From positions 1 to 64,000 of the IMG/VR virus record IMGVR_UViG_3300009091_000015: 64,000 nucleotides of DNA; one strand, 5' to 3'. The position numbers and the translations under genes were made by a program. The stretch comes from a virus. Shown here in pieces: positions 1 to 64,000 of this stretch (position 1 is its first letter; each line of letters opens with the position of its first letter). The notes beneath the pieces were generated by a model. The model saw nothing but the letters and a program-made list of their open reading frames with translations, was not told the DNA's origin and did no database searches.

Positions 1-83
1 GCTGCCTTCATCGTCACGGGTCGCCAGGTGAAGTCGTGGTCGGTTGCGGGGCGCTCCAGGATGATCCAGCCGGTCTCTTTCAT
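1..83 (-). CDS. partial small protein, N-terminus only
   Basis: The first 27 codons (MKETGWIILERP...) read leftward and run off the left edge. The ATG overlaps the TGA of the upstream 96-residue gene as ATGA, and GGAGACACC precedes it as a ribosome binding site. This makes it the next gene of the leftward operon. Too little is visible to name a function. Confidence 0.6.
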   Translation of the reverse strand, partial: MKETGWIILERPATDHDFTWRPVTMKA

Positions 84-370
84 GGTGTCTCCTCTCTTTT
101 CTTCTGAGTCAGCTGCTCCAGGTACGTCCCCATAGCCGAGATCATCTGGCTCAGGCATTCGCGGAGGTAGATGATCTCCTGCTTCTGGGCGGTGGTGACA
201 GCTTCTGCCAGCTTGGTCTTCTCGTCAGCTTGACGCCAGAAACTGCAGCAATCATCCGCGTGGGTCTCGGCTCTCTTGACGGCCAGCTCAAGGCAGCGCG
301 GGCAGGCGTCAACCTTCATGTCCCGGTGCTTCTTGTTCTTGCAGGGCCTGATGGGGAGGAAATCGCTCAT
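80..370 (-). CDS. hypothetical protein, 96 aa, Cys-containing with helical C-terminus
   Basis: The N-terminal third has a possible metal site, with Cys10, a CPRC motif near residue 23 and a CC pair near 41. Residues 50-90 look like one long amphipathic helix (AEAVTTAQKQEIIYLRECL). It overlaps the gene on each side by four bases (ATGA), so it is translated as part of the leftward operon that starts at 6322. I do not recognise the family. Confidence 0.7.
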   Translation of the reverse strand: MSDFLPIRPCKNKKHRDMKVDACPRCLELAVKRAETHADDCCSFWRQADEKTKLAEAVTTAQKQEIIYLRECLSQMISAMGTYLEQLTQKKREETP

Positions 371-591
371 GGCTTCTCCTCCTTGGTAGGAGGCTTCAGC
401 CCCTCCTCGTGGAAGAGCCAGGCTTCGAGCGCAATCGGGCGGAAGTAGTATTCGCGCCCGCCTGGTGGCTTCGAGCAGACCGCCCTCGGAAAGCGCCCGT
501 CCCGCGCCATCCTCCGCACATGGTCCTTGTTCATTCCGAGATACTCGGCGGCGTCGGCAATCGTCCAGAGCGTTGATGGTGCCTTGCTCAT
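367..591 (-). CDS. AlpA/excisionase-like helix-turn-helix DNA-binding protein, 74 aa
   Basis: Residues 8-40 (LWTIADAAEYLGM...HVRRMARDGRFP) have the usual pattern of small MerR/AlpA-type winged-helix proteins, followed by an aromatic-rich wing (REYYFRPIALEAWL) and a charged tail. Family members act as excisionases or transcription activators. The start at 591 is chosen because GGAGGAGACCGC lies directly before it; the open frame extends further upstream only as an overlap with the 82-residue gene. No integrase is visible nearby, so a regulatory role is as likely as an excisionase role. Confidence 0.75.
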   Translation of the reverse strand: MSKAPSTLWTIADAAEYLGMNKDHVRRMARDGRFPRAVCSKPPGGREYYFRPIALEAWLFHEEGLKPPTKEEKP

Positions 592-836
592 GCGGTCTCC
601 TCCATGCAGGGTAGCGCAGCCTGCGACGGACGGTGCAGCTTGTAGCGGGCGTAGCGCTTGCCGGAAGCCAGGTCGTTCTCCCACTGCGTCTCGATGTTCA
701 TCCCAAGCTGCCGCAGCTCCTCGATCCTCGCGGCGAGCCGGAAGCAGCCGAAGCTCTCCAGGGCATCAATGGCGGTCAGCTCACGCCCGTCCCAGAGAGC
801 CTGCCTGATCTGACTGGTCTGCGATCTCCTGCTCAT
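588..836 (-). CDS. helix-turn-helix protein, HTH_39-like, 82 aa
   Basis: The pattern RQALWDGRELTAIDALESFG followed by CFRLAARIEELRQLG and KRYARYKL is that of the small phage winged-helix proteins grouped as HTH_39. The first helices pair with a recognition helix (ARIEELRQLGMNI), and a beta hairpin closes the fold. It overlaps the AlpA-like gene by four bases, so two DNA-binding proteins are co-translated. Its target is unknown. Confidence 0.75.
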   Translation of the reverse strand: MSRRSQTSQIRQALWDGRELTAIDALESFGCFRLAARIEELRQLGMNIETQWENDLASGKRYARYKLHRPSQAALPCMEETA

Positions 837-1033
837 GTCTTCTCTCCTTCCTCCCGCCGCTTCAAGTCCCAGATGATGAGCCTGCGGGCGTACCGGCAGG
901 CCAGCTTCACGTCCCGCAGCTTCGCCCCCTGCCAGTCGGGCGGGATGAAGCCGGAGGTAATCTGGTTCTCGGTCCTGTTGACGATGATCCCCAGCCCTCT
1001 CAACACCCGGCAGCCGATCCCCGGCCTCCTCAT
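833..1033 (-). CDS. hypothetical basic protein, 66 aa
   Basis: The ATG overlaps the upstream stop as TGATG and the 3' end overlaps the next start as ATGA, so it belongs to the leftward operon. The protein is basic (12 Arg in 66) with a C-terminal helix RYARRLIIWDLKRREE. I do not recognise the family. Confidence 0.6.
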   Translation of the reverse strand: MRRPGIGCRVLRGLGIIVNRTENQITSGFIPPDWQGAKLRDVKLACRYARRLIIWDLKRREEGEKT

Positions 1034-1431
1034 CACCGCCCCCTCAGCCTGCGCCAGAAGCGCCGCAGGGCGTACCACGCCTCGTCCAGGTAGTGGTTGA
1101 TGATGATGACCGGGAAGTGCTTGACGACCAGCTGGTGGCCCGCTAGAGCCTCGTCCCAGGTGGAGTAGCGGCGCTGGTAGATGTCGGCGTAGTGGCGCTT
1201 GCCGCCATGGAAGAAGATCATCGTCTCGAACAGGTGCGGCGGTCCGTCGCCCCAGTTGTGATCCAGCCCCAGAAACACCGTCGATACCCACCACCAGTGC
1301 CAGCGGTACTCCTGCTTGACGATCTTCGCCTCCCGGTTCCCGCACATCTTGGCCCAGGTTTCGAGGTCGGTCGGGACGGCCTTGTGGTTCTCGTCCAGCA
1401 CCCAGTACATCCCCATTGGGAAGTCGCTCAT
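1033..1431 (-). CDS. conserved phage hypothetical protein, 132 aa
   Basis: The sequence opens MYWVLDENHKAVPTDLETWAK and continues through STVFLGLDHNWG, PHLFETMIFF and RYSTWDEALAGH. This block pattern recurs in small proteins of many tailed phages, whose biochemical role is not known. It is rich in Trp, Tyr and His. The start at 1431 overlaps the stop of the Tat-like gene (ATGA) and has GGAGGCAAC upstream. Translational coupling suggests co-expression with the exported protein before it. Confidence 0.75.
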   Translation of the reverse strand: MSDFPMGMYWVLDENHKAVPTDLETWAKMCGNREAKIVKQEYRWHWWWVSTVFLGLDHNWGDGPPHLFETMIFFHGGKRHYADIYQRRYSTWDEALAGHQLVVKHFPVIIINHYLDEAWYALRRFWRRLRGR

Positions 1432-1877
1432 GTTGCCTCCTCTCCGATGATGTCGATGTCCAGGTCGAACGAGGCGGTGTCGTTCTGCGCGATGTAGGCG
1501 GGATTCTCCCAGTTGTTGAACCTGCCAGCCGCCACCACATGGCCAGTGTTCTCGTCGTAGACCTCGTACCTGTCCACCAGCCCCCAGTTGCCCTCGGCCC
1601 GAGGGAACTCGGCCCGCAGCCTGGTGGTGCCGAGCGGCTGGATCTTGCCGTTCCAGGACTCGGCCAGGACACGGCGGTAGCCCCGGCCCGAGACCTCCTC
1701 CTCCCCGTGCAGCAGCGCCACCCGCAGGCGGGTGTTCTCCCAACCCTCCCCAACCCCGGTCCCGGTGTAGTTCTTGGCCGAGACCTCCGGAGCCATCTCC
1801 GTTGCGAACCCGAGCTTCGCCGCCAGCGGCAGCGCCGCCAGCAACCCGAACAGCCCTCTACGTGTCGTCCCGCTCAT
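1428..1877 (-). CDS. exported protein with twin-arginine-like signal, 149 aa
   Basis: The N-terminus has a twin-arginine pattern (TTRRGLFGLLAALPLAAKLGFA): two Arg, a hydrophobic core of about 14 residues and a small-residue cleavage region near residue 25. The mature part has a beta-rich pattern with aromatic residues (RYEVYDENTGHVVAAGRFNNW). Tat signals direct folded proteins across the inner membrane. A Tat-routed phage protein could alter the host envelope, but its function is unknown. GGAGGTCTGAG precedes the ATG. Confidence 0.7.
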   Translation of the reverse strand: MSGTTRRGLFGLLAALPLAAKLGFATEMAPEVSAKNYTGTGVGEGWENTRLRVALLHGEEEVSGRGYRRVLAESWNGKIQPLGTTRLRAEFPRAEGNWGLVDRYEVYDENTGHVVAAGRFNNWENPAYIAQNDTASFDLDIDIIGEEAT

Positions 1878-1878
1878 C

Positions 1879-2343
1879 TCAGACCTCCAACCTTTCGGTG
1901 AGGCCAGCCAGCCGCCCGTGAATCTGATCGAGAACCCGGTTGTGCTGGTGCAGCATCTGCGCGAGTCCAGAGAGCCCAGGAGTCTCTATGCCGGGGTCTT
2001 TGGCCTCGTTCCTGGGGCTCGGTGGGCTGCAGACTGGCTGCAACCTCGCCTCCAGGTTCTCGATACAGCGCATGATCGCTCCGCTGATGGACTGCTGCGC
2101 TGCCAGGAGCTGCTCGATGGGAGTTGCGGGGGTTGGGATAGCCTGTCCGAGCCCTCCCGCCACCCCTGATCGCAACGTGCAGCCAGTCATCGGCGGCTCA
2201 GGCCCGTAGTTTCCTCTCGGCATCGTCGGCTCCAGGTACTTCCTGATGGCAGCTTCGGCAATCTCTCGTGGAACTTCCCTGGCGTCGTTGTCCGGGCCTC
2301 GGTAGTTGTTCATGTTGAAATTTGGGCTCAAGGTGTCAGTCAT
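1879..2343 (-). CDS. hypothetical protein, 154 aa
   Basis: The N-terminal half is Pro/Asn-rich and probably flexible (MNNYRGPDNDAREVPREIAE). The C-terminal 75 residues look helical, with coiled-coil-like stretches (IEQLLAAQQSISGAIMRCIENLEARL and LAQMLHQHNRVLDQIHGRLAGL). GGAGGAGAACC precedes the start, and the start codon region overlaps the upstream 78-residue gene. No family recognised. Confidence 0.65.
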   Translation of the reverse strand: MTDTLSPNFNMNNYRGPDNDAREVPREIAEAAIRKYLEPTMPRGNYGPEPPMTGCTLRSGVAGGLGQAIPTPATPIEQLLAAQQSISGAIMRCIENLEARLQPVCSPPSPRNEAKDPGIETPGLSGLAQMLHQHNRVLDQIHGRLAGLTERLEV

Positions 2344-2572
2344 GGTTCTCCTCCACCAGCTTCAGGTCGCCCTGCAGCTGCATCCTCAGTCGCTTGGCCA
2401 GGATCTCCCCCGTCACCTTGCTCAGGATCTCCCGCATCGTCTCGTAGTCCCTCCAGGGCAGCAGCGCCCAGGCCCCGTCCTCGGCTGGCGTCACGTACTC
2501 CGTAACCTGCAGCGGGAAAGGGTGCCCGTACAGCGGCCTCGCTTGCAAATTCACTCTCCTCACCTCACTCAT
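2336..2572 (-). CDS. hypothetical protein, 78 aa
   Basis: A compact N-terminal beta pattern (VTEYVTPAEDGAWALLPWRDYE) is followed by a helical C-terminus (MREILSKVTGEILAKRLRMQL). The start at 2572 overlaps the 3' end of the 97-residue gene, and the 3' end overlaps the next start. The block ALLPWRDYE resembles AIVPWEEWE in the 69-residue protein at 3907-4116, so the two may be distant paralogues. Confidence 0.65.
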   Translation of the reverse strand: MSEVRRVNLQARPLYGHPFPLQVTEYVTPAEDGAWALLPWRDYETMREILSKVTGEILAKRLRMQLQGDLKLVEENHD

Positions 2573-2858
2573 CGCCCACCACCTTCCTGCCTTCTTCGGC
2601 CAGCAGGCCAAACAGCGCCATGACTTGGGCGGCTGGCAGACGCACCTTGATGTACTCGCGCAGCCTCTCGATCTCCTGCTTGGCGTCCTCGAACAGTTCG
2701 CTCGTGACTTCCGTGCTGGGATCTTCGAGCCTCTCCACGATGTCCCTCTTCCCGTCAACTCTCATCTTGCCCTCCAGCCACTTCACGATTGGTTCCAGGT
2801 CCGGGTACAGCCGGTGCAGGTATTTGCGATTCGTCTCGCCGGGTTCCCTCTCACTCAT
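2565..2858 (-). CDS. hypothetical helical acidic protein, 97 aa
   Basis: This is a mostly helical, charged protein (SELFEDAKQEIERLREYIKVRL) with no Cys or clear motif. It lies three bases after the 40-residue membrane protein and overlaps the next gene by eight bases. GTAGGGG precedes its start. Function unknown. Confidence 0.65.
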   Translation of the reverse strand: MSEREPGETNRKYLHRLYPDLEPIVKWLEGKMRVDGKRDIVERLEDPSTEVTSELFEDAKQEIERLREYIKVRLPAAQVMALFGLLAEEGRKVVGDE

Positions 2859-2861
2859 CCC

Positions 2862-2984
2862 CTACCTCCCTCCGATCAGCGCCAGGGACAGCGCCTTCAC
2901 CGCCCACCATGAGATCATCACAAAGACCACCACCCAGGCGAGGCCGACGAGAACCCAGAGCGCTGAGAAGAACCGCTTACTCAT
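2862..2984 (-). CDS. small single-span membrane protein, 40 aa
   Basis: After a basic start (MSKRFF), residues 7-37 form one hydrophobic span (SALWVLVGLAWVVVFVMISW). The start overlaps the last codons of the upstream 120-residue gene and has GGAGAAGG before it. It is one of several tiny membrane peptides in the early regions (see also 3528-3617, 52210-52293 and 59696-59883). Such peptides can act at the inner membrane, but no role can be assigned. Confidence 0.6.
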   Translation of the reverse strand: MSKRFFSALWVLVGLAWVVVFVMISWWAVKALSLALIGGR

Positions 2985-3339
2985 CCTTCTCCTCCAGCAG
3001 CGGGTGGGGGATGTAGCGGAAGGTTCCCCATTCCGTCTTCGCCTCCCGCATCCCCATCGCCTTGAGCATCCGCTCGTGGTCCTGCGGCGTCATCTCCGCG
3101 AGCTTGTCCACCATCCGCTTGAACGTCGCCTCCCACTCCCAGTCCTCGGAGGCTGGGATCAGGCCGTCGTCGATGATCCTGTGGATGCAGTTGCAGATGT
3201 CCCGCTTTGCGTTGTCGCTTTCGTTCTCCCAGGCGATGCAGCTCGTGACCGTGATGAGCCCTATCTCGGCGTTGATCTCCTGGATGTGCTTGTGCCAGGC
3301 GCGGGCGATCTTCTCGACGTACTGCTCGGTGTCACTCAT
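2977..3339 (-). CDS. hypothetical protein, 120 aa
   Basis: An acidic, helical protein with Cys residues at about 34, 49 and 51 (CIAWENESDNAKRDICNCI) and several Trp. The C-terminal helix KRMVDKLAEMTPQDHERMLKAMG is followed by a beta-like tail. It overlaps both neighbours, in line with coupled translation. No family recognised. Confidence 0.65.
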   Translation of the reverse strand: MSDTEQYVEKIARAWHKHIQEINAEIGLITVTSCIAWENESDNAKRDICNCIHRIIDDGLIPASEDWEWEATFKRMVDKLAEMTPQDHERMLKAMGMREAKTEWGTFRYIPHPLLEEKDE

Positions 3340-3535
3340 GGCGCGGCCTCCCCGTCAGCCCGCAGTAGCCGGTAGGCTCCCCCACGTCGGCGTCACCGAC
3401 CTTGCGCTCCCGCCCCGTCCACCTCCAGCCCATGCAGTCCGAGCCGAGGCAAGTGCGGAAAGGACCGCTAATGAGGCTCATCGGGCACCACTTCGTGTGG
3501 ATCGCTTCCTTCTCCGTCACTTCGTTCTCAGTCAT
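3332..3535 (-). CDS. Cys-containing hypothetical protein, 67 aa
   Basis: Four Cys are spaced along the protein (KWCPM, TCLGSDCMGWRW, GYCGL), with the CMGWRW block typical of small phage and bacterial metal- or redox-type mini-proteins. The start overlaps the upstream 29-residue membrane gene and the end overlaps the next start. A zinc knuckle is possible but not shown. Confidence 0.65.
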   Translation of the reverse strand: MTENEVTEKEAIHTKWCPMSLISGPFRTCLGSDCMGWRWTGRERKVGDADVGEPTGYCGLTGRPRHE

Positions 3536-3617
3536 CTCGCCTCCCCCGCCAGTAGTAGCCCCCGCCGCCGAGGAACAGGACGAGGAGGACGATGATGAGA
3601 AGTGTCGTCGTGCTCAT
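3528..3617 (-). CDS. tiny membrane protein, 29 aa
   Basis: Residues 4-22 are almost purely aliphatic (TTLLIIVLLVLFLGGGG), followed by YYWRGRRDD. This is a single transmembrane span with a basic C-terminus. The start overlaps the end of the upstream gene (ATGA-type) and has a GGGAGTGAACC leader. It is small enough to be missed by gene finders. Function unknown. Confidence 0.55.
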   Translation of the reverse strand: MSTTTLLIIVLLVLFLGGGGYYWRGRRDD

Positions 3618-3910
3618 GGTTCACTCCCTTTCGTGTTGATCTCCGTTGGTAATGGCTTCACCTCACCGTCCAAGGCGCGGAGGGCGTCGTCCAACGCTCC
3701 ACCGCCAAAGCAATGGCGATGCGGTCGCGCCGCGTCCACAACCGCTTGCATATCCCTCACCCGATCCTCAAGCCGCAACTCGTACACGCCGCGTCCATCT
3801 CTGTCGTCACGTAGGTCAGCAATCACCGCTTGCAGGCGGGCGATTTCGGCATCCTTCTCCTCAATGATCCGCTCATACCGGACAGCGACGTGGTCTGCAA
3901 TATCCATCAT
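3614..3910 (-). CDS. coiled-coil hypothetical protein, 98 aa
   Basis: Residues 10-55 form a clear coiled coil (YERIIEEKDAEIARLQAVIADL). The second half contains VVDAARPHRHCFGGGALDDALRALDGEVKP. The block VVDAAR...LDGEVKP also occurs in the next gene (3907-4116), so these two neighbours share a C-terminal motif and probably derive from a duplication. GGTGAAGCC precedes the start. Confidence 0.65.
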   Translation of the reverse strand: MMDIADHVAVRYERIIEEKDAEIARLQAVIADLRDDRDGRGVYELRLEDRVRDMQAVVDAARPHRHCFGGGALDDALRALDGEVKPLPTEINTKGSEP

Positions 3911-4116
3911 GGCTTCACCTCGCCGTCCAGAACTTGGAAAGCGTGGAAGAGTTCAATCGAAACATCGTTCTCTTCCAGCATCTCCCGCGCCGCGTCCACT
4001 ACCGCTTGCACCTTCTCCCACTCCTCCCACGGGACGATGGCGAACGGCCCGCCGCTGTCGTAGAGCAGCACCTCCTCATCGTGGCCGGTCAGGTAGGCAC
4101 GTCGAACGTCACTCAT
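3907..4116 (-). CDS. hypothetical protein, 69 aa, paralogue of neighbour's C-terminus
   Basis: The start MSDVRRAYLTGHDEEVLLYDSG leads into AIVPWEEWEKVQAVVDAAREML and ends LDGEVKP. The last 35 residues match the pattern of the adjacent 98-residue gene (VQAVVDAAR and LDGEVKP). It overlaps the genes on both sides. Function unknown. Confidence 0.65.
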   Translation of the reverse strand: MSDVRRAYLTGHDEEVLLYDSGGPFAIVPWEEWEKVQAVVDAAREMLEENDVSIELFHAFQVLDGEVKP

Positions 4117-4369
4117 GCTTCACCTCACCGCACCGGATGTCTTCGGCAAAGCTATTCGGCAAGACATCTCCTCTCGCCTCGACCGTGGCGCGATTCCGTT
4201 CGGCCGCTCGATCAACGCGCCGCGCCAAGCACTCGCAGCACGTGCGTACCCATGTCATGCCTCGGCTATTGCGGTTGCCATACAGCATGAAAGTCTCACC
4301 CGTCTCAATCACGCCGCCACACTCGTTGCACTTGGTTGGCGACTGCGAGGCGCAAGTCTTCGCTTTCAT
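4109..4369 (-). CDS. zinc-ribbon-like hypothetical protein, 86 aa
   Basis: Two CxxC-type pairs, CNECGG near residue 14 and CCEC near residue 44, frame a segment with conserved aromatic residues (FMLYGNRNS). This is the usual layout of a zinc ribbon. The tail is basic and helical (RRVDRAAERNRATVEAR). GGAGGTGAAGCC directly precedes the start at 4369, which decides against the longer open frame upstream. Protein or nucleic-acid binding is possible. Confidence 0.65.
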   Translation of the reverse strand: MKAKTCASQSPTKCNECGGVIETGETFMLYGNRNSRGMTWVRTCCECLARRVDRAAERNRATVEARGDVLPNSFAEDIRCGEVKHE

Positions 4370-4373
4370 GGCT

Positions 4374-4943
4374 TCACCTCCCCCTGTAGCCGCAGCGGTC
4401 CAGCCAAAGGAGGAAGCGGCTCCAGCAGCGGGAGACCCAGCACTTCGGATAGAGGCACTCGATCTGCTCGTGAGAGAGCTTGATGTGTCCGCCCGTGGTG
4501 ATGGCGGCAACTTCCTCGCGGAATTCCGCGACGGCCTCGCTCACGCTCTGCTGCTTGGGCGGCATTCCGAGCGCCCCGAACAGAAAAGCGGTCTCCATGT
4601 CGAAGGGCTGCTGCCTCTGCGCCGCCCCCCTCCCCGGCTGATCGAAGCGGAGGATGGCGTTCGAGCCGCAGTTCTTGCAGTGCTCGGGCTTCTCCTCGAA
4701 GCGAGAGCCGCAGTGGTCACACTTCCACATCTCGATCTGGCGCATACCCTCACCGGAGGGGCCAGCCCACCTTGGGTGGAATGGGTAGCCTCCGAGGTAG
4801 GGCTGCTGACCCCAGAGGTTCATCTGCTGCTGGGTGCTGCCTGGATAGAACCCGCCGAAGCCCCCGTAGGGATACTCGCCCCAGTAGGTGCCTGGGATGG
4901 GCCAGCGGCTGTAGGCGTCCATGCTACCCATTGCCGTTGACAT
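4374..4943 (-). CDS. Gly/Tyr-rich protein with central zinc ribbon, 189 aa
   Basis: Residues 1-65 are rich in Gly, Pro, Tyr and Trp (YPYGGFGGFYPG). Residues 74-95 hold a zinc ribbon (WKCDHCGSRFEEKPEHCKNCG). The C-terminal part is helical (VSEAVAEFREEVAAI), then Cys-rich. The start at 4943 has no strong ribosome binding site; translation may be coupled to the overlapping 78-residue gene, and 4922 is an alternative start. Function unknown. Confidence 0.65.
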   Translation of the reverse strand: MSTAMGSMDAYSRWPIPGTYWGEYPYGGFGGFYPGSTQQQMNLWGQQPYLGGYPFHPRWAGPSGEGMRQIEMWKCDHCGSRFEEKPEHCKNCGSNAILRFDQPGRGAAQRQQPFDMETAFLFGALGMPPKQQSVSEAVAEFREEVAAITTGGHIKLSHEQIECLYPKCWVSRCWSRFLLWLDRCGYRGR

Positions 4944-5160
4944 CCACGACAGGCGGGGTGCGGAGCGGGAGGATCTTGTTCCACAGCTCGTTTGGAACCT
5001 TCACGCTGTGGTGGCCAGCACTGAAGTCCCATTCGTCGTAGCACTGCGCTACCTCCCGCAGGAGGCTGCGTAGCGCATCGACCTCGCAGCCAATGCAGTG
5101 CTCGCTGTGACCGTTCTTGTGCTCCTTGCACGCAGCGTAGGTATTGATGTACTCGCTCAT
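4924..5160 (-). CDS. hypothetical Cys-rich protein, 78 aa
   Basis: The start at 5160 has GAAAGGAGAGAAGGC upstream, better than the in-frame start ten codons earlier. The motif ACKEHKNGHSEHCIGCEVDALRSLLR combines Cys and His residues able to bind one metal ion with a helix. The middle is aromatic (CYDEWDFSAGHH). The family is not recognised, though similar small CxxC...ALR proteins are common in phage early regions. Confidence 0.65.
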   Translation of the reverse strand: MSEYINTYAACKEHKNGHSEHCIGCEVDALRSLLREVAQCYDEWDFSAGHHSVKVPNELWNKILPLRTPPVVDVNGNG

Positions 5161-5179
5161 GCCTTCTCTCCTTTCAGCT

Positions 5180-5476
5180 TTACTCGTCATCCTCCCACGA
5201 GGAGTCGTAGGGGGCTTCCCAGTCGGAGTCGTTGTTGTCCGGTTTCGGGTTGGCGAAGTCTTGGATGCCGAGCGCGGCCACGGTGTCCTCGTAGATGTGC
5301 TCGCTCGCCTTGGATGGAGGCGCTGCTACTCGCACTCGCGGCGGGGAGAACAGAAGAACGCCAATGTCGCCGCACCTCGGGCAGTCAAGTTCTCCCTTCG
5401 GCTTCTTCTTGGTCGAGAACGACAGCGCATCCCAGCGGTGCTTACAGCTCTGACAGCGGTACTCATAGATCGGCAT
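5180..5476 (-). CDS. FmdB-type zinc-ribbon protein, 98 aa
   Basis: The N-terminus MPIYEYRCQSCKHRWDAL followed by LDCPRCGD is the hallmark of the FmdB/CxxC_CxxC_SSSS regulatory zinc-ribbon family: two CxxC pairs about 24 residues apart binding one zinc. The C-terminal half is acidic and disordered (NNDSDWEAPYDSSWEDDE). Such proteins are thought to bind nucleic acid or protein partners; the partner here is unknown. It overlaps the next gene by 14 bases. Confidence 0.8.
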   Translation of the reverse strand: MPIYEYRCQSCKHRWDALSFSTKKKPKGELDCPRCGDIGVLLFSPPRVRVAAPPSKASEHIYEDTVAALGIQDFANPKPDNNDSDWEAPYDSSWEDDE

Positions 5477-5750
5477 CGTCAGCCTCCGGTTGCCAGTCGG
5501 TCTTCGGAATCTCTCTCCCCTCTCTTTCCATCTCCATCCACCTGTCTGCGGCTTCCATCCATAGCGATCTGGCAAACGGGACCATCGGGCAGCTTGGCTC
5601 GTGGAGAACCCCGTCGAGCGTCTCCTCCGGCTCCTTGCAAGTGCAGGGCGGAACCATGTGGTTTTCCTTCGCAACTGCAAGAAGTTTTGTGGCCTCCTCT
5701 CTGACGATGGGGTTCTGCCAGAGGTAGCGGCCAATCATGCCCCGGCTCAT
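5463..5750 (-). CDS. hypothetical protein, 95 aa
   Basis: The ATG at 5750 overlaps the sulfotransferase-like stop (ATGA), so translation is coupled. The sequence contains CTCKEPEETLDGVLHEPSCPM, a Cys-rich patch that may bind metal, and an amphipathic helix (ARSLWMEAADRWMEMEREG). The family is not recognised. A GTG four codons upstream is an alternative start. Confidence 0.6.
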   Translation of the reverse strand: MSRGMIGRYLWQNPIVREEATKLLAVAKENHMVPPCTCKEPEETLDGVLHEPSCPMVPFARSLWMEAADRWMEMEREGREIPKTDWQPEADDADL

Positions 5751-6322
5751 CGGTAGTCCCACCGCTTGCAGAAGGCAGACTCAGCCGCAAGGAGTCGCTC
5801 GCGCTGGTGCTGCCCGAATCGAGTCCGCTCGCGCAGCGCGTGGTCCGTGACGTTCTCGCGGTGCCAGTTCTCGATAGTGTGTGCCTTGTAGGGTTGCCCG
5901 GCAGCGTCGAGGATCTGGCACAGCGCCTCTGGTAGATCCTCCACCCTCGCAACCATCCAGCAGGGTCTCTCATACTCCTCGAACATCAGGCTGATCGGCG
6001 GCGTCTTCTCCTCTAGGACGCGCTCCACGAAGTCGCAGAAGCACTCGTCTTTGCGATACCACTCCTCGAAGATGCCAGCCGGAGAATTCTCAATCCCGGT
6101 GCCAACGGCGTCCATCTCCATCCACATCGACTTGAGCCAATTCGCCGGGTGGCGCACGAACATGAAGGCTCGCCGCCCTGGCGGCGGAGTCACCACCTGG
6201 TGGTCCTTCCCGAGCTTCCCGGCCAGCTTCACCCCGGCCTTGGGTAAGACGGTCTTCACCCACACCCCGGCAGTCTTCGGGACATGAAGAAACACGAGCT
6301 TGTCGGCAACCAAAAACGCCAT
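5747..6322 (-). CDS. sulfotransferase-like protein, 191 aa
   Basis: The N-terminus carries the 5'-phosphosulfate-loop pattern of PAPS-dependent sulfotransferases (LVFLHVPKTAG, residues 9-19), and residues 52-66 match the 3'-phosphate-binding pattern (AFMFVRHPANWLKSM). Such enzymes move sulfate from PAPS to a sugar or small-molecule hydroxyl. At 191 residues it is near the small end of the family. It is the first gene of the leftward operon, after a good SD (GGAGGT) and a promoter-like sequence. A role in modifying host surface polysaccharide or a metabolite is inference. Confidence 0.75.
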   Translation of the reverse strand: MAFLVADKLVFLHVPKTAGVWVKTVLPKAGVKLAGKLGKDHQVVTPPPGRRAFMFVRHPANWLKSMWMEMDAVGTGIENSPAGIFEEWYRKDECFCDFVERVLEEKTPPISLMFEEYERPCWMVARVEDLPEALCQILDAAGQPYKAHTIENWHRENVTDHALRERTRFGQHQRERLLAAESAFCKRWDYR

Positions 6323-6351
6323 TCGCAGACCTCCTTACTTGACCTCGCACG

Positions 6352-6380
6352 ATTTTCCACGATGTTGCACGGCACGTCAA
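6352..6380 (-). promoter_or_regulatory. sigma70-like promoter for leftward operon
   Basis: On the minus strand TTGACG (6380-6375) and GAAAAT (6357-6352) are separated by 17 bases and lie about 30 bases upstream of the sulfotransferase-like start. The -35 is good; the -10 is weak. Activity is inferred from spacing and position only. Confidence 0.4.
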
Positions 6381-6390
6381 GGACCAGCCA

Positions 6391-6422
6391 CCGCTCTCCC
6401 TCGCAAAGCTCGGGGAGAGCGG
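6391..6422. promoter_or_regulatory. 10-bp inverted repeat between divergent promoters
   Basis: CCGCTCTCCC (6391-6400) and GGGAGAGCGG (6413-6422) are perfect inverted repeats around a 12-base centre. It sits between the leftward (6380) and rightward (6450) promoter-like sequences, so it could be an operator for both. A neighbouring HTH protein (6513-6755) is an obvious candidate binder, by position only. Confidence 0.4.
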
Positions 6423-6449
6423 GGCTGACAAAACTGACAGAACGACCGC

Positions 6450-6477
6450 TTGACACTTGACACCTGCGCGGTAGAGT
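6450..6477 (+). promoter_or_regulatory. sigma70-like promoter for rightward genes
   Basis: TTGACA (6450-6455) and TAGAGT (6472-6477) are separated by 16 bases. A second TTGACA follows directly at 6457-6462, giving a tandem TTGACAcTTGACA. The first start codon downstream is at 6513. Inferred from sequence only. Confidence 0.45.
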
Positions 6478-6512
6478 TCTGAGTGGCGACTGCCAACAAC
6501 GGAGGAAGGCAC

Positions 6513-6755
6513 ATGAGAGGCTTGGAGAAGATCACAGACCGGCAGATCCTGATGACGATCAAAGACCTTGGGCCAGTCAGGATGTCCACCATTGCGGCCA
6601 AGCTCGGGGTCACGAGGCAGGCCGTCTCCTACCGCCTGCAGCGGCTCGAAGTTCTCAAGCGCGTGAGCAGGATGAAGGGGGACAGAGCCAACCGCGAGCC
6701 TGACTTGTGGAGGCTCCACAAGAACGAGGAGGCGCGGCAGCAAGGCGAGGTGTGA
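6513..6755 (+). CDS. MarR-type winged-helix DNA-binding protein, 80 aa
   Basis: The pattern DRQILMTIKDLGPVRMSTIAAKLGVTRQAVSYRLQRLEVL is a textbook winged helix (first helix, then helix-turn-helix with recognition helix TRQAVSYRL), followed by a short basic wing. The start at 6513 has CGGAGGAAGGCAC directly before it. It lies next to the divergent promoters and their inverted repeat and is probably a local regulator of the early/late switch. Confidence 0.75.
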   Translation: MRGLEKITDRQILMTIKDLGPVRMSTIAAKLGVTRQAVSYRLQRLEVLKRVSRMKGDRANREPDLWRLHKNEEARQQGEV

Positions 6756-6756
6756 G

Positions 6757-7188
6757 ATGGCGGACCTATGGGCGACTGACGCTGGCCGGGCGATGATGAC
6801 GGACTACCTGGAGCGGCTCGCCTCAGCCCCCAGCGAAGTCCTCAGCGCCCTGCTGTTCCTGCATGAAAACCCGCAGGACTTCATTGAGCACTGGAGGTAC
6901 ACCGGGCGCTGGCGTCAGTATTACACCGCCCCGTGGCGGCGGCTCGTGGAGGATGGATTCATCCAGTTTCACCACGAGAAGAAGCGTCAGAAGTCCCGAG
7001 CCGTCTACACCCTGGCCGACGAAAACGTGACGTGGCTGCTGATCGGGGTGCTGGAGCTGATCCTCCGCAAGATCGAGCGCCAGCGCTGCGATGTGCGTAG
7101 TTTCCTCCGCTACGCCTCGGCTGGGCCGGATCGCGGAGACTTTGAACAGGTGCTCAGATACAAGGCGGACCGCCGACCCAATGCTTGA
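6757..7188 (+). CDS. hypothetical protein, possible winged-helix fold, 143 aa
   Basis: The gene starts one base after the winged-helix regulator, with GCGAGGTGTGAG as leader. The sequence has a helical first half (MTDYLERLASAPSEVLSALLFL) and then WRRLVEDGFIQFHHEKKRQKSRAVYTL, which looks like a recognition helix plus wing. It may act with the upstream HTH protein. No family is recognised with confidence. The stop lies inside the next promoter-like sequence. Confidence 0.65.
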   Translation: MADLWATDAGRAMMTDYLERLASAPSEVLSALLFLHENPQDFIEHWRYTGRWRQYYTAPWRRLVEDGFIQFHHEKKRQKSRAVYTLADENVTWLLIGVLELILRKIERQRCDVRSFLRYASAGPDRGDFEQVLRYKADRRPNA

Positions 7189-7213
7189 CAATGCCTATCT
7201 ATCACCCTAACTT
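7185..7213 (+). promoter_or_regulatory. sigma70-like promoter for late (packaging/structural) genes
   Basis: TTGACA (7185-7190) and TAACTT (7208-7213) are 17 bases apart, at the start of the 179-base gap before the small terminase. The flanking GCTTGACA is shared with the promoters at 6450 and 62211. The remaining leader to 7367 shows no other clear element. Confidence 0.5.
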
Positions 7214-7367
7214 AGATTTGACTTGAGGCTTCGAGCGAGGCTGGACCCCCTCGCGACCGCCGCTTGGTACGCTGATTGGCAGCGATGGGCATGAAGCCGA
7301 GTAACTGGGCAGTCAGCACTCTCCTCTGCGGGACAGCCAGCGGCATCGCACACCGGAAGGGGCCAGC

Positions 7368-8093
7368 ATGATGAACGGCGACGCCAAGAAGCTCGCGCTT
7401 GCGCTGGGCTTCATGGATGACGAGACGCTCGACGCTGTCATCGAAACCCACCCAACAGTCCAGGCATACTTGAACGGCGCGATCACCTTCACTGAGGCGA
7501 TGTTCATCGAGGAATACCTCAGCAACGGCTTCAGCCACAAGGCGGCGATGCAGGCCGTGGAGTCTCGGGCGCTCGCGCTCCAAGCCTACGACCGGCTCGG
7601 GCGCACCCTCATGCGCAAGCCGGTCGTGCGCAAGCTCCTGGCCCGCCGCCTGGCCGAGCAGTCCCTGACCTCGGATGAGGTGCTGGCCCAGCTGGCGAGT
7701 GTTGCGACCGCCTCGATGGAAGACTTCGTGGACATCAGGCCGGTGACGGACCCCGTCACAGAACAGGTCATGTGGATCGCCGTGCCAGACATCAGGAAGG
7801 CGAAGGAGTCAGGGAAGCTCCACCTGGCCAAAGAGCTGACCTACGACAAGGAAGGCTCGGTCAGGATCAAGCTGCGCGATGCCGACAAGGCGCTCGACAT
7901 GCTCGCCAAACACCTCGGCCTGTTCGAGCTGGACAACATGCAGAAGATCCCGCCAGAGGTTGCGGAGCTTCTGAAGCTCTCAGCTTCCGAGAAGAAGGAA
8001 CGGTTGGGCCACTACCGCGACATGATGGAATGGAGTCAGCCAAGTGGGGGAGACACTCCCGCCAGCACAGATGAGCCAGCTCCTGAAGACTGA
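7368..8093 (+). CDS. terS: terminase small subunit, 241 aa
   Basis: The pattern FIEEYLSNGFSHKAAMQAV (residues 44-62) is the small-terminase helix-turn-helix for DNA recognition. It is followed by LGRTLMRKPVVRKLLARRL and the long conserved block SDEVLAQLASVATASMEDFVD...DADKALDMLAKHLGLFE seen in phage XtmA-type subunits. It is predicted to select the phage DNA end and stimulate the large subunit. GGAAGGGGCCAGC precedes ATGATG. It overlaps the ATPase gene by 50 bases, so the packaging genes are coupled. Confidence 0.85.
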   Translation: MMNGDAKKLALALGFMDDETLDAVIETHPTVQAYLNGAITFTEAMFIEEYLSNGFSHKAAMQAVESRALALQAYDRLGRTLMRKPVVRKLLARRLAEQSLTSDEVLAQLASVATASMEDFVDIRPVTDPVTEQVMWIAVPDIRKAKESGKLHLAKELTYDKEGSVRIKLRDADKALDMLAKHLGLFELDNMQKIPPEVAELLKLSASEKKERLGHYRDMMEWSQPSGGDTPASTDEPAPED

Positions 8094-8796
8094 AGGCGAC
8101 GACACCCTCACCCTCGTTGCCCTCCAGCAGGAGCTGGATGACGCTTTCTCAAAAGACTGCTGGCGCTGGATGTGCTCATGTGTTTTCACGGTCGATGAAG
8201 CCCAGTACGGGATGCGCGGCGCGCCCAAGATCCGGCCCTGGCCGCAGCACCTCACCTACCTCAAGGGGGTGCTCGACGTTCTCTTGAACGAGCCCCTCGT
8301 CATGATCCCCAAGTCCCGCCGCGTCATGGTGTCTTGGTTGGTCGCCGCGTATTTCGTCTGGGTAGCTCGCTATCAGGACCATGCCGCGCTGTTCTGGCAG
8401 TCGGAGACGGAGAAGAAAGCGGCGTACATCGTGGACCAGCGCTGCCACTTCATCGAGACGAACCTCAAGCCGCCAGAGTTCCGCAAGAGGATCACCACCA
8501 TCAAGACGAAGGACTCGCTGGTCGGGCAGATCAACTACCCGAACGGCAGCTACATCTGGGCGGTCCCGCAGGGTGGTGACGTGCTGCGGACCTACACGGC
8601 GACCAAGGTGATGATGGACGAGTGCGAGTTCCAGCCGCAAGCGCCGGGGGCAGTCCGGGCGCTCATGCCCATGGTTGAGAAGGGCGCACAGGCGATTCTC
8701 GTGTCATCCTCGAACGGGCCTATCGGTGTCCTTGCCGAAGTCTGCAACGGGGTTGGCTTCTCAAGTTGGTCTGACATCAGTAGGATAGCGAACTAG
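8044..8796 (+). CDS. terL: terminase large subunit, ATPase half (split gene), 250 aa
   Basis: This contains only the N-terminal ATPase of a phage packaging motor. Residues 85-98 (LVMIPKSRRVMVSW) form a non-classical P-loop used in several terminase families. Residues 189-194 (VMMDEC) are Walker B with the catalytic Glu nearby, and LVSSSNG (219-225) is the coupling motif. Normal large subunits continue into an RNase H-like nuclease; here a TAG stops the frame at residue 250. The nuclease half is encoded separately at 9403-10302 in the same frame. The start is GTG 8044, or possibly ATG 8071. Confidence 0.85.
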   Translation: MGETLPPAQMSQLLKTEGDDTLTLVALQQELDDAFSKDCWRWMCSCVFTVDEAQYGMRGAPKIRPWPQHLTYLKGVLDVLLNEPLVMIPKSRRVMVSWLVAAYFVWVARYQDHAALFWQSETEKKAAYIVDQRCHFIETNLKPPEFRKRITTIKTKDSLVGQINYPNGSYIWAVPQGGDVLRTYTATKVMMDECEFQPQAPGAVRALMPMVEKGAQAILVSSSNGPIGVLAEVCNGVGFSSWSDISRIAN

Positions 8797-8805
8797 GAGG
8801 CGGAC

Positions 8806-9402
8806 ATGCCGATTCCCAGCAGAGGTCAGCTCGGCCAGATGGCCAACCCACAGTTCTCAGACCCAAGACAGAACCAGAACCTCGGCGGGTTCCCGGCAGG
8901 GGCGAAGCCGAAGCCGGGCCTCATGCCCGGACAGCCCTTCCCGATGCAGCCTGGACAGCTGGATGCGCTGCGCCGGAACCTGCCTCCGCCACAGCCTGGC
9001 ATGCCAGGCATGTTCCGGCCGCTTGAGCAGCTTACCCAGAGAACGCCCGGCATGGGCGGCATCGCGCAGATCCCTCCCGGCATGCCGCGCCCGCAGCCCG
9101 GCATGGGTGGGCAGTATGGCGGGGCTCAGGATGCGATCTTTGGTCGCCCACAGCCCATGCCCATGGGACCGCCGATAACGCAGTTCCCAGGGCAGCCAGG
9201 GCAGAAGCCCATGCAGCCCATGCCTGGCACGCTGACAGCCGCTGGACAGCCGCAGCCCTGGCAGCCATACGCTGGCCAGCCCCCGCAGGCAGGACCGTCA
9301 AGGGTGCCGCCTGGGATGCCGCAGGGACCGCCCCAGAAGCCCCAGCCAGGCATGCCCAATCTCGGGGCGGCGGCTCCGGGTAGACTTGGTGGCGGCAAGT
9401 AG
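8806..9402 (+). CDS. Pro/Gly/Met/Gln-rich protein inside the split terminase, 198 aa
   Basis: It has its own strong ribosome binding site (AGGAGGCGGAC overlapping the upstream TAG). It consists almost wholly of low-complexity repeats such as PGMPGM, PPGMPRPQPGMGG and PGQPGQKPMQPMPG, with no hydrophobic core, so it is probably disordered. It lies exactly between the ATPase and nuclease halves of the terminase, in the same reading frame as both, separated by single TAG codons. Similar Pro/Gly-rich stretches occur in the internal-protein genes near 33.3 kb. Function unknown; a linker, a decoration or an assembly factor are possibilities. Confidence 0.7.
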   Translation: MPIPSRGQLGQMANPQFSDPRQNQNLGGFPAGAKPKPGLMPGQPFPMQPGQLDALRRNLPPPQPGMPGMFRPLEQLTQRTPGMGGIAQIPPGMPRPQPGMGGQYGGAQDAIFGRPQPMPMGPPITQFPGQPGQKPMQPMPGTLTAAGQPQPWQPYAGQPPQAGPSRVPPGMPQGPPQKPQPGMPNLGAAAPGRLGGGK

Positions 9403-10302
9403 ATGCCGTCTCTCCCGCCAGTCCGCGTCCTTGAAAGCCCGAAGGGCTGGAAAATCGTCCCGGTCCACTACTCCATGGACCCGGAGAAGAACGCGGAATG
9501 GGTCGCCAGCATGAAGCGCAGGGGGGACATCGACGACTGGGAGAAGGAGATGGAGATCAACTTCTCGTCAGTGGCCGGGGTGCGGTGCTTCGAGAGCTAC
9601 TCCATCCTGGCGAACTCGATAGACGGGGTCGAGTACGAAGAGATCCTCCCGCTGCGGCTCGCCTGCGACTTCAATGTGGACCCGATGGCCTGGCTCGTCT
9701 GTCAGATCAACAACAACAAGCTCTATGTCCTGCGTGAAATCTGGTCCTCGCCCGGCAGCGTTGTTGAGAACTGCGAGAAGTTCCTCAACGACTACGGCGG
9801 TCACTACGGCGAGGTCTTCATCTACGGCGACGCGAGCGGCAACGCGAGATCACAACGCGACCAGAGATCGAACTACGACGAGATCGCGCTGCGCCTGATG
9901 AACCGCCCGTTCAAGCTGCGCATGCGCGTGCCGTCTCGCAACCCGACGAACGTGAACGCTGTTCGGGCCGTCAACCGGAGGTTGGTGGATCAGTGGGGCA
10001 ACCCACTGATCTTCATCGACCGAGACAAGTGCAAGAACCTCCTCCTCGATCTCTCCCAGGTTGTCTGGCAGGAGGGGGCTTCTAGCGCAACTCAGTCCAT
10101 CAAGAAGACGAGGAATCGGCTTGACCCGTACTTCTTCCGTGGCCATGCCTCAGACGCGCTCTGCGCTCTCGTCCACCGCGAGTGGCCGACGCGGGCAGAG
10201 GTCGCGAAGGAAGAGGACAAGCGCGAGGAAGAAGAGAAGAAGGGGAAGGGCCGCGTGAAGAAGAAAACGCGGCCCAGGATGCGGGCCGCTTTCCCAGATT
10301 AG
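9403..10302 (+). CDS. terL: terminase large subunit, nuclease half (split gene), 299 aa
   Basis: This is the C-terminal RNase H-fold nuclease. Asp89 (RLACDFNVDP), Asp143 (IYGDASGN) and Asp251 (GHASDALC) are placed as the metal-binding triad that cuts concatemers. The N-terminus (VLESPKGWKIVPVHYSMDP) matches the linker that normally follows the ATPase in large subunits. ATPase plus nuclease give about 549 residues, the usual size of a whole protein. The ATG follows the upstream TAG directly with only a weak SD, so re-initiation by coupled ribosomes is likely. The C-terminus is strongly basic/charged. Confidence 0.85.
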   Translation: MPSLPPVRVLESPKGWKIVPVHYSMDPEKNAEWVASMKRRGDIDDWEKEMEINFSSVAGVRCFESYSILANSIDGVEYEEILPLRLACDFNVDPMAWLVCQINNNKLYVLREIWSSPGSVVENCEKFLNDYGGHYGEVFIYGDASGNARSQRDQRSNYDEIALRLMNRPFKLRMRVPSRNPTNVNAVRAVNRRLVDQWGNPLIFIDRDKCKNLLLDLSQVVWQEGASSATQSIKKTRNRLDPYFFRGHASDALCALVHREWPTRAEVAKEEDKREEEEKKGKGRVKKKTRPRMRAAFPD

Positions 10303-10310
10303 GAGGGGAG

Positions 10311-10730
10311 ATGCCGACATACGCACTGGCTGGAACGGTTGGGGCTCGAACGGCCCTCCAGGCCCTGCTTTCCTGGTTGCGGCTGGGAGACACAAGGGCC
10401 TATCCGTACATTGTGGCAGCTGGAGGAACAACGAGCAACGAGATCATCTGTGGGAATGACGGGCTGATGGCCCTCGACATCCCATCGAACTTCACTGGGA
10501 GCACCGTGACGATCTACGGCAAGGCGAGGTCCGACCAGGCTGCCGCGAAGCCAGTGTCTCGATGGGTCGGAGGCACGAAGACAGCGCTGGCGATAACCGG
10601 CGTCACTGTCAACGATACCCTCTGGTTCGAGACCCCCATCGCCGGGCTCTACAGCATCAAGCTGGTCGTCCCGACACAGAGCAACACGGTGTCCATCATT
10701 CCCAGATGGGGGAGAGTGCTCTATGGCTGA
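10311..10730 (+). CDS. virion-type beta protein, 139 aa, tandem paralogue A1
   Basis: The sequence TTSNEIICGNDGLMALDIPSNF ... NDTLWFETPIAGLYSIKLVV ... PRWGRV is shared, block for block, with the next gene. An N-terminal extension contains RTALQALLSWLRLG. TAGGAGGGGAG provides the ribosome binding site. It is predicted to be beta-rich and to be a small structural or decoration protein, because it lies between terminase and portal. The exact role is unknown. Confidence 0.7.
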   Translation: MPTYALAGTVGARTALQALLSWLRLGDTRAYPYIVAAGGTTSNEIICGNDGLMALDIPSNFTGSTVTIYGKARSDQAAAKPVSRWVGGTKTALAITGVTVNDTLWFETPIAGLYSIKLVVPTQSNTVSIIPRWGRVLYG

Positions 10731-11058
10731 CCGAAGCTCAGTGTTCACGCTCCCCGGCGCAGGCACAACCAGCAACGAGATCCTGGCTGGGGACAGCGGG
10801 CTCTATGCTCTGCAGATTCCTGCCAGCGGCATGGAAGGAACGAATCTCGCCATCTACACGAGAGCGACCGTCAACTCGCCCCTGAAGGCAACCTACATTT
10901 GGGACGGCACAACTCGCACCCAGATCAAGCTCACCAACGTGGCGGCTGATGACCTCCTCTGGTTTGAGACTCCGATTTCAGGGGTCTACAGTATCGCCCT
11001 CGTGGCTGATTCCCAGACTGGCGACTCAGTCATCACGCCGCGTTGGGGAAGGGTGTAG
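10723..11058 (+). CDS. virion-type beta protein, 111 aa, tandem paralogue A2
   Basis: It is related to the upstream gene through TTSNEILAGDSGLYALQIP, DDLLWFETPISGVYSIALV and a C-terminal TPRWGRV, and lacks that gene's N-terminal extension. It overlaps the upstream gene by eight bases. The pair looks like a local duplication that has diverged. A structural role is inferred from position before the portal. Confidence 0.7.
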   Translation: MADRSSVFTLPGAGTTSNEILAGDSGLYALQIPASGMEGTNLAIYTRATVNSPLKATYIWDGTTRTQIKLTNVAADDLLWFETPISGVYSIALVADSQTGDSVITPRWGRV

Positions 11059-11061
11059 ACC

Positions 11062-13095
11062 ATGGCAGTCGAGACAGATCCGCTGCGTGAAGAGGATCAG
11101 ACCCTAGAAGTGGAGATCGAGTCGATCTCCGTTGTCGAGAAGCCACTTGAGGAGCGGCTCGACTACGAGACCGGGAAGGAACTCCACACCAAGATCCTCG
11201 ACAAGTTGAAGGCGCGGCGGGACTACTCTGTCGAGCACTGTGAGGAGCGGTACGGGGAGTGGAACAGGGTCAGGAAACATCTCAAGCTCTACATCGACCT
11301 CACCGACAAGGCCCGCCTTGGCGACAAGAGCAGCGATGAGTCAGCTCTGGAGATGCCATTCAAGCGCTCGGTCTCCATCCCGGTGTCCTACGCCAACCTC
11401 CACGTCTTGCTGACGCAGATGATGTCCATCTTCTCAGCCAGGAACCCGATGATTCAGCTGAGAGGCCGAGGCCCCGAGGATGTGTTCAAGGCGAAGATGA
11501 TGGAGACGATTCTGGCCTACGACGTGCAGCAGACCAAAGGCTTCTCCTCGCTGTACTCGATGTTCCAGGACTCCATCTCTTTCGGCACTGGAATCAACTA
11601 CGACTCGTGGGAGATCGAAGAGGGCGTCAAGTTCGACTATCAGCCGCTGATGGTCCCAGGCGTCCCGCCCGAGCTGCTCGTCGCCTACCTTGGGCCGCTC
11701 GCCTACACCCCAATCCGTACCATCGGGACACGCCGCGAGTACAACCGCTGGCGTCCGGTCGATCCGTTCAAGTTTAGGCCCGACCCCCGAGTTGCGTTCT
11801 GGAACCTCCAGGATGGTGAGTTCTGCGGCCACTCCTACGAGATCGGCTACAACACACTGAAGAAGAAGGAAGCCCCGCATGGGCCGTACTTCAACCTGAA
11901 GCATGTGCCGAAGTTCGCGAGGGGGCTCAGTAAGCGGTACGAGAAGCTCGAAGACGTGGGGATGAATCAGACGGACACCGATCTGACGACCCGCGATCAG
12001 AAGGACCGGGGCTTCTTCGAGGCCGAGACCATGGTCGTCGAGCTGATCCCGAAGGAATGGGAGATTGGGGACAGCGACTTCCCCGAGAAGTACATCTTCA
12101 CCTGGATCAGCGACGAAGTCATCGTGCGTGCGCACGAGATGCCGAACGTCCACCAGCAGTTCCCCTACTCGGTGGCCGAGGTGGACCCTGACTTCCACAC
12201 CACTTGGAGCCCAGGCATCATCGAGCTGATCGAGCCGATGCAGCGCTACATCAACTGGCTCTTCAACTCGCACATCGAGAACATCACCTCGGTCCTGAAC
12301 AACCAGTGGGTCTACTCGCCGCGCTTCATCGAACGCAACGATCTGGAGTACGGCGGACCTGGGGAGCACATCCGGCTGAAGAACGAAGCCGTCGAGATGA
12401 TGCTTTCCGGCGAGGTCCAGGACGTGCGTCAGTTCTTCTTCCAGGTGCCGATCCAGGACGTGACCGGCCCGAGCTACATGGGCGCTGTCCAGTACCTCTA
12501 CCAGATGGTGCAGCTGCTCACCGGGGCAAACGACCCGATGTCAGGCATCCAGCTGCCGACCGAGCGCAGCGCCACTGAGATCCAGACCATCACCGCGAAG
12601 GCGTCCGACAGGCTGGCGATCACTGCCAAGCTCATAGATGAGAACGCGATCCAGCCCCTGATTCAGCGTAGCATCCTGAATCGCCAGCAGTTCACCCAGA
12701 TGCAACAGTATTACCGCATCCTCGGGGAGTTCGCCCAGGAGTATGGGAAAGACTCCATCTTCATAGACATGGAGGACTTGCAGGGCGAGTTCGACTACCT
12801 GGCGATCAGTGGCATCATGCCTGAAGATCCAGCGAGATCGGCCCAGGCATGGTCGCAGATCATGGCGTCAGCCGCCCAGAACCCGGCGCTCCAACAGCCA
12901 GGCCCTGATGGTAGGCAGCTAGACTTTCGCAAAGTCTTCGATACCATTGCGGAGAAGATGGGCATCACGAACATCGGTCGCTACTACATGAACGTCAATG
13001 TTGTGCCGGATGAGGAGGCTATGGCGCAGGAGCAGGCCGGGAACTTCCTGCCGGTGCAAGCTCCTCAGAGTGCTATGCTTGGGCCGGGAGCATAG
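11062..13095 (+). CDS. portal protein, 677 aa
   Basis: Length, position and sequence pattern fit a podovirus-type portal. The N-terminal helical region (HTKILDKLKARRDYSVEHCEERYGEWNRVRKHLKLY) is followed by a wing/stem core with FKRSVSIPVSYANLHVLLTQM, and by GANDPMSGIQLPTERSATEIQ, a block typical of portal proteins near the tunnel. The C-terminus is acidic and Gln-rich. Twelve copies would form the DNA channel at the capsid vertex. It lies between terminase and scaffold as usual. The SD is weak; translation is probably coupled to the gene before it. Confidence 0.85.
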   Translation: MAVETDPLREEDQTLEVEIESISVVEKPLEERLDYETGKELHTKILDKLKARRDYSVEHCEERYGEWNRVRKHLKLYIDLTDKARLGDKSSDESALEMPFKRSVSIPVSYANLHVLLTQMMSIFSARNPMIQLRGRGPEDVFKAKMMETILAYDVQQTKGFSSLYSMFQDSISFGTGINYDSWEIEEGVKFDYQPLMVPGVPPELLVAYLGPLAYTPIRTIGTRREYNRWRPVDPFKFRPDPRVAFWNLQDGEFCGHSYEIGYNTLKKKEAPHGPYFNLKHVPKFARGLSKRYEKLEDVGMNQTDTDLTTRDQKDRGFFEAETMVVELIPKEWEIGDSDFPEKYIFTWISDEVIVRAHEMPNVHQQFPYSVAEVDPDFHTTWSPGIIELIEPMQRYINWLFNSHIENITSVLNNQWVYSPRFIERNDLEYGGPGEHIRLKNEAVEMMLSGEVQDVRQFFFQVPIQDVTGPSYMGAVQYLYQMVQLLTGANDPMSGIQLPTERSATEIQTITAKASDRLAITAKLIDENAIQPLIQRSILNRQQFTQMQQYYRILGEFAQEYGKDSIFIDMEDLQGEFDYLAISGIMPEDPARSAQAWSQIMASAAQNPALQQPGPDGRQLDFRKVFDTIAEKMGITNIGRYYMNVNVVPDEEAMAQEQAGNFLPVQAPQSAMLGPGA

Positions 13096-13097
13096 AC

Positions 13098-13496
13098 ATG
13101 GCGCAATTTGCGAACCGCCTAGAAGCCAGGGTCGAAGAGAAGGAACGGGAATTTGAACTCATCGACCAGGTCTACCCGGCGGCGCTGGCGAGGCTCGAAG
13201 GTCGAGACGCAGCCTGGGAACTCCAGAAGAGGGCAATCATCGACCGCATCGCCAAGACGGTGTTGCTCTACAAGTTTGAAGATCCAGCCCACAAGGCAGT
13301 CGCCCTGATCGCGCAGATGCAGGCAGACTGCAGAGAGCTACTCGCTCCTCAGCGGATCGTTGAGGACTGGAAGGAGCGCAAGGCAGAGCTGCTGTTCCTC
13401 CGCCAGGAGGAAGAGAAGCAGCGTACCGCAGTGCGCAGGGCCGGAGACGCCTATGAGGCTGAGCGGCAGAAATGGACATCTCGTGCAACAGGTTGA
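13098..13496 (+). CDS. coiled-coil protein between portal and scaffold, 132 aa
   Basis: Long helices with heptad-like spacing (ARVEEKEREFELIDQVYPAALARLE and AELLFLRQEEEKQRTAVRRAGDAYEAE) predict a coiled coil. The start lies two bases after the portal stop. In other podoviruses this position holds small head-assembly helpers. The 104 bases after it up to the scaffold start contain no convincing gene. Confidence 0.65.
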   Translation: MAQFANRLEARVEEKEREFELIDQVYPAALARLEGRDAAWELQKRAIIDRIAKTVLLYKFEDPAHKAVALIAQMQADCRELLAPQRIVEDWKERKAELLFLRQEEEKQRTAVRRAGDAYEAERQKWTSRATG

Positions 13497-13600
13497 TTCG
13501 CCCCACTCGGTGTATTGGAGCACGGGCCACATGGCTGCCGAGTGCCATGACCCATCAGCATCTCTAGCCGACCTGACCGCAGGAGCTAGCAGGGGGAACG

Positions 13601-14797
13601 ATGCCAGATAATGAGCGGTACGTTGACGAAGAAGACGGCGACAGACTGAAAGAGGACCGGCAGTCCTTCGATGCAGCTCTCGACATCTCAAGGTCGGGCG
13701 GAGACCCGCGCCCAGAGGCACCCGGTGACAGCGTAACTGCAGACCGGAAGCCCGGCAGGGTGACAGCTCAGGCCGACGACGATGAAGGGGTGGAGGTCGC
13801 CACCGAAACGCAGGAACCTGCGGCAGACACAACGGAGGAAGCGGCTGAGACAGCTGAGGCTCCAGTAGCGGAGGGTGAGGGAACGGCAGCTCCTGCAGAG
13901 GAGGAGATCACCTACACCCTGCCCGGTGGGATCAAAGTCACGGCGAGCGAACTGTTCAAGGACCGCGAGCGCATGAAGAATCTGGTGACGCAAGCCAACC
14001 AGATGACTCACTACCAGAAGCTCGCGGACGACAGGAAGCGAGCGATTGACGAATCGGCCCAGCGGGAGAAGTCCGTCTACGAGCAATGGGTCGAGATGCA
14101 GATTCACAACCAGATGATGGCGGCGCAGCAGGCACAGCAGGTTCAGGCCCCTGTGCGCATGCGCCCGCCAGCCCCGCAGATCAAGTCGGCCTTCGAGCCC
14201 TATCTGCAGGACCTGGTGAAGCAGGGCCGGATCAGCGAAGACCACATGGCGGAGGACTCGGGCTTGATTGCCGAGTACCTCTACGACCAGATGAGCCTGC
14301 GCGAGGCCCTGGAGAACCAGCTCTCCACCTATGAGCAGAGAATCAACATGCTCGAAACCCAGCTAGCCCCAGTCCAGTCCACTGTCCGTGCCGCACAGGT
14401 GCTCAGCGATGAGCGGACAATCCAGCAAGAGGTGGCGAGCACTCCAGGCTACGAGGACTTCGCTGATCCACGCAAATGGGAGCAGCTGAAGGCTTTCGTC
14501 GGACAGCAGATTGCCGAGCAAGGCACTGACGAGTACGGCGCACCGAATTTGAAAGTGCGGTTCACCCCGGATCACATGCGAGCCTGGGCGGATGCGATGA
14601 TGGCCCCCGCCATGAGGGCGGTCCTGGCCAATCGGAAGCAGGACGCGAAGACCAGGCAGCAGCGTGAGACGAAGCAAGCGGCAGGCGAGGCATCAGGGAC
14701 CGGAAGGCAACCCAAGGCCAAGCCGAAGTCGGCCCAGACACCGGAAGAACTGGCGATGGATTTCTCTGGCCAAAGCGTCAGAAAGGCCACCGGCTGA
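13601..14797 (+). CDS. scaffolding-type protein, 398 aa
   Basis: The N-terminal 100 residues are acidic and low-complexity (ATETQEPAADTTEEAAETAE). A central helical part (TASELFKDRERMKNLVTQANQM, REALENQLSTYEQRINMLETQL) forms likely coiled coils, and the end is basic and helical (RKQDAKTRQQRETKQAA). This composition and the place directly before the major capsid gene are those of a phage scaffolding protein, which shapes the procapsid and leaves. AGGGGGAACG precedes the start. Confidence 0.8.
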   Translation: MPDNERYVDEEDGDRLKEDRQSFDAALDISRSGGDPRPEAPGDSVTADRKPGRVTAQADDDEGVEVATETQEPAADTTEEAAETAEAPVAEGEGTAAPAEEEITYTLPGGIKVTASELFKDRERMKNLVTQANQMTHYQKLADDRKRAIDESAQREKSVYEQWVEMQIHNQMMAAQQAQQVQAPVRMRPPAPQIKSAFEPYLQDLVKQGRISEDHMAEDSGLIAEYLYDQMSLREALENQLSTYEQRINMLETQLAPVQSTVRAAQVLSDERTIQQEVASTPGYEDFADPRKWEQLKAFVGQQIAEQGTDEYGAPNLKVRFTPDHMRAWADAMMAPAMRAVLANRKQDAKTRQQRETKQAAGEASGTGRQPKAKPKSAQTPEELAMDFSGQSVRKATG

Positions 14798-14845
14798 TAA
14801 GACCTAAGCCCATTGCTGCTCCCCCCGAACTGGAGGGAACTGACA

Positions 14846-16078
14846 ATGGCAGCGACACTTGGAATGCTGGGGATCGGGAGCTTTTCGGCAACCGTAGCCC
14901 CCGGCAACTTTCGTGAGGCGATCCTCCGCGAGTACCCGCAAGGGGGCGCGGTTTTCACAATGATCCTCGGCATGCTTCCCTCGGAGAGCGTGAACTCCCG
15001 GAAGTTCACCTGGTTCGAGCAGGGGCTGCCCCAGCAGCGATTCGCCGTGGCCGGTTCGCATGCGGCGGACGCAACCACCATCATCCTCGACACGGCTGTC
15101 CCGATCACCAACACTACCCCTGGCTACAGCTTCAAGACCGGCCATCTGGTCCGCGTCGAGTCCACGGGCGAGATCATGCTCGTCGTGGGCAAGGACGGCA
15201 CCAACCCGGAGTACAAGCTAACTGTGGTCCGAGGCGTCGGCAACAGCGCGACCGGCTACATCATCGCCGATCACGGCATCATCACCATCGTCGGCCACGC
15301 CGACCAGGAAGGTGCCGACACTCCGAACTCCATCAACTACGCTCCGACCGAGGAGTGGAACTACATCCAGACCATCAGGACCGCTCTCGACCTGACCGAT
15401 GACGCAGCCCAGGAGTATTACCGGACTGGCGACATCATGAAGAACGAGAAGTTCGACAAGGCCATGGACCACGCCCTGGACCAGGAGCGTGCGTTCCTGT
15501 GGGGCAAGAGGGAGTCCATCGCGGTCACGACCGGAGACTTCACCTCTGGCGGAACCGGCCTGAACCACCGCATGATGGGCGGGCTCTGGAGCTTCCTCGG
15601 GGCCGACTACTCGACGAGCTTCGCTTCGACCGGCCTGACCAAGACCGGATGGCACAACTTCCTGAAGCCGATCTACACCGTGCAGAACGGCTCCATGAAC
15701 AAGGCCGCGTTCTGTGGCGCGACCTTCCTGCAGGCGATCAACGACTACGCCGAGCAGAACTCGGCCATCCAGACCGAGCCCGGAGACAAGACCTACGGTC
15801 TGACCATCCGCACGCTCTACCACCCGTGGGGCGAGTTGAAGCTCATCCCGCACCCGCTCTTCTCCGAGCACGAGGACTGGTCGAAGATGGCCGTCATCGT
15901 TGACCTGAAGAACGTGAAGTACCGCTTCCTGCGGAACCGGGACACCCGCTTCCTGCTGGAGCGGCAGGGCAACGGTGAAGACCGCGTGACCCACGAGTTC
16001 ATGACCAAGTGCAGCCTGGAGCTGCGCTTCAAGCGGACCCACGGTATCGCCTACGGCGTCAGCGAGTACGTCGCGTAG
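14846..16078 (+). CDS. major capsid protein, SU10-like, 410 aa
   Basis: The sequence fits the SU10-type HK97-fold capsid family: the FREAILREYPQGGAVFTMILG start, TWFEQGLP, the central block DDAAQEYYRTGDIMKNEKFDKAMDHALDQERAFLWGK, the TWHNFLKP-like region, LIPHPLFSEHEDWSKMAVIVDLKNVKYRFL, and a beta-rich end (RTHGIAYGVSEYVA). The start at 14846 follows TGGAGGGAACTGACA and is preferred to a start 11 codons earlier. Hundreds of copies build the shell. A 60-base spacer with a hairpin-like CTCCCCCAG stretch follows. Confidence 0.85.
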   Translation: MAATLGMLGIGSFSATVAPGNFREAILREYPQGGAVFTMILGMLPSESVNSRKFTWFEQGLPQQRFAVAGSHAADATTIILDTAVPITNTTPGYSFKTGHLVRVESTGEIMLVVGKDGTNPEYKLTVVRGVGNSATGYIIADHGIITIVGHADQEGADTPNSINYAPTEEWNYIQTIRTALDLTDDAAQEYYRTGDIMKNEKFDKAMDHALDQERAFLWGKRESIAVTTGDFTSGGTGLNHRMMGGLWSFLGADYSTSFASTGLTKTGWHNFLKPIYTVQNGSMNKAAFCGATFLQAINDYAEQNSAIQTEPGDKTYGLTIRTLYHPWGELKLIPHPLFSEHEDWSKMAVIVDLKNVKYRFLRNRDTRFLLERQGNGEDRVTHEFMTKCSLELRFKRTHGIAYGVSEYVA

Positions 16079-16147
16079 CGAAGACCGGCGAACAATCCAC
16101 TGGGGGAGCTAACCACTCCCCCAGGGGGATTCTGAAAGGACTGACCA

Positions 16148-16483
16148 ATGGCTCTCACGGCTCACACCTTCGTAGCCAAGCGGCGCTTCCCGGCCATCAA
16201 GGGCGGATACCGCTCCGGCATCATGATCTTCACTCCTGGCGCGGTGTACACCACGAATGGCTTCGATATCACCGCCGCCAACCTCGGCCTCAACAGGATC
16301 TTCGGCTTCATCCCGCCAGCCCATGTGGCCGGGGCGACTGCGCTCTGTGTCACCGAGGTGACCTACACCAGCGACACCGCAATCAAGCTCAAGATGCGAA
16401 CCATCGCGGCTGGGGTCGAGCTGACCAACAACTCCGACGACTACGACAGCATCCCGATCCGCTGCTTCTACTGGGGATCGTAA
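16148..16483 (+). CDS. small virion-type protein, 111 aa, tandem paralogue B1
   Basis: It follows the capsid gene with AAAGGACTGACCA as SD. It shares KRRFPAIKGGYRSGIM, FIPPAHVAGAT, VTEVTYTSDTAIKLKM and the end IRCFYWGS with the next gene. It is predicted to be beta-rich. Its place after the capsid gene suggests a head decoration or completion protein. Confidence 0.7.
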   Translation: MALTAHTFVAKRRFPAIKGGYRSGIMIFTPGAVYTTNGFDITAANLGLNRIFGFIPPAHVAGATALCVTEVTYTSDTAIKLKMRTIAAGVELTNNSDDYDSIPIRCFYWGS

Positions 16484-16806
16484 TGGCACACACCCTCACG
16501 TCCAAGCGTAGGTTCCCGAAGATCAAGGGCGGCTTCCGCCACGGAATCGTGGACATCACGTTCGTGGACAACTACCCGGCCGGAGGTTTCACCTTTGGGG
16601 CGACGGATCTCAAACTCGACCGCGTCTACTTCTTCATTCCTCCGGCCTGCGTGAGAGGGGCGACAGAAACGTACGTGACCCAAGTCACCTACACGAGTGA
16701 TACAGCCTTCAGGGTGAAGATGCTGGTAATCGCAGACGGTGGTGAGAGCCAGGAGGGCGGTGACCTCAGTGGCGTCACAATCCGCTGCAGGTACTGGGGG
16801 GAGTGA
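16483..16806 (+). CDS. small virion-type protein, 107 aa, tandem paralogue B2
   Basis: The start overlaps the upstream stop (TAATG). It is related to the preceding gene (KRRFPKIKGGFRHGI, FIPPACVRGAT, VTQVTYTSDTAFRVKM, IRCRYWGE), with small insertions in the middle. Together they form a duplicated pair in the head cluster, the second such pair in this genome after 10311/10723. A decoration role is inferred. Confidence 0.7.
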   Translation: MAHTLTSKRRFPKIKGGFRHGIVDITFVDNYPAGGFTFGATDLKLDRVYFFIPPACVRGATETYVTQVTYTSDTAFRVKMLVIADGGESQEGGDLSGVTIRCRYWGE

Positions 16807-17276
16807 TGGAAGGCAAGCGTTACCTGAGCACGCTCTTCCCGTCGTACAGCATCGGCGGGATCATCCAATTCGTCGATGGCTACTGGCCCCCAATCGGGCA
16901 GCCACCCTGCGCAGACCCAGGGCTCTGCGCTTACGTCGAGAACACGGAACTCTACGGGCTCTACATCACCGACTGCGCCGAGAAGCATCTCCTGACGCAG
17001 GAGGAAGTCGTCCGCGACAACGCGACCCTGATCGCGAAGGCCGAAGAAGCCATGGCGAGGATGAGAGCCAGCGGCACGCTGCCGCCAGCCGAGCCTCAGC
17101 CGCCTCCGGCCCCGGTGATCCCAACCGAATGGGAGCCGTCAGTGGCCGAGATCAAGGCGATGAACAAGAAGCAGCTGCTTCAGTTTGGCGAGAACCTCGA
17201 TATCGCAGACCACGAGTTCAGAGAGGGGACCAGGGCCGACCGGATCAAGTCCATTCTGGACAAGATGCAGGAGTAG
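16806..17276 (+). CDS. head protein with C-terminal HeH/LEM-like motif, 156 aa
   Basis: The N-terminal half is rich in Gly, Tyr and Cys (FPSYSIGGIIQFVDGYWPP). A proline-rich linker (PPAEPQPPPAPVIP) leads to a C-terminal helix-hinge-helix (AEIKAMNKKQLLQFGENLDI...RADRIKSILDKM), like the HeH/LEM domains at the ends of several phage capsid-associated proteins. TGATG overlap with the upstream gene fixes the start. It may bind DNA or a partner protein at the capsid. Confidence 0.65.
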   Translation: MEGKRYLSTLFPSYSIGGIIQFVDGYWPPIGQPPCADPGLCAYVENTELYGLYITDCAEKHLLTQEEVVRDNATLIAKAEEAMARMRASGTLPPAEPQPPPAPVIPTEWEPSVAEIKAMNKKQLLQFGENLDIADHEFREGTRADRIKSILDKMQE

Positions 17277-17279
17277 ACG

Positions 17280-17972
17280 ATGTCAACCGCTGCCGAGATC
17301 ATCGCCAGAGTCCGCAGCTGGTCCACCTCGCAAGACACCACGGTTCTCTCGAATACCGAGATCCTCAAGATCATGAATGACGTGGCGAGGGAGGCCGTGG
17401 ACGAGAACGACATCTGGTTCTGTTTCGGCAGCGGGACGACTCCTCTGGTTTACGGCGGATGGACGGCGGACCTCCCAGACAGACTCGCCCGTCCGGTGAC
17501 TGTCTTCGCGGGCAGTGGGCTCAGCCGCTCCTACTACACCCATCTGACCTATGAGGAGTTCAAAATTCTGTACCTTGGCGAGTCCGATGTTACGACAGAG
17601 GACTACTACGACACCGGCCCACACTACACGTTATTCGGGACGGAGATGTGGTTCGGCCCGCCGTCAAGCGCCGCACTGAGCCTGCCGGGGGACCCCCCGC
17701 AGCCAGCGCCATCAATAACGATCACCGTCGAGGGGCTCTATTACGAGCCGGATCTCAACCTGACCTCCAGCACGACCAACGAGTTCACGGATCGCGCAGA
17801 GAGCTTCCTGCTCTTCGCCACCCTGGAGCGGCTGACCAAGTTCAAGTTCGAGGAAGAGACCAGGCTGGGCCTCTTCGAGCAGGAGAAAAAGAAGGCGCTG
17901 AATCGGATCAGGGCGGTCGGTGATCTGCAGGAAAACCTGGCTCGCAGAGCCAAATCAAGGAGGAAAGGCTAA
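17280..17972 (+). CDS. head-tail adaptor, SU10-type, 230 aa
   Basis: The N-terminal helices (AAEIIARVRSWSTSQDTTVLSNTEILKIMNDVAREA) and C-terminal helices (FTDRAESFLLFATLERLTKFKFEEETRLGLFEQEKKKALNRI) around a beta domain are the layout of adaptor proteins that dock under the portal in SU10/T7-like particles. AGGAG lies eight bases before the ATG. It would connect the portal to the nozzle encoded at 19069. Confidence 0.75.
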   Translation: MSTAAEIIARVRSWSTSQDTTVLSNTEILKIMNDVAREAVDENDIWFCFGSGTTPLVYGGWTADLPDRLARPVTVFAGSGLSRSYYTHLTYEEFKILYLGESDVTTEDYYDTGPHYTLFGTEMWFGPPSSAALSLPGDPPQPAPSITITVEGLYYEPDLNLTSSTTNEFTDRAESFLLFATLERLTKFKFEEETRLGLFEQEKKKALNRIRAVGDLQENLARRAKSRRKG

Positions 17973-19066
17973 TGCCAGGCACCCCCATTGACAGATTCGT
18001 CACCAACCGGATGAGCGATTCGACGGATGTGAGCGCTGTCGATGACGGCATCAACGAACTCGAAGCTGCGATCCGTACCGTCTTTGGCGTTCCGGCAGAT
18101 ACAGCCGTCACGCCGTTCAGCGTTTCCGCCGATGGGACAATGACCGTTTCGAGCGGTCTCGCCATCGGTTCTGGAGCAACCCCAGCCAGTGCCATTGTCC
18201 AAGGATTCGGCACGACCGGAAATGAAGACGACTTGGCTACAGTAAAGGCGATCAGAGACTACGGAAATCTGAACTGGGGCGGTGGGACCGGGCTTTCGTT
18301 TACAGAAGCCCAGCGCTATGGCTCGCTGTGGGTTGGAAGCAACCAATCGCTGGCCGTTGGCGGGCCAGCCTACTGGCAGGTCATTGGCCGCGCCCCGCTC
18401 GGTGAAGGTCCGGGAGATTTCGCTGTAGCGAATGCCGGATCGCAGCCCCCGAATGATGTATGGTCAGCTGTGCCTTGGACTCACACCCTGTACGAGCATC
18501 CGCTGCTAGAAGAGCACGACGAGTGGAGACCATGCAAGACCCAGTGGTCATCGCCTTCCATCATATTCACTCGCCCGGAGATGCAGGGGCTTTGGGCTAT
18601 CAGTGTCATCATCGAGGCTCCGAACTGGGACGGGGCAAACTGGAAACCATGCCAGTGGGATGACCCCACGAAACCACGGTATAGGGAATCGCCCTGTTGG
18701 ACGCTGAGGCTGAGAAATACAACCATGGATCGGCTTGAGGACGAATGCCGCGTTCCGCAAATTGCGACGATGCGGAAGATGTACCATGCGACTCCTCCGA
18801 GCACTTCGGAGGTTGATGACACTGTAATCTTCGAGCATCATCTAACGGCAGAGAACGGAGACCCGACCCCCGTCACGTTTGCGCCTCCGGCCAAATTTCT
18901 CCAGACCCTAAAGCTCAACGCGACATTCTATGTTGACGAGGCTGCTATCACCTATCCGTACCACACCTTCAACATCGAGCTTCAGCAGATGTCTGGGGCA
19001 GTCATCACAGTTGGGGAGAATGCCTTTCGGGCAATGCTTCGCTACATCCCGACCAATGGGGGTTAG
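17972..19066 (+). CDS. virion protein, possible tail/fibre component, 364 aa
   Basis: The N-terminus (FVTNRMSDSTDVSAVDDGINELEAAIRTVFG) resembles fibre or collar proteins that bind the tail through an N-terminal helix and then trimerise. The rest is beta-rich with many Trp and no enzyme motif. AAGGAGGAAAGGCTA gives a strong ribosome binding site. From about 18230 onward the codons are less GC-rich than in the capsid genes, hinting at a separate origin. A tail fibre or adaptor-attached spike is most likely. Confidence 0.6.
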   Translation: MPGTPIDRFVTNRMSDSTDVSAVDDGINELEAAIRTVFGVPADTAVTPFSVSADGTMTVSSGLAIGSGATPASAIVQGFGTTGNEDDLATVKAIRDYGNLNWGGGTGLSFTEAQRYGSLWVGSNQSLAVGGPAYWQVIGRAPLGEGPGDFAVANAGSQPPNDVWSAVPWTHTLYEHPLLEEHDEWRPCKTQWSSPSIIFTRPEMQGLWAISVIIEAPNWDGANWKPCQWDDPTKPRYRESPCWTLRLRNTTMDRLEDECRVPQIATMRKMYHATPPSTSEVDDTVIFEHHLTAENGDPTPVTFAPPAKFLQTLKLNATFYVDEAAITYPYHTFNIELQQMSGAVITVGENAFRAMLRYIPTNGG

Positions 19067-19068
19067 CC

Positions 19069-21273
19069 ATGTCGAGCAGCGCCAGGAAGTTCATCTACCC
19101 TATCCCAACCAACGGGGTCATCCAGCATGAGCATCCTCGCCACGTTGGGCTCCAGGGGCTGGTGGACGGAGCAAACTGGCTCTACTCAGAGGGTGAGTTC
19201 CGCACTCGTAGCGGCGTTGGCATCATCGGCATGGAGGGGGTGGCTGGGATCAACCGTCTCACGGAAGGCTTGTCAGACGCAGAGCTGGCGGACTCAGAAG
19301 ATGCCTGGCAGATATTGAGTGGAGTAGGAGGAGATCCGACAGTAAAATGCACTTCGAGCTATCACCGCTTCCATGACGCTGCCTTTCGGATTGATTGGCC
19401 GGATGTGCCAGATGGCGAGCCCCCATCTCTCGGGGGAGTCAGGACTTTCCTGTCTGAGATGCCGGTAGAAAGTAACACGACCTACAACTTCTCGTTCTAC
19501 TACTTGCCGACTGCACGCTTCATCTACGATACGTTTTGGCTTTACGAGTACGACGACACCCAGGCTTTTGTGAGGTCTACACAGATCAATGTCAATGTCG
19601 GCGCGTATGAGCCAGAAGAGATATTGCAGTTGTGGTTCAGGCAAGCCACCGTTATTACGACTGACTCCGATACGAGATACCTCAGCTTTTACATCATGCA
19701 CGATTTTGACCAGCACGTCCTGTCTGAAGTCATAGATGGGCTTCAACTCAGTGAAGGCGCGGATCTCCTTGATTGGGAAATTGGGATTGGAGACATTGCT
19801 GGCTTAACGCTTGGCCATCGCCCGCTCGGATTCTACCAGCTCGACAAGTACAGTGAAAGCGGCGTTGATTCGAATGCGCTCTACCTGGCAACTGACAAGA
19901 GCTTCTTCGAGTTCAGCCAAGGGCAAGGGAATTTCTCTCACGTTGGGGATTGGCCTGAAACTTTAGATGCTGAGCCAGAGAATCTCGTGGTTTTCCGTGG
20001 CTATGACCTCGATGGTGTAACCCAAATTCTGGCTGTCAACGGACAGGATGGCTGTGGGCTCATGTACAAGGGGCCTGGCGGTAACTTCCAAAAGATGGAG
20101 ACTGCCGACACTGGCTTTTGCTACCCAATGCGTGCGAAGGCGATGGCCGTCGCCGGGGATCGGGTGCTCCTCGGGAATGCCAGGATGTTCACTGTTGGGA
20201 CTGGCGCTGGTCTCCGCTACTGGGACGGAGTCTACTACTCCGAATCGGTCCTGATGGGCGGGTTCAGTGGTGCAACGTCCTGGAGTGACGGCAGACTCAT
20301 CCGCCTAGCTGACACCCCTGGCGAGATCGTGGCGATGCAGGAGATGGGGGCGCTAATGGTCGCCGTCTACAAGACGGACGCCATCTACGTGCTCTCAATC
20401 CAGTCCGGCCTCTTCCCGTTTCGCCCTGAGCTTCGCTCTGCTGGCGTCTCAGGCCCGGCTTCTCCGAAGGCAGTGACTGCGCTCAACGACAACCTGCACG
20501 TCTACCTCGCCCGCAACTCTGGGCTCTACATCTTTGACGGCTCTGCTCCGCGCTCGCTCGGCAACCACATCCAGGACTTCCTCCGTAAGAAGATTGACCT
20601 CAACAAGATTGAGCGCTCCTTCCTGTTCTTCGACAACCGGCGTGAGGAGCTGTGGGTTTTCTATCCAGACGTTGGGTCATCGGGGTCGATCTACAAAGCC
20701 ATCATGATTTCCATGAGCCGAGAAGGCTTCCCAATGTGGCCGATGGACTGGGATCGAAACTACTTTGATTTCACGGCTGGCATCTCCGGGCTGGTTGAGC
20801 GAGACGTGACGTTGGGGCAGCTGGCGGGGAACACGCTCGGTGATATGGCCGGGTTTGAACTTGGGCAATTCGTGACAGCCGGGCCGTACATCATCCTGGG
20901 TGACAGCAGCGGCATGATCTACACCTTGCAGGCGCACGCCAATGACATGGGGCGCGGATTCCGCGCCTTCTTTCAGACAGGGACGACCGATCTCGACGAA
21001 CCGGCCAAGTTAAAAACGATCATCGAGGAGCAGCATCTCGTTACCTCGCTCTCCTCTGATGTTTGTACGGTGACAATCGAGTCCGCAAGCCATGGCTCCA
21101 GGTTCGAGATGGGAACAGGCAAGAACTTCCAAGCGGCAAGCAGCGAGGGGCCGTACACCACTGAGCACCGCGTCACAGGCCGTGAGTTTTCCCACATCTT
21201 TGAGGTCCGGGCAAATGACAGAACGACCTACGCGGGATCTATTGCTGCATACCGGGTTCGTGGAGCGAGATAG
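19069..21273 (+). CDS. tail nozzle-type beta-propeller protein, 734 aa
   Basis: The start MSSSARKFIYPIPTNGVIQ and the long repeated beta pattern (LAVNGQDGCGLMYKGPGG, VLLGNARMFTVGTGAGLRYWDG, LMVAVYKTDAIYVLSIQSG, NLHVYLARNSGLYIFDG) are those of nozzle proteins that close short tails. A segment at residues 75-225 looks like an inserted beta-sandwich with many aromatic residues and lower GC content. The C-terminal part (GRGFRAFFQTGTTDLDEPAKLKTI) is also typical. It lies after the adaptor, as expected. Confidence 0.7.
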   Translation: MSSSARKFIYPIPTNGVIQHEHPRHVGLQGLVDGANWLYSEGEFRTRSGVGIIGMEGVAGINRLTEGLSDAELADSEDAWQILSGVGGDPTVKCTSSYHRFHDAAFRIDWPDVPDGEPPSLGGVRTFLSEMPVESNTTYNFSFYYLPTARFIYDTFWLYEYDDTQAFVRSTQINVNVGAYEPEEILQLWFRQATVITTDSDTRYLSFYIMHDFDQHVLSEVIDGLQLSEGADLLDWEIGIGDIAGLTLGHRPLGFYQLDKYSESGVDSNALYLATDKSFFEFSQGQGNFSHVGDWPETLDAEPENLVVFRGYDLDGVTQILAVNGQDGCGLMYKGPGGNFQKMETADTGFCYPMRAKAMAVAGDRVLLGNARMFTVGTGAGLRYWDGVYYSESVLMGGFSGATSWSDGRLIRLADTPGEIVAMQEMGALMVAVYKTDAIYVLSIQSGLFPFRPELRSAGVSGPASPKAVTALNDNLHVYLARNSGLYIFDGSAPRSLGNHIQDFLRKKIDLNKIERSFLFFDNRREELWVFYPDVGSSGSIYKAIMISMSREGFPMWPMDWDRNYFDFTAGISGLVERDVTLGQLAGNTLGDMAGFELGQFVTAGPYIILGDSSGMIYTLQAHANDMGRGFRAFFQTGTTDLDEPAKLKTIIEEQHLVTSLSSDVCTVTIESASHGSRFEMGTGKNFQAASSEGPYTTEHRVTGREFSHIFEVRANDRTTYAGSIAAYRVRGAR

Positions 21274-21281
21274 GAGGACAG

Positions 21282-21650
21282 ATGGCGAAATCTGTAAACA
21301 ACGACGTGCTGGACGGAGCGCTCAACATCGTGAAGAACAACTGCAACCTGATGACTGTCTGCAACGCGCAGCCAACCACCAGGACGGAGGCGGTCAGCAC
21401 CTATGCGCTGGCGGATGTCGCCATGGACAGTGCTGACTTCACCCTCGCGGACGGCGACTCCAGCGGGCGGAAGGTGACGGTCGCGGCGCAGACCGGGGTG
21501 ACGGTTGACGTGAGTGGGACTGCCACGCACGTCGCGCTGGTGGACGGCACGCGCCTGCTTTACGTGACGACCTGCACATCACAGGCTTTGACGAGCGGCA
21601 ACACTGTCGATTTTCCGGCTTGGAAGATCGAAATCGCTGACCCGAGCTAA
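21282..21650 (+). CDS. small beta-rich virion protein, 122 aa
   Basis: The sequence (MAKSVNNDVLDGALNIVKNNCNLMTVCNAQP...YALADVAMDSADFTLADGDSSGRKVTV ... THVALVDGTRLLYVT) matches a pattern of small tail-associated proteins found in many phages near fibre genes. TAGGAGGACAG precedes the start. The precise role is unknown. Confidence 0.7.
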   Translation: MAKSVNNDVLDGALNIVKNNCNLMTVCNAQPTTRTEAVSTYALADVAMDSADFTLADGDSSGRKVTVAAQTGVTVDVSGTATHVALVDGTRLLYVTTCTSQALTSGNTVDFPAWKIEIADPS

Positions 21651-21667
21651 CCGAGGAGGATACAGAG

Positions 21668-22057
21668 ATGGCTGATTTCACGAACGAATTGGAAGAGCGG
21701 GTACTCGACTGGGCGTTCACGACCGGCTCCCCCACGCGCCCGACCGCGTGGTGGGTGGCGCTGTTCACGACCACGCCGACTGCCGACGACGGCACGGGCG
21801 GCACGGAGTGCAGCAACGCTGGCTACGCTCGACAGAGCGTGACCTGGACCCGCACGAGCCAGACCATGAACCCGACCGCGACCGTGACCTTCGGGCCCGC
21901 CAGCGAGGCGTGGACGCAGGTCGTCGGCTTCGGCATCTACACCCTGGTCACTGGTGGTGTGCTGCTCGCCTTCGAGGCGCTGACCACCCCCAGGACGCTC
22001 GGCAACGGCGACTCGGCCCAGTTCGCGACGACTGATCTGTCGATCACCATCGACTAG
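21668..22057 (+). CDS. small beta-rich virion protein, tail-fibre-associated, 129 aa
   Basis: The sequence PTAWWVALFTTTPTADDGTGGTECSNAGYARQSV ... SEAWTQVVGFGIYTLVTGGVLLAFEAL is a widespread phage pattern of a small beta protein encoded next to fibre genes. It resembles the preceding gene in overall layout. GAGGAGGATACAGAG is its ribosome binding site. A structural role at the tail tip or fibre base is inferred. Confidence 0.7.
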   Translation: MADFTNELEERVLDWAFTTGSPTRPTAWWVALFTTTPTADDGTGGTECSNAGYARQSVTWTRTSQTMNPTATVTFGPASEAWTQVVGFGIYTLVTGGVLLAFEALTTPRTLGNGDSAQFATTDLSITID

Positions 22058-22065
22058 GCGGGGCC

Positions 22066-22302
22066 ATGGTCCCGCACCGTTGCCCGGTCTGTGACGGGTC
22101 TGGGCGCATTGCTGAGCCAGAGAGCACGGTTGGCTCCAGGCCATGCCATGCCTGCGGTGGGGGCGGCATCGTCTGGGAGCCTGACCGCTACCAGGCATGC
22201 CGCTGCCCTCAGTGCCAGCCTCAGATCCCGTTCTGGAACGTACCGATCACACATGAACTGTGGGGGTGGTATACGACGACCTGGTCGCCGGATACCACGT
22301 AG
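22066..22302 (+). CDS. DnaJ-like zinc-finger mini-protein, 78 aa
   Basis: CPVCDGSGRI, CHACGGGGIV and CRCPQCQ are repeated CxxCxGxG-type zinc-finger units like those of DnaJ, within 78 residues. It stands between two structural genes. Small zinc-finger proteins of this kind may help fold or assemble fibres, but that is inference. The SD is weak (GGCGGGGCC). Confidence 0.65.
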   Translation: MVPHRCPVCDGSGRIAEPESTVGSRPCHACGGGGIVWEPDRYQACRCPQCQPQIPFWNVPITHELWGWYTTTWSPDTT

Positions 22303-22310
22303 GGGCGTAG

Positions 22311-25300
22311 ATGGGCAGCTACAAGACAGTCGCCTACGGAGCGAACGGCGGGATCGGATACGCCAGCACCGGGACGACTGTCTCTGTACCCTACCCGAGC
22401 GGCATCGCCGCAGGGCAGATGCTCATCCTCCAGGTACTCCAGGCCACAGCGACTGACGACATCGCGACGCCTAGCGGCTGGACAAAGCTCGGATCGGATT
22501 CAGAGGGCAGCGGGACGACCGGGGCGAATTCCGCGTGGTTCGCGAAGGTTGCGACCGGCTCCGAGAGCGGCAACCTGACGGTCAGCCGAGCGGCTGATGT
22601 CGCCATCTACTTCTACGGCCTGATGTGGCGCACCGGCACGGGTCCGAAGCGCGACGCCACCTCGATTCAGACGACGACGCCGGTCAGCGGAACCTCGACG
22701 AGCGCATCATCAGCTTCCATCACGCCCTCCACTGACTACTCCTACGTCGCAGTCCTCCTGAACCTCGAAGACAACACGTCCATCGCTCAGTTCACAGGCG
22801 GCAAGTACGTCGAGCAATTCGATGTCACCTCGAACCAGGGTGACGACGCCGGGTTTGCGATGGACGGGTATCAGCAAGCAGCGGCGGCGAACGAGCCAGC
22901 CCGCACGGCCACCATCGGCGGCACTGACTGCTGGATGACCATCACGATCTCCATCCCGGCAGCCTACACATGGGATCTGGCTGGGTCCATCGGAGCGACC
23001 GCTTCCGTCACTGGGGACTTGAAGGTCAAGCGCAAGCTCGCAGGCACCATCGGGGCAACCTCCGCGCTCAGCGGCAACCTCAAGGGTTACTGGCCGCGCC
23101 TCGGGGACTGGCGATGGTACGCGGATGCGAGCCCCCCTTCCACGCCGCTTGCCGCTGAGAACACCCTCTACACGACGACCTCTCTCTCCACAATTCTGCG
23201 CCTGCGGCAGGAACTCGTCATCGAAGGCGGGAAGGGGACATCCACATCTGGGACCATCGACCTTGAATACTCCATCAACCAAACGGACTGGACCGCGCTC
23301 GGCGCGTCGGGTCACTGGAATTGGGCCAATGGCGCAGATACCGATCATTCCGGGCTCGAAGAGGCTCTTGTCGCGGATAGCCTCACAAGGTACGGCTCAT
23401 TTCATGAATCTAAGCTGGAGTACACAGACTACCCAAGTGACGGGGATGTAACCGAAGAAGACTTCTCTATCGTCCCAACCGCGAACGTCACCGCCAACAC
23501 GACCTACTACTTCCGCATCGCCGGGTACTACGGGGCGACGCCAGTCCCCAAGGCGGCTTACGGGGCCGGAACATACCCGCAGGCGAAGTACAGCTCCGGG
23601 ACGACGCACAGCCTGGCTGGGAGTGTTGCGGCACAGGCGGCGGTGACGGGGAACCTCAAGGTCATTCGAAAGCTCGCCGGTTCCATCGCGGCGCAGTCCG
23701 CTTTCGTAGCTGCCGAGGGTGGGAAGAACCTCTGGTCGAACGCGGACCTTGAGAGCGGGATCGACGACTGGAACGCAGTCCAGTCGGTCACGATCTCTCA
23801 GGATGGGACGGAGAAGTGGCAGGGCAGCTACGCCCTGCTCTGTACTCCGACGGGCAGTCGCGAGTGGCAGACGGCCAAGAGCGACAACAAGGCCGTCTCT
23901 CCATCGACCCAGTACACGCTAAGTGCCTACCTGTGGTCGCAAAACGCCGAAACCGGCTGGGTGCTGTCCGTCTACGACCAGGATGCTGGATGGCTTGGTC
24001 AGGCGCAGCCGGATACCAGCGCCGGGGCGTGGCTACGATTCCACATTCACTTCACGACCGCCAGCGACACGACGGCGATCTACTTGCACCTGTCGCGTGG
24101 GAGCACGGCCGATACCGGGCTGTGGCGAGTTGATGCGGTCCAGCTTGAACTCGGCGGGACCGAGACTGAGTGGGAGAACTACGGTTCCGGTGGTGGGCTG
24201 CAGATCATCCATGCCGTCTGGAGTCTGGCTGGCTCGGTAGCTGCGCAGGGAGCGGTAAGCGGGAATCTGAGGAAGGTCCACGCCCTCGCAGGGAGCATCG
24301 CTGCTCAGTCTGCCGTCACTGGGAACCTGAGCGTCCATCAGCTTCGCCAGCAGTCGTTCCGGTGGCGCTACAACGATGGGACCGAAACGACTGCGACGTG
24401 GCGAGCAGCCGCCAACGCCAACATCTCCGCTCTCTACCCAACCGTACTGTACCGGCTCCGTTTCCTGATCCAGGAGTATGGTGGCGTAACAGGTCCATCA
24501 GGAACTCAGAACTTCCGGGTTGCTTATCGCATCAACGCAGGGACGTGGACTGGGGTCACGTCCACATCCGGCGGCCCAGTCTTTTCGGTACGCCTCAGCG
24601 GTCTTGCCAGCGGCGGCAACACGACGCAGCAACTCGGTACCGGGACGTTCATCTCCAGCAACGACGGTCAACTCAGTGATTATGAGACCACGATGCACTT
24701 CCCCGGCTCGTGGCCTGCTGGGCAAGAGACCGAGCTGGAGATCGCGTTTCTGCCGTACTACACAAATCTGACCGATGGGGACACCATCGAGTTCCGGGTC
24801 GAGCACGGGGACGGGACAGCGCTCGACAACTATGCCAACACTCCAAGCGTCACGGTTGAGAAGCCAGCTTACTCCAGGTTTACAATCCAGCATTTCCGCT
24901 TCCGCAACGATGACGGAGACGAGGATGCCGCCACCTGGAGATCTCCGCTGGACACTGGCGCGTCCTGCACGCTGAACACAAAGTACCGACTGCGGTTCGA
25001 GATCAAGGAGAACTACGGCCAGGCAGTTGGGGTTGATGAATATCCATACTTCGCCCTGCAGGGGAATGCGTTCCCTGGGGATTATTGGTTTGCAGTCGGT
25101 TCGGCCAACAACTATGTGAACTACGCCGACTCGGCATCGCTCACGAACGAGGAGGACACCACTCAGCAGCTTACCAGCGCGACGCCGTTTCTGACCGACA
25201 ACAACGGGATCAGCGAGGACGGCTGGGCTGGAATCCCCCCGACTGGCTGCGCCGCATCTTCGTTTACAGAAGTTGAGTTCGTGATCCAGCCGTCGTCCGT

Positions 25301-28300
25301 CGGCATGGTGGACGGCGGGTATGCTCGGTTATATCTGGGAACTGAAGGACAACCGGGGGATTCGTTTGGCGGGATTGTCAGACTCTACATCGGCAGCATC
25401 GAGACCCTCCAGGGGACAATAGCGGCCCAAGTCTCCCTCGCTGGCGACCTCACCGTCGTCGAGGGCGGGACAACCTGGGATCTCGCCGGGAGCGTAGCAG
25501 CACAGGCGACGGTTGCTGGGGATGCCAAGGCTATTCGAGGACTCGCTGGTTCGATAGCGGCTCAGTCTGCCGTCACTGGCAATCTTGATCTCCTCCACGC
25601 GACCTGGGATCTGGCCGGTAGTATCGCAGCGCAGGCAGCAGTCAGCGGCGACCTGAAGGTCACTCGCCGTCTATGGTCAACCGACTTGATTTTCCACGGT
25701 GGCCCTCCGAATCCAAGCGGATTCAAGGCGGGGGCTAACGGAAGAATCCGGTTTACATACACCCCGGAAGTGACGGCTGGGAAGCACGTCGATACGAGGT
25801 TCCGGCACGATGGGCTGTACTTCGTCCAGGTAGACACCGGCTGGGGAACCGCTGGGGTTTGGCTCAAGACCTACGACTCCGGCGGCTGGCACAACATCGA
25901 CAGCGCGACCGGCGTGCTGACCGATGGTGTCCCCTGCACGATTGATGTCGTATTCTCTGGCAGCAGCGTAACAGGATACGTCGATGGCGTGGAGCAGGTC
26001 AGCGGTGTCATCACGCTCAACCTGGATCGGGACACCGCCGTTCTCTACGACGACCTCGTCACGGATGATATCGAGGCGTGGACCTACGGGGCCGGTGGTA
26101 TCAAGGCTCAGGCGGCTATCAGCGGGAACCTTGAACTCGTTGAGGGGCTCTGGAGCCTGCAGGGCGCAGTCGCCGCGCAGTCCACGGTCAGTGGGGATGC
26201 CAAGGTCACGAGGAAGCTCGCGGGGGCCGTCGCTGCTCAGTCTGCTCTCGCCGGAGACCTCGAAGTCCTCACTGGCGGGACCACCTGGGATCTCGCTGGC
26301 AGCATCTCCGCGCAGTCCGCTCTCACCGGCCAGTGCTACGTGCCTCACACCTACTACGTGGCGATGGGCGGCACGGCCGCGAACAAGGATGCAGCGACCG
26401 GGCCTGAGACCGACCTGTCGAAGTGCATGTCGAACTACTACAACAACAACACGGCGACCTACGATCCGTTCGACACCGTGTTCGTCACTGGCTACGGCGG
26501 GACCATTGACTACCTCTCTTTCAAGGGAGGTACCTCCAGTGCGGCCCGCGTCACCTATCAAGGCAGCACGAACTACCCAGCCATCGTGGACGGGGCGCGG
26601 GTCACAACTGGGTGGACTCTCTACTCTGGGAACATCTGGCAGAAGACAGGGATCAACTGGCACCCGCAGCAGATCTGGATTGACGGTAACTACGGCGACC
26701 GGAAAACCAGCATCGGCAACTGCGTGGATGAGTACGACTGGTACTACGACGCTGCCGCCGACACGATCTACCTCTACGCCCCAGCCGATCCCGACACCCA
26801 ATACACAGACCCCGGCGTGGAAGTCCCTGAGATCTACCCACCGTCCGGCCCGGCGAGCTACGTCAACGTCAACAACATCACGGTGCGGCGTGGGACGCAG
26901 ACCGGGTGCTTCGGTTGGAACGTCTCCCACATCAAATTCACAGGCTGCACCTTTGAGTGGTCCTGGGTGAACGGTGTCGGCATCCAAGGCGACGCCAGCA
27001 CGCCGACAGAAGACATCGTTTTCGAGGACTGCATCGGCAGGTACAACGGATGTCAGGGGTTCGCCATCCCGTCCCTGCTGGTGCAGAGAGGAATTGTCTT
27101 CCGCCGATGCAAGGCTTACGAGAACGGTCGTTACCAGTACGCCGATCCGCGCTGGGACGACAACATGCTCTACAGCGGCGGCATCAAAATCTGGAACTAC
27201 GCAGAAGACTGCCTCATTGAGGATTGCGATGTCTACAGCAACGGTCCTTCCACGCTCGGGTCGAATTCTCTCTGGTTCGGACAGGGCATCTGGCTGGATG
27301 GGGCAATCTCGTCCGCAGGCCACGAGAACATCGTGCGCCACAACAGGGTCTATGACAACCACGGTGTCGCGCTGTACTGCGAGCTGACGACCTACTCGAT
27401 CTGGCACAACAACCTCGCCTACGATAACGCCAAGGAGCCGGACACCGGCAACTGGTGCAACGCATCAATCCGATGCGATGCGAGAGAGAACCTGCAGTCA
27501 AGCCACAACAAGTTCTACAACAACACCCTCGTCGGCGGGCAGCACGGCATCGCGACGATGGTGACGGATACGACAGGCGAGGTGAGCTACAACGAATTCA
27601 AGAACAACATCATCATCGGGACCAACAGTGCAAAGATCAAGGCGACCAACGGTGGCGACAACATCACCTACGGCCACGACAATGTCTACAGCCACAACTG
27701 CCTCGGAGCAGAGGCCACCGGGTTCGTCATCTGGACGACGGCCAAAGACACCTACGACGCCTGGGAAACCGCTTACGGCGGCAGCACCAACAGCATCGAA
27801 GCAGACCCGGAGTTGGAGGACGAAGAGAACGACAAGTATTGGCTCTCCGACACCTCCCCTTGCAAGAACGCTGGCACGAACCTTGGCGCTACCTATGACG
27901 ATGGCCTCCACTATCCATCTACCTGGCCAGATTCAGTCCTGACGCTCGACCAGGACGACTACGGCAGCGGATGGGAAGTCGGCGCATACGTCTATGTCGG
28001 GCAATTGGCCGGGACGGTTGCCGCCACCGCCGCCCTCGCTGGCAACCTGAAGATTGCCAGGAGTCTTGCGGGGTCCATCGCAGCGCAATCCGCCCTCTCC
28101 GGCCAGTGCTACGTCCCCAAGACGTACTACATGCGGGCGGACGGGACGGCGACAACCAAGGCTACCTCGACCGGGCCTGTGACCAGCGCCTCTGCCTGCA
28201 TGGACCTCACCCATCACAACTCATACTCATTCGACCCGTTCGACACCATCGTTGTCTCTGACCGGGGCGGCGACTACCGCTGGGACGGCACCGGCTACCT

Positions 28301-31300
28301 CTCGTCCATCATGGATATTTCATCGAGCGGTCATGCCGGAGGCGGCGAAATCCACTACGAAGCCGACGGGACACCGACGTTCCTTGGCTCCTACGACCTC
28401 ACAACCGCAACCTACAAGTGGACAGCTTCCGGCAGCGGTACGAACGAATACTACTGCGAAGCGGCGGCTGGCGGAGATCCTGGTCTAGTTGAGGGCGACT
28501 GCGTCTGGATGGACACCGTCCGCTTGACGGAGGGGACGCTCGGTTCTCTTGCCGACCACGAATGGGCCTGGGGTGACAACGATTCACTCGGGTACAGCAC
28601 GTTCTACATCCGTGACAACAGCGGCGACCCGGACACGAGCGGGGTCGCCATCGAGGCCACACAGCGAGGATGCGTCCACGCTTGGGGAATCAGCTATGTG
28701 GTAGTCGATGGTCTGACGGTCAAGTATGGGAACGGGCTGTCGTACGACGGTGGCATTCGATTCGACGAGACAAGCTACTGCACAATCCAGAACTGCGAGG
28801 CGCACCACAATCGCGGTCACGGAATCTCGCTCAAGGGCGATCACGGCGTTATTGACAACTGCCACGCTTCGTACAACGGGGCGCATAACATCGTCTCCGG
28901 TGGCAACGCGAACAACAATAACACCAACATGGAGATCAAGAATTGCATCGCGCACCACTCGTACACGATGCTATTCGTGCCACAGCCGTTCGACGGCTAC
29001 GGAATCAAGTTCCTGTACGTGGATGACAGTTCAATCCACAACAACACCATCTACGCCAACGCGGTCAATGGTATTGACCTCGATGGGGATGGTACGAACC
29101 CTGGGTGCGGCAACAACGAAATCTATGAGAACGAAATCTACGAGAACGACATCATCGGCGTGATGATCGAGTTGAAGTCGAGCGGGAACAAGATTCATCA
29201 CAACCGAATCTACAATAACGGGAGCCTTAGCGAGTGGGGGCACTTCCAGACGTTGATTTGGGCAGCATCCATCAACAACGAGTTCTACGACAATGTCATC
29301 TACAGGACGAGTGATTTCGCAGGAACAAATGCACTGCTTCAGATTGGCGACTACCAGGAGTCAGGGTGCACCGGGACGAAGATTTACAACAACACGATGG
29401 ACGGCGGCGGCTACTGCGCCAACGTCATCAAGGTAGATGGCGCGGCTGGTAACGCGACCGGCCTGAAGATCAAGAACAACATCCTAGTCGGATCGACCAG
29501 CACACCGATTGAAATCTACAGCACTGACTACACAGGATTCGAGTGTGACTACAACTGTTACGATCCACCAGCATCGTATGTCGTTGGCAGGAACTACACG
29601 GGCTACACGAAGGCGACGCACTGCTCAGGGTTCAGCCAGGACTGCAACTCAATCGTTGACGATCCACTGTTCGAGGACGAAGCCAACCACGACTACTCGC
29701 TGACTGGCTCCTCTCCCTGCAAGAACGCTGGCACGAACCTTGGGTCCGATTACGACGATGGCCTCCACTACCCTTCGACCTGGCCGAGCAGCATTACAAC
29801 GCTCGACCAGGACAGCTATGGCTCCGCCTGGGAGGTCGGAGCGTATGTCTACGTTGGGCAACTCGCCGGAGCCATCGCCGCTCAATCCGCCCTGACGGGC
29901 AACCTGGAGATCAGCGAAGACCTCGTCCTCCAGGGTCAGATCGCTGCGCAGTCGAGCTTGACTGGTGCCATCAAGCTCACTCAGAAGCTCGCTGGCACCA
30001 TCGGGGCGCAGAGCAGCTTGGCTGGTGAGGCGAAGATTACGCGGCAACTGGCGGGTTCAGTTGCGGCGCAATCGGCGCTGACCGGGACGCTCAAGCTGCG
30101 GCAGAAACTGGCCGGTGCGGTTGCTGCCCAGTCGGCTCTGGCTGGCGAACTTGGTATCACGGAAGGAGTTTGGAATCTTGCCGGGACGGTCTCTCCCCTC
30201 TCCTCACTTAGTGGCGCACTGAAACTCCAGCAGCGACTCCAAGGGACCGTCTCGGCATTTTCTTCTTTCGTCGGCGACCTCCAGGTCCAGCACAAGACAT
30301 GGGATCTGGGCGGAGAAATCTACGCCAGGACGCAACCCACTGGCGAACTCCGCGTCATCAAGCGGCTCTCCTGTGACAGGCTCGGGGCGTCCAGCTCAGT
30401 TGTCGGCAATCTGCAGCTGGTTCATGCGGTCTGGGGCCTTGCCGGAGAGGTTGGATCGAAGACCGTCGTCCAGGGTGGTATCTACGTCACGAGGAAGCTC
30501 GCCGGAGCACTCTCCGCGCAGAGTGCGCTGACTGGCAACCTCCAGTCCACAGAGGCAGCCTGGAGCCTGGCCGGGTCCGTCGCTGCGCAGTCCTCGCTTG
30601 TCGGCACCCTGGTCAACCTGAGCGACATCCCACAGCTCCTCCACCCGTACAACAGCTGGATCAACGTCTACAGCGAAAATGTCACACTGACCCAGATTCC
30701 GGCCTTGGTCGTCGCGAGCGGCTCCCACTACCACAGCGCAAGCAACGTCTATGTCCACCAGCAGCTTGTCGTTAGCAATGTCGCTCACACGCACACTGTC
30801 CAGAACGTCACATTCGTCCTGGCGAATCCGCTCTCAATTTGGGATGCTCTCCACGCCATCTCAAGCGAGGAGGTTGATCTCCTCAACTCGCTGATGATCG
30901 CGAGCACGAGTCACTACCACTCCGCCCCTAACGTCAATATCCCATACGGCGCAGAGGCGAAGGGAAAGATGGGGCTTGGGGATGCGGTCTTCGCTCTCCA
31001 GGCCACGATGAAGCTCCCGCCATATCCAATGCGGGAGCAGGAGCTGCTCAAGTTCTGCCAGCAGCTCTACTGGCAGCTGCAGACCCACTACATCCCCCAA
31101 ACCGACCGCATCGAGAACATGACGATGGTTGGTGTGGATGCGCAGCGCCCAGCCCCGGTTGGTCGGAGGCAGATGTTCTTCGCCACCGACACTTCCACGC
31201 TCTACATCGACGTGAAGACGAGCGAGGATAGCGCTGAATGGTTTGCCATCGCAGCTGGCTCTGGCAGCAACGAAGTGCATAACGATACTGTCGATGCGAG

Positions 31301-31685
31301 CGGAAACAGGATCGTCCAGTTGACATGGCAATCCCACTGGGGTGGATTGCTCGTCAACTACACCATCAATATGTACGATCAAGTCCCCTCCCCCAATTAT
31401 CTGATCCGTGAAACCGGAGTCGTCGCGATCAGTTCCGATTCAGTCGCGGTTTGGAATGGAACTCCCGTGTGCTCAAAGCTCGGGACTCCCGCTGTCTATA
31501 GCTATGGAGGAGCAACCGCCACTTTCACGTTCAGCGCCACGATGTCTAACTACCCAGATCAAGGAACGCTGAGTCTGTATGTGGCCTGGAGTGGAGCCAA
31601 TTTCACTCCAGATCAGGACATAGGATGGATCAGATTTTCTCCAGTGTTTTTCAGTAACGACCTTGACTTCATCCAGTACGGCTGA
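22311..31685 (+). CDS. giant modular tail fibre/adhesin, 3124 aa
   Basis: Domain order by eye: an N-terminal beta domain with SGWTKLG (1-220); three related Trp-rich beta domains (about 261-427, 679-853, 857-1030); a CBM4/9-like carbohydrate-binding domain (NLWSNADLESGIDDW, 469-627); a LamG/concanavalin-like domain (1122-1263); two right-handed beta-helix domains (1344-1897 and 1938-2517) rich in Asn ladders; and a C-terminal region (2772-3124) with HYH, HTH and HYH. Between the domains lie 28 copies of a 20-residue repeat (LAGSIAAQSALTGNLKV-like), more than ten in tandem at 2517-2772. It is probably the receptor-binding fibre, with possible glycan-degrading beta-helix heads. No catalytic residues could be fixed. 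Confidence 0.8.
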   Translation: MGSYKTVAYGANGGIGYASTGTTVSVPYPSGIAAGQMLILQVLQATATDDIATPSGWTKLGSDSEGSGTTGANSAWFAKVATGSESGNLTVSRAADVAIYFYGLMWRTGTGPKRDATSIQTTTPVSGTSTSASSASITPSTDYSYVAVLLNLEDNTSIAQFTGGKYVEQFDVTSNQGDDAGFAMDGYQQAAAANEPARTATIGGTDCWMTITISIPAAYTWDLAGSIGATASVTGDLKVKRKLAGTIGATSALSGNLKGYWPRLGDWRWYADASPPSTPLAAENTLYTTTSLSTILRLRQELVIEGGKGTSTSGTIDLEYSINQTDWTALGASGHWNWANGADTDHSGLEEALVADSLTRYGSFHESKLEYTDYPSDGDVTEEDFSIVPTANVTANTTYYFRIAGYYGATPVPKAAYGAGTYPQAKYSSGTTHSLAGSVAAQAAVTGNLKVIRKLAGSIAAQSAFVAAEGGKNLWSNADLESGIDDWNAVQSVTISQDGTEKWQGSYALLCTPTGSREWQTAKSDNKAVSPSTQYTLSAYLWSQNAETGWVLSVYDQDAGWLGQAQPDTSAGAWLRFHIHFTTASDTTAIYLHLSRGSTADTGLWRVDAVQLELGGTETEWENYGSGGGLQIIHAVWSLAGSVAAQGAVSGNLRKVHALAGSIAAQSAVTGNLSVHQLRQQSFRWRYNDGTETTATWRAAANANISALYPTVLYRLRFLIQEYGGVTGPSGTQNFRVAYRINAGTWTGVTSTSGGPVFSVRLSGLASGGNTTQQLGTGTFISSNDGQLSDYETTMHFPGSWPAGQETELEIAFLPYYTNLTDGDTIEFRVEHGDGTALDNYANTPSVTVEKPAYSRFTIQHFRFRNDDGDEDAATWRSPLDTGASCTLNTKYRLRFEIKENYGQAVGVDEYPYFALQGNAFPGDYWFAVGSANNYVNYADSASLTNEEDTTQQLTSATPFLTDNNGISEDGWAGIPPTGCAASSFTEVEFVIQPSSVGMVDGGYARLYLGTEGQPGDSFGGIVRLYIGSIETLQGTIAAQVSLAGDLTVVEGGTTWDLAGSVAAQATVAGDAKAIRGLAGSIAAQSAVTGNLDLLHATWDLAGSIAAQAAVSGDLKVTRRLWSTDLIFHGGPPNPSGFKAGANGRIRFTYTPEVTAGKHVDTRFRHDGLYFVQVDTGWGTAGVWLKTYDSGGWHNIDSATGVLTDGVPCTIDVVFSGSSVTGYVDGVEQVSGVITLNLDRDTAVLYDDLVTDDIEAWTYGAGGIKAQAAISGNLELVEGLWSLQGAVAAQSTVSGDAKVTRKLAGAVAAQSALAGDLEVLTGGTTWDLAGSISAQSALTGQCYVPHTYYVAMGGTAANKDAATGPETDLSKCMSNYYNNNTATYDPFDTVFVTGYGGTIDYLSFKGGTSSAARVTYQGSTNYPAIVDGARVTTGWTLYSGNIWQKTGINWHPQQIWIDGNYGDRKTSIGNCVDEYDWYYDAAADTIYLYAPADPDTQYTDPGVEVPEIYPPSGPASYVNVNNITVRRGTQTGCFGWNVSHIKFTGCTFEWSWVNGVGIQGDASTPTEDIVFEDCIGRYNGCQGFAIPSLLVQRGIVFRRCKAYENGRYQYADPRWDDNMLYSGGIKIWNYAEDCLIEDCDVYSNGPSTLGSNSLWFGQGIWLDGAISSAGHENIVRHNRVYDNHGVALYCELTTYSIWHNNLAYDNAKEPDTGNWCNASIRCDARENLQSSHNKFYNNTLVGGQHGIATMVTDTTGEVSYNEFKNNIIIGTNSAKIKATNGGDNITYGHDNVYSHNCLGAEATGFVIWTTAKDTYDAWETAYGGSTNSIEADPELEDEENDKYWLSDTSPCKNAGTNLGATYDDGLHYPSTWPDSVLTLDQDDYGSGWEVGAYVYVGQLAGTVAATAALAGNLKIARSLAGSIAAQSALSGQCYVPKTYYMRADGTATTKATSTGPVTSASACMDLTHHNSYSFDPFDTIVVSDRGGDYRWDGTGYLSSIMDISSSGHAGGGEIHYEADGTPTFLGSYDLTTATYKWTASGSGTNEYYCEAAAGGDPGLVEGDCVWMDTVRLTEGTLGSLADHEWAWGDNDSLGYSTFYIRDNSGDPDTSGVAIEATQRGCVHAWGISYVVVDGLTVKYGNGLSYDGGIRFDETSYCTIQNCEAHHNRGHGISLKGDHGVIDNCHASYNGAHNIVSGGNANNNNTNMEIKNCIAHHSYTMLFVPQPFDGYGIKFLYVDDSSIHNNTIYANAVNGIDLDGDGTNPGCGNNEIYENEIYENDIIGVMIELKSSGNKIHHNRIYNNGSLSEWGHFQTLIWAASINNEFYDNVIYRTSDFAGTNALLQIGDYQESGCTGTKIYNNTMDGGGYCANVIKVDGAAGNATGLKIKNNILVGSTSTPIEIYSTDYTGFECDYNCYDPPASYVVGRNYTGYTKATHCSGFSQDCNSIVDDPLFEDEANHDYSLTGSSPCKNAGTNLGSDYDDGLHYPSTWPSSITTLDQDSYGSAWEVGAYVYVGQLAGAIAAQSALTGNLEISEDLVLQGQIAAQSSLTGAIKLTQKLAGTIGAQSSLAGEAKITRQLAGSVAAQSALTGTLKLRQKLAGAVAAQSALAGELGITEGVWNLAGTVSPLSSLSGALKLQQRLQGTVSAFSSFVGDLQVQHKTWDLGGEIYARTQPTGELRVIKRLSCDRLGASSSVVGNLQLVHAVWGLAGEVGSKTVVQGGIYVTRKLAGALSAQSALTGNLQSTEAAWSLAGSVAAQSSLVGTLVNLSDIPQLLHPYNSWINVYSENVTLTQIPALVVASGSHYHSASNVYVHQQLVVSNVAHTHTVQNVTFVLANPLSIWDALHAISSEEVDLLNSLMIASTSHYHSAPNVNIPYGAEAKGKMGLGDAVFALQATMKLPPYPMREQELLKFCQQLYWQLQTHYIPQTDRIENMTMVGVDAQRPAPVGRRQMFFATDTSTLYIDVKTSEDSAEWFAIAAGSGSNEVHNDTVDASGNRIVQLTWQSHWGGLLVNYTINMYDQVPSPNYLIRETGVVAISSDSVAVWNGTPVCSKLGTPAVYSYGGATATFTFSATMSNYPDQGTLSLYVAWSGANFTPDQDIGWIRFSPVFFSNDLDFIQYG
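29860..30625 (+). repeat. tandem 60-base coding repeats in the fibre gene
   Basis: About thirteen units of roughly 60 bases encode the 20-residue LAG-x-x-AAQS-x-x-x-G repeat back to back. The conserved bases centre on the codons for LAG and AAQS. Further single or paired copies occur at 22970-23090, 23610-23700, 24220-24340, 25405-25675, 26100-26330 and 28000-28115. Confidence 0.8.
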
Positions 31686-31694
31686 GGTGACGCC

Positions 31695-32105
31695 ATGTGC
31701 GATGAACGGAGGGCGACGGTGACGCAATCACGACTCAGCGGGAAGATCCCGAGACAGACCTTCAGTGTGACCCTGTCCAAAATCCAGGTTGTAATGGCGC
31801 TGGTAGTACAGGCAGTCACGATCCTGACCGCCGCCCTCGGACTCGCATGGTGGCTCGGGCGCATCATGGTTCACCAGGAGTTCGACAAGGCGATTGGGGA
31901 ATTTCACACCGTCGCCAGACCTGGCATCGAACGCATCATCGACGAGAAGATCCTCGCGCATGACGTGAAAGTTGCTGAAACCTACGAGGCTGTCCGGGTG
32001 GACATGATTGAGCGCCTGCGAGCCCTGGAGGTCCAGGCCGAGACGACCGACAGGCGGCTCATACGAATCGAGGACAAACTCGATAGACTGCTGGAGCGGA
32101 GGTAG
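31695..32105 (+). CDS. single-span membrane protein with coiled coil, 136 aa (lysis-associated?)
   Basis: A basic N-terminus precedes one hydrophobic segment (IQVVMALVVQAVTILTAALGLAWWLG, about residues 30-55). A long charged helix then carries coiled-coil spacing (MIERLRALEVQAETTDRRLIRIEDKLDRLLE). GAGGTGACGCC precedes the start. It lies two bases before the endolysin. Layout and position fit a spanin- or holin-like lysis protein, but other membrane roles are possible. Confidence 0.65.
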   Translation: MCDERRATVTQSRLSGKIPRQTFSVTLSKIQVVMALVVQAVTILTAALGLAWWLGRIMVHQEFDKAIGEFHTVARPGIERIIDEKILAHDVKVAETYEAVRVDMIERLRALEVQAETTDRRLIRIEDKLDRLLERR

Positions 32106-32107
32106 TT

Positions 32108-32470
32108 ATGGGCGATCTGACCAAGAACTTCGACCGTGTCGAGTTCGCCTGCAAGTGCGGCTGCGGATTCGACGAGATCAAGCAACACCACGTCGAGATG
32201 CTCCAGCAGGTCCGCGATGAGGTCGGCTTCCCGATGCCGATTGCCTCCGGTTGCCGCTGCCTCTCGCACAACACGGCGATTGGGGGCGTGCCGGACTCCT
32301 CCCACATGAGAGGGGAGGCGAGCGACGTGACATGCCTCGACAGCGAGCGCCGGTTCAAGCTGGCCAGGGCAGCGCTCAAGGTAGGCTTCACCCGCATTGG
32401 TATCGGCAAGACGTTTGTCCACATGGACAGAGATCCATTCCTGCCGCAGCCGAGATTGTGGCTCTACTGA
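32108..32470 (+). CDS. endolysin, peptidase M15-like, 120 aa
   Basis: The sequence has the Peptidase_M15_3 pattern: SSHMRGEASDVTC (residues 65-77) supplies the first zinc His and Asp, and FVHMDRDP (103-110) supplies the second His and the catalytic acid. NFDRVEFACKCGCG at the start is the usual N-terminal hairpin. These enzymes cut peptide bonds in peptidoglycan, so this is the best endolysin candidate. It has no signal peptide and therefore needs a holin (47355 is one). Confidence 0.85.
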   Translation: MGDLTKNFDRVEFACKCGCGFDEIKQHHVEMLQQVRDEVGFPMPIASGCRCLSHNTAIGGVPDSSHMRGEASDVTCLDSERRFKLARAALKVGFTRIGIGKTFVHMDRDPFLPQPRLWLY

Positions 32471-32955
32471 TGCTTCACGCAGAAGTCGTCCACGCCAGCA
32501 AGGGGAACTGCCACCTCTACGGGACGCAGTTCCTCGACCGAGCCGTCAACTTCATCATCAGCTACGACTGCGGCGGAGACCCCGAGTTCCTCTGGCACGA
32601 GCTGAGCAACGACATGCGGTCCAACCCGCCATGGAAGCTCTGCATCGCAGGCATCGACGATGACACGGGCGAGGTCTGCGGCCATCTCCTCGCAGAGCTG
32701 CAGGTCCAGTACGGCATCAGGCAAGTCATGATTACTCAGCTTGAGATCACGCACCCCTCGGCGGACATGCGCCGCCAGATGCTGGAGGCGGACTGGCACC
32801 TCGTGGAGGACTGGGCGCGAGCCAACCAGGCCAAGTTCATCAAGTGTTGGGCGATGAACGAGAAGGTTGCCAAGGCGTTCGAGAAGTACGGATTCAAGCC
32901 GAAAGGCGTCACCGTGATGGAGCTGCCCCTGCGGCTCCCAGACAAGGAGGAATGA
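32470..32955 (+). CDS. GNAT-like acetyltransferase fold protein, 161 aa
   Basis: TGATG overlap with the endolysin sets the start. The pattern CGHLLAELQVQYGIRQVMITQLEITHP ... AFEKYGFKPKGVTVME has the beta-strand-4, helix and GF-turn spacing of GNAT acetyltransferases, although the Q/RxxGxG/A acyl-CoA loop is poorly conserved. Similar phage proteins occur with internal virion genes. It may have lost enzymatic activity and be structural. Confidence 0.6.
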   Translation: MLHAEVVHASKGNCHLYGTQFLDRAVNFIISYDCGGDPEFLWHELSNDMRSNPPWKLCIAGIDDDTGEVCGHLLAELQVQYGIRQVMITQLEITHPSADMRRQMLEADWHLVEDWARANQAKFIKCWAMNEKVAKAFEKYGFKPKGVTVMELPLRLPDKEE

Positions 32956-32956
32956 C

Positions 32957-33508
32957 ATGGGCGGCGGAAGTTCACACAGCACCACTAACCCGACGATCCC
33001 GCCGCAGCTGAGCGGGCTCTACTCGCTGATCGGCAGGGAGATGTCCGGTTCCATCGGGGACATGCCGTTGTCGAATTACTACGAGATGGACCCGAGGCAG
33101 TACGCCGGGATGACCGAGGCCGAGCAGGCGGCTCTCGGGCTGGCCCCTGGGATGCTGGGGCCAAGCCGGGCCGGAAGCGCCGCCTATAACATGGCGTCGA
33201 ACCTCGGCAACATGAACGACTGGTACGGGGCTGATCTCAATGGCGTTGGGGCGCTCTCGCCCTTCCAGATGGGGAGCCCAATCCAGATCGGCATGGGGGC
33301 AGGGATGCCGGGGCAGGGGGGAGGGGGAGCCCCTCCGCAGCAGCCAGGAGGTGGCGGGATGCCGCCGGTCAACCAGGGGTTCGGCTTCGCTGGGTCGAGC
33401 TATCAGGGTGGGCAGGCACCCCCTCCGCAAGCCTCCACGCTGGTCCAGCAACGCCGCCTGCCAATGCCGTTCCAGAGGGCGGTCCCGGCAGCCGCAGCCT
33501 CTAGCTAG
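32957..33508 (+). CDS. Gly/Pro-rich low-complexity virion-type protein, 183 aa
   Basis: The N-terminal 75 residues are mixed (SSHSTTNPTIPPQLSGLYSLIGREM). The rest is Gly, Met, Pro and Gln-rich (GMGAGMPGQGGGG, PQQPGGGGMPP). The composition is close to that of the insert in the terminase. It begins a block of internal-protein genes ending with the giant protein at 36489. Function unknown. Confidence 0.65.
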   Translation: MGGGSSHSTTNPTIPPQLSGLYSLIGREMSGSIGDMPLSNYYEMDPRQYAGMTEAEQAALGLAPGMLGPSRAGSAAYNMASNLGNMNDWYGADLNGVGALSPFQMGSPIQIGMGAGMPGQGGGGAPPQQPGGGGMPPVNQGFGFAGSSYQGGQAPPPQASTLVQQRRLPMPFQRAVPAAAASS

Positions 33509-33517
33509 GAGGCAGCC

Positions 33518-34579
33518 ATGGCAGTCAAGCGGATGCGAGTAGATGACAGCGGGGGAGGCGGGGGAGGCGGAGGAGGCGGGAACCCAGCCCCGCCAGCTCC
33601 TCCTGGGACCACCCCACGACGGGCAGATCCAAACAGACAGGGGGCTACCGTGCCAGTAGATCAGAACGGCCAACCAATTCCCACGGTTCCTCCGGGGATG
33701 GGATTCCAGTACACGGGCAGGGATACCGGCTCCTACATGGCAAATGCCTACGGTTCCAATTCCCAGCCCAACACGACCATGCAGACGAACCCCTACGCAG
33801 GACCTGGGACGCAGCAGATCGGCTCGGCGGCTGACTACGCCCAGCAGTTCGGTCAGGGGATGATGGGCAACCTCCCAGGCAGGGAGGAGAATCCGCTGCA
33901 GACGATTGACTTTGCCAACCACCCGGCGCTGCAGTCTGCGATGGAAGCCTTCAAGCAGACGACGCTACCAACCATCGCCAACGCAATGTCCGCTGCCGGG
34001 CTCGGGCGCTCCGGGGCTGCCGGGGCCGCGATCTCGCAGGGCCAGGCGCAGATGGCGCTGCCTGTGATGCAGCAGCTCATGGACCTTGAGATGCAGGGCA
34101 TGGGCTACGGCGTGCAGCAGCGCGGCCAGGACATCGGAGCCCTGGAGAACCAGCTTGGGCTGAGCCTCCAGGGGAGGGGCCAGGACATCAACGCTCTCCT
34201 CCAGGGGCGCGGGCAGGATCTCGGCGCTCTGCTCGAAGGTCGTGGCCAGGATCTTACTGCCCGTGGACAGAACCTGAACGCCCTGCTGGAGCAGTCCGGC
34301 CAGGGTCTCCAGGCCAGGGGCCAGAACATCGGGGCGATGCAGGCCGGGATGGAAGGCATGACCGGGCTCTCCGCCCAGGACATGGCCCGCTACCAGGCCG
34401 CTATCGACAACATGGCCAACCTCGGCGGAACGCAGCGCTCCATCGAGGATGCCAGGTACGGGGCGCAGTACGGCGAGCAGGAGCGACAGTACGGGCTGGC
34501 CCGTGACCTCCTGTTCGGGCCGCTCGGGCAGCTCACCCAGCAGGTTGGCAGTCGCACGACTCAGAGCGGAGGGAAGTAG
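33518..34579 (+). CDS. internal virion-type protein with GRGQD repeats, 353 aa
   Basis: After a poly-Gly start, residues 205-275 carry an 11-residue helical repeat (GRGQDINALLQ, GRGQDLGALLE, ARGQNLNALLE, ARGQNIGAMQA). This predicts an amphipathic, solenoid-like or membrane-active helix. The middle is Ala/Met/Gln-rich. The position before the other Ala/Gly-rich genes suggests an ejection protein. GGAGGCAGCC precedes the start. Confidence 0.65.
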   Translation: MAVKRMRVDDSGGGGGGGGGGNPAPPAPPGTTPRRADPNRQGATVPVDQNGQPIPTVPPGMGFQYTGRDTGSYMANAYGSNSQPNTTMQTNPYAGPGTQQIGSAADYAQQFGQGMMGNLPGREENPLQTIDFANHPALQSAMEAFKQTTLPTIANAMSAAGLGRSGAAGAAISQGQAQMALPVMQQLMDLEMQGMGYGVQQRGQDIGALENQLGLSLQGRGQDINALLQGRGQDLGALLEGRGQDLTARGQNLNALLEQSGQGLQARGQNIGAMQAGMEGMTGLSAQDMARYQAAIDNMANLGGTQRSIEDARYGAQYGEQERQYGLARDLLFGPLGQLTQQVGSRTTQSGGK

Positions 34580-34581
34580 CC

Positions 34582-35202
34582 ATGGCCTTGTGGTGGGAGA
34601 TTGCAAAGGTAGCGGTCCCCATCGCAGCCGGTGTGGTGGGGACTCCAGCTGCCGGTGTGGCAGCCGCAGCTGCGATGCAGGGAGCGGATGCGAGGGCAAA
34701 GGGTGGCTCCTGGGGTGACGCTGGCAAGGCGGCGCTGATCGGCGGAGGGCTGAGTGCTGCCACTGCAGGCATGGGCGGCGGGGCTGCCGGAGCTGGCCAG
34801 GCGATGGGTCAAGCCGCAGGCGGGGCGATGAGCGAGGCTGCGCAAGAAGCTCTCGCCCGAGAGCTGGCCTCACAGACCGGGGAGCAGTTCGCAACCAACC
34901 TCGGGACGCAGCTCGGGGCCGAGGGCATGAACGTCGGCGCTCAGCAGATGATCGTGCAGAGCGCAGCCGAAGTCGCCAAGAAGCAGGGCATCCAGTCCGC
35001 CGCCCAGGCCCAAGCCGACAAGCTCCAGAAGTACGGCAACTACGCCGCAGAGGCCAACGATCTGCTGAAGGAGTTCCGGGGCGGGACGGGCCAGATGCTC
35101 GGGCCTCAGCGCCAGCAGGGTCAGACGCAGTGGGTGCCGACGACCAGCCAGATGTTCCCCTATCCCTACGACCAGTATTTCCGCAGCGAACCTAGGTACT
35201 AG
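34582..35202 (+). CDS. Ala/Gly-rich membrane-active virion-type protein, 206 aa
   Basis: Residues 1-80 are Ala/Gly-rich with hydrophobic stretches (VAVPIAAGVVGTPAAGVAAAAA and GGLSAATAGMGGGAAGAG), similar to small internal virion proteins that insert into the host membrane during DNA ejection. The second half is helical and Gln-rich (VQSAAEVAKKQGIQSAAQAQ). It lies between two other internal-protein genes. The function is inferred. Confidence 0.65.
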   Translation: MALWWEIAKVAVPIAAGVVGTPAAGVAAAAAMQGADARAKGGSWGDAGKAALIGGGLSAATAGMGGGAAGAGQAMGQAAGGAMSEAAQEALARELASQTGEQFATNLGTQLGAEGMNVGAQQMIVQSAAEVAKKQGIQSAAQAQADKLQKYGNYAAEANDLLKEFRGGTGQMLGPQRQQGQTQWVPTTSQMFPYPYDQYFRSEPRY

Positions 35203-35211
35203 GAGACGACC

Positions 35212-36483
35212 ATGGCCGAGGAACAGAAGAAGAAGCGCAGCAGATTCGGGGAGGAGTTCCACGAGCTGTTCCCGCAGTTGATCCTCCCGGCGGGGCTCGG
35301 CCTGCTCTCGTCGTACAACCCGATGGCGACTGCTGGAGTCAGGACCGGGCTTGAGGCGACCCAGCTGTTCAACGCCATGAGGGAGCAGCGGAAGGACAGG
35401 GCGTGGGAGGACAAGGCAAGAGAGGCCATCATCAAAGCCTCCGCTGAGCAGAGGGGGGCGCTTGAGAAGGACAGGGCAGAGTACCTCGACGAGCAGACAC
35501 AGGAAAACATGCGGGCCACCTACCTCAACACTGGGAGAGTGCGTGAGGGCGGGGCCGTCGTCCCGACATCGAAGCCGGATGCGGCCACCGAGGCCGAGCA
35601 GATGCCCTACTTCCATGAGATGTTCGGTCCTGCCTCTGGTGATTACGGGGCCTTCGGTGCGACGCCGTCTGATCGCATGGCTTCTGAGTTCGCCTTGAAT
35701 GTTGGGCGCGGGCTTTCGCCTGAAGGACAGGCCACTCCGGGGACGCTCCCGTTCGCAACGCAGACCTCTGAGATTGGCCCCCTCATGGCTAAGCAGATGC
35801 AGGAGGCCAGGTCTGACGTTGACACCAGCGACTACGATCAGAAGTTGTACTTCCATGACCTGCTGGCGGCGACTGCCCTGACCAGCCCAGCTCAGGCTGC
35901 GAACGTCGGCCTGTGGAGCCAGTACCAGGAACGCGGTGCAGACCTGGAGCTTGAGCGGCTCAGGACCATGTACGACCTCCAGAGCCTGAGCGACGAGGAT
36001 GCCCACCACTTGAAGGAAGCGGAGATCCTCCTGCGCAAGGGCCTGCGTGTCGCGGCGGAGCGGGAGATCGCGCTCATCAAGGCCAAGCCTATCCCTTCGT
36101 ATGGTGGGGCCTGGGCTCCAACTGGTGTAATTGGGCAGGCTGGCATCCCAGAGTATCAGTACCACGCTGGGACGCCGACTCCGACTGGCGGTGGGGCGAA
36201 GAGCTATCTCAATCTCCCACTTGAGGAGATGAACCAGACCCAGCTTGGTGAGCGCATTCGCGCTCTCACGGCGCAGGCTGTTGCAACAGAGGACAAGCTC
36301 GCCGGGTCCAATGAACAAGCTGTCCAGAATGCGTGGCAGCTCGTCTGGGATGCCGAGGCAATCTACCGTCAGAAGTTTGGCAAGAAGGCTGTGGGCAGTC
36401 CACAAAATCCAAACCCCACTGGCACCACCACGACGACCACTGCTCCGCCATCGGACATCCCGCTCGCTGAACTGCTTGGGTGA
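35212..36483 (+). CDS. internal virion-type protein, 423 aa
   Basis: TAGGAGACGACC precedes the start. A short hydrophobic segment (LILPAGLGLLSSYNPMATAG, 21-40) is followed by long charged helices (MREQRKDRAWEDKAREAIIKA, DEDAHHLKEAEILLRKGLRVAAEREIALIKA) and a Thr/Pro-rich tail. The stop overlaps the leader of the giant gene. By composition and place it is an internal (ejection) protein partner of the giant protein. Confidence 0.65.
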   Translation: MAEEQKKKRSRFGEEFHELFPQLILPAGLGLLSSYNPMATAGVRTGLEATQLFNAMREQRKDRAWEDKAREAIIKASAEQRGALEKDRAEYLDEQTQENMRATYLNTGRVREGGAVVPTSKPDAATEAEQMPYFHEMFGPASGDYGAFGATPSDRMASEFALNVGRGLSPEGQATPGTLPFATQTSEIGPLMAKQMQEARSDVDTSDYDQKLYFHDLLAATALTSPAQAANVGLWSQYQERGADLELERLRTMYDLQSLSDEDAHHLKEAEILLRKGLRVAAEREIALIKAKPIPSYGGAWAPTGVIGQAGIPEYQYHAGTPTPTGGGAKSYLNLPLEEMNQTQLGERIRALTAQAVATEDKLAGSNEQAVQNAWQLVWDAEAIYRQKFGKKAVGSPQNPNPTGTTTTTTAPPSDIPLAELLG

Positions 36484-36488
36484 AGACA

Positions 36489-39400
36489 ATGCCAGCCCCG
36501 ATCCCACCGGCACCTGGGCTCACTGATCCGCAGCAGACTGGGACCAGCAGGGAAGACTGGCTGTACTTCAAGTCACCGGAGTACACGGAGCTGCCGCTGC
36601 CGGAGAAGCTCTCCAAGTTCAACAGCGTGGCGAGGAGGAGCAACACCTACGCCACGATGCCATGGGCGGAAAGGGAGAAGCTGCGCACCAAGATCCTCGG
36701 GGTCAACAGCACTCTCGATGTCTTCAAGCACGAAGCCTTCCCGGCCCTGGAGACGGTAGATCAGAACGATCTTTTCAACAGCTACGTCCAGGGGTCTACA
36801 ACATGGGAGGGCCTCGACACTGAGAAGAAGAAGAAGGCCCGTGCCAAGTGGGTGCCTGCCTTCGCTGCAGGCCAGAAGCAGCAGAAGGTTCAGGAGACGC
36901 TGCGGGCTGGCATCGAGCGCCAGAACACGCTTCCCGGCATAGACATCGAGATGCCTGAGAGCCTGCAGCCGCAAGTCCAGGCAGAGCCCTCGGAGGATGA
37001 GTTCCAGCGCCGGGTGTACTACGCCTCCATCGGGCGCAGCATCGACGAGGAGGGGAACCTCAACATCCCACGCCGTGGGAAAGAACCGTACAAGGCACCA
37101 GCCTACGTCTTCGCCATGCCTGGTATGTCCGTGGCTGAGCAGCAGGGGATCGGGGATGCTTTCGTTGAGCAGCTGAAAGACCCGGAGGTGTCCCGCTGGT
37201 GGGAGTTCACCAAGCGGCAGCAGAAGGCTCTCGCCTCGAACCCGGAGTTCACGCCCGAGGATCTAGGGGCCTTGGAGAGAGCCGGGAAGGGCCTCACTGC
37301 AGGGCTGGCACGGATGGCTTCGACGCCTGTGACTGCCTGGTCGATGATGCAGGCCGGTCATGGCATGACGAAGGCGGCAGAGGAGACCGCGAAGAAGGCC
37401 CAGAAGATCAGCGGGGTGATGGCAGAGGGCGGCTATCGTCCACTCAGGATGTCCGACTATTCCGGTGGCGACGTGGCGGGTTGGACGACGGCTCTCTTGG
37501 AAGGGGTGGCCACCACTCTACCAACGACCGCTGCTGCGGCCACCGTTGGGGCCGTGACTGGCGGCATGGGGGCTCCCCCGCTCCTTGGCAGCATCGCCGC
37601 TGGAGCCGCGCTCGAAATCCCGATGGTGTACCAGGACGTGTACGAGGCCACCGGCAAGCTGGAGCCCGGCCTTGCCACTGCTCTCGGCGGGCTCGCTGGC
37701 GTGCTTGAAGGATACGGGGCTGGCGGGATGTCGAAGCGCCTGATAGATGCTGGCGTCCCGCGCAGCGTCATCAGCAGGGCGCTCGTGAAGATGGCGAGTG
37801 GCAAAGAGCTACTCAAGGACATGAGTCAAGAGGCTCTGACTGAAGTTGCGCAGACATTCCCAGAGGCGCTGGCCATAGCCATTGCAGAAGACCCCACCAT
37901 GAAGATGGACTTCGAGACTGCTCTGGAGTTTGTCAAGAAGACAGCGCCAGAGGCAGCCGAGTCCGGGGTCACTGGGTTCTTCACCCCGCTCGCTGTCTCC
38001 GGCCCGGCGATGATAAGGCAGGACATCCGGGCGCGTCAGCCTCTGCCAATTGACCCAGCCGAGGTGGATGCTGTTGCCAGGGCCAGCATGAGGCCGACCG
38101 GGCAGGGCCAGCTCATCATCGACACGGAGGAGGCTCAGGGTGTCCGCGCCCCCTCAATCCCAGGGGCAGCGCTCGGGCCGGAGGCGATGGAAGCGGGCCG
38201 GGCCAGGGCCGCTGCAGAGCAGGCGGCGTACCGCGAGCAGGTGACTGCCGAGGATGCGACGCAGGCCCAGGCTGAGATCGACGCCTACCGGGAGCGGGCC
38301 AGGGCCAGGGGGGCCGAGGAGCCCGAAGTCCAGCTCAACGAGCGGATGAATGCGCTCGGGCCGGAGGACCAGGCCCAGGTTCGGGATCGCACCACCGAAC
38401 TGATGGCGCAGATGCGGGCGCGGTTTGTCGAGCAGTTCGGGGAGGAGCGCGTCACCCCAGCCATCGAGCAGAACATCACCCGCCGAGCCTGGGACCAGGC
38501 GCTCACGGAGATGAACGCGCAGCCCGCCCCAAGGCCGGAGGTGCTGGGGCCGACCGGCGAGTCACTGACAGCGCCAGAGCCGCTGCCTGCTGGCCCAGTG
38601 GTTGTGCCGGGGCGGGTGCAGGACGAGCGCCTGGCGGCAGAGGCGGAGCAGCGCCGAGCTGCAGCTCGCGCAAGCATGCAAGCCCAAGGGCTGGTTGAGG
38701 GTGCCAGAGCACGGCTCGCCCTCCCACCCAGGCTCGTGATTGCCGGGGAGCGCAAGCGGGAGTCGGAGCAGGCTGCCGCTGACATCCTCGCCAAGCTCCA
38801 CAGCGACGACACGCTAGGGCAGGGCCTGGCTGACATGCAGGCACTGGCCGACCAATACGGCGAGGCGCTCCAGGCCCACCTGAATCTGCAGGCTGAGCGT
38901 GAGGCGCGGGCTCGTGCAGCACGGGCGAAGCTGGACGAGCTCATCCAGGAGATCGGGAGGACGAAGCCCGGCTCGAAGCGCAACACGGCCTTGCAGGAAG
39001 AGATCGACGCCCTGCAGGAGACAGAGATCATCGACTCCCTCGAAGAGACGGAAGACGAAGCGGCTGCTCGCGAGCGGGTGCGGTTCATCGAGGATGCGCA
39101 CGCCTACATCATGGATCGTGTCACTCCAGACATGACGCCGCAGCTGTCCGCCAACCTGGACCGGATCACGCAGGGCTCGCTGCGCTGGGCGGCTCGGGTC
39201 TTTGAGCAGAACGGGATGCCGGAGCAGGCGGCGTGGGCGCAGAGGGCGGCTGACGATCCGCAGCTCGCCAGGGTTGTGCCGGAGAACATCGTCAACAGCC
39301 TGATCGAAGACGCCCGCCAGACTGCGGCCAGGGTAAACGAGAGAGAGCAGCGCCTGGCCAACCCGCGCAAGCTGAAGAACTCGCAATGGAGGCAGCTCGC

Positions 39401-42400
39401 TGCTGAAGCGCAGACGCTGCAGGAAGTGGAGCTACTGCGAGAGGAGTACATGCTCGCCCCGAAGCGTGGGCAGCAGGGGCGCTATGACCCCAAGCTGCTC
39501 GACTACTTCCACGACCGATGGATGACGCTTCACGGTGAGATGACAGGCATGGTCGAGGAGGCGCTCGGCCCTGCCCCTGAAGAAGTAACAGAACAGAGGG
39601 CGGAGACACCTTCCGAAGAGGCGGCGGCGGCGGTCTCAGAGGTGGTCCAACCAGAGCAAGAAACAGAACCCGCTGAGGAGGGTGCTCCGCCCGCTCCTAC
39701 TGTGACGGAGACGGTCGCGCCGACCGACTTCACGACCACAACCACGGCGCAGCCGCGTCTTGGCAAGCGAGCACGCCGCAAGATCAACAGGGCGAAGTCG
39801 TTCTGGGAGAGGAAGCTGAACGCCGCGAAGACGCCGGAGGCAGTCGAGGCTGTCCGCGAGCAGATGCCAGACAACCTCCCCGACGACATGGCGCAGCGGA
39901 TGTTCGACCAGCGCATGGCTGACGTGACGAAGTCGCAGCCGCCTGCTCCCAAGCGGAAGGGTCGCGGCAAGCGTGCGGCAGCGCCAGCTGTCGAGCCAGC
40001 CCCTGCCCCGGAGCCTGCCGTCGAGGCAGCCCCCGAGCCGGAGGTTGCTGAAGAGGCCCCCAAGAAGCCAGCCAAGAAGAAGGGCAAGAAGCACAACACT
40101 CGCAAGCCGTCCGCTCCTCAGCAGGCAGCGCCGACGATGAAGGCCCCGCCGAAGCCGAAGGGCAAGACCTCCCGTCGCTTCGTTCGCGCCATCGAGAACG
40201 CAGAGCGGGAGTCCGATCTCTCAAACGTCATGGTCGTCTACTTGCGGAAGGTTGCGGAAGGGCAGAGGGACGAGGCCGTCATCCACGCCTACGAGGTCAG
40301 GGCTCGCAAGCTGCGGTTCGATGCGCAGTATGGGAAGACCGGGCCTGTTCAGGAGGCGCAGCCTTTCACTGAGCCGCTCAATCCGGCGCAGGTCAGGGGG
40401 TTGGAGATTGGCAGGCCAGGACAGGAAGTTCCGCCAGTACCGCCCGTGCGTCTGACGCCGACTCCTGCTGATCGACGGCGCGGTCCACGAGCCCCGGTCC
40501 CGCTGGAGCGCCCGAGCCCAGAGTTCCTTCGCACCAGGTTTGCGCAACTCCAGAAGGAGATGGCTGACGTTCTGGCCAGGATCGAGGACCGGCTGGATGC
40601 GATCAACGAGTCCGAGATGCTCGGCCCGACCGCTAAGGTGGCAGCGCATGAAGCCATGATGGACATGACCGGCCCGCACTGGGCGCTCTACCGGAAGCTG
40701 AACGCCCGGCGCATCAGGGCTGCGAAGCTGATCTCTGACGCTCTCGTCGAGGATGGGGGCGTCTCACTGATCGGGCAGGAGCTGGAGAAGGACGGCGCGG
40801 CCCGTTACCTGAAGCTGGCCGAGCTGGCCCAGGTGCTGCGTGACAACAGGTGGGAGACGCTGCGCATCGTCTACGTTGACGCCAACGGCGTCATCATGGA
40901 CCATGAATTGCAGACCATACGAGCCCCAGGAGGAGCGCCCCTGATCCCATACCCGAGCGATGCCAAGCGGGCGCGGCAGGGTGACAAGGCCGCTGATCTG
41001 TATAGGGGCATCGGGAAGAAGTGGGCGGATGACATCCGCAAGAAAGCCAAGCGACTCGGCGCTTCAGGGGTTTACTTCGTCCACAACCACCCGCACTCGG
41101 AGACGAATAACCTGATGTCTTCTCCAGACATCTCAGCAACGATCCACGTTCACGACAATCTGCTCGGCGATCTCCTCATCGGCCATGTGCTCATCAACGA
41201 CCGCGTCGGGCAGTACATCCCTGGTGACATTTCTCAGATGGCTGGCCTGCAGGACACCATGTCCACCACGGAGAAGCTCAATCGCCTCCGACCGCTTGTC
41301 GTCTCTTACGACTTGCGGGCTTCAGTCGAGCGAGTTCCTCCAAAGCAGGGCAAGGGGCCTGGCTTCGGAGTTGCGGTCGAAGGTTACACGCTAGCTCCGA
41401 CTGTCAAAGAAGACGGGTCGCCGCTGACCTTCGCTGATGAAGACGAAGCCAATGACTTCTATGAGGACAGAGGGCTCACGCTCGGGGAGATCGTGAAGGA
41501 TCTGGAAGAGGCCGGGATGAATGACGAGCAGCTCTGGGTCGTCTTCACCGCCTTCGTAATCAAGGATGGTCAGAACGTCGAGGAGACTCTGTACGCCACG
41601 CCATTCAGGAGAGAGGCGTTCAGCTTTGAGCCGCTCGCTGCGGACTGGTCAGGCGACACCATGGCGGCGGAGTCGCAGGCTGACGCATTGGCCGGAACGA
41701 TCCGTGGGATAGCTCGCCCCCTCGGTGCGCACGGCGCTATCGTTGTCGGCATGAGCAACATGGACGAGGAACTTCTGGATGTCCTCGGAACCTACTACAG
41801 AACCGGACTCATCACCGATGTCTACTTCCTGGACGCTCCTACTGCCACGGCATCATCGCTGGGCGGTGGATTTGCCACGGAGGGACAGATGGGTAGGGCG
41901 GGACACATCCCGGCCTTGATGGTTGGCGCGTCTGGCAGAGGGATACCAACCCCCCCGGTCGGCCCCGGCTGGGCGACCCGAGGCGCGGCCACTCCACCGG
42001 CTGCGCCAGCAGCCCCCGCTGCACCAGCTGCGCCAGCAGCCCAGCCAGCACCAGCCGCTCCCGGCACGGCCCCCACTGTCACGCGGGGGCAGGGTCTCCG
42101 TGATCTGGCCGGGCTGCCCAGGCTCGGGGCTGACCGCACGCTGGCCGACCGCTTCCTCCACCGCATCTTCCGCAAGGGGCCTGAGGGTTGGGAGAGCCCG
42201 CTCCGGGCGAAGGCCATGCGGTTCTTACGTGACCAGTTCAACATCCATGGCGGGGACATCCCGAAGGGGGTAGCGCGGCTGCTCGAAGCTCGGGAGTACG
42301 CCCGTGAGCATGCCCGGCTCGATAGCCGAACGATGCAGGCCAGGCTCACGAACGTCATCAACAACCTCAAGCGGGACGGACATGATGAGGGTCAGGTCCG

Positions 42401-45400
42401 CGAAGCCATCAAGATGGTGACGGAAGGCGCGATGACGCCGAGTGACCTGGCGCTTCGGCTCGACGTGCCGATGGACAACCCGCTCATCCGTGCCTTGGAG
42501 GGGATTCACCAGGAGCACCTCGACTGGCAGCAGGCGATAGCAAGCTGGCGAGGCATGAGCCCTCAATTGAAGGAGATCATCGAGGAGCAGGTCTACTACC
42601 AGACCCGCTTCTACCAGCGGTGGTTGCTCGGTGACTACTTCATCCCGAACGACGCCGACTTCCAGAATGCTCGCCAGATCATGGAGGACGACCTGGTGGA
42701 GGAGATCAACCAGGTCATGCGCAGGGCCGGTGATCTGCGGGGCATCCGCCAGCCGGTGGATATCGCAGCCTACCTGGAGACTGGTGACGACACCCTGCTC
42801 GCCAACCTGTCGGCCAGCAGGCAAGGCTCGATCCGAAGCCTGCGCAATCACTACATGCAGCTGGCGGACCTCGTGCGCAGCATCCAGCGTGGGCCGAACA
42901 ACACCTACCAGGCGATCATCGACCTGGGCGAGATCCACGACGTGGCGCTCAAGGCGGTCAACTCCTACCTCCAGCAAGACCCGGTCGGGCCGGAGACCAC
43001 GAGCGGAGTCGGGACTGCGAACTTCATCCACCGCAAGCTGAACGAGGCGTTCCGCAAGCTGTACGGCGAGGTGACGGACCCGACCTATCGCGAGCCAACC
43101 ACGGTCGAAGTGCAGCAGAACATCCTCGCCAACATGGTGATGATGGAAAAGCTGTTCCAGGAGGGCGGGAACGCCGGGTGGTGGACGAGCCGTCGCAGTG
43201 GGACACATTCGGTCCAGCTTGGGAGCGAGACCAACCGCCGTGACAAGCTGCGCTACGGCCCCATGGCTGGCAAGTGGGTGACGCCAGGCATAGCGAAGGC
43301 GCTTGAGTCCAAGATCCCGAGCAGCAGTCTGGCATCGAAGATCGCCTCCATCCTCTGGCTCGGGCCGCAGGCTGGGATGCGGGCAACGAAGCTGCTGTGG
43401 GCCAAGACGATTGGCAGGAACGGGGCAACCTCAGTCTTCGGCCAGGCGCTGAGTTGCGGCGATGTGTACTACGGGAGTTTCTGGGGCCACCTCACAGAGG
43501 GCATCGCCATCGCATGGAAGGCCAATCCGCTCGCCAACATCGGGCCGGACATCACGCTTTACGGGGTCAGGCCGGGGCAGAAGAACGTCTGGGCCATGGA
43601 GAAAGTGGCGGAGGCAGCGAAGGAGGGGTACTACTCGCACAAAGCGCAGTCCCTGTCGCAGGGCGTGAAGGCCATCATCGAGAGCCCGCTGTTCTCTCCC
43701 TTCGGGCTCACCGGCAAGATCAGAAACTTCCTCCAGCATGCGATGGAGGCATACGCACTGATCGACTTCCCGGTGAAGTACGCCGCCTACAAGACCCACC
43801 TCGAAGAGTACGAGAAGGCCGGGGTGCCAACCGAGAAGGCGAAGGCTGGGGCCAGGGAGTGGGTGGCCCTGCACTACCAGAACCGGCACCGTGGGCCGAA
43901 GGCGTTGGACACCGTAGCCCTGGTGCCTGGTGCCGACTACGTCGGCTACACCTACGACAGCGGCAGGATGCTGGCGAACGGAGCGCACACAGCCATCACG
44001 CACGCCTTCAAGGGCGACCCAGTGATGCCAAACAAGGAGATCAACCTCCGGCCCCTGGTCGGCTTCATCAGCGCCAGGCTCCTCCCGCTCTCCGCTCTCG
44101 GTGGCGGCAACTGGCTCTACAACACGGCGTTCCGACCACTGCTCACCGATGCCTGGGCCAAGTTTGCATCCCAGACCGAGGGCGCTGGCAAGATGGCGGA
44201 CGAGATCCTCGGCTACTTCTTCCCGCACGACGACGAGGACAAGGAGAAGAAGGTCGTCAAGCGCACCCCGCTGACGAACGAGGAGATGGTCAACTTCCGA
44301 AAGTTCTGGCCCGACTACGACAAGAACATGAACGCGCTGGCCTGGAAGACGGAGTACGAGGACGGCTCGGTAGAACTCAGCTACACCGCCATGAATGGCA
44401 ACACCGCCTTCCCGGTGGAGGAGTGGATCTCCGGTGCGCTGCAGACTTCCATGGAGGGCGGCACCCCGTTCTGGAAGGCGCTGCTCGCCAACATGGCGCA
44501 GAACCTCGGGCCAGGCATGTACCTGGAGGAGCAGCTGGAGCTGTGGACTGGGCTGGACACAGCGTTCGACGTAGACCGTGAGGGCATTGGAGAGCTGATC
44601 GGTTCCCGTATAGCTCACCACCCGAACAAAGACGAGGGCAAGATTGCGAAGGAGCGCATCTCCCACTTTCTCATCAACGTGATGACCGGCCAGCTCGGCC
44701 CGACCATCCAGTACACCCACGACTACGTGAAGCGGCAGAAGCTCGGGCAGAAGGCACAGCCTGGCAGCATGATCGCGCCCAAGTCGCTGCATGATGTGCG
44801 GCAGAAGTTCACCAGGTTCGTCCGCACCTACCACTACGACAAGGACGACCTTGGCAGACTGCTCGCCTATCAGATAGCCCCCATCTCAGAGGACATCCAC
44901 ACTGACAAGTACAACGCCGGGGCGCAGCGCCGGGCTGAGGTGGACAAGGGTGTCGCCACGCAGGAGGACATCGCTCGCTCCATCTCCGGGCGCAAGGAAC
45001 TGGCGCGTGATCTAATGAAGGCCCACGAGCTAGTCCGCGCCTTCAGGTCGCTACCAGCTACCAGCGAGATTGATGATGTTCAGCTATCTCTGAAACTGCA
45101 GGCGGCTGGCTCGAAGAAGCGAGCGCCCATCGGCGACGACGAGGCGATGGCAATCATCACCGGGAAGTTTGACAGGCTGAAGCCCTGGGAGTCGAAGGCG
45201 AAGCCAACCTACGAGGGGACCGGCGAACACATAGCGGTCAAGTACATGAAGGAGAACTGGGGTCATATCAGCTACTCAGAGTTGCAGAAGCTGATGATCG
45301 AGCAGGGCTACAAGGTGGAGCCGGACATCAAGAAGTTCAAAACCTGGGCAAAGTCCAGGTGGGCGAAGTGGAAGGAGCTTGGGGAGACGTTCGAGGAAGA

Positions 45401-45407
45401 GGAGTGA
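36489..45407 (+). CDS. giant polyvalent internal virion protein with JAB/RadC-like motif, 2972 aa
   Basis: Features in order: N-terminal helical region; Ala/Gly hydrophobic segment (TTAAAATVGAVTGGMG, about 344-382); Glu/Arg/Ala coiled coils (550-1100); Pro/Ala and Lys-rich linkers (1130-1300); a JAB/MPN-type site (FVHNHPHSETNNLMSSPD, about 1530-1550) with HxH and SxxD as zinc ligands; an Ala-Pro linker (AAPAAPAAPAA, about 1840); and a long C-terminal part like polyvalent-protein associated domains (YETGDDTLLANLS, RPLVGFISARLLPLSAL). It is probably carried in the head and ejected into the host. The 8.9 kb gene has no frameshift. GTG 36480 is an alternative start. Confidence 0.75.
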   Translation: MPAPIPPAPGLTDPQQTGTSREDWLYFKSPEYTELPLPEKLSKFNSVARRSNTYATMPWAEREKLRTKILGVNSTLDVFKHEAFPALETVDQNDLFNSYVQGSTTWEGLDTEKKKKARAKWVPAFAAGQKQQKVQETLRAGIERQNTLPGIDIEMPESLQPQVQAEPSEDEFQRRVYYASIGRSIDEEGNLNIPRRGKEPYKAPAYVFAMPGMSVAEQQGIGDAFVEQLKDPEVSRWWEFTKRQQKALASNPEFTPEDLGALERAGKGLTAGLARMASTPVTAWSMMQAGHGMTKAAEETAKKAQKISGVMAEGGYRPLRMSDYSGGDVAGWTTALLEGVATTLPTTAAAATVGAVTGGMGAPPLLGSIAAGAALEIPMVYQDVYEATGKLEPGLATALGGLAGVLEGYGAGGMSKRLIDAGVPRSVISRALVKMASGKELLKDMSQEALTEVAQTFPEALAIAIAEDPTMKMDFETALEFVKKTAPEAAESGVTGFFTPLAVSGPAMIRQDIRARQPLPIDPAEVDAVARASMRPTGQGQLIIDTEEAQGVRAPSIPGAALGPEAMEAGRARAAAEQAAYREQVTAEDATQAQAEIDAYRERARARGAEEPEVQLNERMNALGPEDQAQVRDRTTELMAQMRARFVEQFGEERVTPAIEQNITRRAWDQALTEMNAQPAPRPEVLGPTGESLTAPEPLPAGPVVVPGRVQDERLAAEAEQRRAAARASMQAQGLVEGARARLALPPRLVIAGERKRESEQAAADILAKLHSDDTLGQGLADMQALADQYGEALQAHLNLQAEREARARAARAKLDELIQEIGRTKPGSKRNTALQEEIDALQETEIIDSLEETEDEAAARERVRFIEDAHAYIMDRVTPDMTPQLSANLDRITQGSLRWAARVFEQNGMPEQAAWAQRAADDPQLARVVPENIVNSLIEDARQTAARVNEREQRLANPRKLKNSQWRQLAAEAQTLQEVELLREEYMLAPKRGQQGRYDPKLLDYFHDRWMTLHGEMTGMVEEALGPAPEEVTEQRAETPSEEAAAAVSEVVQPEQETEPAEEGAPPAPTVTETVAPTDFTTTTTAQPRLGKRARRKINRAKSFWERKLNAAKTPEAVEAVREQMPDNLPDDMAQRMFDQRMADVTKSQPPAPKRKGRGKRAAAPAVEPAPAPEPAVEAAPEPEVAEEAPKKPAKKKGKKHNTRKPSAPQQAAPTMKAPPKPKGKTSRRFVRAIENAERESDLSNVMVVYLRKVAEGQRDEAVIHAYEVRARKLRFDAQYGKTGPVQEAQPFTEPLNPAQVRGLEIGRPGQEVPPVPPVRLTPTPADRRRGPRAPVPLERPSPEFLRTRFAQLQKEMADVLARIEDRLDAINESEMLGPTAKVAAHEAMMDMTGPHWALYRKLNARRIRAAKLISDALVEDGGVSLIGQELEKDGAARYLKLAELAQVLRDNRWETLRIVYVDANGVIMDHELQTIRAPGGAPLIPYPSDAKRARQGDKAADLYRGIGKKWADDIRKKAKRLGASGVYFVHNHPHSETNNLMSSPDISATIHVHDNLLGDLLIGHVLINDRVGQYIPGDISQMAGLQDTMSTTEKLNRLRPLVVSYDLRASVERVPPKQGKGPGFGVAVEGYTLAPTVKEDGSPLTFADEDEANDFYEDRGLTLGEIVKDLEEAGMNDEQLWVVFTAFVIKDGQNVEETLYATPFRREAFSFEPLAADWSGDTMAAESQADALAGTIRGIARPLGAHGAIVVGMSNMDEELLDVLGTYYRTGLITDVYFLDAPTATASSLGGGFATEGQMGRAGHIPALMVGASGRGIPTPPVGPGWATRGAATPPAAPAAPAAPAAPAAQPAPAAPGTAPTVTRGQGLRDLAGLPRLGADRTLADRFLHRIFRKGPEGWESPLRAKAMRFLRDQFNIHGGDIPKGVARLLEAREYAREHARLDSRTMQARLTNVINNLKRDGHDEGQVREAIKMVTEGAMTPSDLALRLDVPMDNPLIRALEGIHQEHLDWQQAIASWRGMSPQLKEIIEEQVYYQTRFYQRWLLGDYFIPNDADFQNARQIMEDDLVEEINQVMRRAGDLRGIRQPVDIAAYLETGDDTLLANLSASRQGSIRSLRNHYMQLADLVRSIQRGPNNTYQAIIDLGEIHDVALKAVNSYLQQDPVGPETTSGVGTANFIHRKLNEAFRKLYGEVTDPTYREPTTVEVQQNILANMVMMEKLFQEGGNAGWWTSRRSGTHSVQLGSETNRRDKLRYGPMAGKWVTPGIAKALESKIPSSSLASKIASILWLGPQAGMRATKLLWAKTIGRNGATSVFGQALSCGDVYYGSFWGHLTEGIAIAWKANPLANIGPDITLYGVRPGQKNVWAMEKVAEAAKEGYYSHKAQSLSQGVKAIIESPLFSPFGLTGKIRNFLQHAMEAYALIDFPVKYAAYKTHLEEYEKAGVPTEKAKAGAREWVALHYQNRHRGPKALDTVALVPGADYVGYTYDSGRMLANGAHTAITHAFKGDPVMPNKEINLRPLVGFISARLLPLSALGGGNWLYNTAFRPLLTDAWAKFASQTEGAGKMADEILGYFFPHDDEDKEKKVVKRTPLTNEEMVNFRKFWPDYDKNMNALAWKTEYEDGSVELSYTAMNGNTAFPVEEWISGALQTSMEGGTPFWKALLANMAQNLGPGMYLEEQLELWTGLDTAFDVDREGIGELIGSRIAHHPNKDEGKIAKERISHFLINVMTGQLGPTIQYTHDYVKRQKLGQKAQPGSMIAPKSLHDVRQKFTRFVRTYHYDKDDLGRLLAYQIAPISEDIHTDKYNAGAQRRAEVDKGVATQEDIARSISGRKELARDLMKAHELVRAFRSLPATSEIDDVQLSLKLQAAGSKKRAPIGDDEAMAIITGKFDRLKPWESKAKPTYEGTGEHIAVKYMKENWGHISYSELQKLMIEQGYKVEPDIKKFKTWAKSRWAKWKELGETFEEEE

Positions 45408-45420
45408 TAGGATCGCACCG

Positions 45421-45924
45421 ATGCGGCTCAAGCTAATGCTGGCGGCGTTTCCACTCCTGCTGCCATGGGTGGCTGAGGCGATCACGCCAACCCCAACCTC
45501 AATCTGGTCAACCTCCACACCCACACCAACCCGCACTCCGACCCGGACGCGGACGCCAACGCGCACCCCGACGCGCACTCCCACCATAACCCGCACCCCA
45601 ACCCGCACTCCAACACCTACCAGGACACCGACGCCGACGGTTACCCCAACGCTAACTCCAACCCCAACGTGGCCCATCGTCTGCGAGACGCCCGTGTTCA
45701 AGGGCAACGATCTGGTCGAGGTGCGGGTGAATTACGCGCACGAGGCTACGCCGGGCGTCCCCTACGTGGTGAGGCTCGGCCCGATCCACTTTGAGGGGGA
45801 CTCCACTGCAACCATCCGGGCTGAGGGCCATCCGACGGGATGCGACTGGGACTTCGCCAACACCATTTTCGATGATGGGTTCGAGGATGGTGGTACTTCA
45901 CAATGGTCTTCGACCGCCCCATAG
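45421..45924 (+). CDS. secreted Thr-Pro repeat protein, 167 aa
   Basis: A clear signal peptide (MRLKLMLAAFPLLLPWVAEA) is followed by about 60 residues of TPTRTPTRT-type repeats and a beta domain (CETPVFKGNDLVEVRVNYAHE). The end (NTIFDDGFEDGGTSQWS) resembles a C-terminal motif (DGFE-G-T-S-W) common in secreted proteins of environmental bacteria. The Thr-Pro region is encoded by imperfect ACNCC repeats. It may be a phage-carried exported protein or a spanin-like stalk. The start at 45421 is chosen for the signal peptide. Confidence 0.7.
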   Translation: MRLKLMLAAFPLLLPWVAEAITPTPTSIWSTSTPTPTRTPTRTRTPTRTPTRTPTITRTPTRTPTPTRTPTPTVTPTLTPTPTWPIVCETPVFKGNDLVEVRVNYAHEATPGVPYVVRLGPIHFEGDSTATIRAEGHPTGCDWDFANTIFDDGFEDGGTSQWSSTAP

Positions 45925-45935
45925 GAGGAGGCACC

Positions 45936-46589
45936 ATGGCAACTGATCCGCCCGAGTATCTGCCCTACTTCTACGCCTACAACGACCTGCTCAGCAAGCT
46001 CAGCGAGACTTACCGCAAGGTGGGGATGAACATTGCTGAGCGCAAGTACGTCTACCATAGGGGCGCGTTCTACATCGACGCTGCCTTGACCATCGACACG
46101 CTGCTCTCGCTGGAGTTCCAGCCGCTGATGGAGTGCAACTACAACTGGCAGTGGTGGGCTGAGGAGATGCGCAAGCAGGGTGAGGCTCTCGGTGACGATG
46201 CCGCCTATGCGATGATCTTGCCCGGCCCGTTCATGGGTGAGTGGCACGACTACCCATCGCTCACGAACAGCACCGACAAGATGATCTCCCTGATGACCGG
46301 GGTCTACCGCACCGAGGATGAAGACTCCGATGTCGGCGGTCTCGGCACCATCACCCCGGCTGAGTGCGTGAAGCTGACGCACCGCTTCTGCCGCTTCTGG
46401 CTGTGGAGGAGCTGCGGAGAGATGGTGCATGGCTACATGAAGCCGTGGCCATGGCTGAAGGCCGTGACTGACGAACTTCAGCAGCTCTATCGCAAGCTGG
46501 GTGAGCCGGACAAGGCTGGGAGCGCATGGGCAACGAAGCCGCTACCGCCCGGCTATGTGCCGCCTTTCTCGTGGGGTGGCCAGCCGTGA
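45936..46589 (+). CDS. hypothetical protein, 217 aa
   Basis: TAGGAGGAGGCACC gives a strong SD for the ATG at 45936. The protein is rich in Trp, Tyr and Met (NYNWQWWAEEMRKQG, RFCRFWLWRSCGEMVHGYMKPWPW) and largely helical. It has no signal peptide or recognised motif. It lies among the late genes before the holin, so it may be a virion or lysis-time protein. Confidence 0.65.
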   Translation: MATDPPEYLPYFYAYNDLLSKLSETYRKVGMNIAERKYVYHRGAFYIDAALTIDTLLSLEFQPLMECNYNWQWWAEEMRKQGEALGDDAAYAMILPGPFMGEWHDYPSLTNSTDKMISLMTGVYRTEDEDSDVGGLGTITPAECVKLTHRFCRFWLWRSCGEMVHGYMKPWPWLKAVTDELQQLYRKLGEPDKAGSAWATKPLPPGYVPPFSWGGQP

Positions 46590-46670
46590 CCTCCCGCCGC
46601 GAGCTGGACCGCCGCCGCGTGATGCGGGCGATGATCCAGCTCTTGGACGAAGTCGAGGAGAGGAGACGCC

Positions 46671-46805
46671 ATGATCCGCAAGAAGAAGGATGGCTACCAT
46701 GTGGTGAGCGAGAAGGGCAAGAACCTCGGTGGCCCCTACAAGACCAGGGAGGCTGCGAAGAAGCGGCTCCAGCAGGTCGAGCACTTCAAGCATAAGGGGA
46801 AGTGA
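46671..46805 (+). CDS. small basic protein, 44 aa
   Basis: MIRKKKDGYHVVSEKGKNLG followed by GPYKTREAAKKRLQQVEHF fits the tiny basic beta-hairpin-plus-helix proteins found in many phage late regions (KxGY...T.E.A.KR...). GAGGAGAGGAGACGCC is an excellent ribosome binding site. Function unknown. Confidence 0.7.
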   Translation: MIRKKKDGYHVVSEKGKNLGGPYKTREAAKKRLQQVEHFKHKGK

Positions 46806-46808
46806 CCC

Positions 46809-47342
46809 ATGAGTGAGCGGCAAAAAGCAGCCGCCAGAGAAACCATGAAGAGGGTCAACGCACGCAACAAGGCCAATGGTTATGCGGCACAGCGAGAGGC
46901 GCTGAAGAAGACCCTGGCAAGACAGGAGGCTCTTGGGTGGCCTATCCTCAAGGCAAATCTCAAGGCGGCAGCGGAAGCAACTACCACCCATGGGCTGAGC
47001 AGCCATCCGCTTTACAGAATATGGCGCGGCATGCTTGCCCGCTGCTCCGACCGGGCCAGAGAGCGCGAACGCAAGCACTACTTCGACCGTGGCATCTGCG
47101 TCTGCGAGCGTTGGCAAGGGGACGATGGTTTGAAGAACTTCATTGCTGACATGGGGGAGCGGCCACTTGGCTATTCAATTGACCGCATCGACCCTGACGG
47201 AGACTACTCACCAGAGAACTGCCGATGGGCTACGTACAGGAAGCAAGCTCGCAACAAGGGGAAGGTCTACGAGGTTCCCCGTGTAGTTCTGCGCTGGTAT
47301 TGTGGACGGCCATCCTTCAAACGCTCTCAAGCGGCAGCCTAG
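46809..47342 (+). CDS. HNH-type homing endonuclease-like protein, 177 aa
   Basis: The block [37 protein letters not shown] followed by [28 protein letters not shown] is a recognised pattern of phage HNH/homing-type nucleases, with the DRID...NCRWA core. A basic helical N-terminus (residues 1-45) probably contacts DNA. It is free-standing rather than inside another gene. Such genes are mobile and may have arrived on their own. Confidence 0.75.
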
Positions 47343-47354
47343 TAGGAGGATTGA

Positions 47355-47954
47355 ATGTCGAAGCTCACCGAGTTTTTCAAGAAGGTCAACAAGACCCCGT
47401 GGTTCGGGACGGTCAAGAAGATTGCTCCCACACTGGCGGCTGGGTTAGCCGGGGGAGGGCCGATTGGTGCGGCGGCGGTCCAAATCTTGATGGGCGTGCT
47501 GAAGATCGACGGCGACCCCAACGACCCCGGCACTCTGGATCAGATCTCCGAGGTCATGGCGAGCGGCGACCTGGAGAAGTTGCACCTGCTCAAGATCGCA
47601 GAGCAGCAGTTTGTGGTCGAGATGAAGAAGCTCGATCTGCAAGAGCAAGACCTCTATCTCGAAGATGTGCAGAGCGCACGGGGGATGCACATCGCGCAGA
47701 GGGAGGCGACCCCCTCGGTGCTGACCTACCTGAGCCTCATCGTCTTCTTCGGGATGATGGCGCTGATCCTCTGGCAGCACGACTGGTTTGGCGACAACGA
47801 GTTTGCCCAGAACTTGTGCTTCATGGTGATCGGCGGGGCGCTCGGCTGGGTGAACCAAGCGTTCAACTTCTGGCTCGGGTCGAGCCGGGGCAGCCAAGCC
47901 AAGAGCGAGGCGATGCTCTCGCAGCTGAACCAGCAGAGCAACGGCGACAGCTGA
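47355..47954 (+). CDS. holin, 3-TM superfamily, 199 aa
   Basis: It begins with an amphipathic region and a first hydrophobic segment (IAPTLAAGLAGGGPIGAAAVQILMGVL). A helical linker with the family signature DLYLEDVQSARGMHIAQ follows, then two spans (SVLTYLSLIVFFGMMALILW and LCFMVIGGALGWVNQAFNFWLG). This is the layout of 3-TM phage holins, which open the inner membrane for the endolysin at 32108. It is the last gene before the terminator. Confidence 0.85.
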   Translation: MSKLTEFFKKVNKTPWFGTVKKIAPTLAAGLAGGGPIGAAAVQILMGVLKIDGDPNDPGTLDQISEVMASGDLEKLHLLKIAEQQFVVEMKKLDLQEQDLYLEDVQSARGMHIAQREATPSVLTYLSLIVFFGMMALILWQHDWFGDNEFAQNLCFMVIGGALGWVNQAFNFWLGSSRGSQAKSEAMLSQLNQQSNGDS

Positions 47955-47974
47955 CCTCTACCGGACAGACAACG

Positions 47975-48001
47975 AAAGGCCCCCGGAATCCGGGGGCCTT
48001 T
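47975..48001. terminator. bidirectional intrinsic terminator
   Basis: AAAGGCCCCCGGA and TCCGGGGGCCTTT form a perfect 13-bp stem with a one-base loop, T-rich on either strand. It lies between the end of the rightward late genes (47954) and the end of the leftward early genes (48044), so it can stop transcription from both sides. Confidence 0.9.
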
Positions 48002-48043
48002 GTCTCGCTGGCTGCACAGCAAGACGTTGGAAAGAAGGCGAGA

Positions 48044-49255
48044 TCAGTCTACCACGGCCTTCTTGCTGGCAGCTTCCCACTGCTTCACCATGTCTGCCCA
48101 GTCCTTCAGGAACTTGGCCCTGTCGCTCTCGCTCTTGATGGAGCCGGGGCCGTCCATTCCGCCATGCCCGGAGGCCAGGCGCTCCATCACCCTGACCGCG
48201 AAGTCCTCCTCCTTCCCACACCGGATGGCCTGCTGGAGCAGGGCCTGCCAGAAGGCTGTGTACTGGTCTCCCTCCATCAGCGACGACGAGGCGATGCCTC
48301 CGGACTGCTCTCCGAATAGGGGGGAGTCTTCAGGCGTGCGCTTCCCGTTTGCTTTGCCGCCTGTCTCCTCGCCTGGGGCCGAGGCAGTGGTAGAGGGCGG
48401 CTGCTTGGCCGACGGTTCTGAGGGCTTCCTGGTGCGCTTTTTGAGGGTCTCTTTCGCAGACTGATTCTCATCTGAGAAGTAGTCTTCGATGCTGGACATG
48501 CCATCCCGCAAGGAGTTGAAGATGCGGGTCAGGTCGATGAGCTGGATCTCGTCGATGGCCTCGGCCTTCTTGCGGTAGCGGGCCTCGATCATTTCCTGGC
48601 TCACCTCCAGCTCCTTGAACTTGGCGAGCATGGTCTTGATGCGATCCTTCAAGGGCTTGCCCCCGCCACCCTTGAGGGTCTCCTCGCACTGGGCGAGGGC
48701 TCCCTCCTGCACGTCGCCGGGAATCAGGGACAGGATGCACGCCCGGATGCGCCTGGCTGCCAGGTTGGCGATCATCTCGTAGATGTCACGGGGATCGGTC
48801 AGGCGCTGCATGCCGCCGCTCTTGGAGTAGCGGATGTGCTTGACGTGGAAGACCCGCTCCTGCAGGGTGTTGGTCTCCATGTCGATGGCGTATGCCTGGA
48901 CCTCGGAGACCCCAGCGCCCTGCGACAACTCCCTGAATCCAAAGCGGATGTTGCCCCAGTGCCTGGCCATGGTCTCGGCCAGCCTGATGGATGCGCCACG
49001 CACGGACGCCCCGCCCCTGCTGTAGCTGTACTCAGCCACCTGAGCCAGTGACTGCCGCTTGCAGGCTTCGACGATCTTCTGCTCTGCCCGGATCTCGTCC
49101 CTCGGGAAGCGCTTGGCCACGATGAACTGGGCCTGCGCTTCCTGCACGGCCCGGCTCTCCTCGATCCTGGTGATGGCCGCAGCCTGGCTGTCCTGCTGCA
49201 CCTCCCCATCCTCGAAGATGGTGATGGGACTCGCTGTTCTGATCTCGTCGTTCAT
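48044..49255 (-). CDS. candidate ssDNA-annealing/recombination protein, 403 aa
   Basis: The pattern QAQFIVAKRFPRDEIRAEQKIVEACKRQSLAQVAEYSYSRGG ... ETMARHWGNIRFGFRELSQ ... TDPRDIYEMIANLAARRIRACILSLIPGD is that of a conserved phage protein often encoded beside YqaJ-type exonucleases. An annealing (RecT-like) role is inferred from that pairing, not from a known fold. The last 130 residues are low-complexity, then helical. It is the final gene of the leftward early operon. Confidence 0.65.
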   Translation of the reverse strand: MNDEIRTASPITIFEDGEVQQDSQAAAITRIEESRAVQEAQAQFIVAKRFPRDEIRAEQKIVEACKRQSLAQVAEYSYSRGGASVRGASIRLAETMARHWGNIRFGFRELSQGAGVSEVQAYAIDMETNTLQERVFHVKHIRYSKSGGMQRLTDPRDIYEMIANLAARRIRACILSLIPGDVQEGALAQCEETLKGGGGKPLKDRIKTMLAKFKELEVSQEMIEARYRKKAEAIDEIQLIDLTRIFNSLRDGMSSIEDYFSDENQSAKETLKKRTRKPSEPSAKQPPSTTASAPGEETGGKANGKRTPEDSPLFGEQSGGIASSSLMEGDQYTAFWQALLQQAIRCGKEEDFAVRVMERLASGHGGMDGPGSIKSESDRAKFLKDWADMVKQWEAASKKAVVD

Positions 49256-49473
49256 TTGCCCAGCTCCTTCTCAAAGAGGTTGGCCAGGGCCGTCTTCAGC
49301 ACTGCGGACTGACTGATGGGTGGGACGACGATGTTGGCGTCCCGCAGCTTGGACTGCATGTGCGCCTGCAGGTCATGCAACATCGCCATCTCGATCTCGT
49401 TGAGGTACAGGGCCACGATGGTTCGGTCCTTCTTCCACTTCGCCACCGCTGTCTCTTTCTTCGCTCTCGGCAT
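49252..49473 (-). CDS. hypothetical basic helical protein, 73 aa
   Basis: A Lys-rich start (MPRAKKETAVAKWKKDR) leads into IVALYLNEIEMAMLHDLQAHM and SQSAVLKTALANLFEKEL. The beta-strand followed by two helices resembles a ribbon-helix-helix DNA-binding protein. It sits between the exonuclease and the putative annealing protein and overlaps the latter by four bases. It may be a regulator or a partner of the recombination pair. Confidence 0.65.
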   Translation of the reverse strand: MPRAKKETAVAKWKKDRTIVALYLNEIEMAMLHDLQAHMQSKLRDANIVVPPISQSAVLKTALANLFEKELGK

Positions 49474-49488
49474 GGTGTGCCTCCTTTC

Positions 49489-50457
49489 CTAGAAAACCCT
49501 GAAGTATTCGTAGCTCGTCTCGTTCACGTACTGCTCATAGATGTCTGGCTTCTCTGCCTCCAACTTCTTGCTGTCGAATGACTTGCGTGTCGATAGCTTC
49601 CAAACGATAGGCCGGTCCCCAACCCTCACCTTCCGGTGCTCCCCGAGGTGCTCCTTGATCTTGCGGGTGTTGTCATCGAGGGATTCCTCGCCTTCCTTGT
49701 TGGCCTCCTGGATCTCGTCCCGCTCCTCGATCAGCTTGGCAAGGTACGGATCTTCGATCTCCTCCGTCTCCGAGGCGATGGTCGCATCCACGAGAGCCTC
49801 GCCGTGGCATGTCCAGCGAAACTCGCAGGTCTGGCACCGCCTGTCCGAGGACATCAGTTTGAATGGGGCAGGCCCCTCCTCCACCTCACGCATGAACTGC
49901 TCGCCAACCTTGAGCATGAGGGCCAGCGCCTCGTTGTCTTGGTCCACGAACTGGACGAACAGCCGCCAGCTGACCGGCTCCAGGCAGGCGTACAGGCCCC
50001 AGCTGAAGCCGGTGAGCCCGATGTAGTGCTGGACCTGGAGCTTCTCGACATCAGGGATGCCGGTCTTCAGCAGCTTCTGGAATGGGAACGGCCCCTTGGT
50101 CTTGAACTCGGCCACGCCGGGGCCTTCCTTACCAGGCACGGCTCCCTTCTGCACAACCCGGTCGAGGTTGCCGATCCACCACGCAGGCATGGCGTACTGG
50201 CTCTTGATCTTCAGCTTGCGCCTGAACTTGAAGCCGTAACGCTCGGTAACTTCCTCAGCCACAAGAGCTTCCAGCTTGTGGCCTCGCTTCATAGCCCCGG
50301 TGTAGCGGCGGGGAAAGTCCAGCTCTGTCCCTCGCTTCTCATACCAGAGCCTGCGGGCGCAGCCGTAGGGGTCGAGCCCGAGCACGTCCCCCCACTCCGA
50401 CCCGCCAATCCCGGCCCGCCTTCTTTCGTGCCAGTCTTCGCTGTGCGGTTGGGTCAC
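49489..50457 (-). CDS. YqaJ-family exonuclease, 322 aa
   Basis: WHERRRAGIGGSEWGDVLGLDPYG at the start is the YqaJ signature. Glu at about residue 68 (LEALVAEEVTERYG), Asp at GNLDRVV and the pair AEFKTKG supply the PDDEXK metal site. CQTCEFRWTCHG near residue 208 adds a Cys cluster. These enzymes resect double-stranded DNA ends 5'-3' for annealing-based recombination. The partner is probably the 403-residue protein downstream. Confidence 0.85.
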   Translation of the reverse strand: MTQPHSEDWHERRRAGIGGSEWGDVLGLDPYGCARRLWYEKRGTELDFPRRYTGAMKRGHKLEALVAEEVTERYGFKFRRKLKIKSQYAMPAWWIGNLDRVVQKGAVPGKEGPGVAEFKTKGPFPFQKLLKTGIPDVEKLQVQHYIGLTGFSWGLYACLEPVSWRLFVQFVDQDNEALALMLKVGEQFMREVEEGPAPFKLMSSDRRCQTCEFRWTCHGEALVDATIASETEEIEDPYLAKLIEERDEIQEANKEGEESLDDNTRKIKEHLGEHRKVRVGDRPIVWKLSTRKSFDSKKLEAEKPDIYEQYVNETSYEYFRVF

Positions 50458-50714
50458 GCATCGTCTCCCTTCAGGATGGAGTCATGGATGTTGAGCTTGC
50501 CGACCTCGTTTCCGCCGTCACCAGCCATGTCGGAGCCCTTCACCATCGGGATGTCCCCGAGGATTCCCGGCCTGCCATCCTCCTGGGCGGGCTTCCCGCC
50601 CGTCCCCTCGATGAGTGCCTTCGCCCACATGGTGAGCTTGGCGGCACGCTGGATCAGCTGGGTGGCCTCTGCCAGATAGACGCACGCCCTCTCGTAGTCT
50701 CGCTCCTCTACCAT
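50454..50714 (-). CDS. hypothetical protein, 86 aa
   Basis: The N-terminal 40 residues form a helix (YERACVYLAEATQLIQRAAKLTMWAKALIEG). The rest is Gly/Asp-rich. It overlaps the exonuclease start by four bases (ATGA), so the two are co-translated. No family recognised. Confidence 0.6.
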   Translation of the reverse strand: MVEERDYERACVYLAEATQLIQRAAKLTMWAKALIEGTGGKPAQEDGRPGILGDIPMVKGSDMAGDGGNEVGKLNIHDSILKGDDA

Positions 50715-50715
50715 G

Positions 50716-50970
50716 TCACAGCTCCTTTCTGTCAGTCGTGGTTGGAAGATCAGGGACGTTGATCGGGAGCCAATAGCCGGTGCATCCAGTCTCCCCCTTG
50801 AGCGTGGTGCGCAGCGTCCTGGCTCTGATGCCGAGCGACCCTATGTACTCGACGTTGACGAGGAGAAGGCGGGGGAACCCGTCCACCTCCTTGTTGATGG
50901 GGTAGCCGTAGAACCAGTACAGCCCGGCTCTCTTCGGCCACATCCGAGTCCATTCACTCTGGTCTGCCAT
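50716..50970 (-). CDS. hypothetical protein, 84 aa
   Basis: The aromatic, beta-rich sequence (RAGLYWFYGYPINKEVDGFPRLLLVNVEY ... TGYWLPINVPDLP) is typical of small phage early proteins with a W-x-Y-GY pattern. The start overlaps the end of the Cro-like regulator by 17 bases. Function unknown. Confidence 0.65.
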   Translation of the reverse strand: MADQSEWTRMWPKRAGLYWFYGYPINKEVDGFPRLLLVNVEYIGSLGIRARTLRTTLKGETGCTGYWLPINVPDLPTTTDRKEL

Positions 50971-51196
50971 CGAACTGCCCAGGAGGCCAGATGGCCTCGA
51001 CGTTGGTCCGCAATGCCCAGGCTATCCTGAAGGCGGTGCTGATCCTCGGCTCTGAGAAGCCGGAGCGCAGGTTCAAGAGCCCTTGAACAGTAAGCCCGGT
51101 TGCATCCTGTAAGTGCTTGATTAGATAGGGCCTACGCCCAATCACCTTGTTTCGAGCCAGGATCTTGTCGATGTTGCAGGTGATGAGTTGATCCAT
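50954..51196 (-). CDS. Cro/XRE-type helix-turn-helix regulator, 80 aa
   Basis: IDKILARNKVIGRRPYLIKHLQDATGLTVQGLLNLRSGFSEPRISTAFRIAWALRT shows the five-helix XRE layout: the HTH lies at about residues 24-45, and a further helix follows the usual P-x-x-x-x-x-x-I-A-x-A pattern. It probably controls its own promoter and the leftward recombination genes. A promoter with an overlapping inverted repeat lies directly upstream (51203-51233). Confidence 0.75.
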   Translation of the reverse strand: MDQLITCNIDKILARNKVIGRRPYLIKHLQDATGLTVQGLLNLRSGFSEPRISTAFRIAWALRTNVEAIWPPGQFDGRPE

Positions 51197-51202
51197 GCGG
51201 AG

Positions 51203-51232
51203 AGTCTAGCACACTGGAGTACAGAATGTCCA
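51203..51232 (-). promoter_or_regulatory. promoter for the Cro-like gene and recombination operon
   Basis: On the minus strand TGGACA (51232-51227) and TAGACT (51208-51203) are 18 bases apart, with TGTGC before the -10 (extended -10-like). An inverted repeat CTGGA-N10-TCCAG (51214-51233) covers the spacer and -35, the usual place for a repressor operator. Inferred only. Confidence 0.45.
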
Positions 51233-51249
51233 GCGAAAGGAGGTGAAAA

Positions 51250-51339
51250 GTGCTGGCCTCCCATCGGCGTTGCCCGTTGTTAGCCTTGGTCCAAGCGGCC
51301 AGCACGGAGTTGTTTCAGCCAGGCAAGCAGCTGTCCTGA
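51250..51339 (+). CDS. possible tiny rightward ORF, 29 aa
   Basis: A near-perfect ribosome binding site (AAAGGAGGTGAAAA) precedes a GTG that opens 29 codons on the strand opposite to the surrounding genes. The product (MLASHRRCPLLALVQ...) shows no domain, and its 3' half overlaps the end of the 172-residue gene. It may be a real small protein or a chance match. Low confidence. Confidence 0.25.
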   Translation: MLASHRRCPLLALVQAASTELFQPGKQLS

Positions 51340-51798
51340 TTCGACATCGCACCACTCACACTCAATCACATCAAAGCCTGCGATCCTGGCGAGGTTGTTC
51401 TTTTCCATGTCCCTACGTCTGCCCTCGATGGAGTGGTGCGCTCCGCCGTAGCTGAGCTTCCCATCCGGGCCTGTTCGCATGCAGCCTTTGCCGCCTTGGA
51501 TGTCGATCAGGATGTGGAGTTGCGGGATGGCCAGGTCGAACCTGAATTTCCGCCCTGGGATTGCGGGGTACTCCAGGTACATCACCCGGCTGTCGATGTC
51601 CGACCCTTCCTTCCACGTCCCGCCGAAGGCAACGCCGAACTCTCGCCGCGCCTCCTCGATGAAGACGAGGAGGGCCAGCTTCTTCTTGCGGTCTGATCCG
51701 TCCGTTCGCCTTGGCTTGTCTGGCATGGAGGTAGGGGCCAGACCGACGGCCATCCGGTAGTCCTCGACGCTGATTCGCTGGTCCCATGCCTTGGTCAT
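51280..51798 (-). CDS. PDDEXK/Vsr-like nuclease-type protein, 172 aa
   Basis: RKFRFDLAIPQLHILIDIQGG ... GAHHSIEGRRRDMEKNNLARIAGFDVIECEW follows the pattern of Vsr/DUF559-like phage endonucleases and resolvases: Asp in FDLA, an acidic residue in the next strand, then R-x-x-D-x-x-K-N. The second acidic position is Asp (LIDIQGG) where relatives usually have Glu. The N-terminal 50 residues are basic and helical. It may process replication or recombination intermediates. Confidence 0.65.
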   Translation of the reverse strand: MTKAWDQRISVEDYRMAVGLAPTSMPDKPRRTDGSDRKKKLALLVFIEEARREFGVAFGGTWKEGSDIDSRVMYLEYPAIPGRKFRFDLAIPQLHILIDIQGGKGCMRTGPDGKLSYGGAHHSIEGRRRDMEKNNLARIAGFDVIECEWCDVESGQLLAWLKQLRAGRLDQG

Positions 51799-51931
51799 GG
51801 TGCCATCTTAGCGCAAAGAAGGGGAGGCTAGGACTCCCCTGTAGCTGCGCACGTACCCGTCCACGTCGGAGGCGCGAGCTTCAGCCCTGCGCCATGTACG
51901 CGGGTTGATGATAGGGTGCCTAGCACCTGGG

Positions 51932-52213
51932 TTACACGATGCCCTTGTCGTGCATGGTGATCGTCTCTTCGATGAGAGGGTCGATGTCCAGGTCTCCGAC
52001 CGGCCCACGGTACGGGAGACCGAGCAGCTTGCGGGCCTTGCGCAAGGCTGGCGGGTAGTCGTCCCACTTGTAGGTGTAGAGGCCAGCCGCCAGCGCCAGA
52101 TCCTGGCACTCGCCAACGAGGGCGAACAGCGTAGCCTGCAGCTCCCTGTTTCTCTGGTGGAGGCTCGCCACCCGAGGGTGGCAGACGCTCTTGATCTTGC
52201 GCTGTCTTTTCAT
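51932..52213 (-). CDS. hypothetical helical protein, 93 aa
   Basis: The basic N-terminus (MKRQRKIKSV) and the long helix RVASLHQRNRELQATLFALVGECQDLALAAGLY suggest a coiled-coil protein. It overlaps the 27-residue membrane peptide by four bases (ATGA). Downstream, 51799-51931 holds no gene but two small hairpins: GGTGC-CTA-GCACC at 51915-51927, and a GGGGAG/CTCCCC stem near 51815-51832 followed on the minus strand by TTCTTT, a possible weak terminator. Confidence 0.6.
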   Translation of the reverse strand: MKRQRKIKSVCHPRVASLHQRNRELQATLFALVGECQDLALAAGLYTYKWDDYPPALRKARKLLGLPYRGPVGDLDIDPLIEETITMHDKGIV

Positions 52214-52293
52214 ATCATCGAGAGGAAGAGGAACAGTGCGGCTGCCCCGAGGATGCCGATGAGTGAGAGCAGGTTGTGCATGCGCCTGCTCAT
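52210..52293 (-). CDS. tiny membrane peptide, 27 aa
   Basis: MSRRMHNLL is followed by a hydrophobic span (SLIGILGAAALFLFLSMI) that runs to the C-terminus. The start overlaps the upstream stop and the stop overlaps the next start (both ATGA), so it is co-translated with its neighbours. Function unknown. Confidence 0.5.
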   Translation of the reverse strand: MSRRMHNLLSLIGILGAAALFLFLSMI

Positions 52294-52622
52294 GACGGCA
52301 TCCGGTCGAGCTTGTCGAACGCATTGTCACAGACGATGCAGCTGTCTGCCATGGCGAACGCCCTGCTTACGCAGTCCATCACCGTCTTCTTGTCCGTCAT
52401 CTTGGCCAGGGTCAGGGCCATCGCCGCCATGCACTGGCAGTGCCGGGCCTTCATGTCCTCCTCTCCCATGTCCTCGTTGGTGACGATCAGGAAGAAGCAA
52501 TCCTCCGGCTCATCCGGGTCAGGTAGCAGCATCACACAGCTGAGATCCACTCCAGCCGCAGTCTGCGTACTCCTCAGCCAGTCCACCACGCTCATGCCGT
52601 AGACTGCGAGCTTCGTCGTCAT
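52290..52622 (-). CDS. hypothetical Cys-containing protein, 110 aa
   Basis: The sequence MTTKLAVYGMSVVDWLRSTQTAAG ... CVMLLPDPDEPEDCFFLIVTNEDMG has an alternating beta pattern, followed by a helical region with Cys (HCQCMAAMALTLAKM). The start overlaps the end of the 150-residue gene. No family recognised. Confidence 0.6.
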   Translation of the reverse strand: MTTKLAVYGMSVVDWLRSTQTAAGVDLSCVMLLPDPDEPEDCFFLIVTNEDMGEEDMKARHCQCMAAMALTLAKMTDKKTVMDCVSRAFAMADSCIVCDNAFDKLDRMPS

Positions 52623-53071
52623 GCGTCCTCCTCTTTCTTCGCCAGCTCCCATGCCTCCCAGGTGGACTCCGGCACCACCTCGTCCTCGGGCTGGGGCCTC
52701 ACCATGATGACGCAAAACGGGTATTTCTTCAGCTGGTAGACGGTTTCGGTCGGGCTGTGGCATGCCATTTTGAACAGGTTGTGCTCTCCCATGTCGAAGC
52801 TGTCTCCGGTGTGCCAGAGCTTGCCGTTGACCAGGTACCTCGGGCTCCGGTTGAGCAGCTCGCTCTTGAGCGTGATGTTCTTGTCCCCGTAGTGTGCGAC
52901 GCCTCGAAGCTCCAACCCAAACTCGATGCCGAACGTCCCCTTCGGGCTCTTCCTCCATGCCCAGTGCAGGTCACGAGGGTTCTGCTCGTTGTCGTTGATG
53001 GTCAGCGTCGGCTGCGCCTTGTTGAGTGCGCTCCAGTACATGATGCGTGGAAGCTCGATGTAGTCCGTCAT
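52619..53071 (-). CDS. hypothetical protein, 150 aa
   Basis: A mixed alpha/beta sequence with Trp and His (DLHWAWRKSPKGTFGIEFGLELRGVAHYGDKN, YLVNGKLWHTGDSFDMGEHN). It overlaps the genes on both sides by four bases. No motif identified. Confidence 0.6.
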   Translation of the reverse strand: MTDYIELPRIMYWSALNKAQPTLTINDNEQNPRDLHWAWRKSPKGTFGIEFGLELRGVAHYGDKNITLKSELLNRSPRYLVNGKLWHTGDSFDMGEHNLFKMACHSPTETVYQLKKYPFCVIMVRPQPEDEVVPESTWEAWELAKKEEDA

Positions 53072-53355
53072 TGGTACTCCGTTCTGGCCCCGTGCTTGCG
53101 CTGCCTCGGCGTCCCTGTCGAAGGGATGGGGCCTCCCTTCCTCGCATCCTCAGCACCCACCATCGCCTGTCGCTCGGCCTCCTTCCAATCCCTGCGGTAC
53201 TCCACGGAGTAGGCCCGCATGTACTGCTGGAAGAGGTCCGGGTTGTCGAGAAACATGGTGGCGAGGAGTCCGATCATCATGTCGATGACCTTCTCTATGG
53301 GCAGCTCCCATGCCACCGTCTGCGCCAGCTGCCGTGCGGTCGTGGCGTTGGTCAT
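53068..53355 (-). CDS. hypothetical protein, 95 aa
   Basis: The first 65 residues are helical with hydrophobic faces (WELPIEKVIDMMIGLLATMFLDNPDLFQQYMRAY). The C-terminus is basic and Pro/Gly-rich. It overlaps its neighbours by four bases on each side. Function unknown. Confidence 0.6.
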   Translation of the reverse strand: MTNATTARQLAQTVAWELPIEKVIDMMIGLLATMFLDNPDLFQQYMRAYSVEYRRDWKEAERQAMVGAEDARKGGPIPSTGTPRQRKHGARTEYQ

Positions 53356-53708
53356 GGTTCCTCCCTCTTCATCTGCTCCCGCATCCAGCCGACCAGCCCG
53401 CCCCGGCTCTGCCAGTCGAGCACCTTCTCCTCGCTGCCCCAGCAGTCGGAAGGTGCAGAGTTGAACAACCATGCTGCCCACTCCCGCATGTGCTTGGTGT
53501 TCGAGTCGTCGGCCTGGCCGTAGGCACGGACGAGATCGTTCTCAAACAGGTAGGTCAGGAAGTGGCCCATCGGTGTGCCGAACAGGACGTGCTCCAGCGC
53601 CCCGTTCATGCAGTGGTTGCGGACGATGTGCTCACTCAGTTTCTCCAGCATGAGAGGGTCCACCTTCTTGAAGTCCTCGATGGTCTTCACCTTGTCCCAC
53701 TCGATCAT
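53352..53708 (-). CDS. hypothetical protein, 118 aa
   Basis: A helical protein (VKTIEDFKKVDPLMLEKLSEHIVRNHCMN) with a Trp-rich second half (EWAAWLFNSAPSDCWGSEEKVLDWQSRGGLVGWM). Start and stop overlap the neighbours by four bases. No family recognised. Confidence 0.6.
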   Translation of the reverse strand: MIEWDKVKTIEDFKKVDPLMLEKLSEHIVRNHCMNGALEHVLFGTPMGHFLTYLFENDLVRAYGQADDSNTKHMREWAAWLFNSAPSDCWGSEEKVLDWQSRGGLVGWMREQMKREEP

Positions 53709-53944
53709 GGCTTGCCTCCTTCTCCCGACACCTCGACCAACGGAGCCCCCATGCTCGCCGGGTCGGTGCTCCCGCCAGTGCGATAGATGCGTATCCTGTC
53801 CCTCCCTTCGTCATCCACGTCGAGGTAGACGCGCACTCCGACTTTCCAGCCACGGAGATGCGCCTCCAGCCCAGACTTCTCCGTCCCTTCCCTGGTCGCC
53901 GTCGTCCTGGCCTTGCCCCACAGCTCACCGTAGAATCTCGACAT
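53705..53944 (-). CDS. hypothetical beta-rich protein, 79 aa
   Basis: The second half alternates hydrophobic and charged residues (GWKVGVRVYLDVDDEGRDRIRIYRTGG), suggesting a small beta sheet. It overlaps the 118-residue gene by four bases. Function unknown. Confidence 0.6.
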   Translation of the reverse strand: MSRFYGELWGKARTTATREGTEKSGLEAHLRGWKVGVRVYLDVDDEGRDRIRIYRTGGSTDPASMGAPLVEVSGEGGKP

Positions 53945-53948
53945 CTTG

Positions 53949-54167
53949 TCACCCTCTTTCCTTCACGTCCTTGCGCCATGTGTTGAGCGATGAGCAGCAG
54001 CCTTCGCCCATCGCCATGCCCTCGTACACCAGCGGGATGTCAGCAAGCAGGCAGCGGTACTGCTGCCCGTCCCAATGCAGGGCCAGGCATCTACCGGACT
54101 CGTCCGCTGCCCCGAAGCAGCACGGTGCCTGCATGCAACAGAACCCGCATCCGACGCAGTCAGGCAT
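53949..54167 (-). CDS. YkgJ-like CxxCxxCC metal-binding protein, 72 aa
   Basis: CVGCGFCC (residues 4-11) with further Cys at CCFG, RCLAL, YRCLL and GCCSS is the pattern of small YkgJ-type zinc- or iron-binding proteins, and WDGQQYRCLLAD is a typical second block. The substrate is unknown. The start overlaps the upstream stop by one base. Confidence 0.7.
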   Translation of the reverse strand: MPDCVGCGFCCMQAPCCFGAADESGRCLALHWDGQQYRCLLADIPLVYEGMAMGEGCCSSLNTWRKDVKERG

Positions 54168-54529
54168 CAGTATTCTCCCTCTCCGTAGCCACCCCTGCCC
54201 TCGGCAGCGTCAGCGCAGATGTCGCAGCAATACGCATGCGCCCTGTCCAACGGCGTGAGCATGTTCTCCCTGCCGCACGTCGGACATGGCAGGTTGCGAG
54301 GATTGTCCTTGGTCGCTGCTCGCAGAGCGGAGCGCCCGCCAGGATCAGCGAACCCGACGCCGTCGATCATGTAGTCGTCCTCGCTCTCTGGATAGAACTC
54401 TTCCCTGTCCATGTCTGCCTGCTCGTCATCCCAGCAGCCATCGCACAGGTACTCGCCGTCGTCGTTCTGGTGGATGTCATGGCCGGGCTCTCCCAGGTCT
54501 GCGCCGCAGCCTTCACAGAAAACGCTCAT
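54167..54529 (-). CDS. double zinc-ribbon hypothetical protein, 120 aa
   Basis: CEGCGADL with CDGCWDD and, later, CPTCGREN with CCDICAD make two zinc-ribbon units around an acidic linker (EQADMDREEFYPESEDDYM). It may bind nucleic acid or a host protein. One base of overlap joins it to the next gene. Confidence 0.65.
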   Translation of the reverse strand: MSVFCEGCGADLGEPGHDIHQNDDGEYLCDGCWDDEQADMDREEFYPESEDDYMIDGVGFADPGGRSALRAATKDNPRNLPCPTCGRENMLTPLDRAHAYCCDICADAAEGRGGYGEGEY

Positions 54530-54531
54530 GG

Positions 54532-54726
54532 CTACTCCTCCTCGTCCTCGTCAGGTGTGAAGTCGTTCACTACCTCAGAGTCGGCCCAATCGTAGCGATT
54601 GGCTATGACCCTGTACCGATTCTCCATGGCATATCCCTTCGCCTCCTCGTAGTCAGACGTTGACCACGACCCGAACGAGTTGCCGTCCCCATCCTCGAAC
54701 GTGTAGACGTAGAGCGAAGCAGCCAT
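54532..54726 (-). CDS. hypothetical acidic protein, 64 aa
   Basis: MAASLYVYTFEDGDGNSFGSW has a beta-hairpin pattern. A helix (TSDYEEAKGYAMENRYRVIA) and a strongly acidic tail (DFTPDEDEEE) follow. It starts one base after the end of the 80-residue gene. Function unknown. Confidence 0.6.
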   Translation of the reverse strand: MAASLYVYTFEDGDGNSFGSWSTSDYEEAKGYAMENRYRVIANRYDWADSEVVNDFTPDEDEEE

Positions 54727-54727
54727 G

Positions 54728-54970
54728 TCACACCCCCCTCGACGTGATCCATGCGACCGCATCCCCGATGGGATCTTTCCCTTCGGGGTAGAGGGTGCAG
54801 TAGGTGTTGTCGAAGAAGGCGTCAGGCATGTCGCTGATCGCCAGGTACACGCCCAGTTCCTTCTCCATCCGACCGGCGACTCGACCGAGGTAGAAGTAGG
54901 CTTCCTGAATCGACTCGGCCCTCGTCCCACTCTTCCCACTGTTGGCCTTCGTTATCACCCAGAGCGTCAT
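54728..54970 (-). CDS. hypothetical protein, 80 aa
   Basis: MTLWVITKANSGKSGTRAESIQEAYFYLGRVAGRM combines a strand and a helix, and the second half is mixed alpha/beta (FFDNTYCTLYPEGKDPIGDAVAWI). GGAGGTGTGAC directly before 54970 fixes the start. No family recognised. Confidence 0.6.
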   Translation of the reverse strand: MTLWVITKANSGKSGTRAESIQEAYFYLGRVAGRMEKELGVYLAISDMPDAFFDNTYCTLYPEGKDPIGDAVAWITSRGV

Positions 54971-54971
54971 G

Positions 54972-55217
54972 TCACACCTCCTTGCCTTCGGCCTTCGCCT
55001 TCTTGAACTGCTCGTCCCACAGATCACACAGATCGATGGTTGCCATCTGTCCGAACGCCTGGCCCATCAGAATCCAGAGGATGCGCTTCGCCGTGTCGTC
55101 CTTGATTGCATCCCCTCGCTTCTGCTCCCTCACATAGTCGGCCAGCCCCTGAGCGAAAGGGATCGGGTTGCACGGGAAGCACTCGCTGAACATCGCCAGC
55201 TCCAGGTCTGCTCTCAT
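54972..55217 (-). CDS. hypothetical helical protein, 81 aa
   Basis: It is helical throughout (LELAMFSECFPCNPIPFAQGLADYVREQKRG, WILMGQAFGQMATIDLCDLWDEQFKKA). GGAGGTGAGGC gives a strong SD. A long hairpin (55240-55296) lies in the 84-base leader upstream. Function unknown. Confidence 0.6.
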   Translation of the reverse strand: MRADLELAMFSECFPCNPIPFAQGLADYVREQKRGDAIKDDTAKRILWILMGQAFGQMATIDLCDLWDEQFKKAKAEGKEV

Positions 55218-55239
55218 GCCTCACCTCCATGGGATTCAG

Positions 55240-55296
55240 TCTGCCTCGCAGTGGGAGAGAGCGGAGGTGCAGTGACCCTCTCCCATGCGAGGCAGA
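55240..55296 (-). promoter_or_regulatory. long RNA hairpin in leader of the 81-aa gene
   Basis: On the minus strand TCTGCCTCGCATGGGAGAG pairs with a copy 18 bases later that has one extra C, forming a stem of about 19 bp. No T-run follows, so it is not an ordinary terminator. The SD of the next gene lies outside and downstream of the stem. Confidence 0.6.
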
Positions 55297-55301
55297 ACGA
55301 A

Positions 55302-55625
55302 TCACACTGAGTTCTCTCGATCCATCCAGAGGTACGGGATGCGGTTCACCTCCGGCGAGAAGCAGCTGTTGCCAGTCTTGCATGTGAACAGGGCGACGAC
55401 ATCCGAGAAGGTGCGGAGCACACACTTCATGTTGCTCCAGTCGTTGAAGATGTGAGTGCCGCACTCCCTCACAACCCAGAAGAATGTCTCGTCGTCATCC
55501 ATCCCATGTACGGATGCCTTGTCATGCCGAGTGAAGTCTTCCTTGTAGTGCGTTGGCTGGCCGAGCTTCATCACCTCGATGGTCATCAGTGCGTAGAGGT
55601 GATCGCGAACCTGCGGATGGCTCAT
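55302..55625 (-). CDS. hypothetical protein, 107 aa
   Basis: A mixed alpha/beta protein (LYALMTIEVMKLGQPTHYKED, HIFNDWSNMKCVLRTFSDVVALF) with three Cys. The ATG shares a base with the upstream stop. It is the last gene before the hairpin spacer at 55240-55296. Function unknown. Confidence 0.6.
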   Translation of the reverse strand: MSHPQVRDHLYALMTIEVMKLGQPTHYKEDFTRHDKASVHGMDDDETFFWVVRECGTHIFNDWSNMKCVLRTFSDVVALFTCKTGNSCFSPEVNRIPYLWMDRENSV

Positions 55626-55822
55626 CACTCTACCTCCAGCCCTTCGTTCAGCAGAACCTGAGCGACGCCAGCTGCCATGCGATGATCGACGCAGAGCCGG
55701 TAGCGCCCCATCCACTGCCATCCCTCCGTCGCCAGCGTCTCGTCCATCACTCGCAGTGCGTCCTCGTTCTGCGCCTCGAACACGATGATCGACCCCTCGT
55801 TCTCGACCCGAACGTCACACAT
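55625..55822 (-). CDS. hypothetical protein, 65 aa
   Basis: The sequence (VRVENEGSIIVFEAQNEDALRVMDETLATEGWQWMGRYRLCVDHRMA) is a compact beta-alpha-beta pattern common in small phage early proteins. It overlaps the 80-residue gene upstream by eight bases. Function unknown. Confidence 0.6.
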   Translation of the reverse strand: MCDVRVENEGSIIVFEAQNEDALRVMDETLATEGWQWMGRYRLCVDHRMAAGVAQVLLNEGLEVE

Positions 55823-56057
55823 CCTGCTCCTCCTTCTTCATGCCTGGGCCAGGCGTCATCTTCAGGAAGCTGAGGTTGCCCTTCTTGTCCCAGTCTGCCC
55901 AGACTGTGGCAACGATCACTCCCTGCCGGTACAGAATCCATCGGTGCTTGCCCTGCATGGGGCGGTACTCACGCTGGTAGTATTGCGGCTGGCCACTGGT
56001 CAGCGAGTCGAACAGCTTCCGCAACTGTCGCCGCACTCTCTCCGGCATGTTCAGCAT
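55815..56057 (-). CDS. hypothetical basic protein, 80 aa
   Basis: The N-terminus is helical and basic (NMPERVRRQLRKLFDSLTS), then beta-rich (HRWILYRQGVIVATVWADWDKKGNLSFLKM). The ATG at 56057 has its SD (GAGGAGAGGGGAG) inside the long hairpin of 56063-56110, so its translation may be controlled by RNA structure. Confidence 0.6.
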   Translation of the reverse strand: MLNMPERVRRQLRKLFDSLTSGQPQYYQREYRPMQGKHRWILYRQGVIVATVWADWDKKGNLSFLKMTPGPGMKKEEQDV

Positions 56058-56062
56058 GGTCT

Positions 56063-56129
56063 CTCCCCTCTCCTCTGCCCTCACAAAGTGAGGGGCAGAG
56101 GAGAGGGGAGGAGTCGGCCTCCTCCCCTC
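56063..56129 (-). promoter_or_regulatory. two-hairpin RNA leader element, copy 1
   Basis: Read on the minus strand, an 11-bp hairpin (56129-56103) comes first. A 22-bp hairpin (56110-56063) follows, with one bulged base, a TCAC-TTT-GTGA tip and a TTT loop. The two share bases 56103-56110, so they cannot both form fully. The SD of the 56057 gene lies in the 3' arm of the long hairpin. The same design recurs at 57922 and 59618. Confidence 0.7.
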
Positions 56130-56134
56130 GTCGC

Positions 56135-56383
56135 TCATCCCCAGTTCCGCAGCCTGCGGATGAAGCAGTCGCTGCCATGATCGACGTTCCTGATGTTGAA
56201 CTCGATGCCTCGCTCCTTCAGTGCGTCGATGAACAGGGCAGCATCGCAGTCCTCTTCGAGGAACACGCTGTTGCCATCCACGTAGCTGAAGCACGACGGC
56301 CTCACGCCGTAGGTCTCCATCATGCGCCGGTCCACTTGGAGCCAGCCATGGCCGGGGTCGGAATGGAAAGTGAGGGTGAGCAT
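56135..56383 (-). CDS. hypothetical protein, 82 aa
   Basis: The sequence starts MLTLTFHSDPGHGWLQVDRRMMETYG and continues FSYVDGNSVFLEEDCDAALFIDALKERG. This pattern recurs in small phage early proteins of unknown function. The ATG shares one base with the upstream stop. It is the last gene before hairpin element 1. Confidence 0.65.
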   Translation of the reverse strand: MLTLTFHSDPGHGWLQVDRRMMETYGVRPSCFSYVDGNSVFLEEDCDAALFIDALKERGIEFNIRNVDHGSDCFIRRLRNWG

Positions 56384-56613
56384 CAGTCACCTCCTTCCTT
56401 GGCGAGCATCCGCTCCTCCACCAGCTCCTGCTCCGCATCGGCGGCGACGTTGACAATCTTGATGGCGAGCTGCTCGATCTCCTCAGCTTCGATGATGATG
56501 TCTGAGCAGTTGTCCTCAGTGAGCCCGAGCCCCTCGCTGAATGCCTCCTCGATGTTCAGGATCGCAACCTTGATCCGCCTCACGCAGTCCCGCATCTCCT
56601 GCTTCGGTGTCAC
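56383..56613 (-). CDS. hypothetical acidic helical protein, 76 aa
   Basis: The whole sequence is helical and acidic (MTPKQEMRDCVRRIKVAILNIEEAFSEGLG, DIIIEAEEIEQLAIKIVNVAADAEQELVEERM). A helical bundle or coiled coil is likely. It overlaps its neighbours by one and four bases. Function unknown. Confidence 0.6.
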   Translation of the reverse strand: MTPKQEMRDCVRRIKVAILNIEEAFSEGLGLTEDNCSDIIIEAEEIEQLAIKIVNVAADAEQELVEERMLAKEGGD

Positions 56614-57272
56614 GTCACCCTCCCTTGGTATGCAGCCTTCACGACGGCGACCGTGTCATAGTCCTTGGGCGCAGCGTCCGCCACTCGCAGCGGCATGAGC
56701 AGCCCGACCAGCTCACCCTCGACCTGGAGCTGGATGGGTGCAGTCACGTCGTGTCGCTTGCACCAATACTCCACACCAGGGATGAGGTACTCGATCAGCT
56801 TCGCCTTGCTCGGGTCGATGGGAACGGGCGGGTCGATCATGCCAGGGGACATGAGCAGCACGGACACCGCCTTGCCAACGCAGACGTTGACCAACTCATC
56901 CCTGGTGCCACGCCACAGTTCCGACTTGTCGTTCTTCGCGCTGTTGAAGATGCGTTCGATGCCTTCGAGCCTGACCTTGCCGTTCGCCGCTCCTTCAGTC
57001 ATGCTCTTGTACGGAGGCTTGCGTTGCAGTGCCGATGCCTTGAGCAGGATGGTGCCGTCTGTGTACCACCCGCTGCCAGCCGGGGCAGCGTTCCCGTCCT
57101 GAGTCCACGCCTTCCACTTGTTGCGCTTGAAGTCTGCGAAGCGGACGCCTTGGCTCTGCTCCTCCTCCTCATGCTCCACCACCTGCGGTGCCGTCGGTTC
57201 GTTCGCCATGCCGAGCATCTGCTGCATCTCAGCGATGGCATCGTCGATCTTCGCCAGCAATGCCTCACTCAT
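56610..57272 (-). CDS. hypothetical early protein, 220 aa
   Basis: An N-terminal helix (LLAKIDDAIAEMQQMLGMA) and an acidic linker precede an alpha/beta core (WYTDGTILLKASALQRKPPYKSM, KAKLIEYLIPGVEYWCKRHDVTAPIQLQVEGELVGLLMPLRV). This is one of the larger unknown early genes. No catalytic motif was found by eye. Its 5' start is coupled to the 144-residue gene by an eight-base overlap. Confidence 0.65.
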   Translation of the reverse strand: MSEALLAKIDDAIAEMQQMLGMANEPTAPQVVEHEEEEQSQGVRFADFKRNKWKAWTQDGNAAPAGSGWYTDGTILLKASALQRKPPYKSMTEGAANGKVRLEGIERIFNSAKNDKSELWRGTRDELVNVCVGKAVSVLLMSPGMIDPPVPIDPSKAKLIEYLIPGVEYWCKRHDVTAPIQLQVEGELVGLLMPLRVADAAPKDYDTVAVVKAAYQGRVT

Positions 57273-57699
57273 TCGATGCCTCCTTCTTGCGAGAGATCAC
57301 TTCGTCGAACAGCGTGTGGTAGGTGTGGCTGTCCATGAACGCCACCCTCTTGGCGAGCACCTGCTCCAGGAATTCGGGCGTGATGATGAGCCGCTTGATC
57401 GCATCCTCAGTCAGCACACAGTAGGTGCCGGTCGGATAGACGCCCCTCTGCATGGCTGGCTGTCCCTTGTAGGTCGGCTCCTCGCTCGCCTCGATGATGG
57501 TGATGCCCAGGTCCATGCCTGACTGGCACTTGGCACATGGCTCGTAGGTAACGCAGGCATGGCGTGGTGCCTCGATGTCATGGAGTCCGCCTCGATCCAT
57601 CCTACCCATGAGCAGGACCGTGCCATCGTCCTGCCCGCACCAGAAGCAGACACCGAGCGATGGATTGACGCCGTACTTCTCAGACAGTCGGATGCTCAT
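57265..57699 (-). CDS. conserved zinc-ribbon protein, 144 aa
   Basis: SEKYGVNPSLGVCFWCGQDDG with CVTYEPCAKCQSGMDLGITIIE is a recognisable conserved protein of phages and some bacteria: CxxC...CxxC, then GITIIE, then YPTGTYCVLTEDAIKRL. Zinc binding is very likely, while the biological role is unknown. It lies in the same operon as other zinc-ribbon genes. The ATG at 57699 overlaps the upstream gene. Confidence 0.7.
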   Translation of the reverse strand: MSIRLSEKYGVNPSLGVCFWCGQDDGTVLLMGRMDRGGLHDIEAPRHACVTYEPCAKCQSGMDLGITIIEASEEPTYKGQPAMQRGVYPTGTYCVLTEDAIKRLIITPEFLEQVLAKRVAFMDSHTYHTLFDEVISRKKEASNE

Positions 57700-57911
57700 G
57701 GCTCCTCCTCTCCTGGCAGCCTCGGTATCGAGAGATGCCCACAGTCGTTGCCTTCCTCGTCGCTGTCCACCCACACAACCACAGCCTTGATCCCTCCCTT
57801 CTCGATGACCAGTCCGAAGGACTCCGTGCCAGGAGTCAGCGTCGTGCCGATGATGGTGTAACCGATCAGCCGCTTCGCCTGCTCCGCTTCCCACTTGGCG
57901 TTGTGACTCAT
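57696..57911 (-). CDS. hypothetical protein, 71 aa
   Basis: A helix (KWEAEQAKRLIG) is followed by beta strands (TIIGTTLTPGTESFGLVIEKGGIKAVVVWVDSD), a common layout of small phage proteins. Its leader contains the second copy of the two-hairpin RNA element, and its SD (AGGAGG) lies directly after the stem. Function unknown. Confidence 0.65.
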   Translation of the reverse strand: MSHNAKWEAEQAKRLIGYTIIGTTLTPGTESFGLVIEKGGIKAVVVWVDSDEEGNDCGHLSIPRLPGEEEP

Positions 57912-57921
57912 CGCTCCTCCT

Positions 57922-57988
57922 TTCCCTTCTCCTCTTCGCTCTCACAAAGTGATGAGCGAAGAGGAGAAGGGAAGGCCGTCGCCTCCCC
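57922..57988 (-). promoter_or_regulatory. two-hairpin RNA leader element, copy 2
   Basis: On the minus strand a GGGGAGGC/GCCTTCCC hairpin (57988-57969, one G-U pair) overlaps the 5' arm of a 24-bp hairpin (57973-57922). This has a bulged A directly before TCAC, a TTT loop and GTGA on the other side. The lower stem differs in sequence from copy 1 but keeps its pairing. AGGAGGAGCG and the ATG at 57911 follow at once. Confidence 0.7.
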
Positions 57989-57996
57989 TCCATGCC

Positions 57997-58293
57997 TCAC
58001 TCCGATTGCTCGCCGTACTTCCAGTCGCTCAGGCATTCATGGCAGTAGCCATGATCTGCGATGTGCGTCTTGGCATAGGCCCCCGTGTCGATGCGATGGC
58101 AGCGAGGACACTCAACCTCCTCCCGCTCGCCCTCTGCCACGTCGAGCATGGCATCGAGCAGATGGATCACGCCGGTCACGGCCAGCCATTCGTCGCTCTC
58201 CCTGGTCAGGCGCATCTCAAGCAGCGCATCCCTCTGCTCCCTGAGCAGGTCAACGTCCACGTTCGGCACGGTGATGGTGATGCCTTCACTCAT
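57997..58293 (-). CDS. zinc-binding hypothetical protein, 98 aa
   Basis: N-terminal beta and helical segments (ITITVPNVDVDLLREQRDALLEMRL) lead to CPRCHR and CHECLSDW near the C-terminus, two CxxC pairs that should bind one zinc. It overlaps the next upstream gene by eight bases. The role is unknown. Confidence 0.65.
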   Translation of the reverse strand: MSEGITITVPNVDVDLLREQRDALLEMRLTRESDEWLAVTGVIHLLDAMLDVAEGEREEVECPRCHRIDTGAYAKTHIADHGYCHECLSDWKYGEQSE

Positions 58294-59053
58294 AGTGGGG
58301 CCTCCTCGACGGGTATCCCTGCCCAGGCTGGAGCTGGATGCGTACCCTGTACTCGCCGTCGCTGTTCGTGTGGTACATGGATGGCCGACCCTCGTTGCTA
58401 AACTCGCCGTCCTCCAGGAATCGCGCCAGCATGTACGCATCCTTCAGGCATGACACGGGGTACACTCGCTCGATGCTGCCCACCGTGTACCACCAGCCGC
58501 CCTCCTCCGGGCCACCGTATGCCTGGTCCTCCAGGTAGACGTTGACGAACAGCTGAGTCACGCCGTCAGCCATTCGCTCGGCGCACTCGGGACACAGCGT
58601 CACTCGCAATGGCTCGGCATCCATCGGCAGCGCCTTGCTGTACACCTCCCAGGCATGGAAGGTGGGAGTGCCATCGTCAAGGAAGTAGTCCAGCCAGTCG
58701 AACTCTCCGTCGCCCGGCTCCTCCTTGTCATCGGGCCTGTCCTTCAGGCATGCCTCGCAGATGTCGTGCCTCATCATGTGAGGCATCGAGTACATCAGGT
58801 GCCGCTCCCCGATCTTCTCGATCCAATGCGCTGGCTCGTTGTCAATGTCCGGGACCACCACATCCTCAGCGAATGCCTTGACATTCAGCGCCCCAGTCTG
58901 CTCATCCCTGTACTCGACCGACACCTCGCCGTCGTACCTGATCTCGTGCCATGTCTGGCATGCCTCGCACCACCACTCGACCACCGTGTCCATGGTGCCG
59001 TCATCGCACAGCCGCACGTCCTGGACACCAACCTTAACCTGGTCAATCCTCAT
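58286..59053 (-). CDS. hypothetical zinc-ribbon early protein, 255 aa
   Basis: The start at 59053 (GGAGGTGTTCG) gives MRIDQVKVGVQDVRLCDDG. CEACQTWHEIRYDGE is the first Cys pair, CEACL near 100 the second and CPECAERM near 155 a third. A beta-rich tail (YPVSCLKDAYMLARFLEDGEF and EYRVRIQLQPGQG) closes the protein. It is the largest unknown in this cluster. Multiple metal sites suggest a nucleic-acid or protein-binding role. Confidence 0.6.
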   Translation of the reverse strand: MRIDQVKVGVQDVRLCDDGTMDTVVEWWCEACQTWHEIRYDGEVSVEYRDEQTGALNVKAFAEDVVVPDIDNEPAHWIEKIGERHLMYSMPHMMRHDICEACLKDRPDDKEEPGDGEFDWLDYFLDDGTPTFHAWEVYSKALPMDAEPLRVTLCPECAERMADGVTQLFVNVYLEDQAYGGPEEGGWWYTVGSIERVYPVSCLKDAYMLARFLEDGEFSNEGRPSMYHTNSDGEYRVRIQLQPGQGYPSRRPHYE

Positions 59054-59351
59054 CGAACACCTCCTCCAATTCCTCGAAGTCAGGGTCGCCATACTCGCTC
59101 GGCATCTCGACGCCACAGTGATGGCACCACTCGGGCGGACCCTCCCAGTAGACATCGCATGCCACGATGTTCCACTGCGGGTCGCTCCTCTCATGCCTGA
59201 ACTCCCACACTTTGTTGACACACTCGGCGCAGATCGAGTCCCCATCCTCCGTGATGTAGCGGATGTTGTAGCCGCCAGGCCATGCGCAGGCCGGGAGCTG
59301 AGCCCCAGGTTGCACGCCAGCCATCTTCCATACCGCCAGCCCGATGCTCAT
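59043..59351 (-). CDS. zinc-ribbon hypothetical protein, 102 aa
   Basis: CAECVNKVWEF near residue 42 and CHHCGVEMP near 76 provide two Cys pairs, with WNIVACDVYWEGPPEW between. The tail is acidic (DPDFEELEEVFDED). GGAGGTGCGGC precedes the start. Function unknown. Confidence 0.65.
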   Translation of the reverse strand: MSIGLAVWKMAGVQPGAQLPACAWPGGYNIRYITEDGDSICAECVNKVWEFRHERSDPQWNIVACDVYWEGPPEWCHHCGVEMPSEYGDPDFEELEEVFDED

Positions 59352-59366
59352 GCCGCACCTCCTTCG

Positions 59367-59413
59367 ATCCGTCCCTTCGGGTCATCCGTCCCTTCGGTTC
59401 ATCCGTCCCTTCG
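59367..59413. repeat. three 13-base direct repeats, 17-base spacing
   Basis: ATCCGTCCCTTCG occurs at 59367-59379, 59384-59396 and 59401-59413, exactly 17 bases apart. The last copy overlaps the 3' end of the 68-residue gene and the first lies just upstream of the SD of the 102-residue gene. It may be a binding site array or slippage product. Confidence 0.7.
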
Positions 59414-59605
59414 AGATTCCCGCTCGCTCAGCACGTTCTGGTACTCCTGCACAATGGCCGGGTCGTAGCGCATGAAGATCATGTCTGCGACCTTGCGCCG
59501 CAACAGCGGGAGCGGAAGCCCCTCTGCCATGGCGCGGGCCTCGGCCCGCAACAGCCGCTCGTTCCTGCCATTGCGAGCCGCCGCAGTCCCTCGCTTGCCT
59601 GCCAT
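59399..59605 (-). CDS. hypothetical basic helical protein, 68 aa
   Basis: A very basic N-terminus (MAGKRGTAAARNGRNERLLRAEARAMAEG) is followed by a helix (VADMIFMRYDPAIVQEYQNVL), consistent with nucleic-acid binding. Its leader holds the third copy of the two-hairpin RNA element, with GGAGGTGCGGC just after the stem. Function unknown. Confidence 0.6.
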   Translation of the reverse strand: MAGKRGTAAARNGRNERLLRAEARAMAEGLPLPLLRRKVADMIFMRYDPAIVQEYQNVLSERESRRDG

Positions 59606-59617
59606 GCCGCACCTCCT

Positions 59618-59680
59618 CTCTCCTCTCCTCTCTCCTCACAAAGTGAGGGAGAGAGGAGAGGAGAGGGGCCGAAGCCCCTC
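59618..59680 (-). promoter_or_regulatory. two-hairpin RNA leader element, copy 3
   Basis: On the minus strand GAGGGGC-TTCG-GCCCCTC (59680-59663, a stable UUCG loop) is followed by a 22-bp hairpin (59665-59618). This has a bulged C before TCAC, a TTT loop and GTGA, as in the other copies. AGGAGGTGCGGC and the ATG at 59605 follow directly. Confidence 0.7.
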
Positions 59681-59695
59681 CCCCGCTGTGCTAGC

Positions 59696-59767
59696 TTATA
59701 GGCTGGCGACAATGAACAGCACGGCGATGCCGAGCCAGAGCATGACGATCCGCCATGCCTTCGGCAT
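59696..59767 (-). CDS. tiny membrane peptide, 23 aa
   Basis: MPKAWRIVMLWLGIAVLFIV ends with ASL and is one hydrophobic span after a short basic start. The ATG overlaps the stop of the 38-residue membrane gene (TGATG), so the two are co-translated. Function unknown. Confidence 0.45.
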   Translation of the reverse strand: MPKAWRIVMLWLGIAVLFIVASL

Positions 59768-59883
59768 CAGAACGCCGCGAATAGCACGGCCAGCATCAGC
59801 CATGCCGAGGACAGGAGCAGCGTTCCTGCTAGCAGGTAGGCTGCTCCCTTCACGGTCGAGTGAGCGGCTCTGCCGCTCAGCAT
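59767..59883 (-). CDS. small membrane protein, 38 aa
   Basis: A short polar start (MLSGRAAHSTVKG) precedes a hydrophobic span (AAYLLAGTLLLSSAWLMLAV, then LFAAF). It overlaps the upstream 80-residue gene by seven bases and the next peptide by one. It could form a two-component membrane unit with the 23-residue peptide, but this is inference. Confidence 0.5.
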   Translation of the reverse strand: MLSGRAAHSTVKGAAYLLAGTLLLSSAWLMLAVLFAAF

Positions 59884-60119
59884 CGGGCCGCTCCCTTGTC
59901 AGGCATGGCGAAGGCGATGATCGCCGCACAGCGGCGAACGTCCTGGCCGTCATGGCTGTAGCCATAGAGCAGCCATGTCCGCTGCGGCATCCGGTAGTGG
60001 AGCTTCGCTCCACCGGGCATCAATGTCTGGACGTTGCGGATCGCGTCCCCTACGGGGACGCCGACATGGTCGAGAAGAATCTGTGCCGACTCGGCCTTGA
60101 GCGTGATGGGAGCGGACAT
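59877..60119 (-). CDS. hypothetical protein, 80 aa
   Basis: The start at 60119 has CGGAGGTGCGC directly upstream. The sequence (ITLKAESAQILLDHVGVPVGDAIRNVQTLMPGGAKLHYRMPQRTWLLYGYSHDGQDVRRCAAIIAFAMP) is a compact alpha/beta pattern. It follows the terminator at 60145-60177, so it may need its own transcript or read-through. Function unknown. Confidence 0.6.
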   Translation of the reverse strand: MSAPITLKAESAQILLDHVGVPVGDAIRNVQTLMPGGAKLHYRMPQRTWLLYGYSHDGQDVRRCAAIIAFAMPDKGAARC

Positions 60120-60144
60120 GCGCACCTCCGTGTGCGGAGACATG

Positions 60145-60177
60145 AAAAAAGCCCGGCGGGGCGAAGCCCCACCGGGC
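60145..60177 (-). terminator. intrinsic terminator, leftward
   Basis: On the minus strand GCCCGGTGGGGC-TTC-GCCCCGCCGGGC (12 bp with one U-G pair) is followed by six T. It ends the transcript of the gene at 60201 and limits expression of the genes further left unless antitermination or read-through occurs. Confidence 0.85.
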
Positions 60178-60200
60178 AGGGAGGAGGAGCGGTAGCAGAG

Positions 60201-60683
60201 CTACCGCGAGACGGGGCGGATGGTGATCTCGAAGAGATCCGGGCCGTCCAGCTTCTTGCCGTTGCCCTTGGCAACCCCGAAGGCGTCGAGCAGCTCGCGG
60301 CGGACGTGCATGTCTCCCACGAAGCCACCGGCATAGCCGGTCGCCTCGACGTTCAACGGCACGCCGTTGACAGTCTCCCGGATGACCAGGGAGTTTTGGG
60401 TCGCCTTGACTTTCGTCAAGAGGATCGTGATGACGCCGTCCTTGACGGCGACGGCCTGCTTCACGGACGGCGCGGGAGGCGAAGCCTTGCGCGTGGTCCG
60501 CTTGGGCTTCGACGCCGTGGCCGGCGCCGGGATCGTGACCGGAGCGGCGACCGGCGCGGCAGCCTTCGGCTGCTCCTGCGGGGTCGGGGTCGGCGCGGAG
60601 AACTGCGCCTTGACCATGTTGCCGACGATGGTGGTGAGAGCAGCAAGCTGCTCCGCGATCTGGTCGATGTCCGCCTTGGCCAT
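60201..60683 (-). CDS. early protein with Pro/Ala/Lys linker, short form, 160 aa
   Basis: CTAGGAGGGTCAAC directly precedes ATG 60683. The protein has an N-terminal helix (IDQIAEQLAALTTIVGNMVKAQF), a disordered Pro/Ala/Lys linker (residues 31-78, PAPATASKPKRTTRKASPP) and a C-terminal beta domain (DGVITILLTKVKATQNSLVIRETVNGVPLNVEATGY). The layout suggests a small oligomeric binding protein, such as a single-strand DNA- or protein-binding accessory, but this is only a guess. Confidence 0.65.
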   Translation of the reverse strand: MAKADIDQIAEQLAALTTIVGNMVKAQFSAPTPTPQEQPKAAAPVAAPVTIPAPATASKPKRTTRKASPPAPSVKQAVAVKDGVITILLTKVKATQNSLVIRETVNGVPLNVEATGYAGGFVGDMHVRRELLDAFGVAKGNGKKLDGPDLFEITIRPVSR

Positions 60684-60953
60684 GTTGACCCTCCTAGGGC
60701 CTGAAGCTGCTACGCAGCTTCGGTAGTGATTCGCTATGCGAATCGGGTCGAAGATCCGCTCGATTCTCTCCTCCGGAGAGAACTGCGGCGGGCCGTCATA
60801 CTCCATCCTCCGCAGCCAGGCTTCGCCTGGCAGCGGATCGTCCTCGAAATCGGGGTCGAGCAACCCAGCCTGCAGGAGCAGAAGCTCCGCTTCTGCCGTG
60901 AGCACTGGGTTGAACGGCTCCCGAATTCGCCGGACCCTACCCTCGTCTCTCAT
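60201..60953 (-). CDS. early protein, long form with nested start, 250 aa
   Basis: The ATG at 60953 has a strong SD (GGAGGTGCAGG) hidden in a 19-bp hairpin. Residues 1-75 are acidic/hydrophobic (LTAEAELLLLQAGLLDPDFEDDPLPGEAWL). Residues 76-90 are encoded by two perfect hairpins (60728-60744 and 60703-60721) and then run, without a stop, into the 160-residue protein that has its own ATG and SD at 60683. Two proteins from one frame are therefore possible. The N-terminal part alone has no known domain. Confidence 0.5.
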   Translation of the reverse strand: MRDEGRVRRIREPFNPVLTAEAELLLLQAGLLDPDFEDDPLPGEAWLRRMEYDGPPQFSPEERIERIFDPIRIANHYRSCVAASGPRRVNMAKADIDQIAEQLAALTTIVGNMVKAQFSAPTPTPQEQPKAAAPVAAPVTIPAPATASKPKRTTRKASPPAPSVKQAVAVKDGVITILLTKVKATQNSLVIRETVNGVPLNVEATGYAGGFVGDMHVRRELLDAFGVAKGNGKKLDGPDLFEITIRPVSR

Positions 60954-61023
60954 CCTGCACCTCCTCGACGAAGTCTCGGAGGTGCAGGTGAGAGACGGGG
61001 TGGCCAGCCCCAACTGCACCTCC
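60945..61023 (-). promoter_or_regulatory. three-segment SD switch in leader
   Basis: On the minus strand GGAGGTGCAG (61023-61014) is followed by CTGCACCTCC (60987-60978) and then by GGAGGTGCAG (60964-60955), which is the SD of the 60953 gene. The middle segment can pair perfectly with either of the others. The downstream pairing extends to about 19 bp (60996-60978 with 60964-60945) and buries both SD and ATG. Confidence 0.7.
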
Positions 61024-61071
61024 CAGCCATGGACACCACGCAGGAGCCACCAAAGGTGGCCGCGTGCGGTG

Positions 61072-61350
61072 TCAAACCCAGTCAAGCCGTCCCCTCGCAA
61101 TGACGCCGTCGATCTCCAACTCCACGCGCAGATCCCCGCGCCGAGTTTCCATGACCCTGATCCGGTACGCTTCGCCGTCTCCCACGCGCAGTTCCACGCA
61201 TTCCACCGCCCGCGGAACGCCATGGAGCATTTTGGCGAATACCCTACCCCTCGCCAGAGCCCCGCGCAGAACTGCGCACAGCTCCTCGCACGGGGTCATG
61301 AACTCGGGATCGGACGCCACGACGCCAGCCACTTCCGCCAAACTCGACAT
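61072..61350 (-). CDS. hypothetical protein, first gene of leftward early operon, 92 aa
   Basis: The start at 61350 follows GGAGGTGCAGC. The sequence has a helical first half (CEELCAVLRGALARGRVFAKML) and a beta-rich second half (VECVELRVGDGEAYRIRVMETRRGDLRVELEI). It is the gene closest to the control region, so it is expressed first. The leader forms a long hairpin (61361-61415). Function unknown. Confidence 0.6.
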   Translation of the reverse strand: MSSLAEVAGVVASDPEFMTPCEELCAVLRGALARGRVFAKMLHGVPRAVECVELRVGDGEAYRIRVMETRRGDLRVELEIDGVIARGRLDWV

Positions 61351-61360
61351 GCTGCACCTC

Positions 61361-61415
61361 CTGACCCCTCTCTTTCGGAGGAGTCGTAAGACTCCTCCTC
61401 CGAGAGAGGGGTCAG
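61361..61415 (-). promoter_or_regulatory. long RNA hairpin in leader of first early gene
   Basis: On the minus strand a 26-base and a 25-base arm, CTGACCCCTCTC...GGAGTC and GACTCC...GAGAGGGGTCAG, pair around TTAC with small internal bulges. The stem ends at the SD (GGAGGTGCAGC). It lacks the TCAC-TTT-GTGA tip of the elements at 56, 58 and 59.6 kb. Confidence 0.6.
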
Positions 61416-61477
61416 AGCTGCCGCCTCCCGCATGCCAACCACGCGCAGATCCGCACAGGGTTGGGGTGTCAAACACT

Positions 61478-61524
61478 AGTGCCAAAATGGCACTCCCGTA
61501 GGGAGTGAAGTGCCAAAATGGCAT
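61478..61524. promoter_or_regulatory. two TGCCA-AAA-TGGCA palindromes, 31 bases apart
   Basis: AGTGCCAAAATGGCACT (61478-61494, perfect 7-bp arms) and AGTGCCAAAATGGCA (61509-61523) repeat with a period of 31 bases, three helical turns. ACTCCC-GTA-GGGAGT (61492-61506) sits between them. This is the layout of paired operators bound by one repressor on the same face of DNA. Confidence 0.6.
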
Positions 61525-61531
61525 GTCACGA

Positions 61532-61555
61532 CTAGTAACCCCATAGGGTTACTAG
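61532..61555. repeat. 10-bp perfect inverted repeat
   Basis: CTAGTAACCC and GGGTTACTAG flank CATA. It lies just beyond the palindrome pair in the control region. No T-run follows, so a protein site or cruciform is more likely than a terminator. Confidence 0.6.
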
Positions 61556-61691
61556 GGATAGCGTTCGGCCTTTCGCCGTGTGCGCTCACTGGCCGTCACG
61601 GGCGTTGCATCGCACGACGGCCTGCACATACACACGCGATGGCCCCTTCGGGGCAGGTTGACATAATGAGGATTATCGGACACTGGCCCCG

Positions 61692-61716
61692 TAACTCCTT
61701 GTGTTACAAGGAGTTA
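61692..61716. repeat. 11-bp perfect inverted repeat
   Basis: TAACTCCTTGT and ACAAGGAGTTA flank a three-base centre (GTT). AAAAA follows on the plus strand, so on the minus strand the T-run would precede the stem, arguing against a terminator. Between this element and 61900 the sequence is very GC-rich and I see no gene or motif. Confidence 0.6.
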
Positions 61717-61904
61717 AAAACGCGCTGAGCAGCGGCAACGGCCCATGCGAGCCGCCCAGCGGGCCTCCAGGGGCGGGGCGGCGCGGGTGCGCAGAGGCAC
61801 GGGGGCGGGGGCGCTTCCGCGAGACGCCCCACCGTTTGCCCTTAATCGTGGTGGAAAAACCTGGCGAAACGAATTCTGGGGTGGGGGGCCTTTGCAGGTG
61901 GGCT

Positions 61905-62154
61905 GTAACCAGGTGTAACGCACGAGTAACGCAGGAGTAACCGGTGTAACCCACCGGAGTGGTATGTCGGCATGCCGACGTCAAGCTGGATGGATGCCGA
62001 TATAGGATGTTAGCCCGACTCGTTAGCGTCCGTTAGCATCCGTTAGCAGCGGTGAGCAGTGGTGAGTAAGATGTAATCATCTGTAATCATGTAATCAGAT
62101 TACACGATTACTGTAATCCGCCGTAAGCCCAAGAAGACGGAAGACGGAAGACGG
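61905..62154. other. candidate replication origin with phased iterons
   Basis: Repeat families follow in order: GTAAC starting at 61905, 61915, 61926, 61937 and 61946; palindrome GTCGGCATGCCGAC (61966-61979); GTTAGC at 62009, 62022, 62032 and 62042; GGTGAG at 62051 and 62061; TGTAATCA at 62072, 62082 and 62090 with inverted GATTAC at 62098 and 62106; and AAGACGG three times at 62134-62154. Spacings are mostly 10-11 bases, and 62070-62120 is AT-rich against a GC-rich background. It lies just before the replication genes. Function is inferred from these features. Confidence 0.55.
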
Positions 62155-62210
62155 GAGACGTATTCTTCCATCGCAATCTTGGCCGTCGCCTTCGGCTCCT
62201 GACCTAGCGC

Positions 62211-62239
62211 TTGACAAGCCGGAGCTTATCTACTATCGT
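62211..62239 (+). promoter_or_regulatory. sigma70-like promoter for replication genes
   Basis: TTGACA (62211-62216) and TATCGT (62234-62239) are 17 bases apart, about 30 bases before the first start codon. GTTC-TGAAC-GAAC (62238-62250) overlaps the -10 end and could be an operator, since it contains inverted GTTC/GAAC half-sites. Confidence 0.55.
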
Positions 62240-62266
62240 TCTGAACGAACAGATGGAGGTGTGCAG

Positions 62267-62530
62267 ATGATTGATGTGAAGGAACTCTCGAAAACCAAGG
62301 TTGGCGGATTCTGCCGTGGGTCTTCTCACCCGAAGTCAAAGCTCGTGGAAGATGACGTGCTGAAGATTCTTCACCTCTATGACGAGGGGTACACCGTCGC
62401 CTCATTGGCAAGAGCGGCTGGGGTCACGCCGGGGGCTGTCTGGATGATTCTACGCGGTGAGACGTGGGGGTGGTTGACGGGGATTGGGAGAGAGGATCTT
62501 CAGCCCGAGCCATCCGGTGATGTGAGGTGA
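62267..62530 (+). CDS. HTH protein, 87 aa
   Basis: The segment DDVLKILHLYDEGYTVASLARAAGVTPGAVWMILRGETW is a helix-turn-helix of the resolvase/HNH-associated type (first helix, turn at G-V-T, recognition helix PGAVWMILRG). ATGGAGGTGTGCAG precedes ATG 62267. As the first gene after the promoter and origin repeats, it may regulate its own operator or help replication initiation. Confidence 0.7.
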   Translation: MIDVKELSKTKVGGFCRGSSHPKSKLVEDDVLKILHLYDEGYTVASLARAAGVTPGAVWMILRGETWGWLTGIGREDLQPEPSGDVR

Positions 62531-62535
62531 TCCTC

Positions 62536-63297
62536 ATGTCCAGCGACACCTATCTGAAGTTCAAGCGGAGCACATTCACGGGGTCACTTTGTGGGACCGG
62601 GCCGGTCGTGCAATGCGTCTGGGTTCACGTTCTCATTCAGGCGGACTGGGCGACTGGCGTAGTAGAGATCAATCCAATCCTCACTGCGGCTGCGATTGGT
62701 GGGGGTGTCACGGCGGAGGAGGTCGAGTCTGCCATCGCCATGTTCTGTGAGCCAGATCCGAAATCCAGGACCAAGGACTTTGAGGGCAGGCGGCTTGAGC
62801 GCATTAAGGAGTTCTCCTACAAGATTCTGAATTGGCACACGCACCAACGGGGTCCAGATCCTGACCTGCGGAGACAGCAGATCCGGGAAGCCGTGGCTCG
62901 CTACAGGGGACGCCAGAAGCAGAGGGATGTCCAAGACAAGTCCAGCCCGGTCTTGGACAGTCCACAGGGGTCCAAGAAGAAGCCGAGGAAGCCCCCGGAG
63001 GAAGACCCAGACTTCGAGGTCTTCTACCTGGCGTATCCGAAGAAGGTGAAGAAGGCGGACGCGCAGAAGGCGTGGGGGCAGAAGAACGGGGAGCGGCCTC
63101 CGTTGTCGGCGCTCTTGGCGAAGCTGGAGGAGCACAAGCGCAGCTGGACGGACAGGCAGACGGACAGGCAGTACATTCCGAACCCGGCGACCTGGTTACG
63201 GAACGAGCAGTGGAACGACGATCTGAAGGCCGTTGATCCGCTGGCTTCTTTCAACGAGACGTTCGACAGGCTGGCTGGAGGGCAAGATGGCGACTGA
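62536..63297 (+). CDS. replication initiator / helicase-loader-like protein, 253 aa
   Basis: The N-terminal 120 residues form an alpha/beta domain with a winged-helix look (DTYLKFKRSTFTGSLCG...AIAMFCEPD). After a basic linker, the block EVFYLAYPKKVKKADAQKAWGQKNGERPPLSALLAKLEEHKRSW...YIPNPATWLRNEQWNDDL is the C-terminal pattern of phage O-type initiators and helicase loaders. The next gene is DnaB, overlapping by 11 bases. It probably binds the iterons upstream and recruits the helicase. GAGGTGATCCTC precedes the ATG. Confidence 0.75.
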   Translation: MSSDTYLKFKRSTFTGSLCGTGPVVQCVWVHVLIQADWATGVVEINPILTAAAIGGGVTAEEVESAIAMFCEPDPKSRTKDFEGRRLERIKEFSYKILNWHTHQRGPDPDLRRQQIREAVARYRGRQKQRDVQDKSSPVLDSPQGSKKKPRKPPEEDPDFEVFYLAYPKKVKKADAQKAWGQKNGERPPLSALLAKLEEHKRSWTDRQTDRQYIPNPATWLRNEQWNDDLKAVDPLASFNETFDRLAGGQDGD

Positions 63298-64000
63298 GTG
63301 GGAGGATCACGACCTGGAGATGGAGAAGGCGGTGTTGGGTGCGGCGTTGCGGGACAAGGTGGCGCTCCTGGAGGCGGTTGACCTCCTGAAGCCCACGGAC
63401 TTCTACGTCGAGGCGCACCGGGCGATCTTCGAGTACATGGAGTGGTTCGTGGAGGAGGGCAGGCCGGTTGACACTCTCCTGCTCGGCAGGGCCATGAGGG
63501 AAGCTGGGGAGCTTGCTGGTGGGATCACGGCTCTTCTGAGTGAGGCTGAGGAGGCGGTGCCGGATGTCGCGAACGTCCGCTACTACGCGGAGAAGGTGCG
63601 CGACCTGGCGATCCGCCGGGGGCTGGCGCTACTGGTCCGTGATGCCGATCCCCGCCACTCGTCCACCAGCACCGACGATCTGATCGACGGGCTCTCGTCT
63701 GGGCTGATCGAACTCTCGGGGGCCAGGGCGTCCGACATGGTGCGGATCGGGGACGTGGCGAGCGGGGTTGTTTCCGACGCCATTGCCGTTGCGGCTGGCG
63801 AGGCGAAGAGCGTCGTGGTCAGGACCGGGATCGAGGCGCTCGACAACCTGGTCTTCATGCGCCACGGGCAGCTCATCGTCCTGGCCGGTGCCACCTCCAG
63901 CGGGAAGTCGTCGCTGGCCCTGCAGATTGCCGACAACGTGGCGCGGGCAGGCGGGACCGTCGTCTACTTCTCCCCGGAGATGAGCCGTGAGGAGCTGGCA
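63287..64000 (+). CDS. dnaB: replicative DNA helicase, DnaB-type (partial, 238 codons)
   Basis: The N-terminal helical domain (EMEKAVLGAALRDKVALLEAV, FYVEAHRAIFEYME) and linker match DnaB. The RecA-like domain begins at about residue 180 (RTGIEALDNLVFMRHGQLIVLAGATSSGKSSLAL) with Walker A GATSSGKSS, followed by YFSPEMSREEL. The gene runs off the right edge. It unwinds DNA at the phage fork, loaded by the upstream protein. GGAGGGCAAG is the SD. Confidence 0.9.
   Translation, partial: MATEWEDHDLEMEKAVLGAALRDKVALLEAVDLLKPTDFYVEAHRAIFEYMEWFVEEGRPVDTLLLGRAMREAGELAGGITALLSEAEEAVPDVANVRYYAEKVRDLAIRRGLALLVRDADPRHSSTSTDDLIDGLSSGLIELSGARASDMVRIGDVASGVVSDAIAVAAGEAKSVVVRTGIEALDNLVFMRHGQLIVLAGATSSGKSSLALQIADNVARAGGTVVYFSPEMSREELA

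Follow-up and report, generated by a model that had tools for sequence, protein, structure and literature searches.

In phage T7, the early polycistronic mRNA is processed at five RNase III sites, which are important for optimal translation (PMC4858673). In the cluster K mycobacteriophages, the inverted repeats called ESAS recur just before the starts of non-structural genes and have a function that is unknown (PMC3203893). The put RNA of phage HK022 is about 70 nt long and forms two stem-loops with bulges in the early transcripts of the phage (PMC9378689).

The window analysed is a stretch of 64,000 nt that comprises most of the 65,098-base IMG/VR record of an uncultivated freshwater phage. 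Its portal and major capsid proteins match SU10 families, and the portal relatives found in bacterial and archaeal genome bins are just 26–28% identical and come from mixed phyla. Rightward structural genes occupy the left part of the window. The right part, at about 61.4 to 48.0 kb, contains approximately 30 small leftward genes, including a gene for a RecE-like exonuclease, and the three hairpins reported here are located inside this leftward early region. The divergent region near 61.5–62.2 kb carries two GTGCCATTTTGGCAC-like palindromes (61475-61530), which, judging by their sequence, are probably repressor operators. A minus-strand hairpin with TTTTTT that resembles an intrinsic terminator is found within the early operon at 60151-60177, past the gene ending at 60201. 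Two long open frames were also observed. The frame at 22311-31685 (3124 aa) features right-handed beta-helix and carbohydrate-binding domains and is likely, from these domains, to encode a giant tail protein. The frame at 36489-45407 (2972 aa) has no match in PHROGs, Pfam or PDB; as regards an N4-type DNA-hairpin promoter, which would go with a giant virion RNA polymerase, the 2972-aa protein neither matched a polymerase in these databases nor contained the polymerase motif set.

The long hairpins and the genes after them are given below, L054 being a contig of a related phage. Gene starts were read from the SD and homology and not taken from annotation.

56063-56110, minus strand: long hairpin, copy 1; 22 pairs (18 bp below a bulged C), tip TCAC-TTT-GTGA; counterpart L054:11174-11220
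55815-56057, minus strand: gene after copy 1; 80 aa, no family match
57922-57973, minus strand: long hairpin, copy 2; 24 pairs (20 bp below a bulged A), tip TCAC-TTT-GTGA; counterpart L054:8436-8484
57696-57911, minus strand: gene after copy 2; 71 aa, no family match
59618-59665, minus strand: long hairpin, copy 3; 22 pairs (18 bp below a bulged C), tip TCAC-TTT-GTGA; counterpart L054:6308-6354
59399-59605, minus strand: gene after copy 3; 68 aa, no family match

An earlier reading of the sequence only had placed hairpins of 22–24 bp at these minus-strand positions, and the analysis confirmed them, together with the tip TCAC-TTT-GTGA and the one unpaired base of the 5′ arm (C, A, C) in all three copies. 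Their scores in the hairpin scan (54, 56 and 58) are the top three of the strand, the next being 43, and 100 shuffles of the entire window produced no hairpin above 48. The fold energies are 4.9–6.5 sd under those of dinucleotide shuffles. In the 64 kb, the motif TCACTTTGTGA is found only at these three hairpins, once in each, with an expectation of 0.03 occurrences. The distance from stem to start codon is 5, 10 and 12 nt in copies 1, 2 and 3. As had been read earlier, the SD is within the stem in copy 1 only, where GGGGAG forms the end of the 3′ arm of the long hairpin; AGGAGG of copy 2 is immediately downstream of the long stem and AGGAGGTG of copy 3 is just 3′ of it.

All three stems are followed by purine-rich sequence and the U-run is absent; hence, the hairpins are not intrinsic terminators, and none of the three copies appears in the list from the terminator scan. 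Coding through the copy 1 hairpin was also rejected: an in-frame extension is open in the window, but a stop codon falls in the tip of L054 copy 1. At copy 2, an ATG with an SD (57993 in the window, L054:8416) opens a frame that crosses the hairpin and, in L054, is in frame with the downstream gene. Rfam 15 yielded no match in the window above the gathering threshold, and the sub-threshold matches were nearly all to generic long-stem microRNA models.

The protein scan led to L053, a record that is almost identical (99.99%), and to a related phage represented by two contigs, L054 and L055, which show 75–97% DNA identity to the window in aligned blocks. The copies that the sequence-only reading proposed to look for in relatives are present: at each of the three junctions, the related phage has a hairpin of equal size whose arms differ in sequence (copy 3 in L054 only). 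Covariation in the lower stem had been guessed at from three paralogues and is now evident in six copies from two phage species. MAFFT misplaced the bulge, and pairs were counted on a gap-free alignment with the bulged base removed. Over 22 pairs in six copies, 97.7% of the cells pair, the three unpaired cells being the single defects of the L054 copies, and all 18 lower pairs are Watson–Crick in every copy. Two-sided changes were found in 17 of 22 pairs and one-sided changes in none, and the covariation score is 0.80 vs. 0.35 in shuffles and ≤0.29 for slid partners. Despite the differing sequence, the stem keeps a length of 21–24 pairs in all six copies, about two turns of dsRNA. Comparison of these sequences points to a real RNA control or processing element, found in the phage and in its closest known relative. 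At the copy 2 junction, L054 has two other genes after the hairpin and only then the gene that follows in the window; thus, the element belongs to the junction and not to one gene or protein.

As to the proposal of a new RNA regulatory family, the family so far comprises two phage species and has no Rfam match. Four protein scans of IMG/VR and a pattern for the neighbouring 60940-61000 hairpin led to these two species only. Isolate phages gave no DNA match in a search whose low-complexity filter may hide a short hairpin query. The covariance model built from the six copies gave no convincing match in the other phage records to which it was applied; its E-values for its own six copies follow from how it was built and do not count as independent evidence. 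Judged by portal protein, the next phage is L071 (55%), which contains neither CACTTTGTG nor a model match nor such hairpins.

Three further long hairpins were observed in the early region.

61362-61414, minus strand: long leader hairpin of the first early gene (61350); TTT tip absent
60940-61000, minus strand: long hairpin enclosing the SD and ATG of the candidate start 60953; identical in L054
55235-55301, minus strand: leader hairpin of gene 55217; 26 pairs, unrelated tip; one base differs across the hairpin in L054

A long hairpin therewith abuts the ribosome site at six early starts (59605, 57911, 56057, 61350, 60953 and 55217) and includes it in two of them; the hairpin sites are intercistronic and near a start, four of them at a distance of 5–17 nt. 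The tip is loosely like that of the reported copies only in 60940-61000, where GAC-TTC-GTC stands over a tandem GA/GA mismatch and the covariance-model score is 28.7 bits. The counterpart of 61362-61414 in the relative (L054:4573-4629) differs in nearly all of its sequence and still keeps the hairpin, with the tip CAC-GTA-GTG and a 5′ bulge. The loop of 55235-55301 holds CACCTCC, complementary to the SD of gene 55217 itself, GGAGGTG. In the gaps of the late operon, over a hand-picked list of late genes, no hairpin of comparable strength was found near starts.

The reading favoured here, with a probability of roughly 40%, is that these are intercistronic ribosome-site hairpins that would be cut by host RNase III, by analogy with the early sites of T7. 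The early genes would most likely be transcribed as one long leftward mRNA, in which the stems would form and offer host RNase III about two turns of dsRNA. Before the cut, the stem would hide the SD (copy 1) or hem it in (copies 2 and 3). The cut would separate the cistrons, and the purine-rich 3′ arm with a free SD would become a new 5′ leader; a short upstream hairpin could compete for the lower part of the 5′ arm and thereby loosen the stem at its base. The constant stem of about two dsRNA turns, the free drift of the arms and the repetition between cistrons fit a dsRNA enzyme. The hairpins, of 21–24 pairs, do lie between genes and are placed in the early operon only, near starts, and the 61362-61414 hairpin has outlasted a near-complete turnover of its sequence, as a dsRNA enzyme would allow. 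Against this reading speak the invariance of ACTTTGTG in six of six copies and stems devoid of G-U pairs; the single operon transcript is moreover an assumption, with the terminator-like site at 60151-60177 lying within the operon. A conserved loop is not a known requirement of RNase III, and conservation of the tip would need a second factor or a folding role beyond RNase III.

Each of the six copies contains exactly one helix defect, two to four pairs below the TTT loop. The defect is a 5′-arm bulge in all three window copies and a 1 × 1 mismatch (A.G, A.A, T.T) in all three L054 copies. The sequence-only reading had taken the bulge and TCAC together as a conserved recognition feature of the MS2 type; this is not supported, as the bulge is missing from all three L054 copies and ACTTTGTG alone is invariant. 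The unpaired 5′-arm base near the loop, which an MS2-type operator would conserve, is found in the three window copies and in none of the three from L054. The MS2-type reading is weakened by the lack of conservation of the defect and by the maintenance of 18 additional pairs. Between orthologous copies, 0 of 15 inner tip units changed vs. 20 of 54 stem pairs (p ~0.015, calculated by hand for a comparison chosen after the fact). The conservation of the tip, which had been noticed prior to testing, refers to six related copies from two phage species.

RNase III processing is ranked above its main rival, a translational operator, which we consider rather unlikely. A phage or host protein would bind the ACUUUGUG tip and the defect two to four pairs below the three-base loop and would block or free several early ribosome sites jointly, the protein and the type of defect having co-evolved between the phages. 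Such a protein would account for an invariant tip over covarying stems, for the contrast between tip units and stem pairs among orthologues and for a defect that is uniform within each phage, a bulge in the window and a mismatch in L054; the gene 43 operators of T4 and RB69 likewise have the ten uppermost hairpin bases in common, the loop among them (PMC3014915). It would not account for 18 further perfect pairs, which recognition does not need, or for a defect that varies in kind and position, and the tip is absent from the hairpins at 61350 and 55217. Of the early proteins scanned, none was recognised as RNA-binding.

In viruses generally, the tip was found in 51 stretches, vs. 47 for a shuffled tip, and thus is not itself enriched. 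The 5′-bulged TCAC-TTT-GTGA hairpin with at least six pairs below the bulge was detected in three unrelated groups (the L006 group, the L014 group and L049) vs. none for the shuffled tip, which is weak evidence for tip hairpins outside the lineage. A hairpin of the form GTTCCC-c-TCAC-TTT-GTGA-GGGAAC precedes a small ORF at L006:9170-9260 and in L015, L017, L029, L032, L033, L035, L036, L038, L047 and L052, which are AT-rich viral contigs; L035 and L047 show a compensating G-C to T-A change with an unchanged tip and bulge in a pattern search that preselected the tip. Less likely still than an operator is a phage RNA regulon, in which one trans-acting factor would read the ACUUUGUG tip and the nearby helix defect and would simultaneously set how several early genes are translated or processed, the factor and the type of defect co-evolving between species. 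The tip hairpins of the L006 group, the L014 group and L049 may hint that the factor of such a regulon is host-derived.

A purine-rich arm ahead of each long hairpin is able to pair with the lower part of the long 5′ arm. The resulting short hairpins were read from the sequence, and those of copies 1 and 3 were also seen in folds.

56103-56129, minus strand: short hairpin, copy 1; 11 bp, 3′ arm has 8 nt in common with the long 5′ arm
57969-57988, minus strand: short hairpin, copy 2; 8 pairs including G-T in the window, all Watson–Crick in L054; 5-nt overlap with the long 5′ arm
59663-59680, minus strand: short hairpin, copy 3; 7 bp core, TTCG loop; 3-nt overlap with the long 5′ arm

The overlap claimed earlier for copies 1 and 2 holds, and copy 3, said merely to touch, overlaps too, by 3 nt. 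Such overlaps make the suggested mutual exclusion of short and long hairpins possible, though not general: predicted folds use the short hairpin in copy 1, in copy 3 and in L054 copy 1, while copy 2 and the second and third copies of L054 mostly fold into the long hairpin. Only at copy 1 does the short hairpin clearly free the SD side in these folds. A translation-coupled switch would involve three mutually exclusive arms, namely P1 (the purine arm of the short hairpin), Y (the shared pyrimidine arm) and P3 (the 3′ arm with the SD). A ribosome finishing the upstream gene would cover P1, Y would pair with P3 and the SD would close. We regard this as improbable. P1, Y and P3 overlap at three positions in both phages, in copies 1 and 2 no more than ~5 nt separate the beginning of P1 from the stop of the upstream gene, and the SD side of copy 1 is predicted to open with P1 paired and to close with P1 removed; but in copy 2, and in the second and third copies of L054, the long hairpin prevails whether P1 is present or not, and the SD is outside the stem in four of the six copies.

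G-U pairs are entirely absent from the 129 paired cells of the stems, which is unexpected for a purely RNA-level constraint and could mean that a DNA-level process keeps the repeats perfect. Of the 18 stem pairs, 3 differ between window copies 1 and 3, vs. 5 and 9 between these copies and their own orthologues; being closer to each other, the copies may exchange sequence. Both observations, as well as the high score of the opposite strand with the covariance model, would suit an inverted repeat that acts as a cruciform or single-strand hairpin, or is kept perfect by template-switch correction, and has no role in RNA. This explanation seems very improbable for hairpins that always have a single orientation, 5–12 nt ahead of a start codon with the SD in or beside the stem, whose defect, in the window copies, is confined to the 5′ arm and that the late operon does not have. 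The chance is equally slim that the hairpins are passive insulators or mRNA stabilisers that shield the SD from pairing with upstream sequence and stop exonucleases, neither being cut nor binding a protein, which would suit generic hairpins of differing sequence at six early starts but leaves the conserved tip, the constant stem length and the repeated single near-loop defect unexplained.

Compared with the described systems, the window leaders share with HK022 put a length of about 70 nt and two bulged stem-loops in early transcripts. By layout, put is located near early promoters, one per transcript, whereas the window has three copies inside the operon before SDs and in this departs from the put type. 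The put RNA is further characterised by suppression of transcription termination in cis. Like ESAS, the hairpins are inverted repeats repeated directly ahead of start codons. In ESAS, the arms share a 17 bp consensus, the spacer is variable and a 13 bp SAS lies alongside; in the window the tip is conserved and the arms vary between copies, unlike the conserved arm sequence of ESAS. No SAS (GGGATAGGAGCCC) was noticed on reading of the sequence. The operators of the MS2 coat protein and of T4 and RB69 gene 43 are likewise hairpins near a ribosome site with a defect or a conserved loop; in contrast to these, the window stem is much longer, the kind of defect is not conserved and there is no known binder. 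If the hairpins are bound by a protein, they would represent a new RNA–protein pair with natural variants for specificity studies. A repeated, covarying leader hairpin with a conserved tip is a test case for single-cistron output within one early mRNA. In T7, too, the early RNase III sites (e.g., R1.1) form a series of hairpins on a polycistronic early mRNA; no relation to them was found by sequence or in Rfam, and the window hairpins are predicted to be cut. The ACTTTGTG tip is not known from the T7 sites. If the hairpins are cut by RNase III, the T7 strategy extends to the phage lineage with the SU10 portal.
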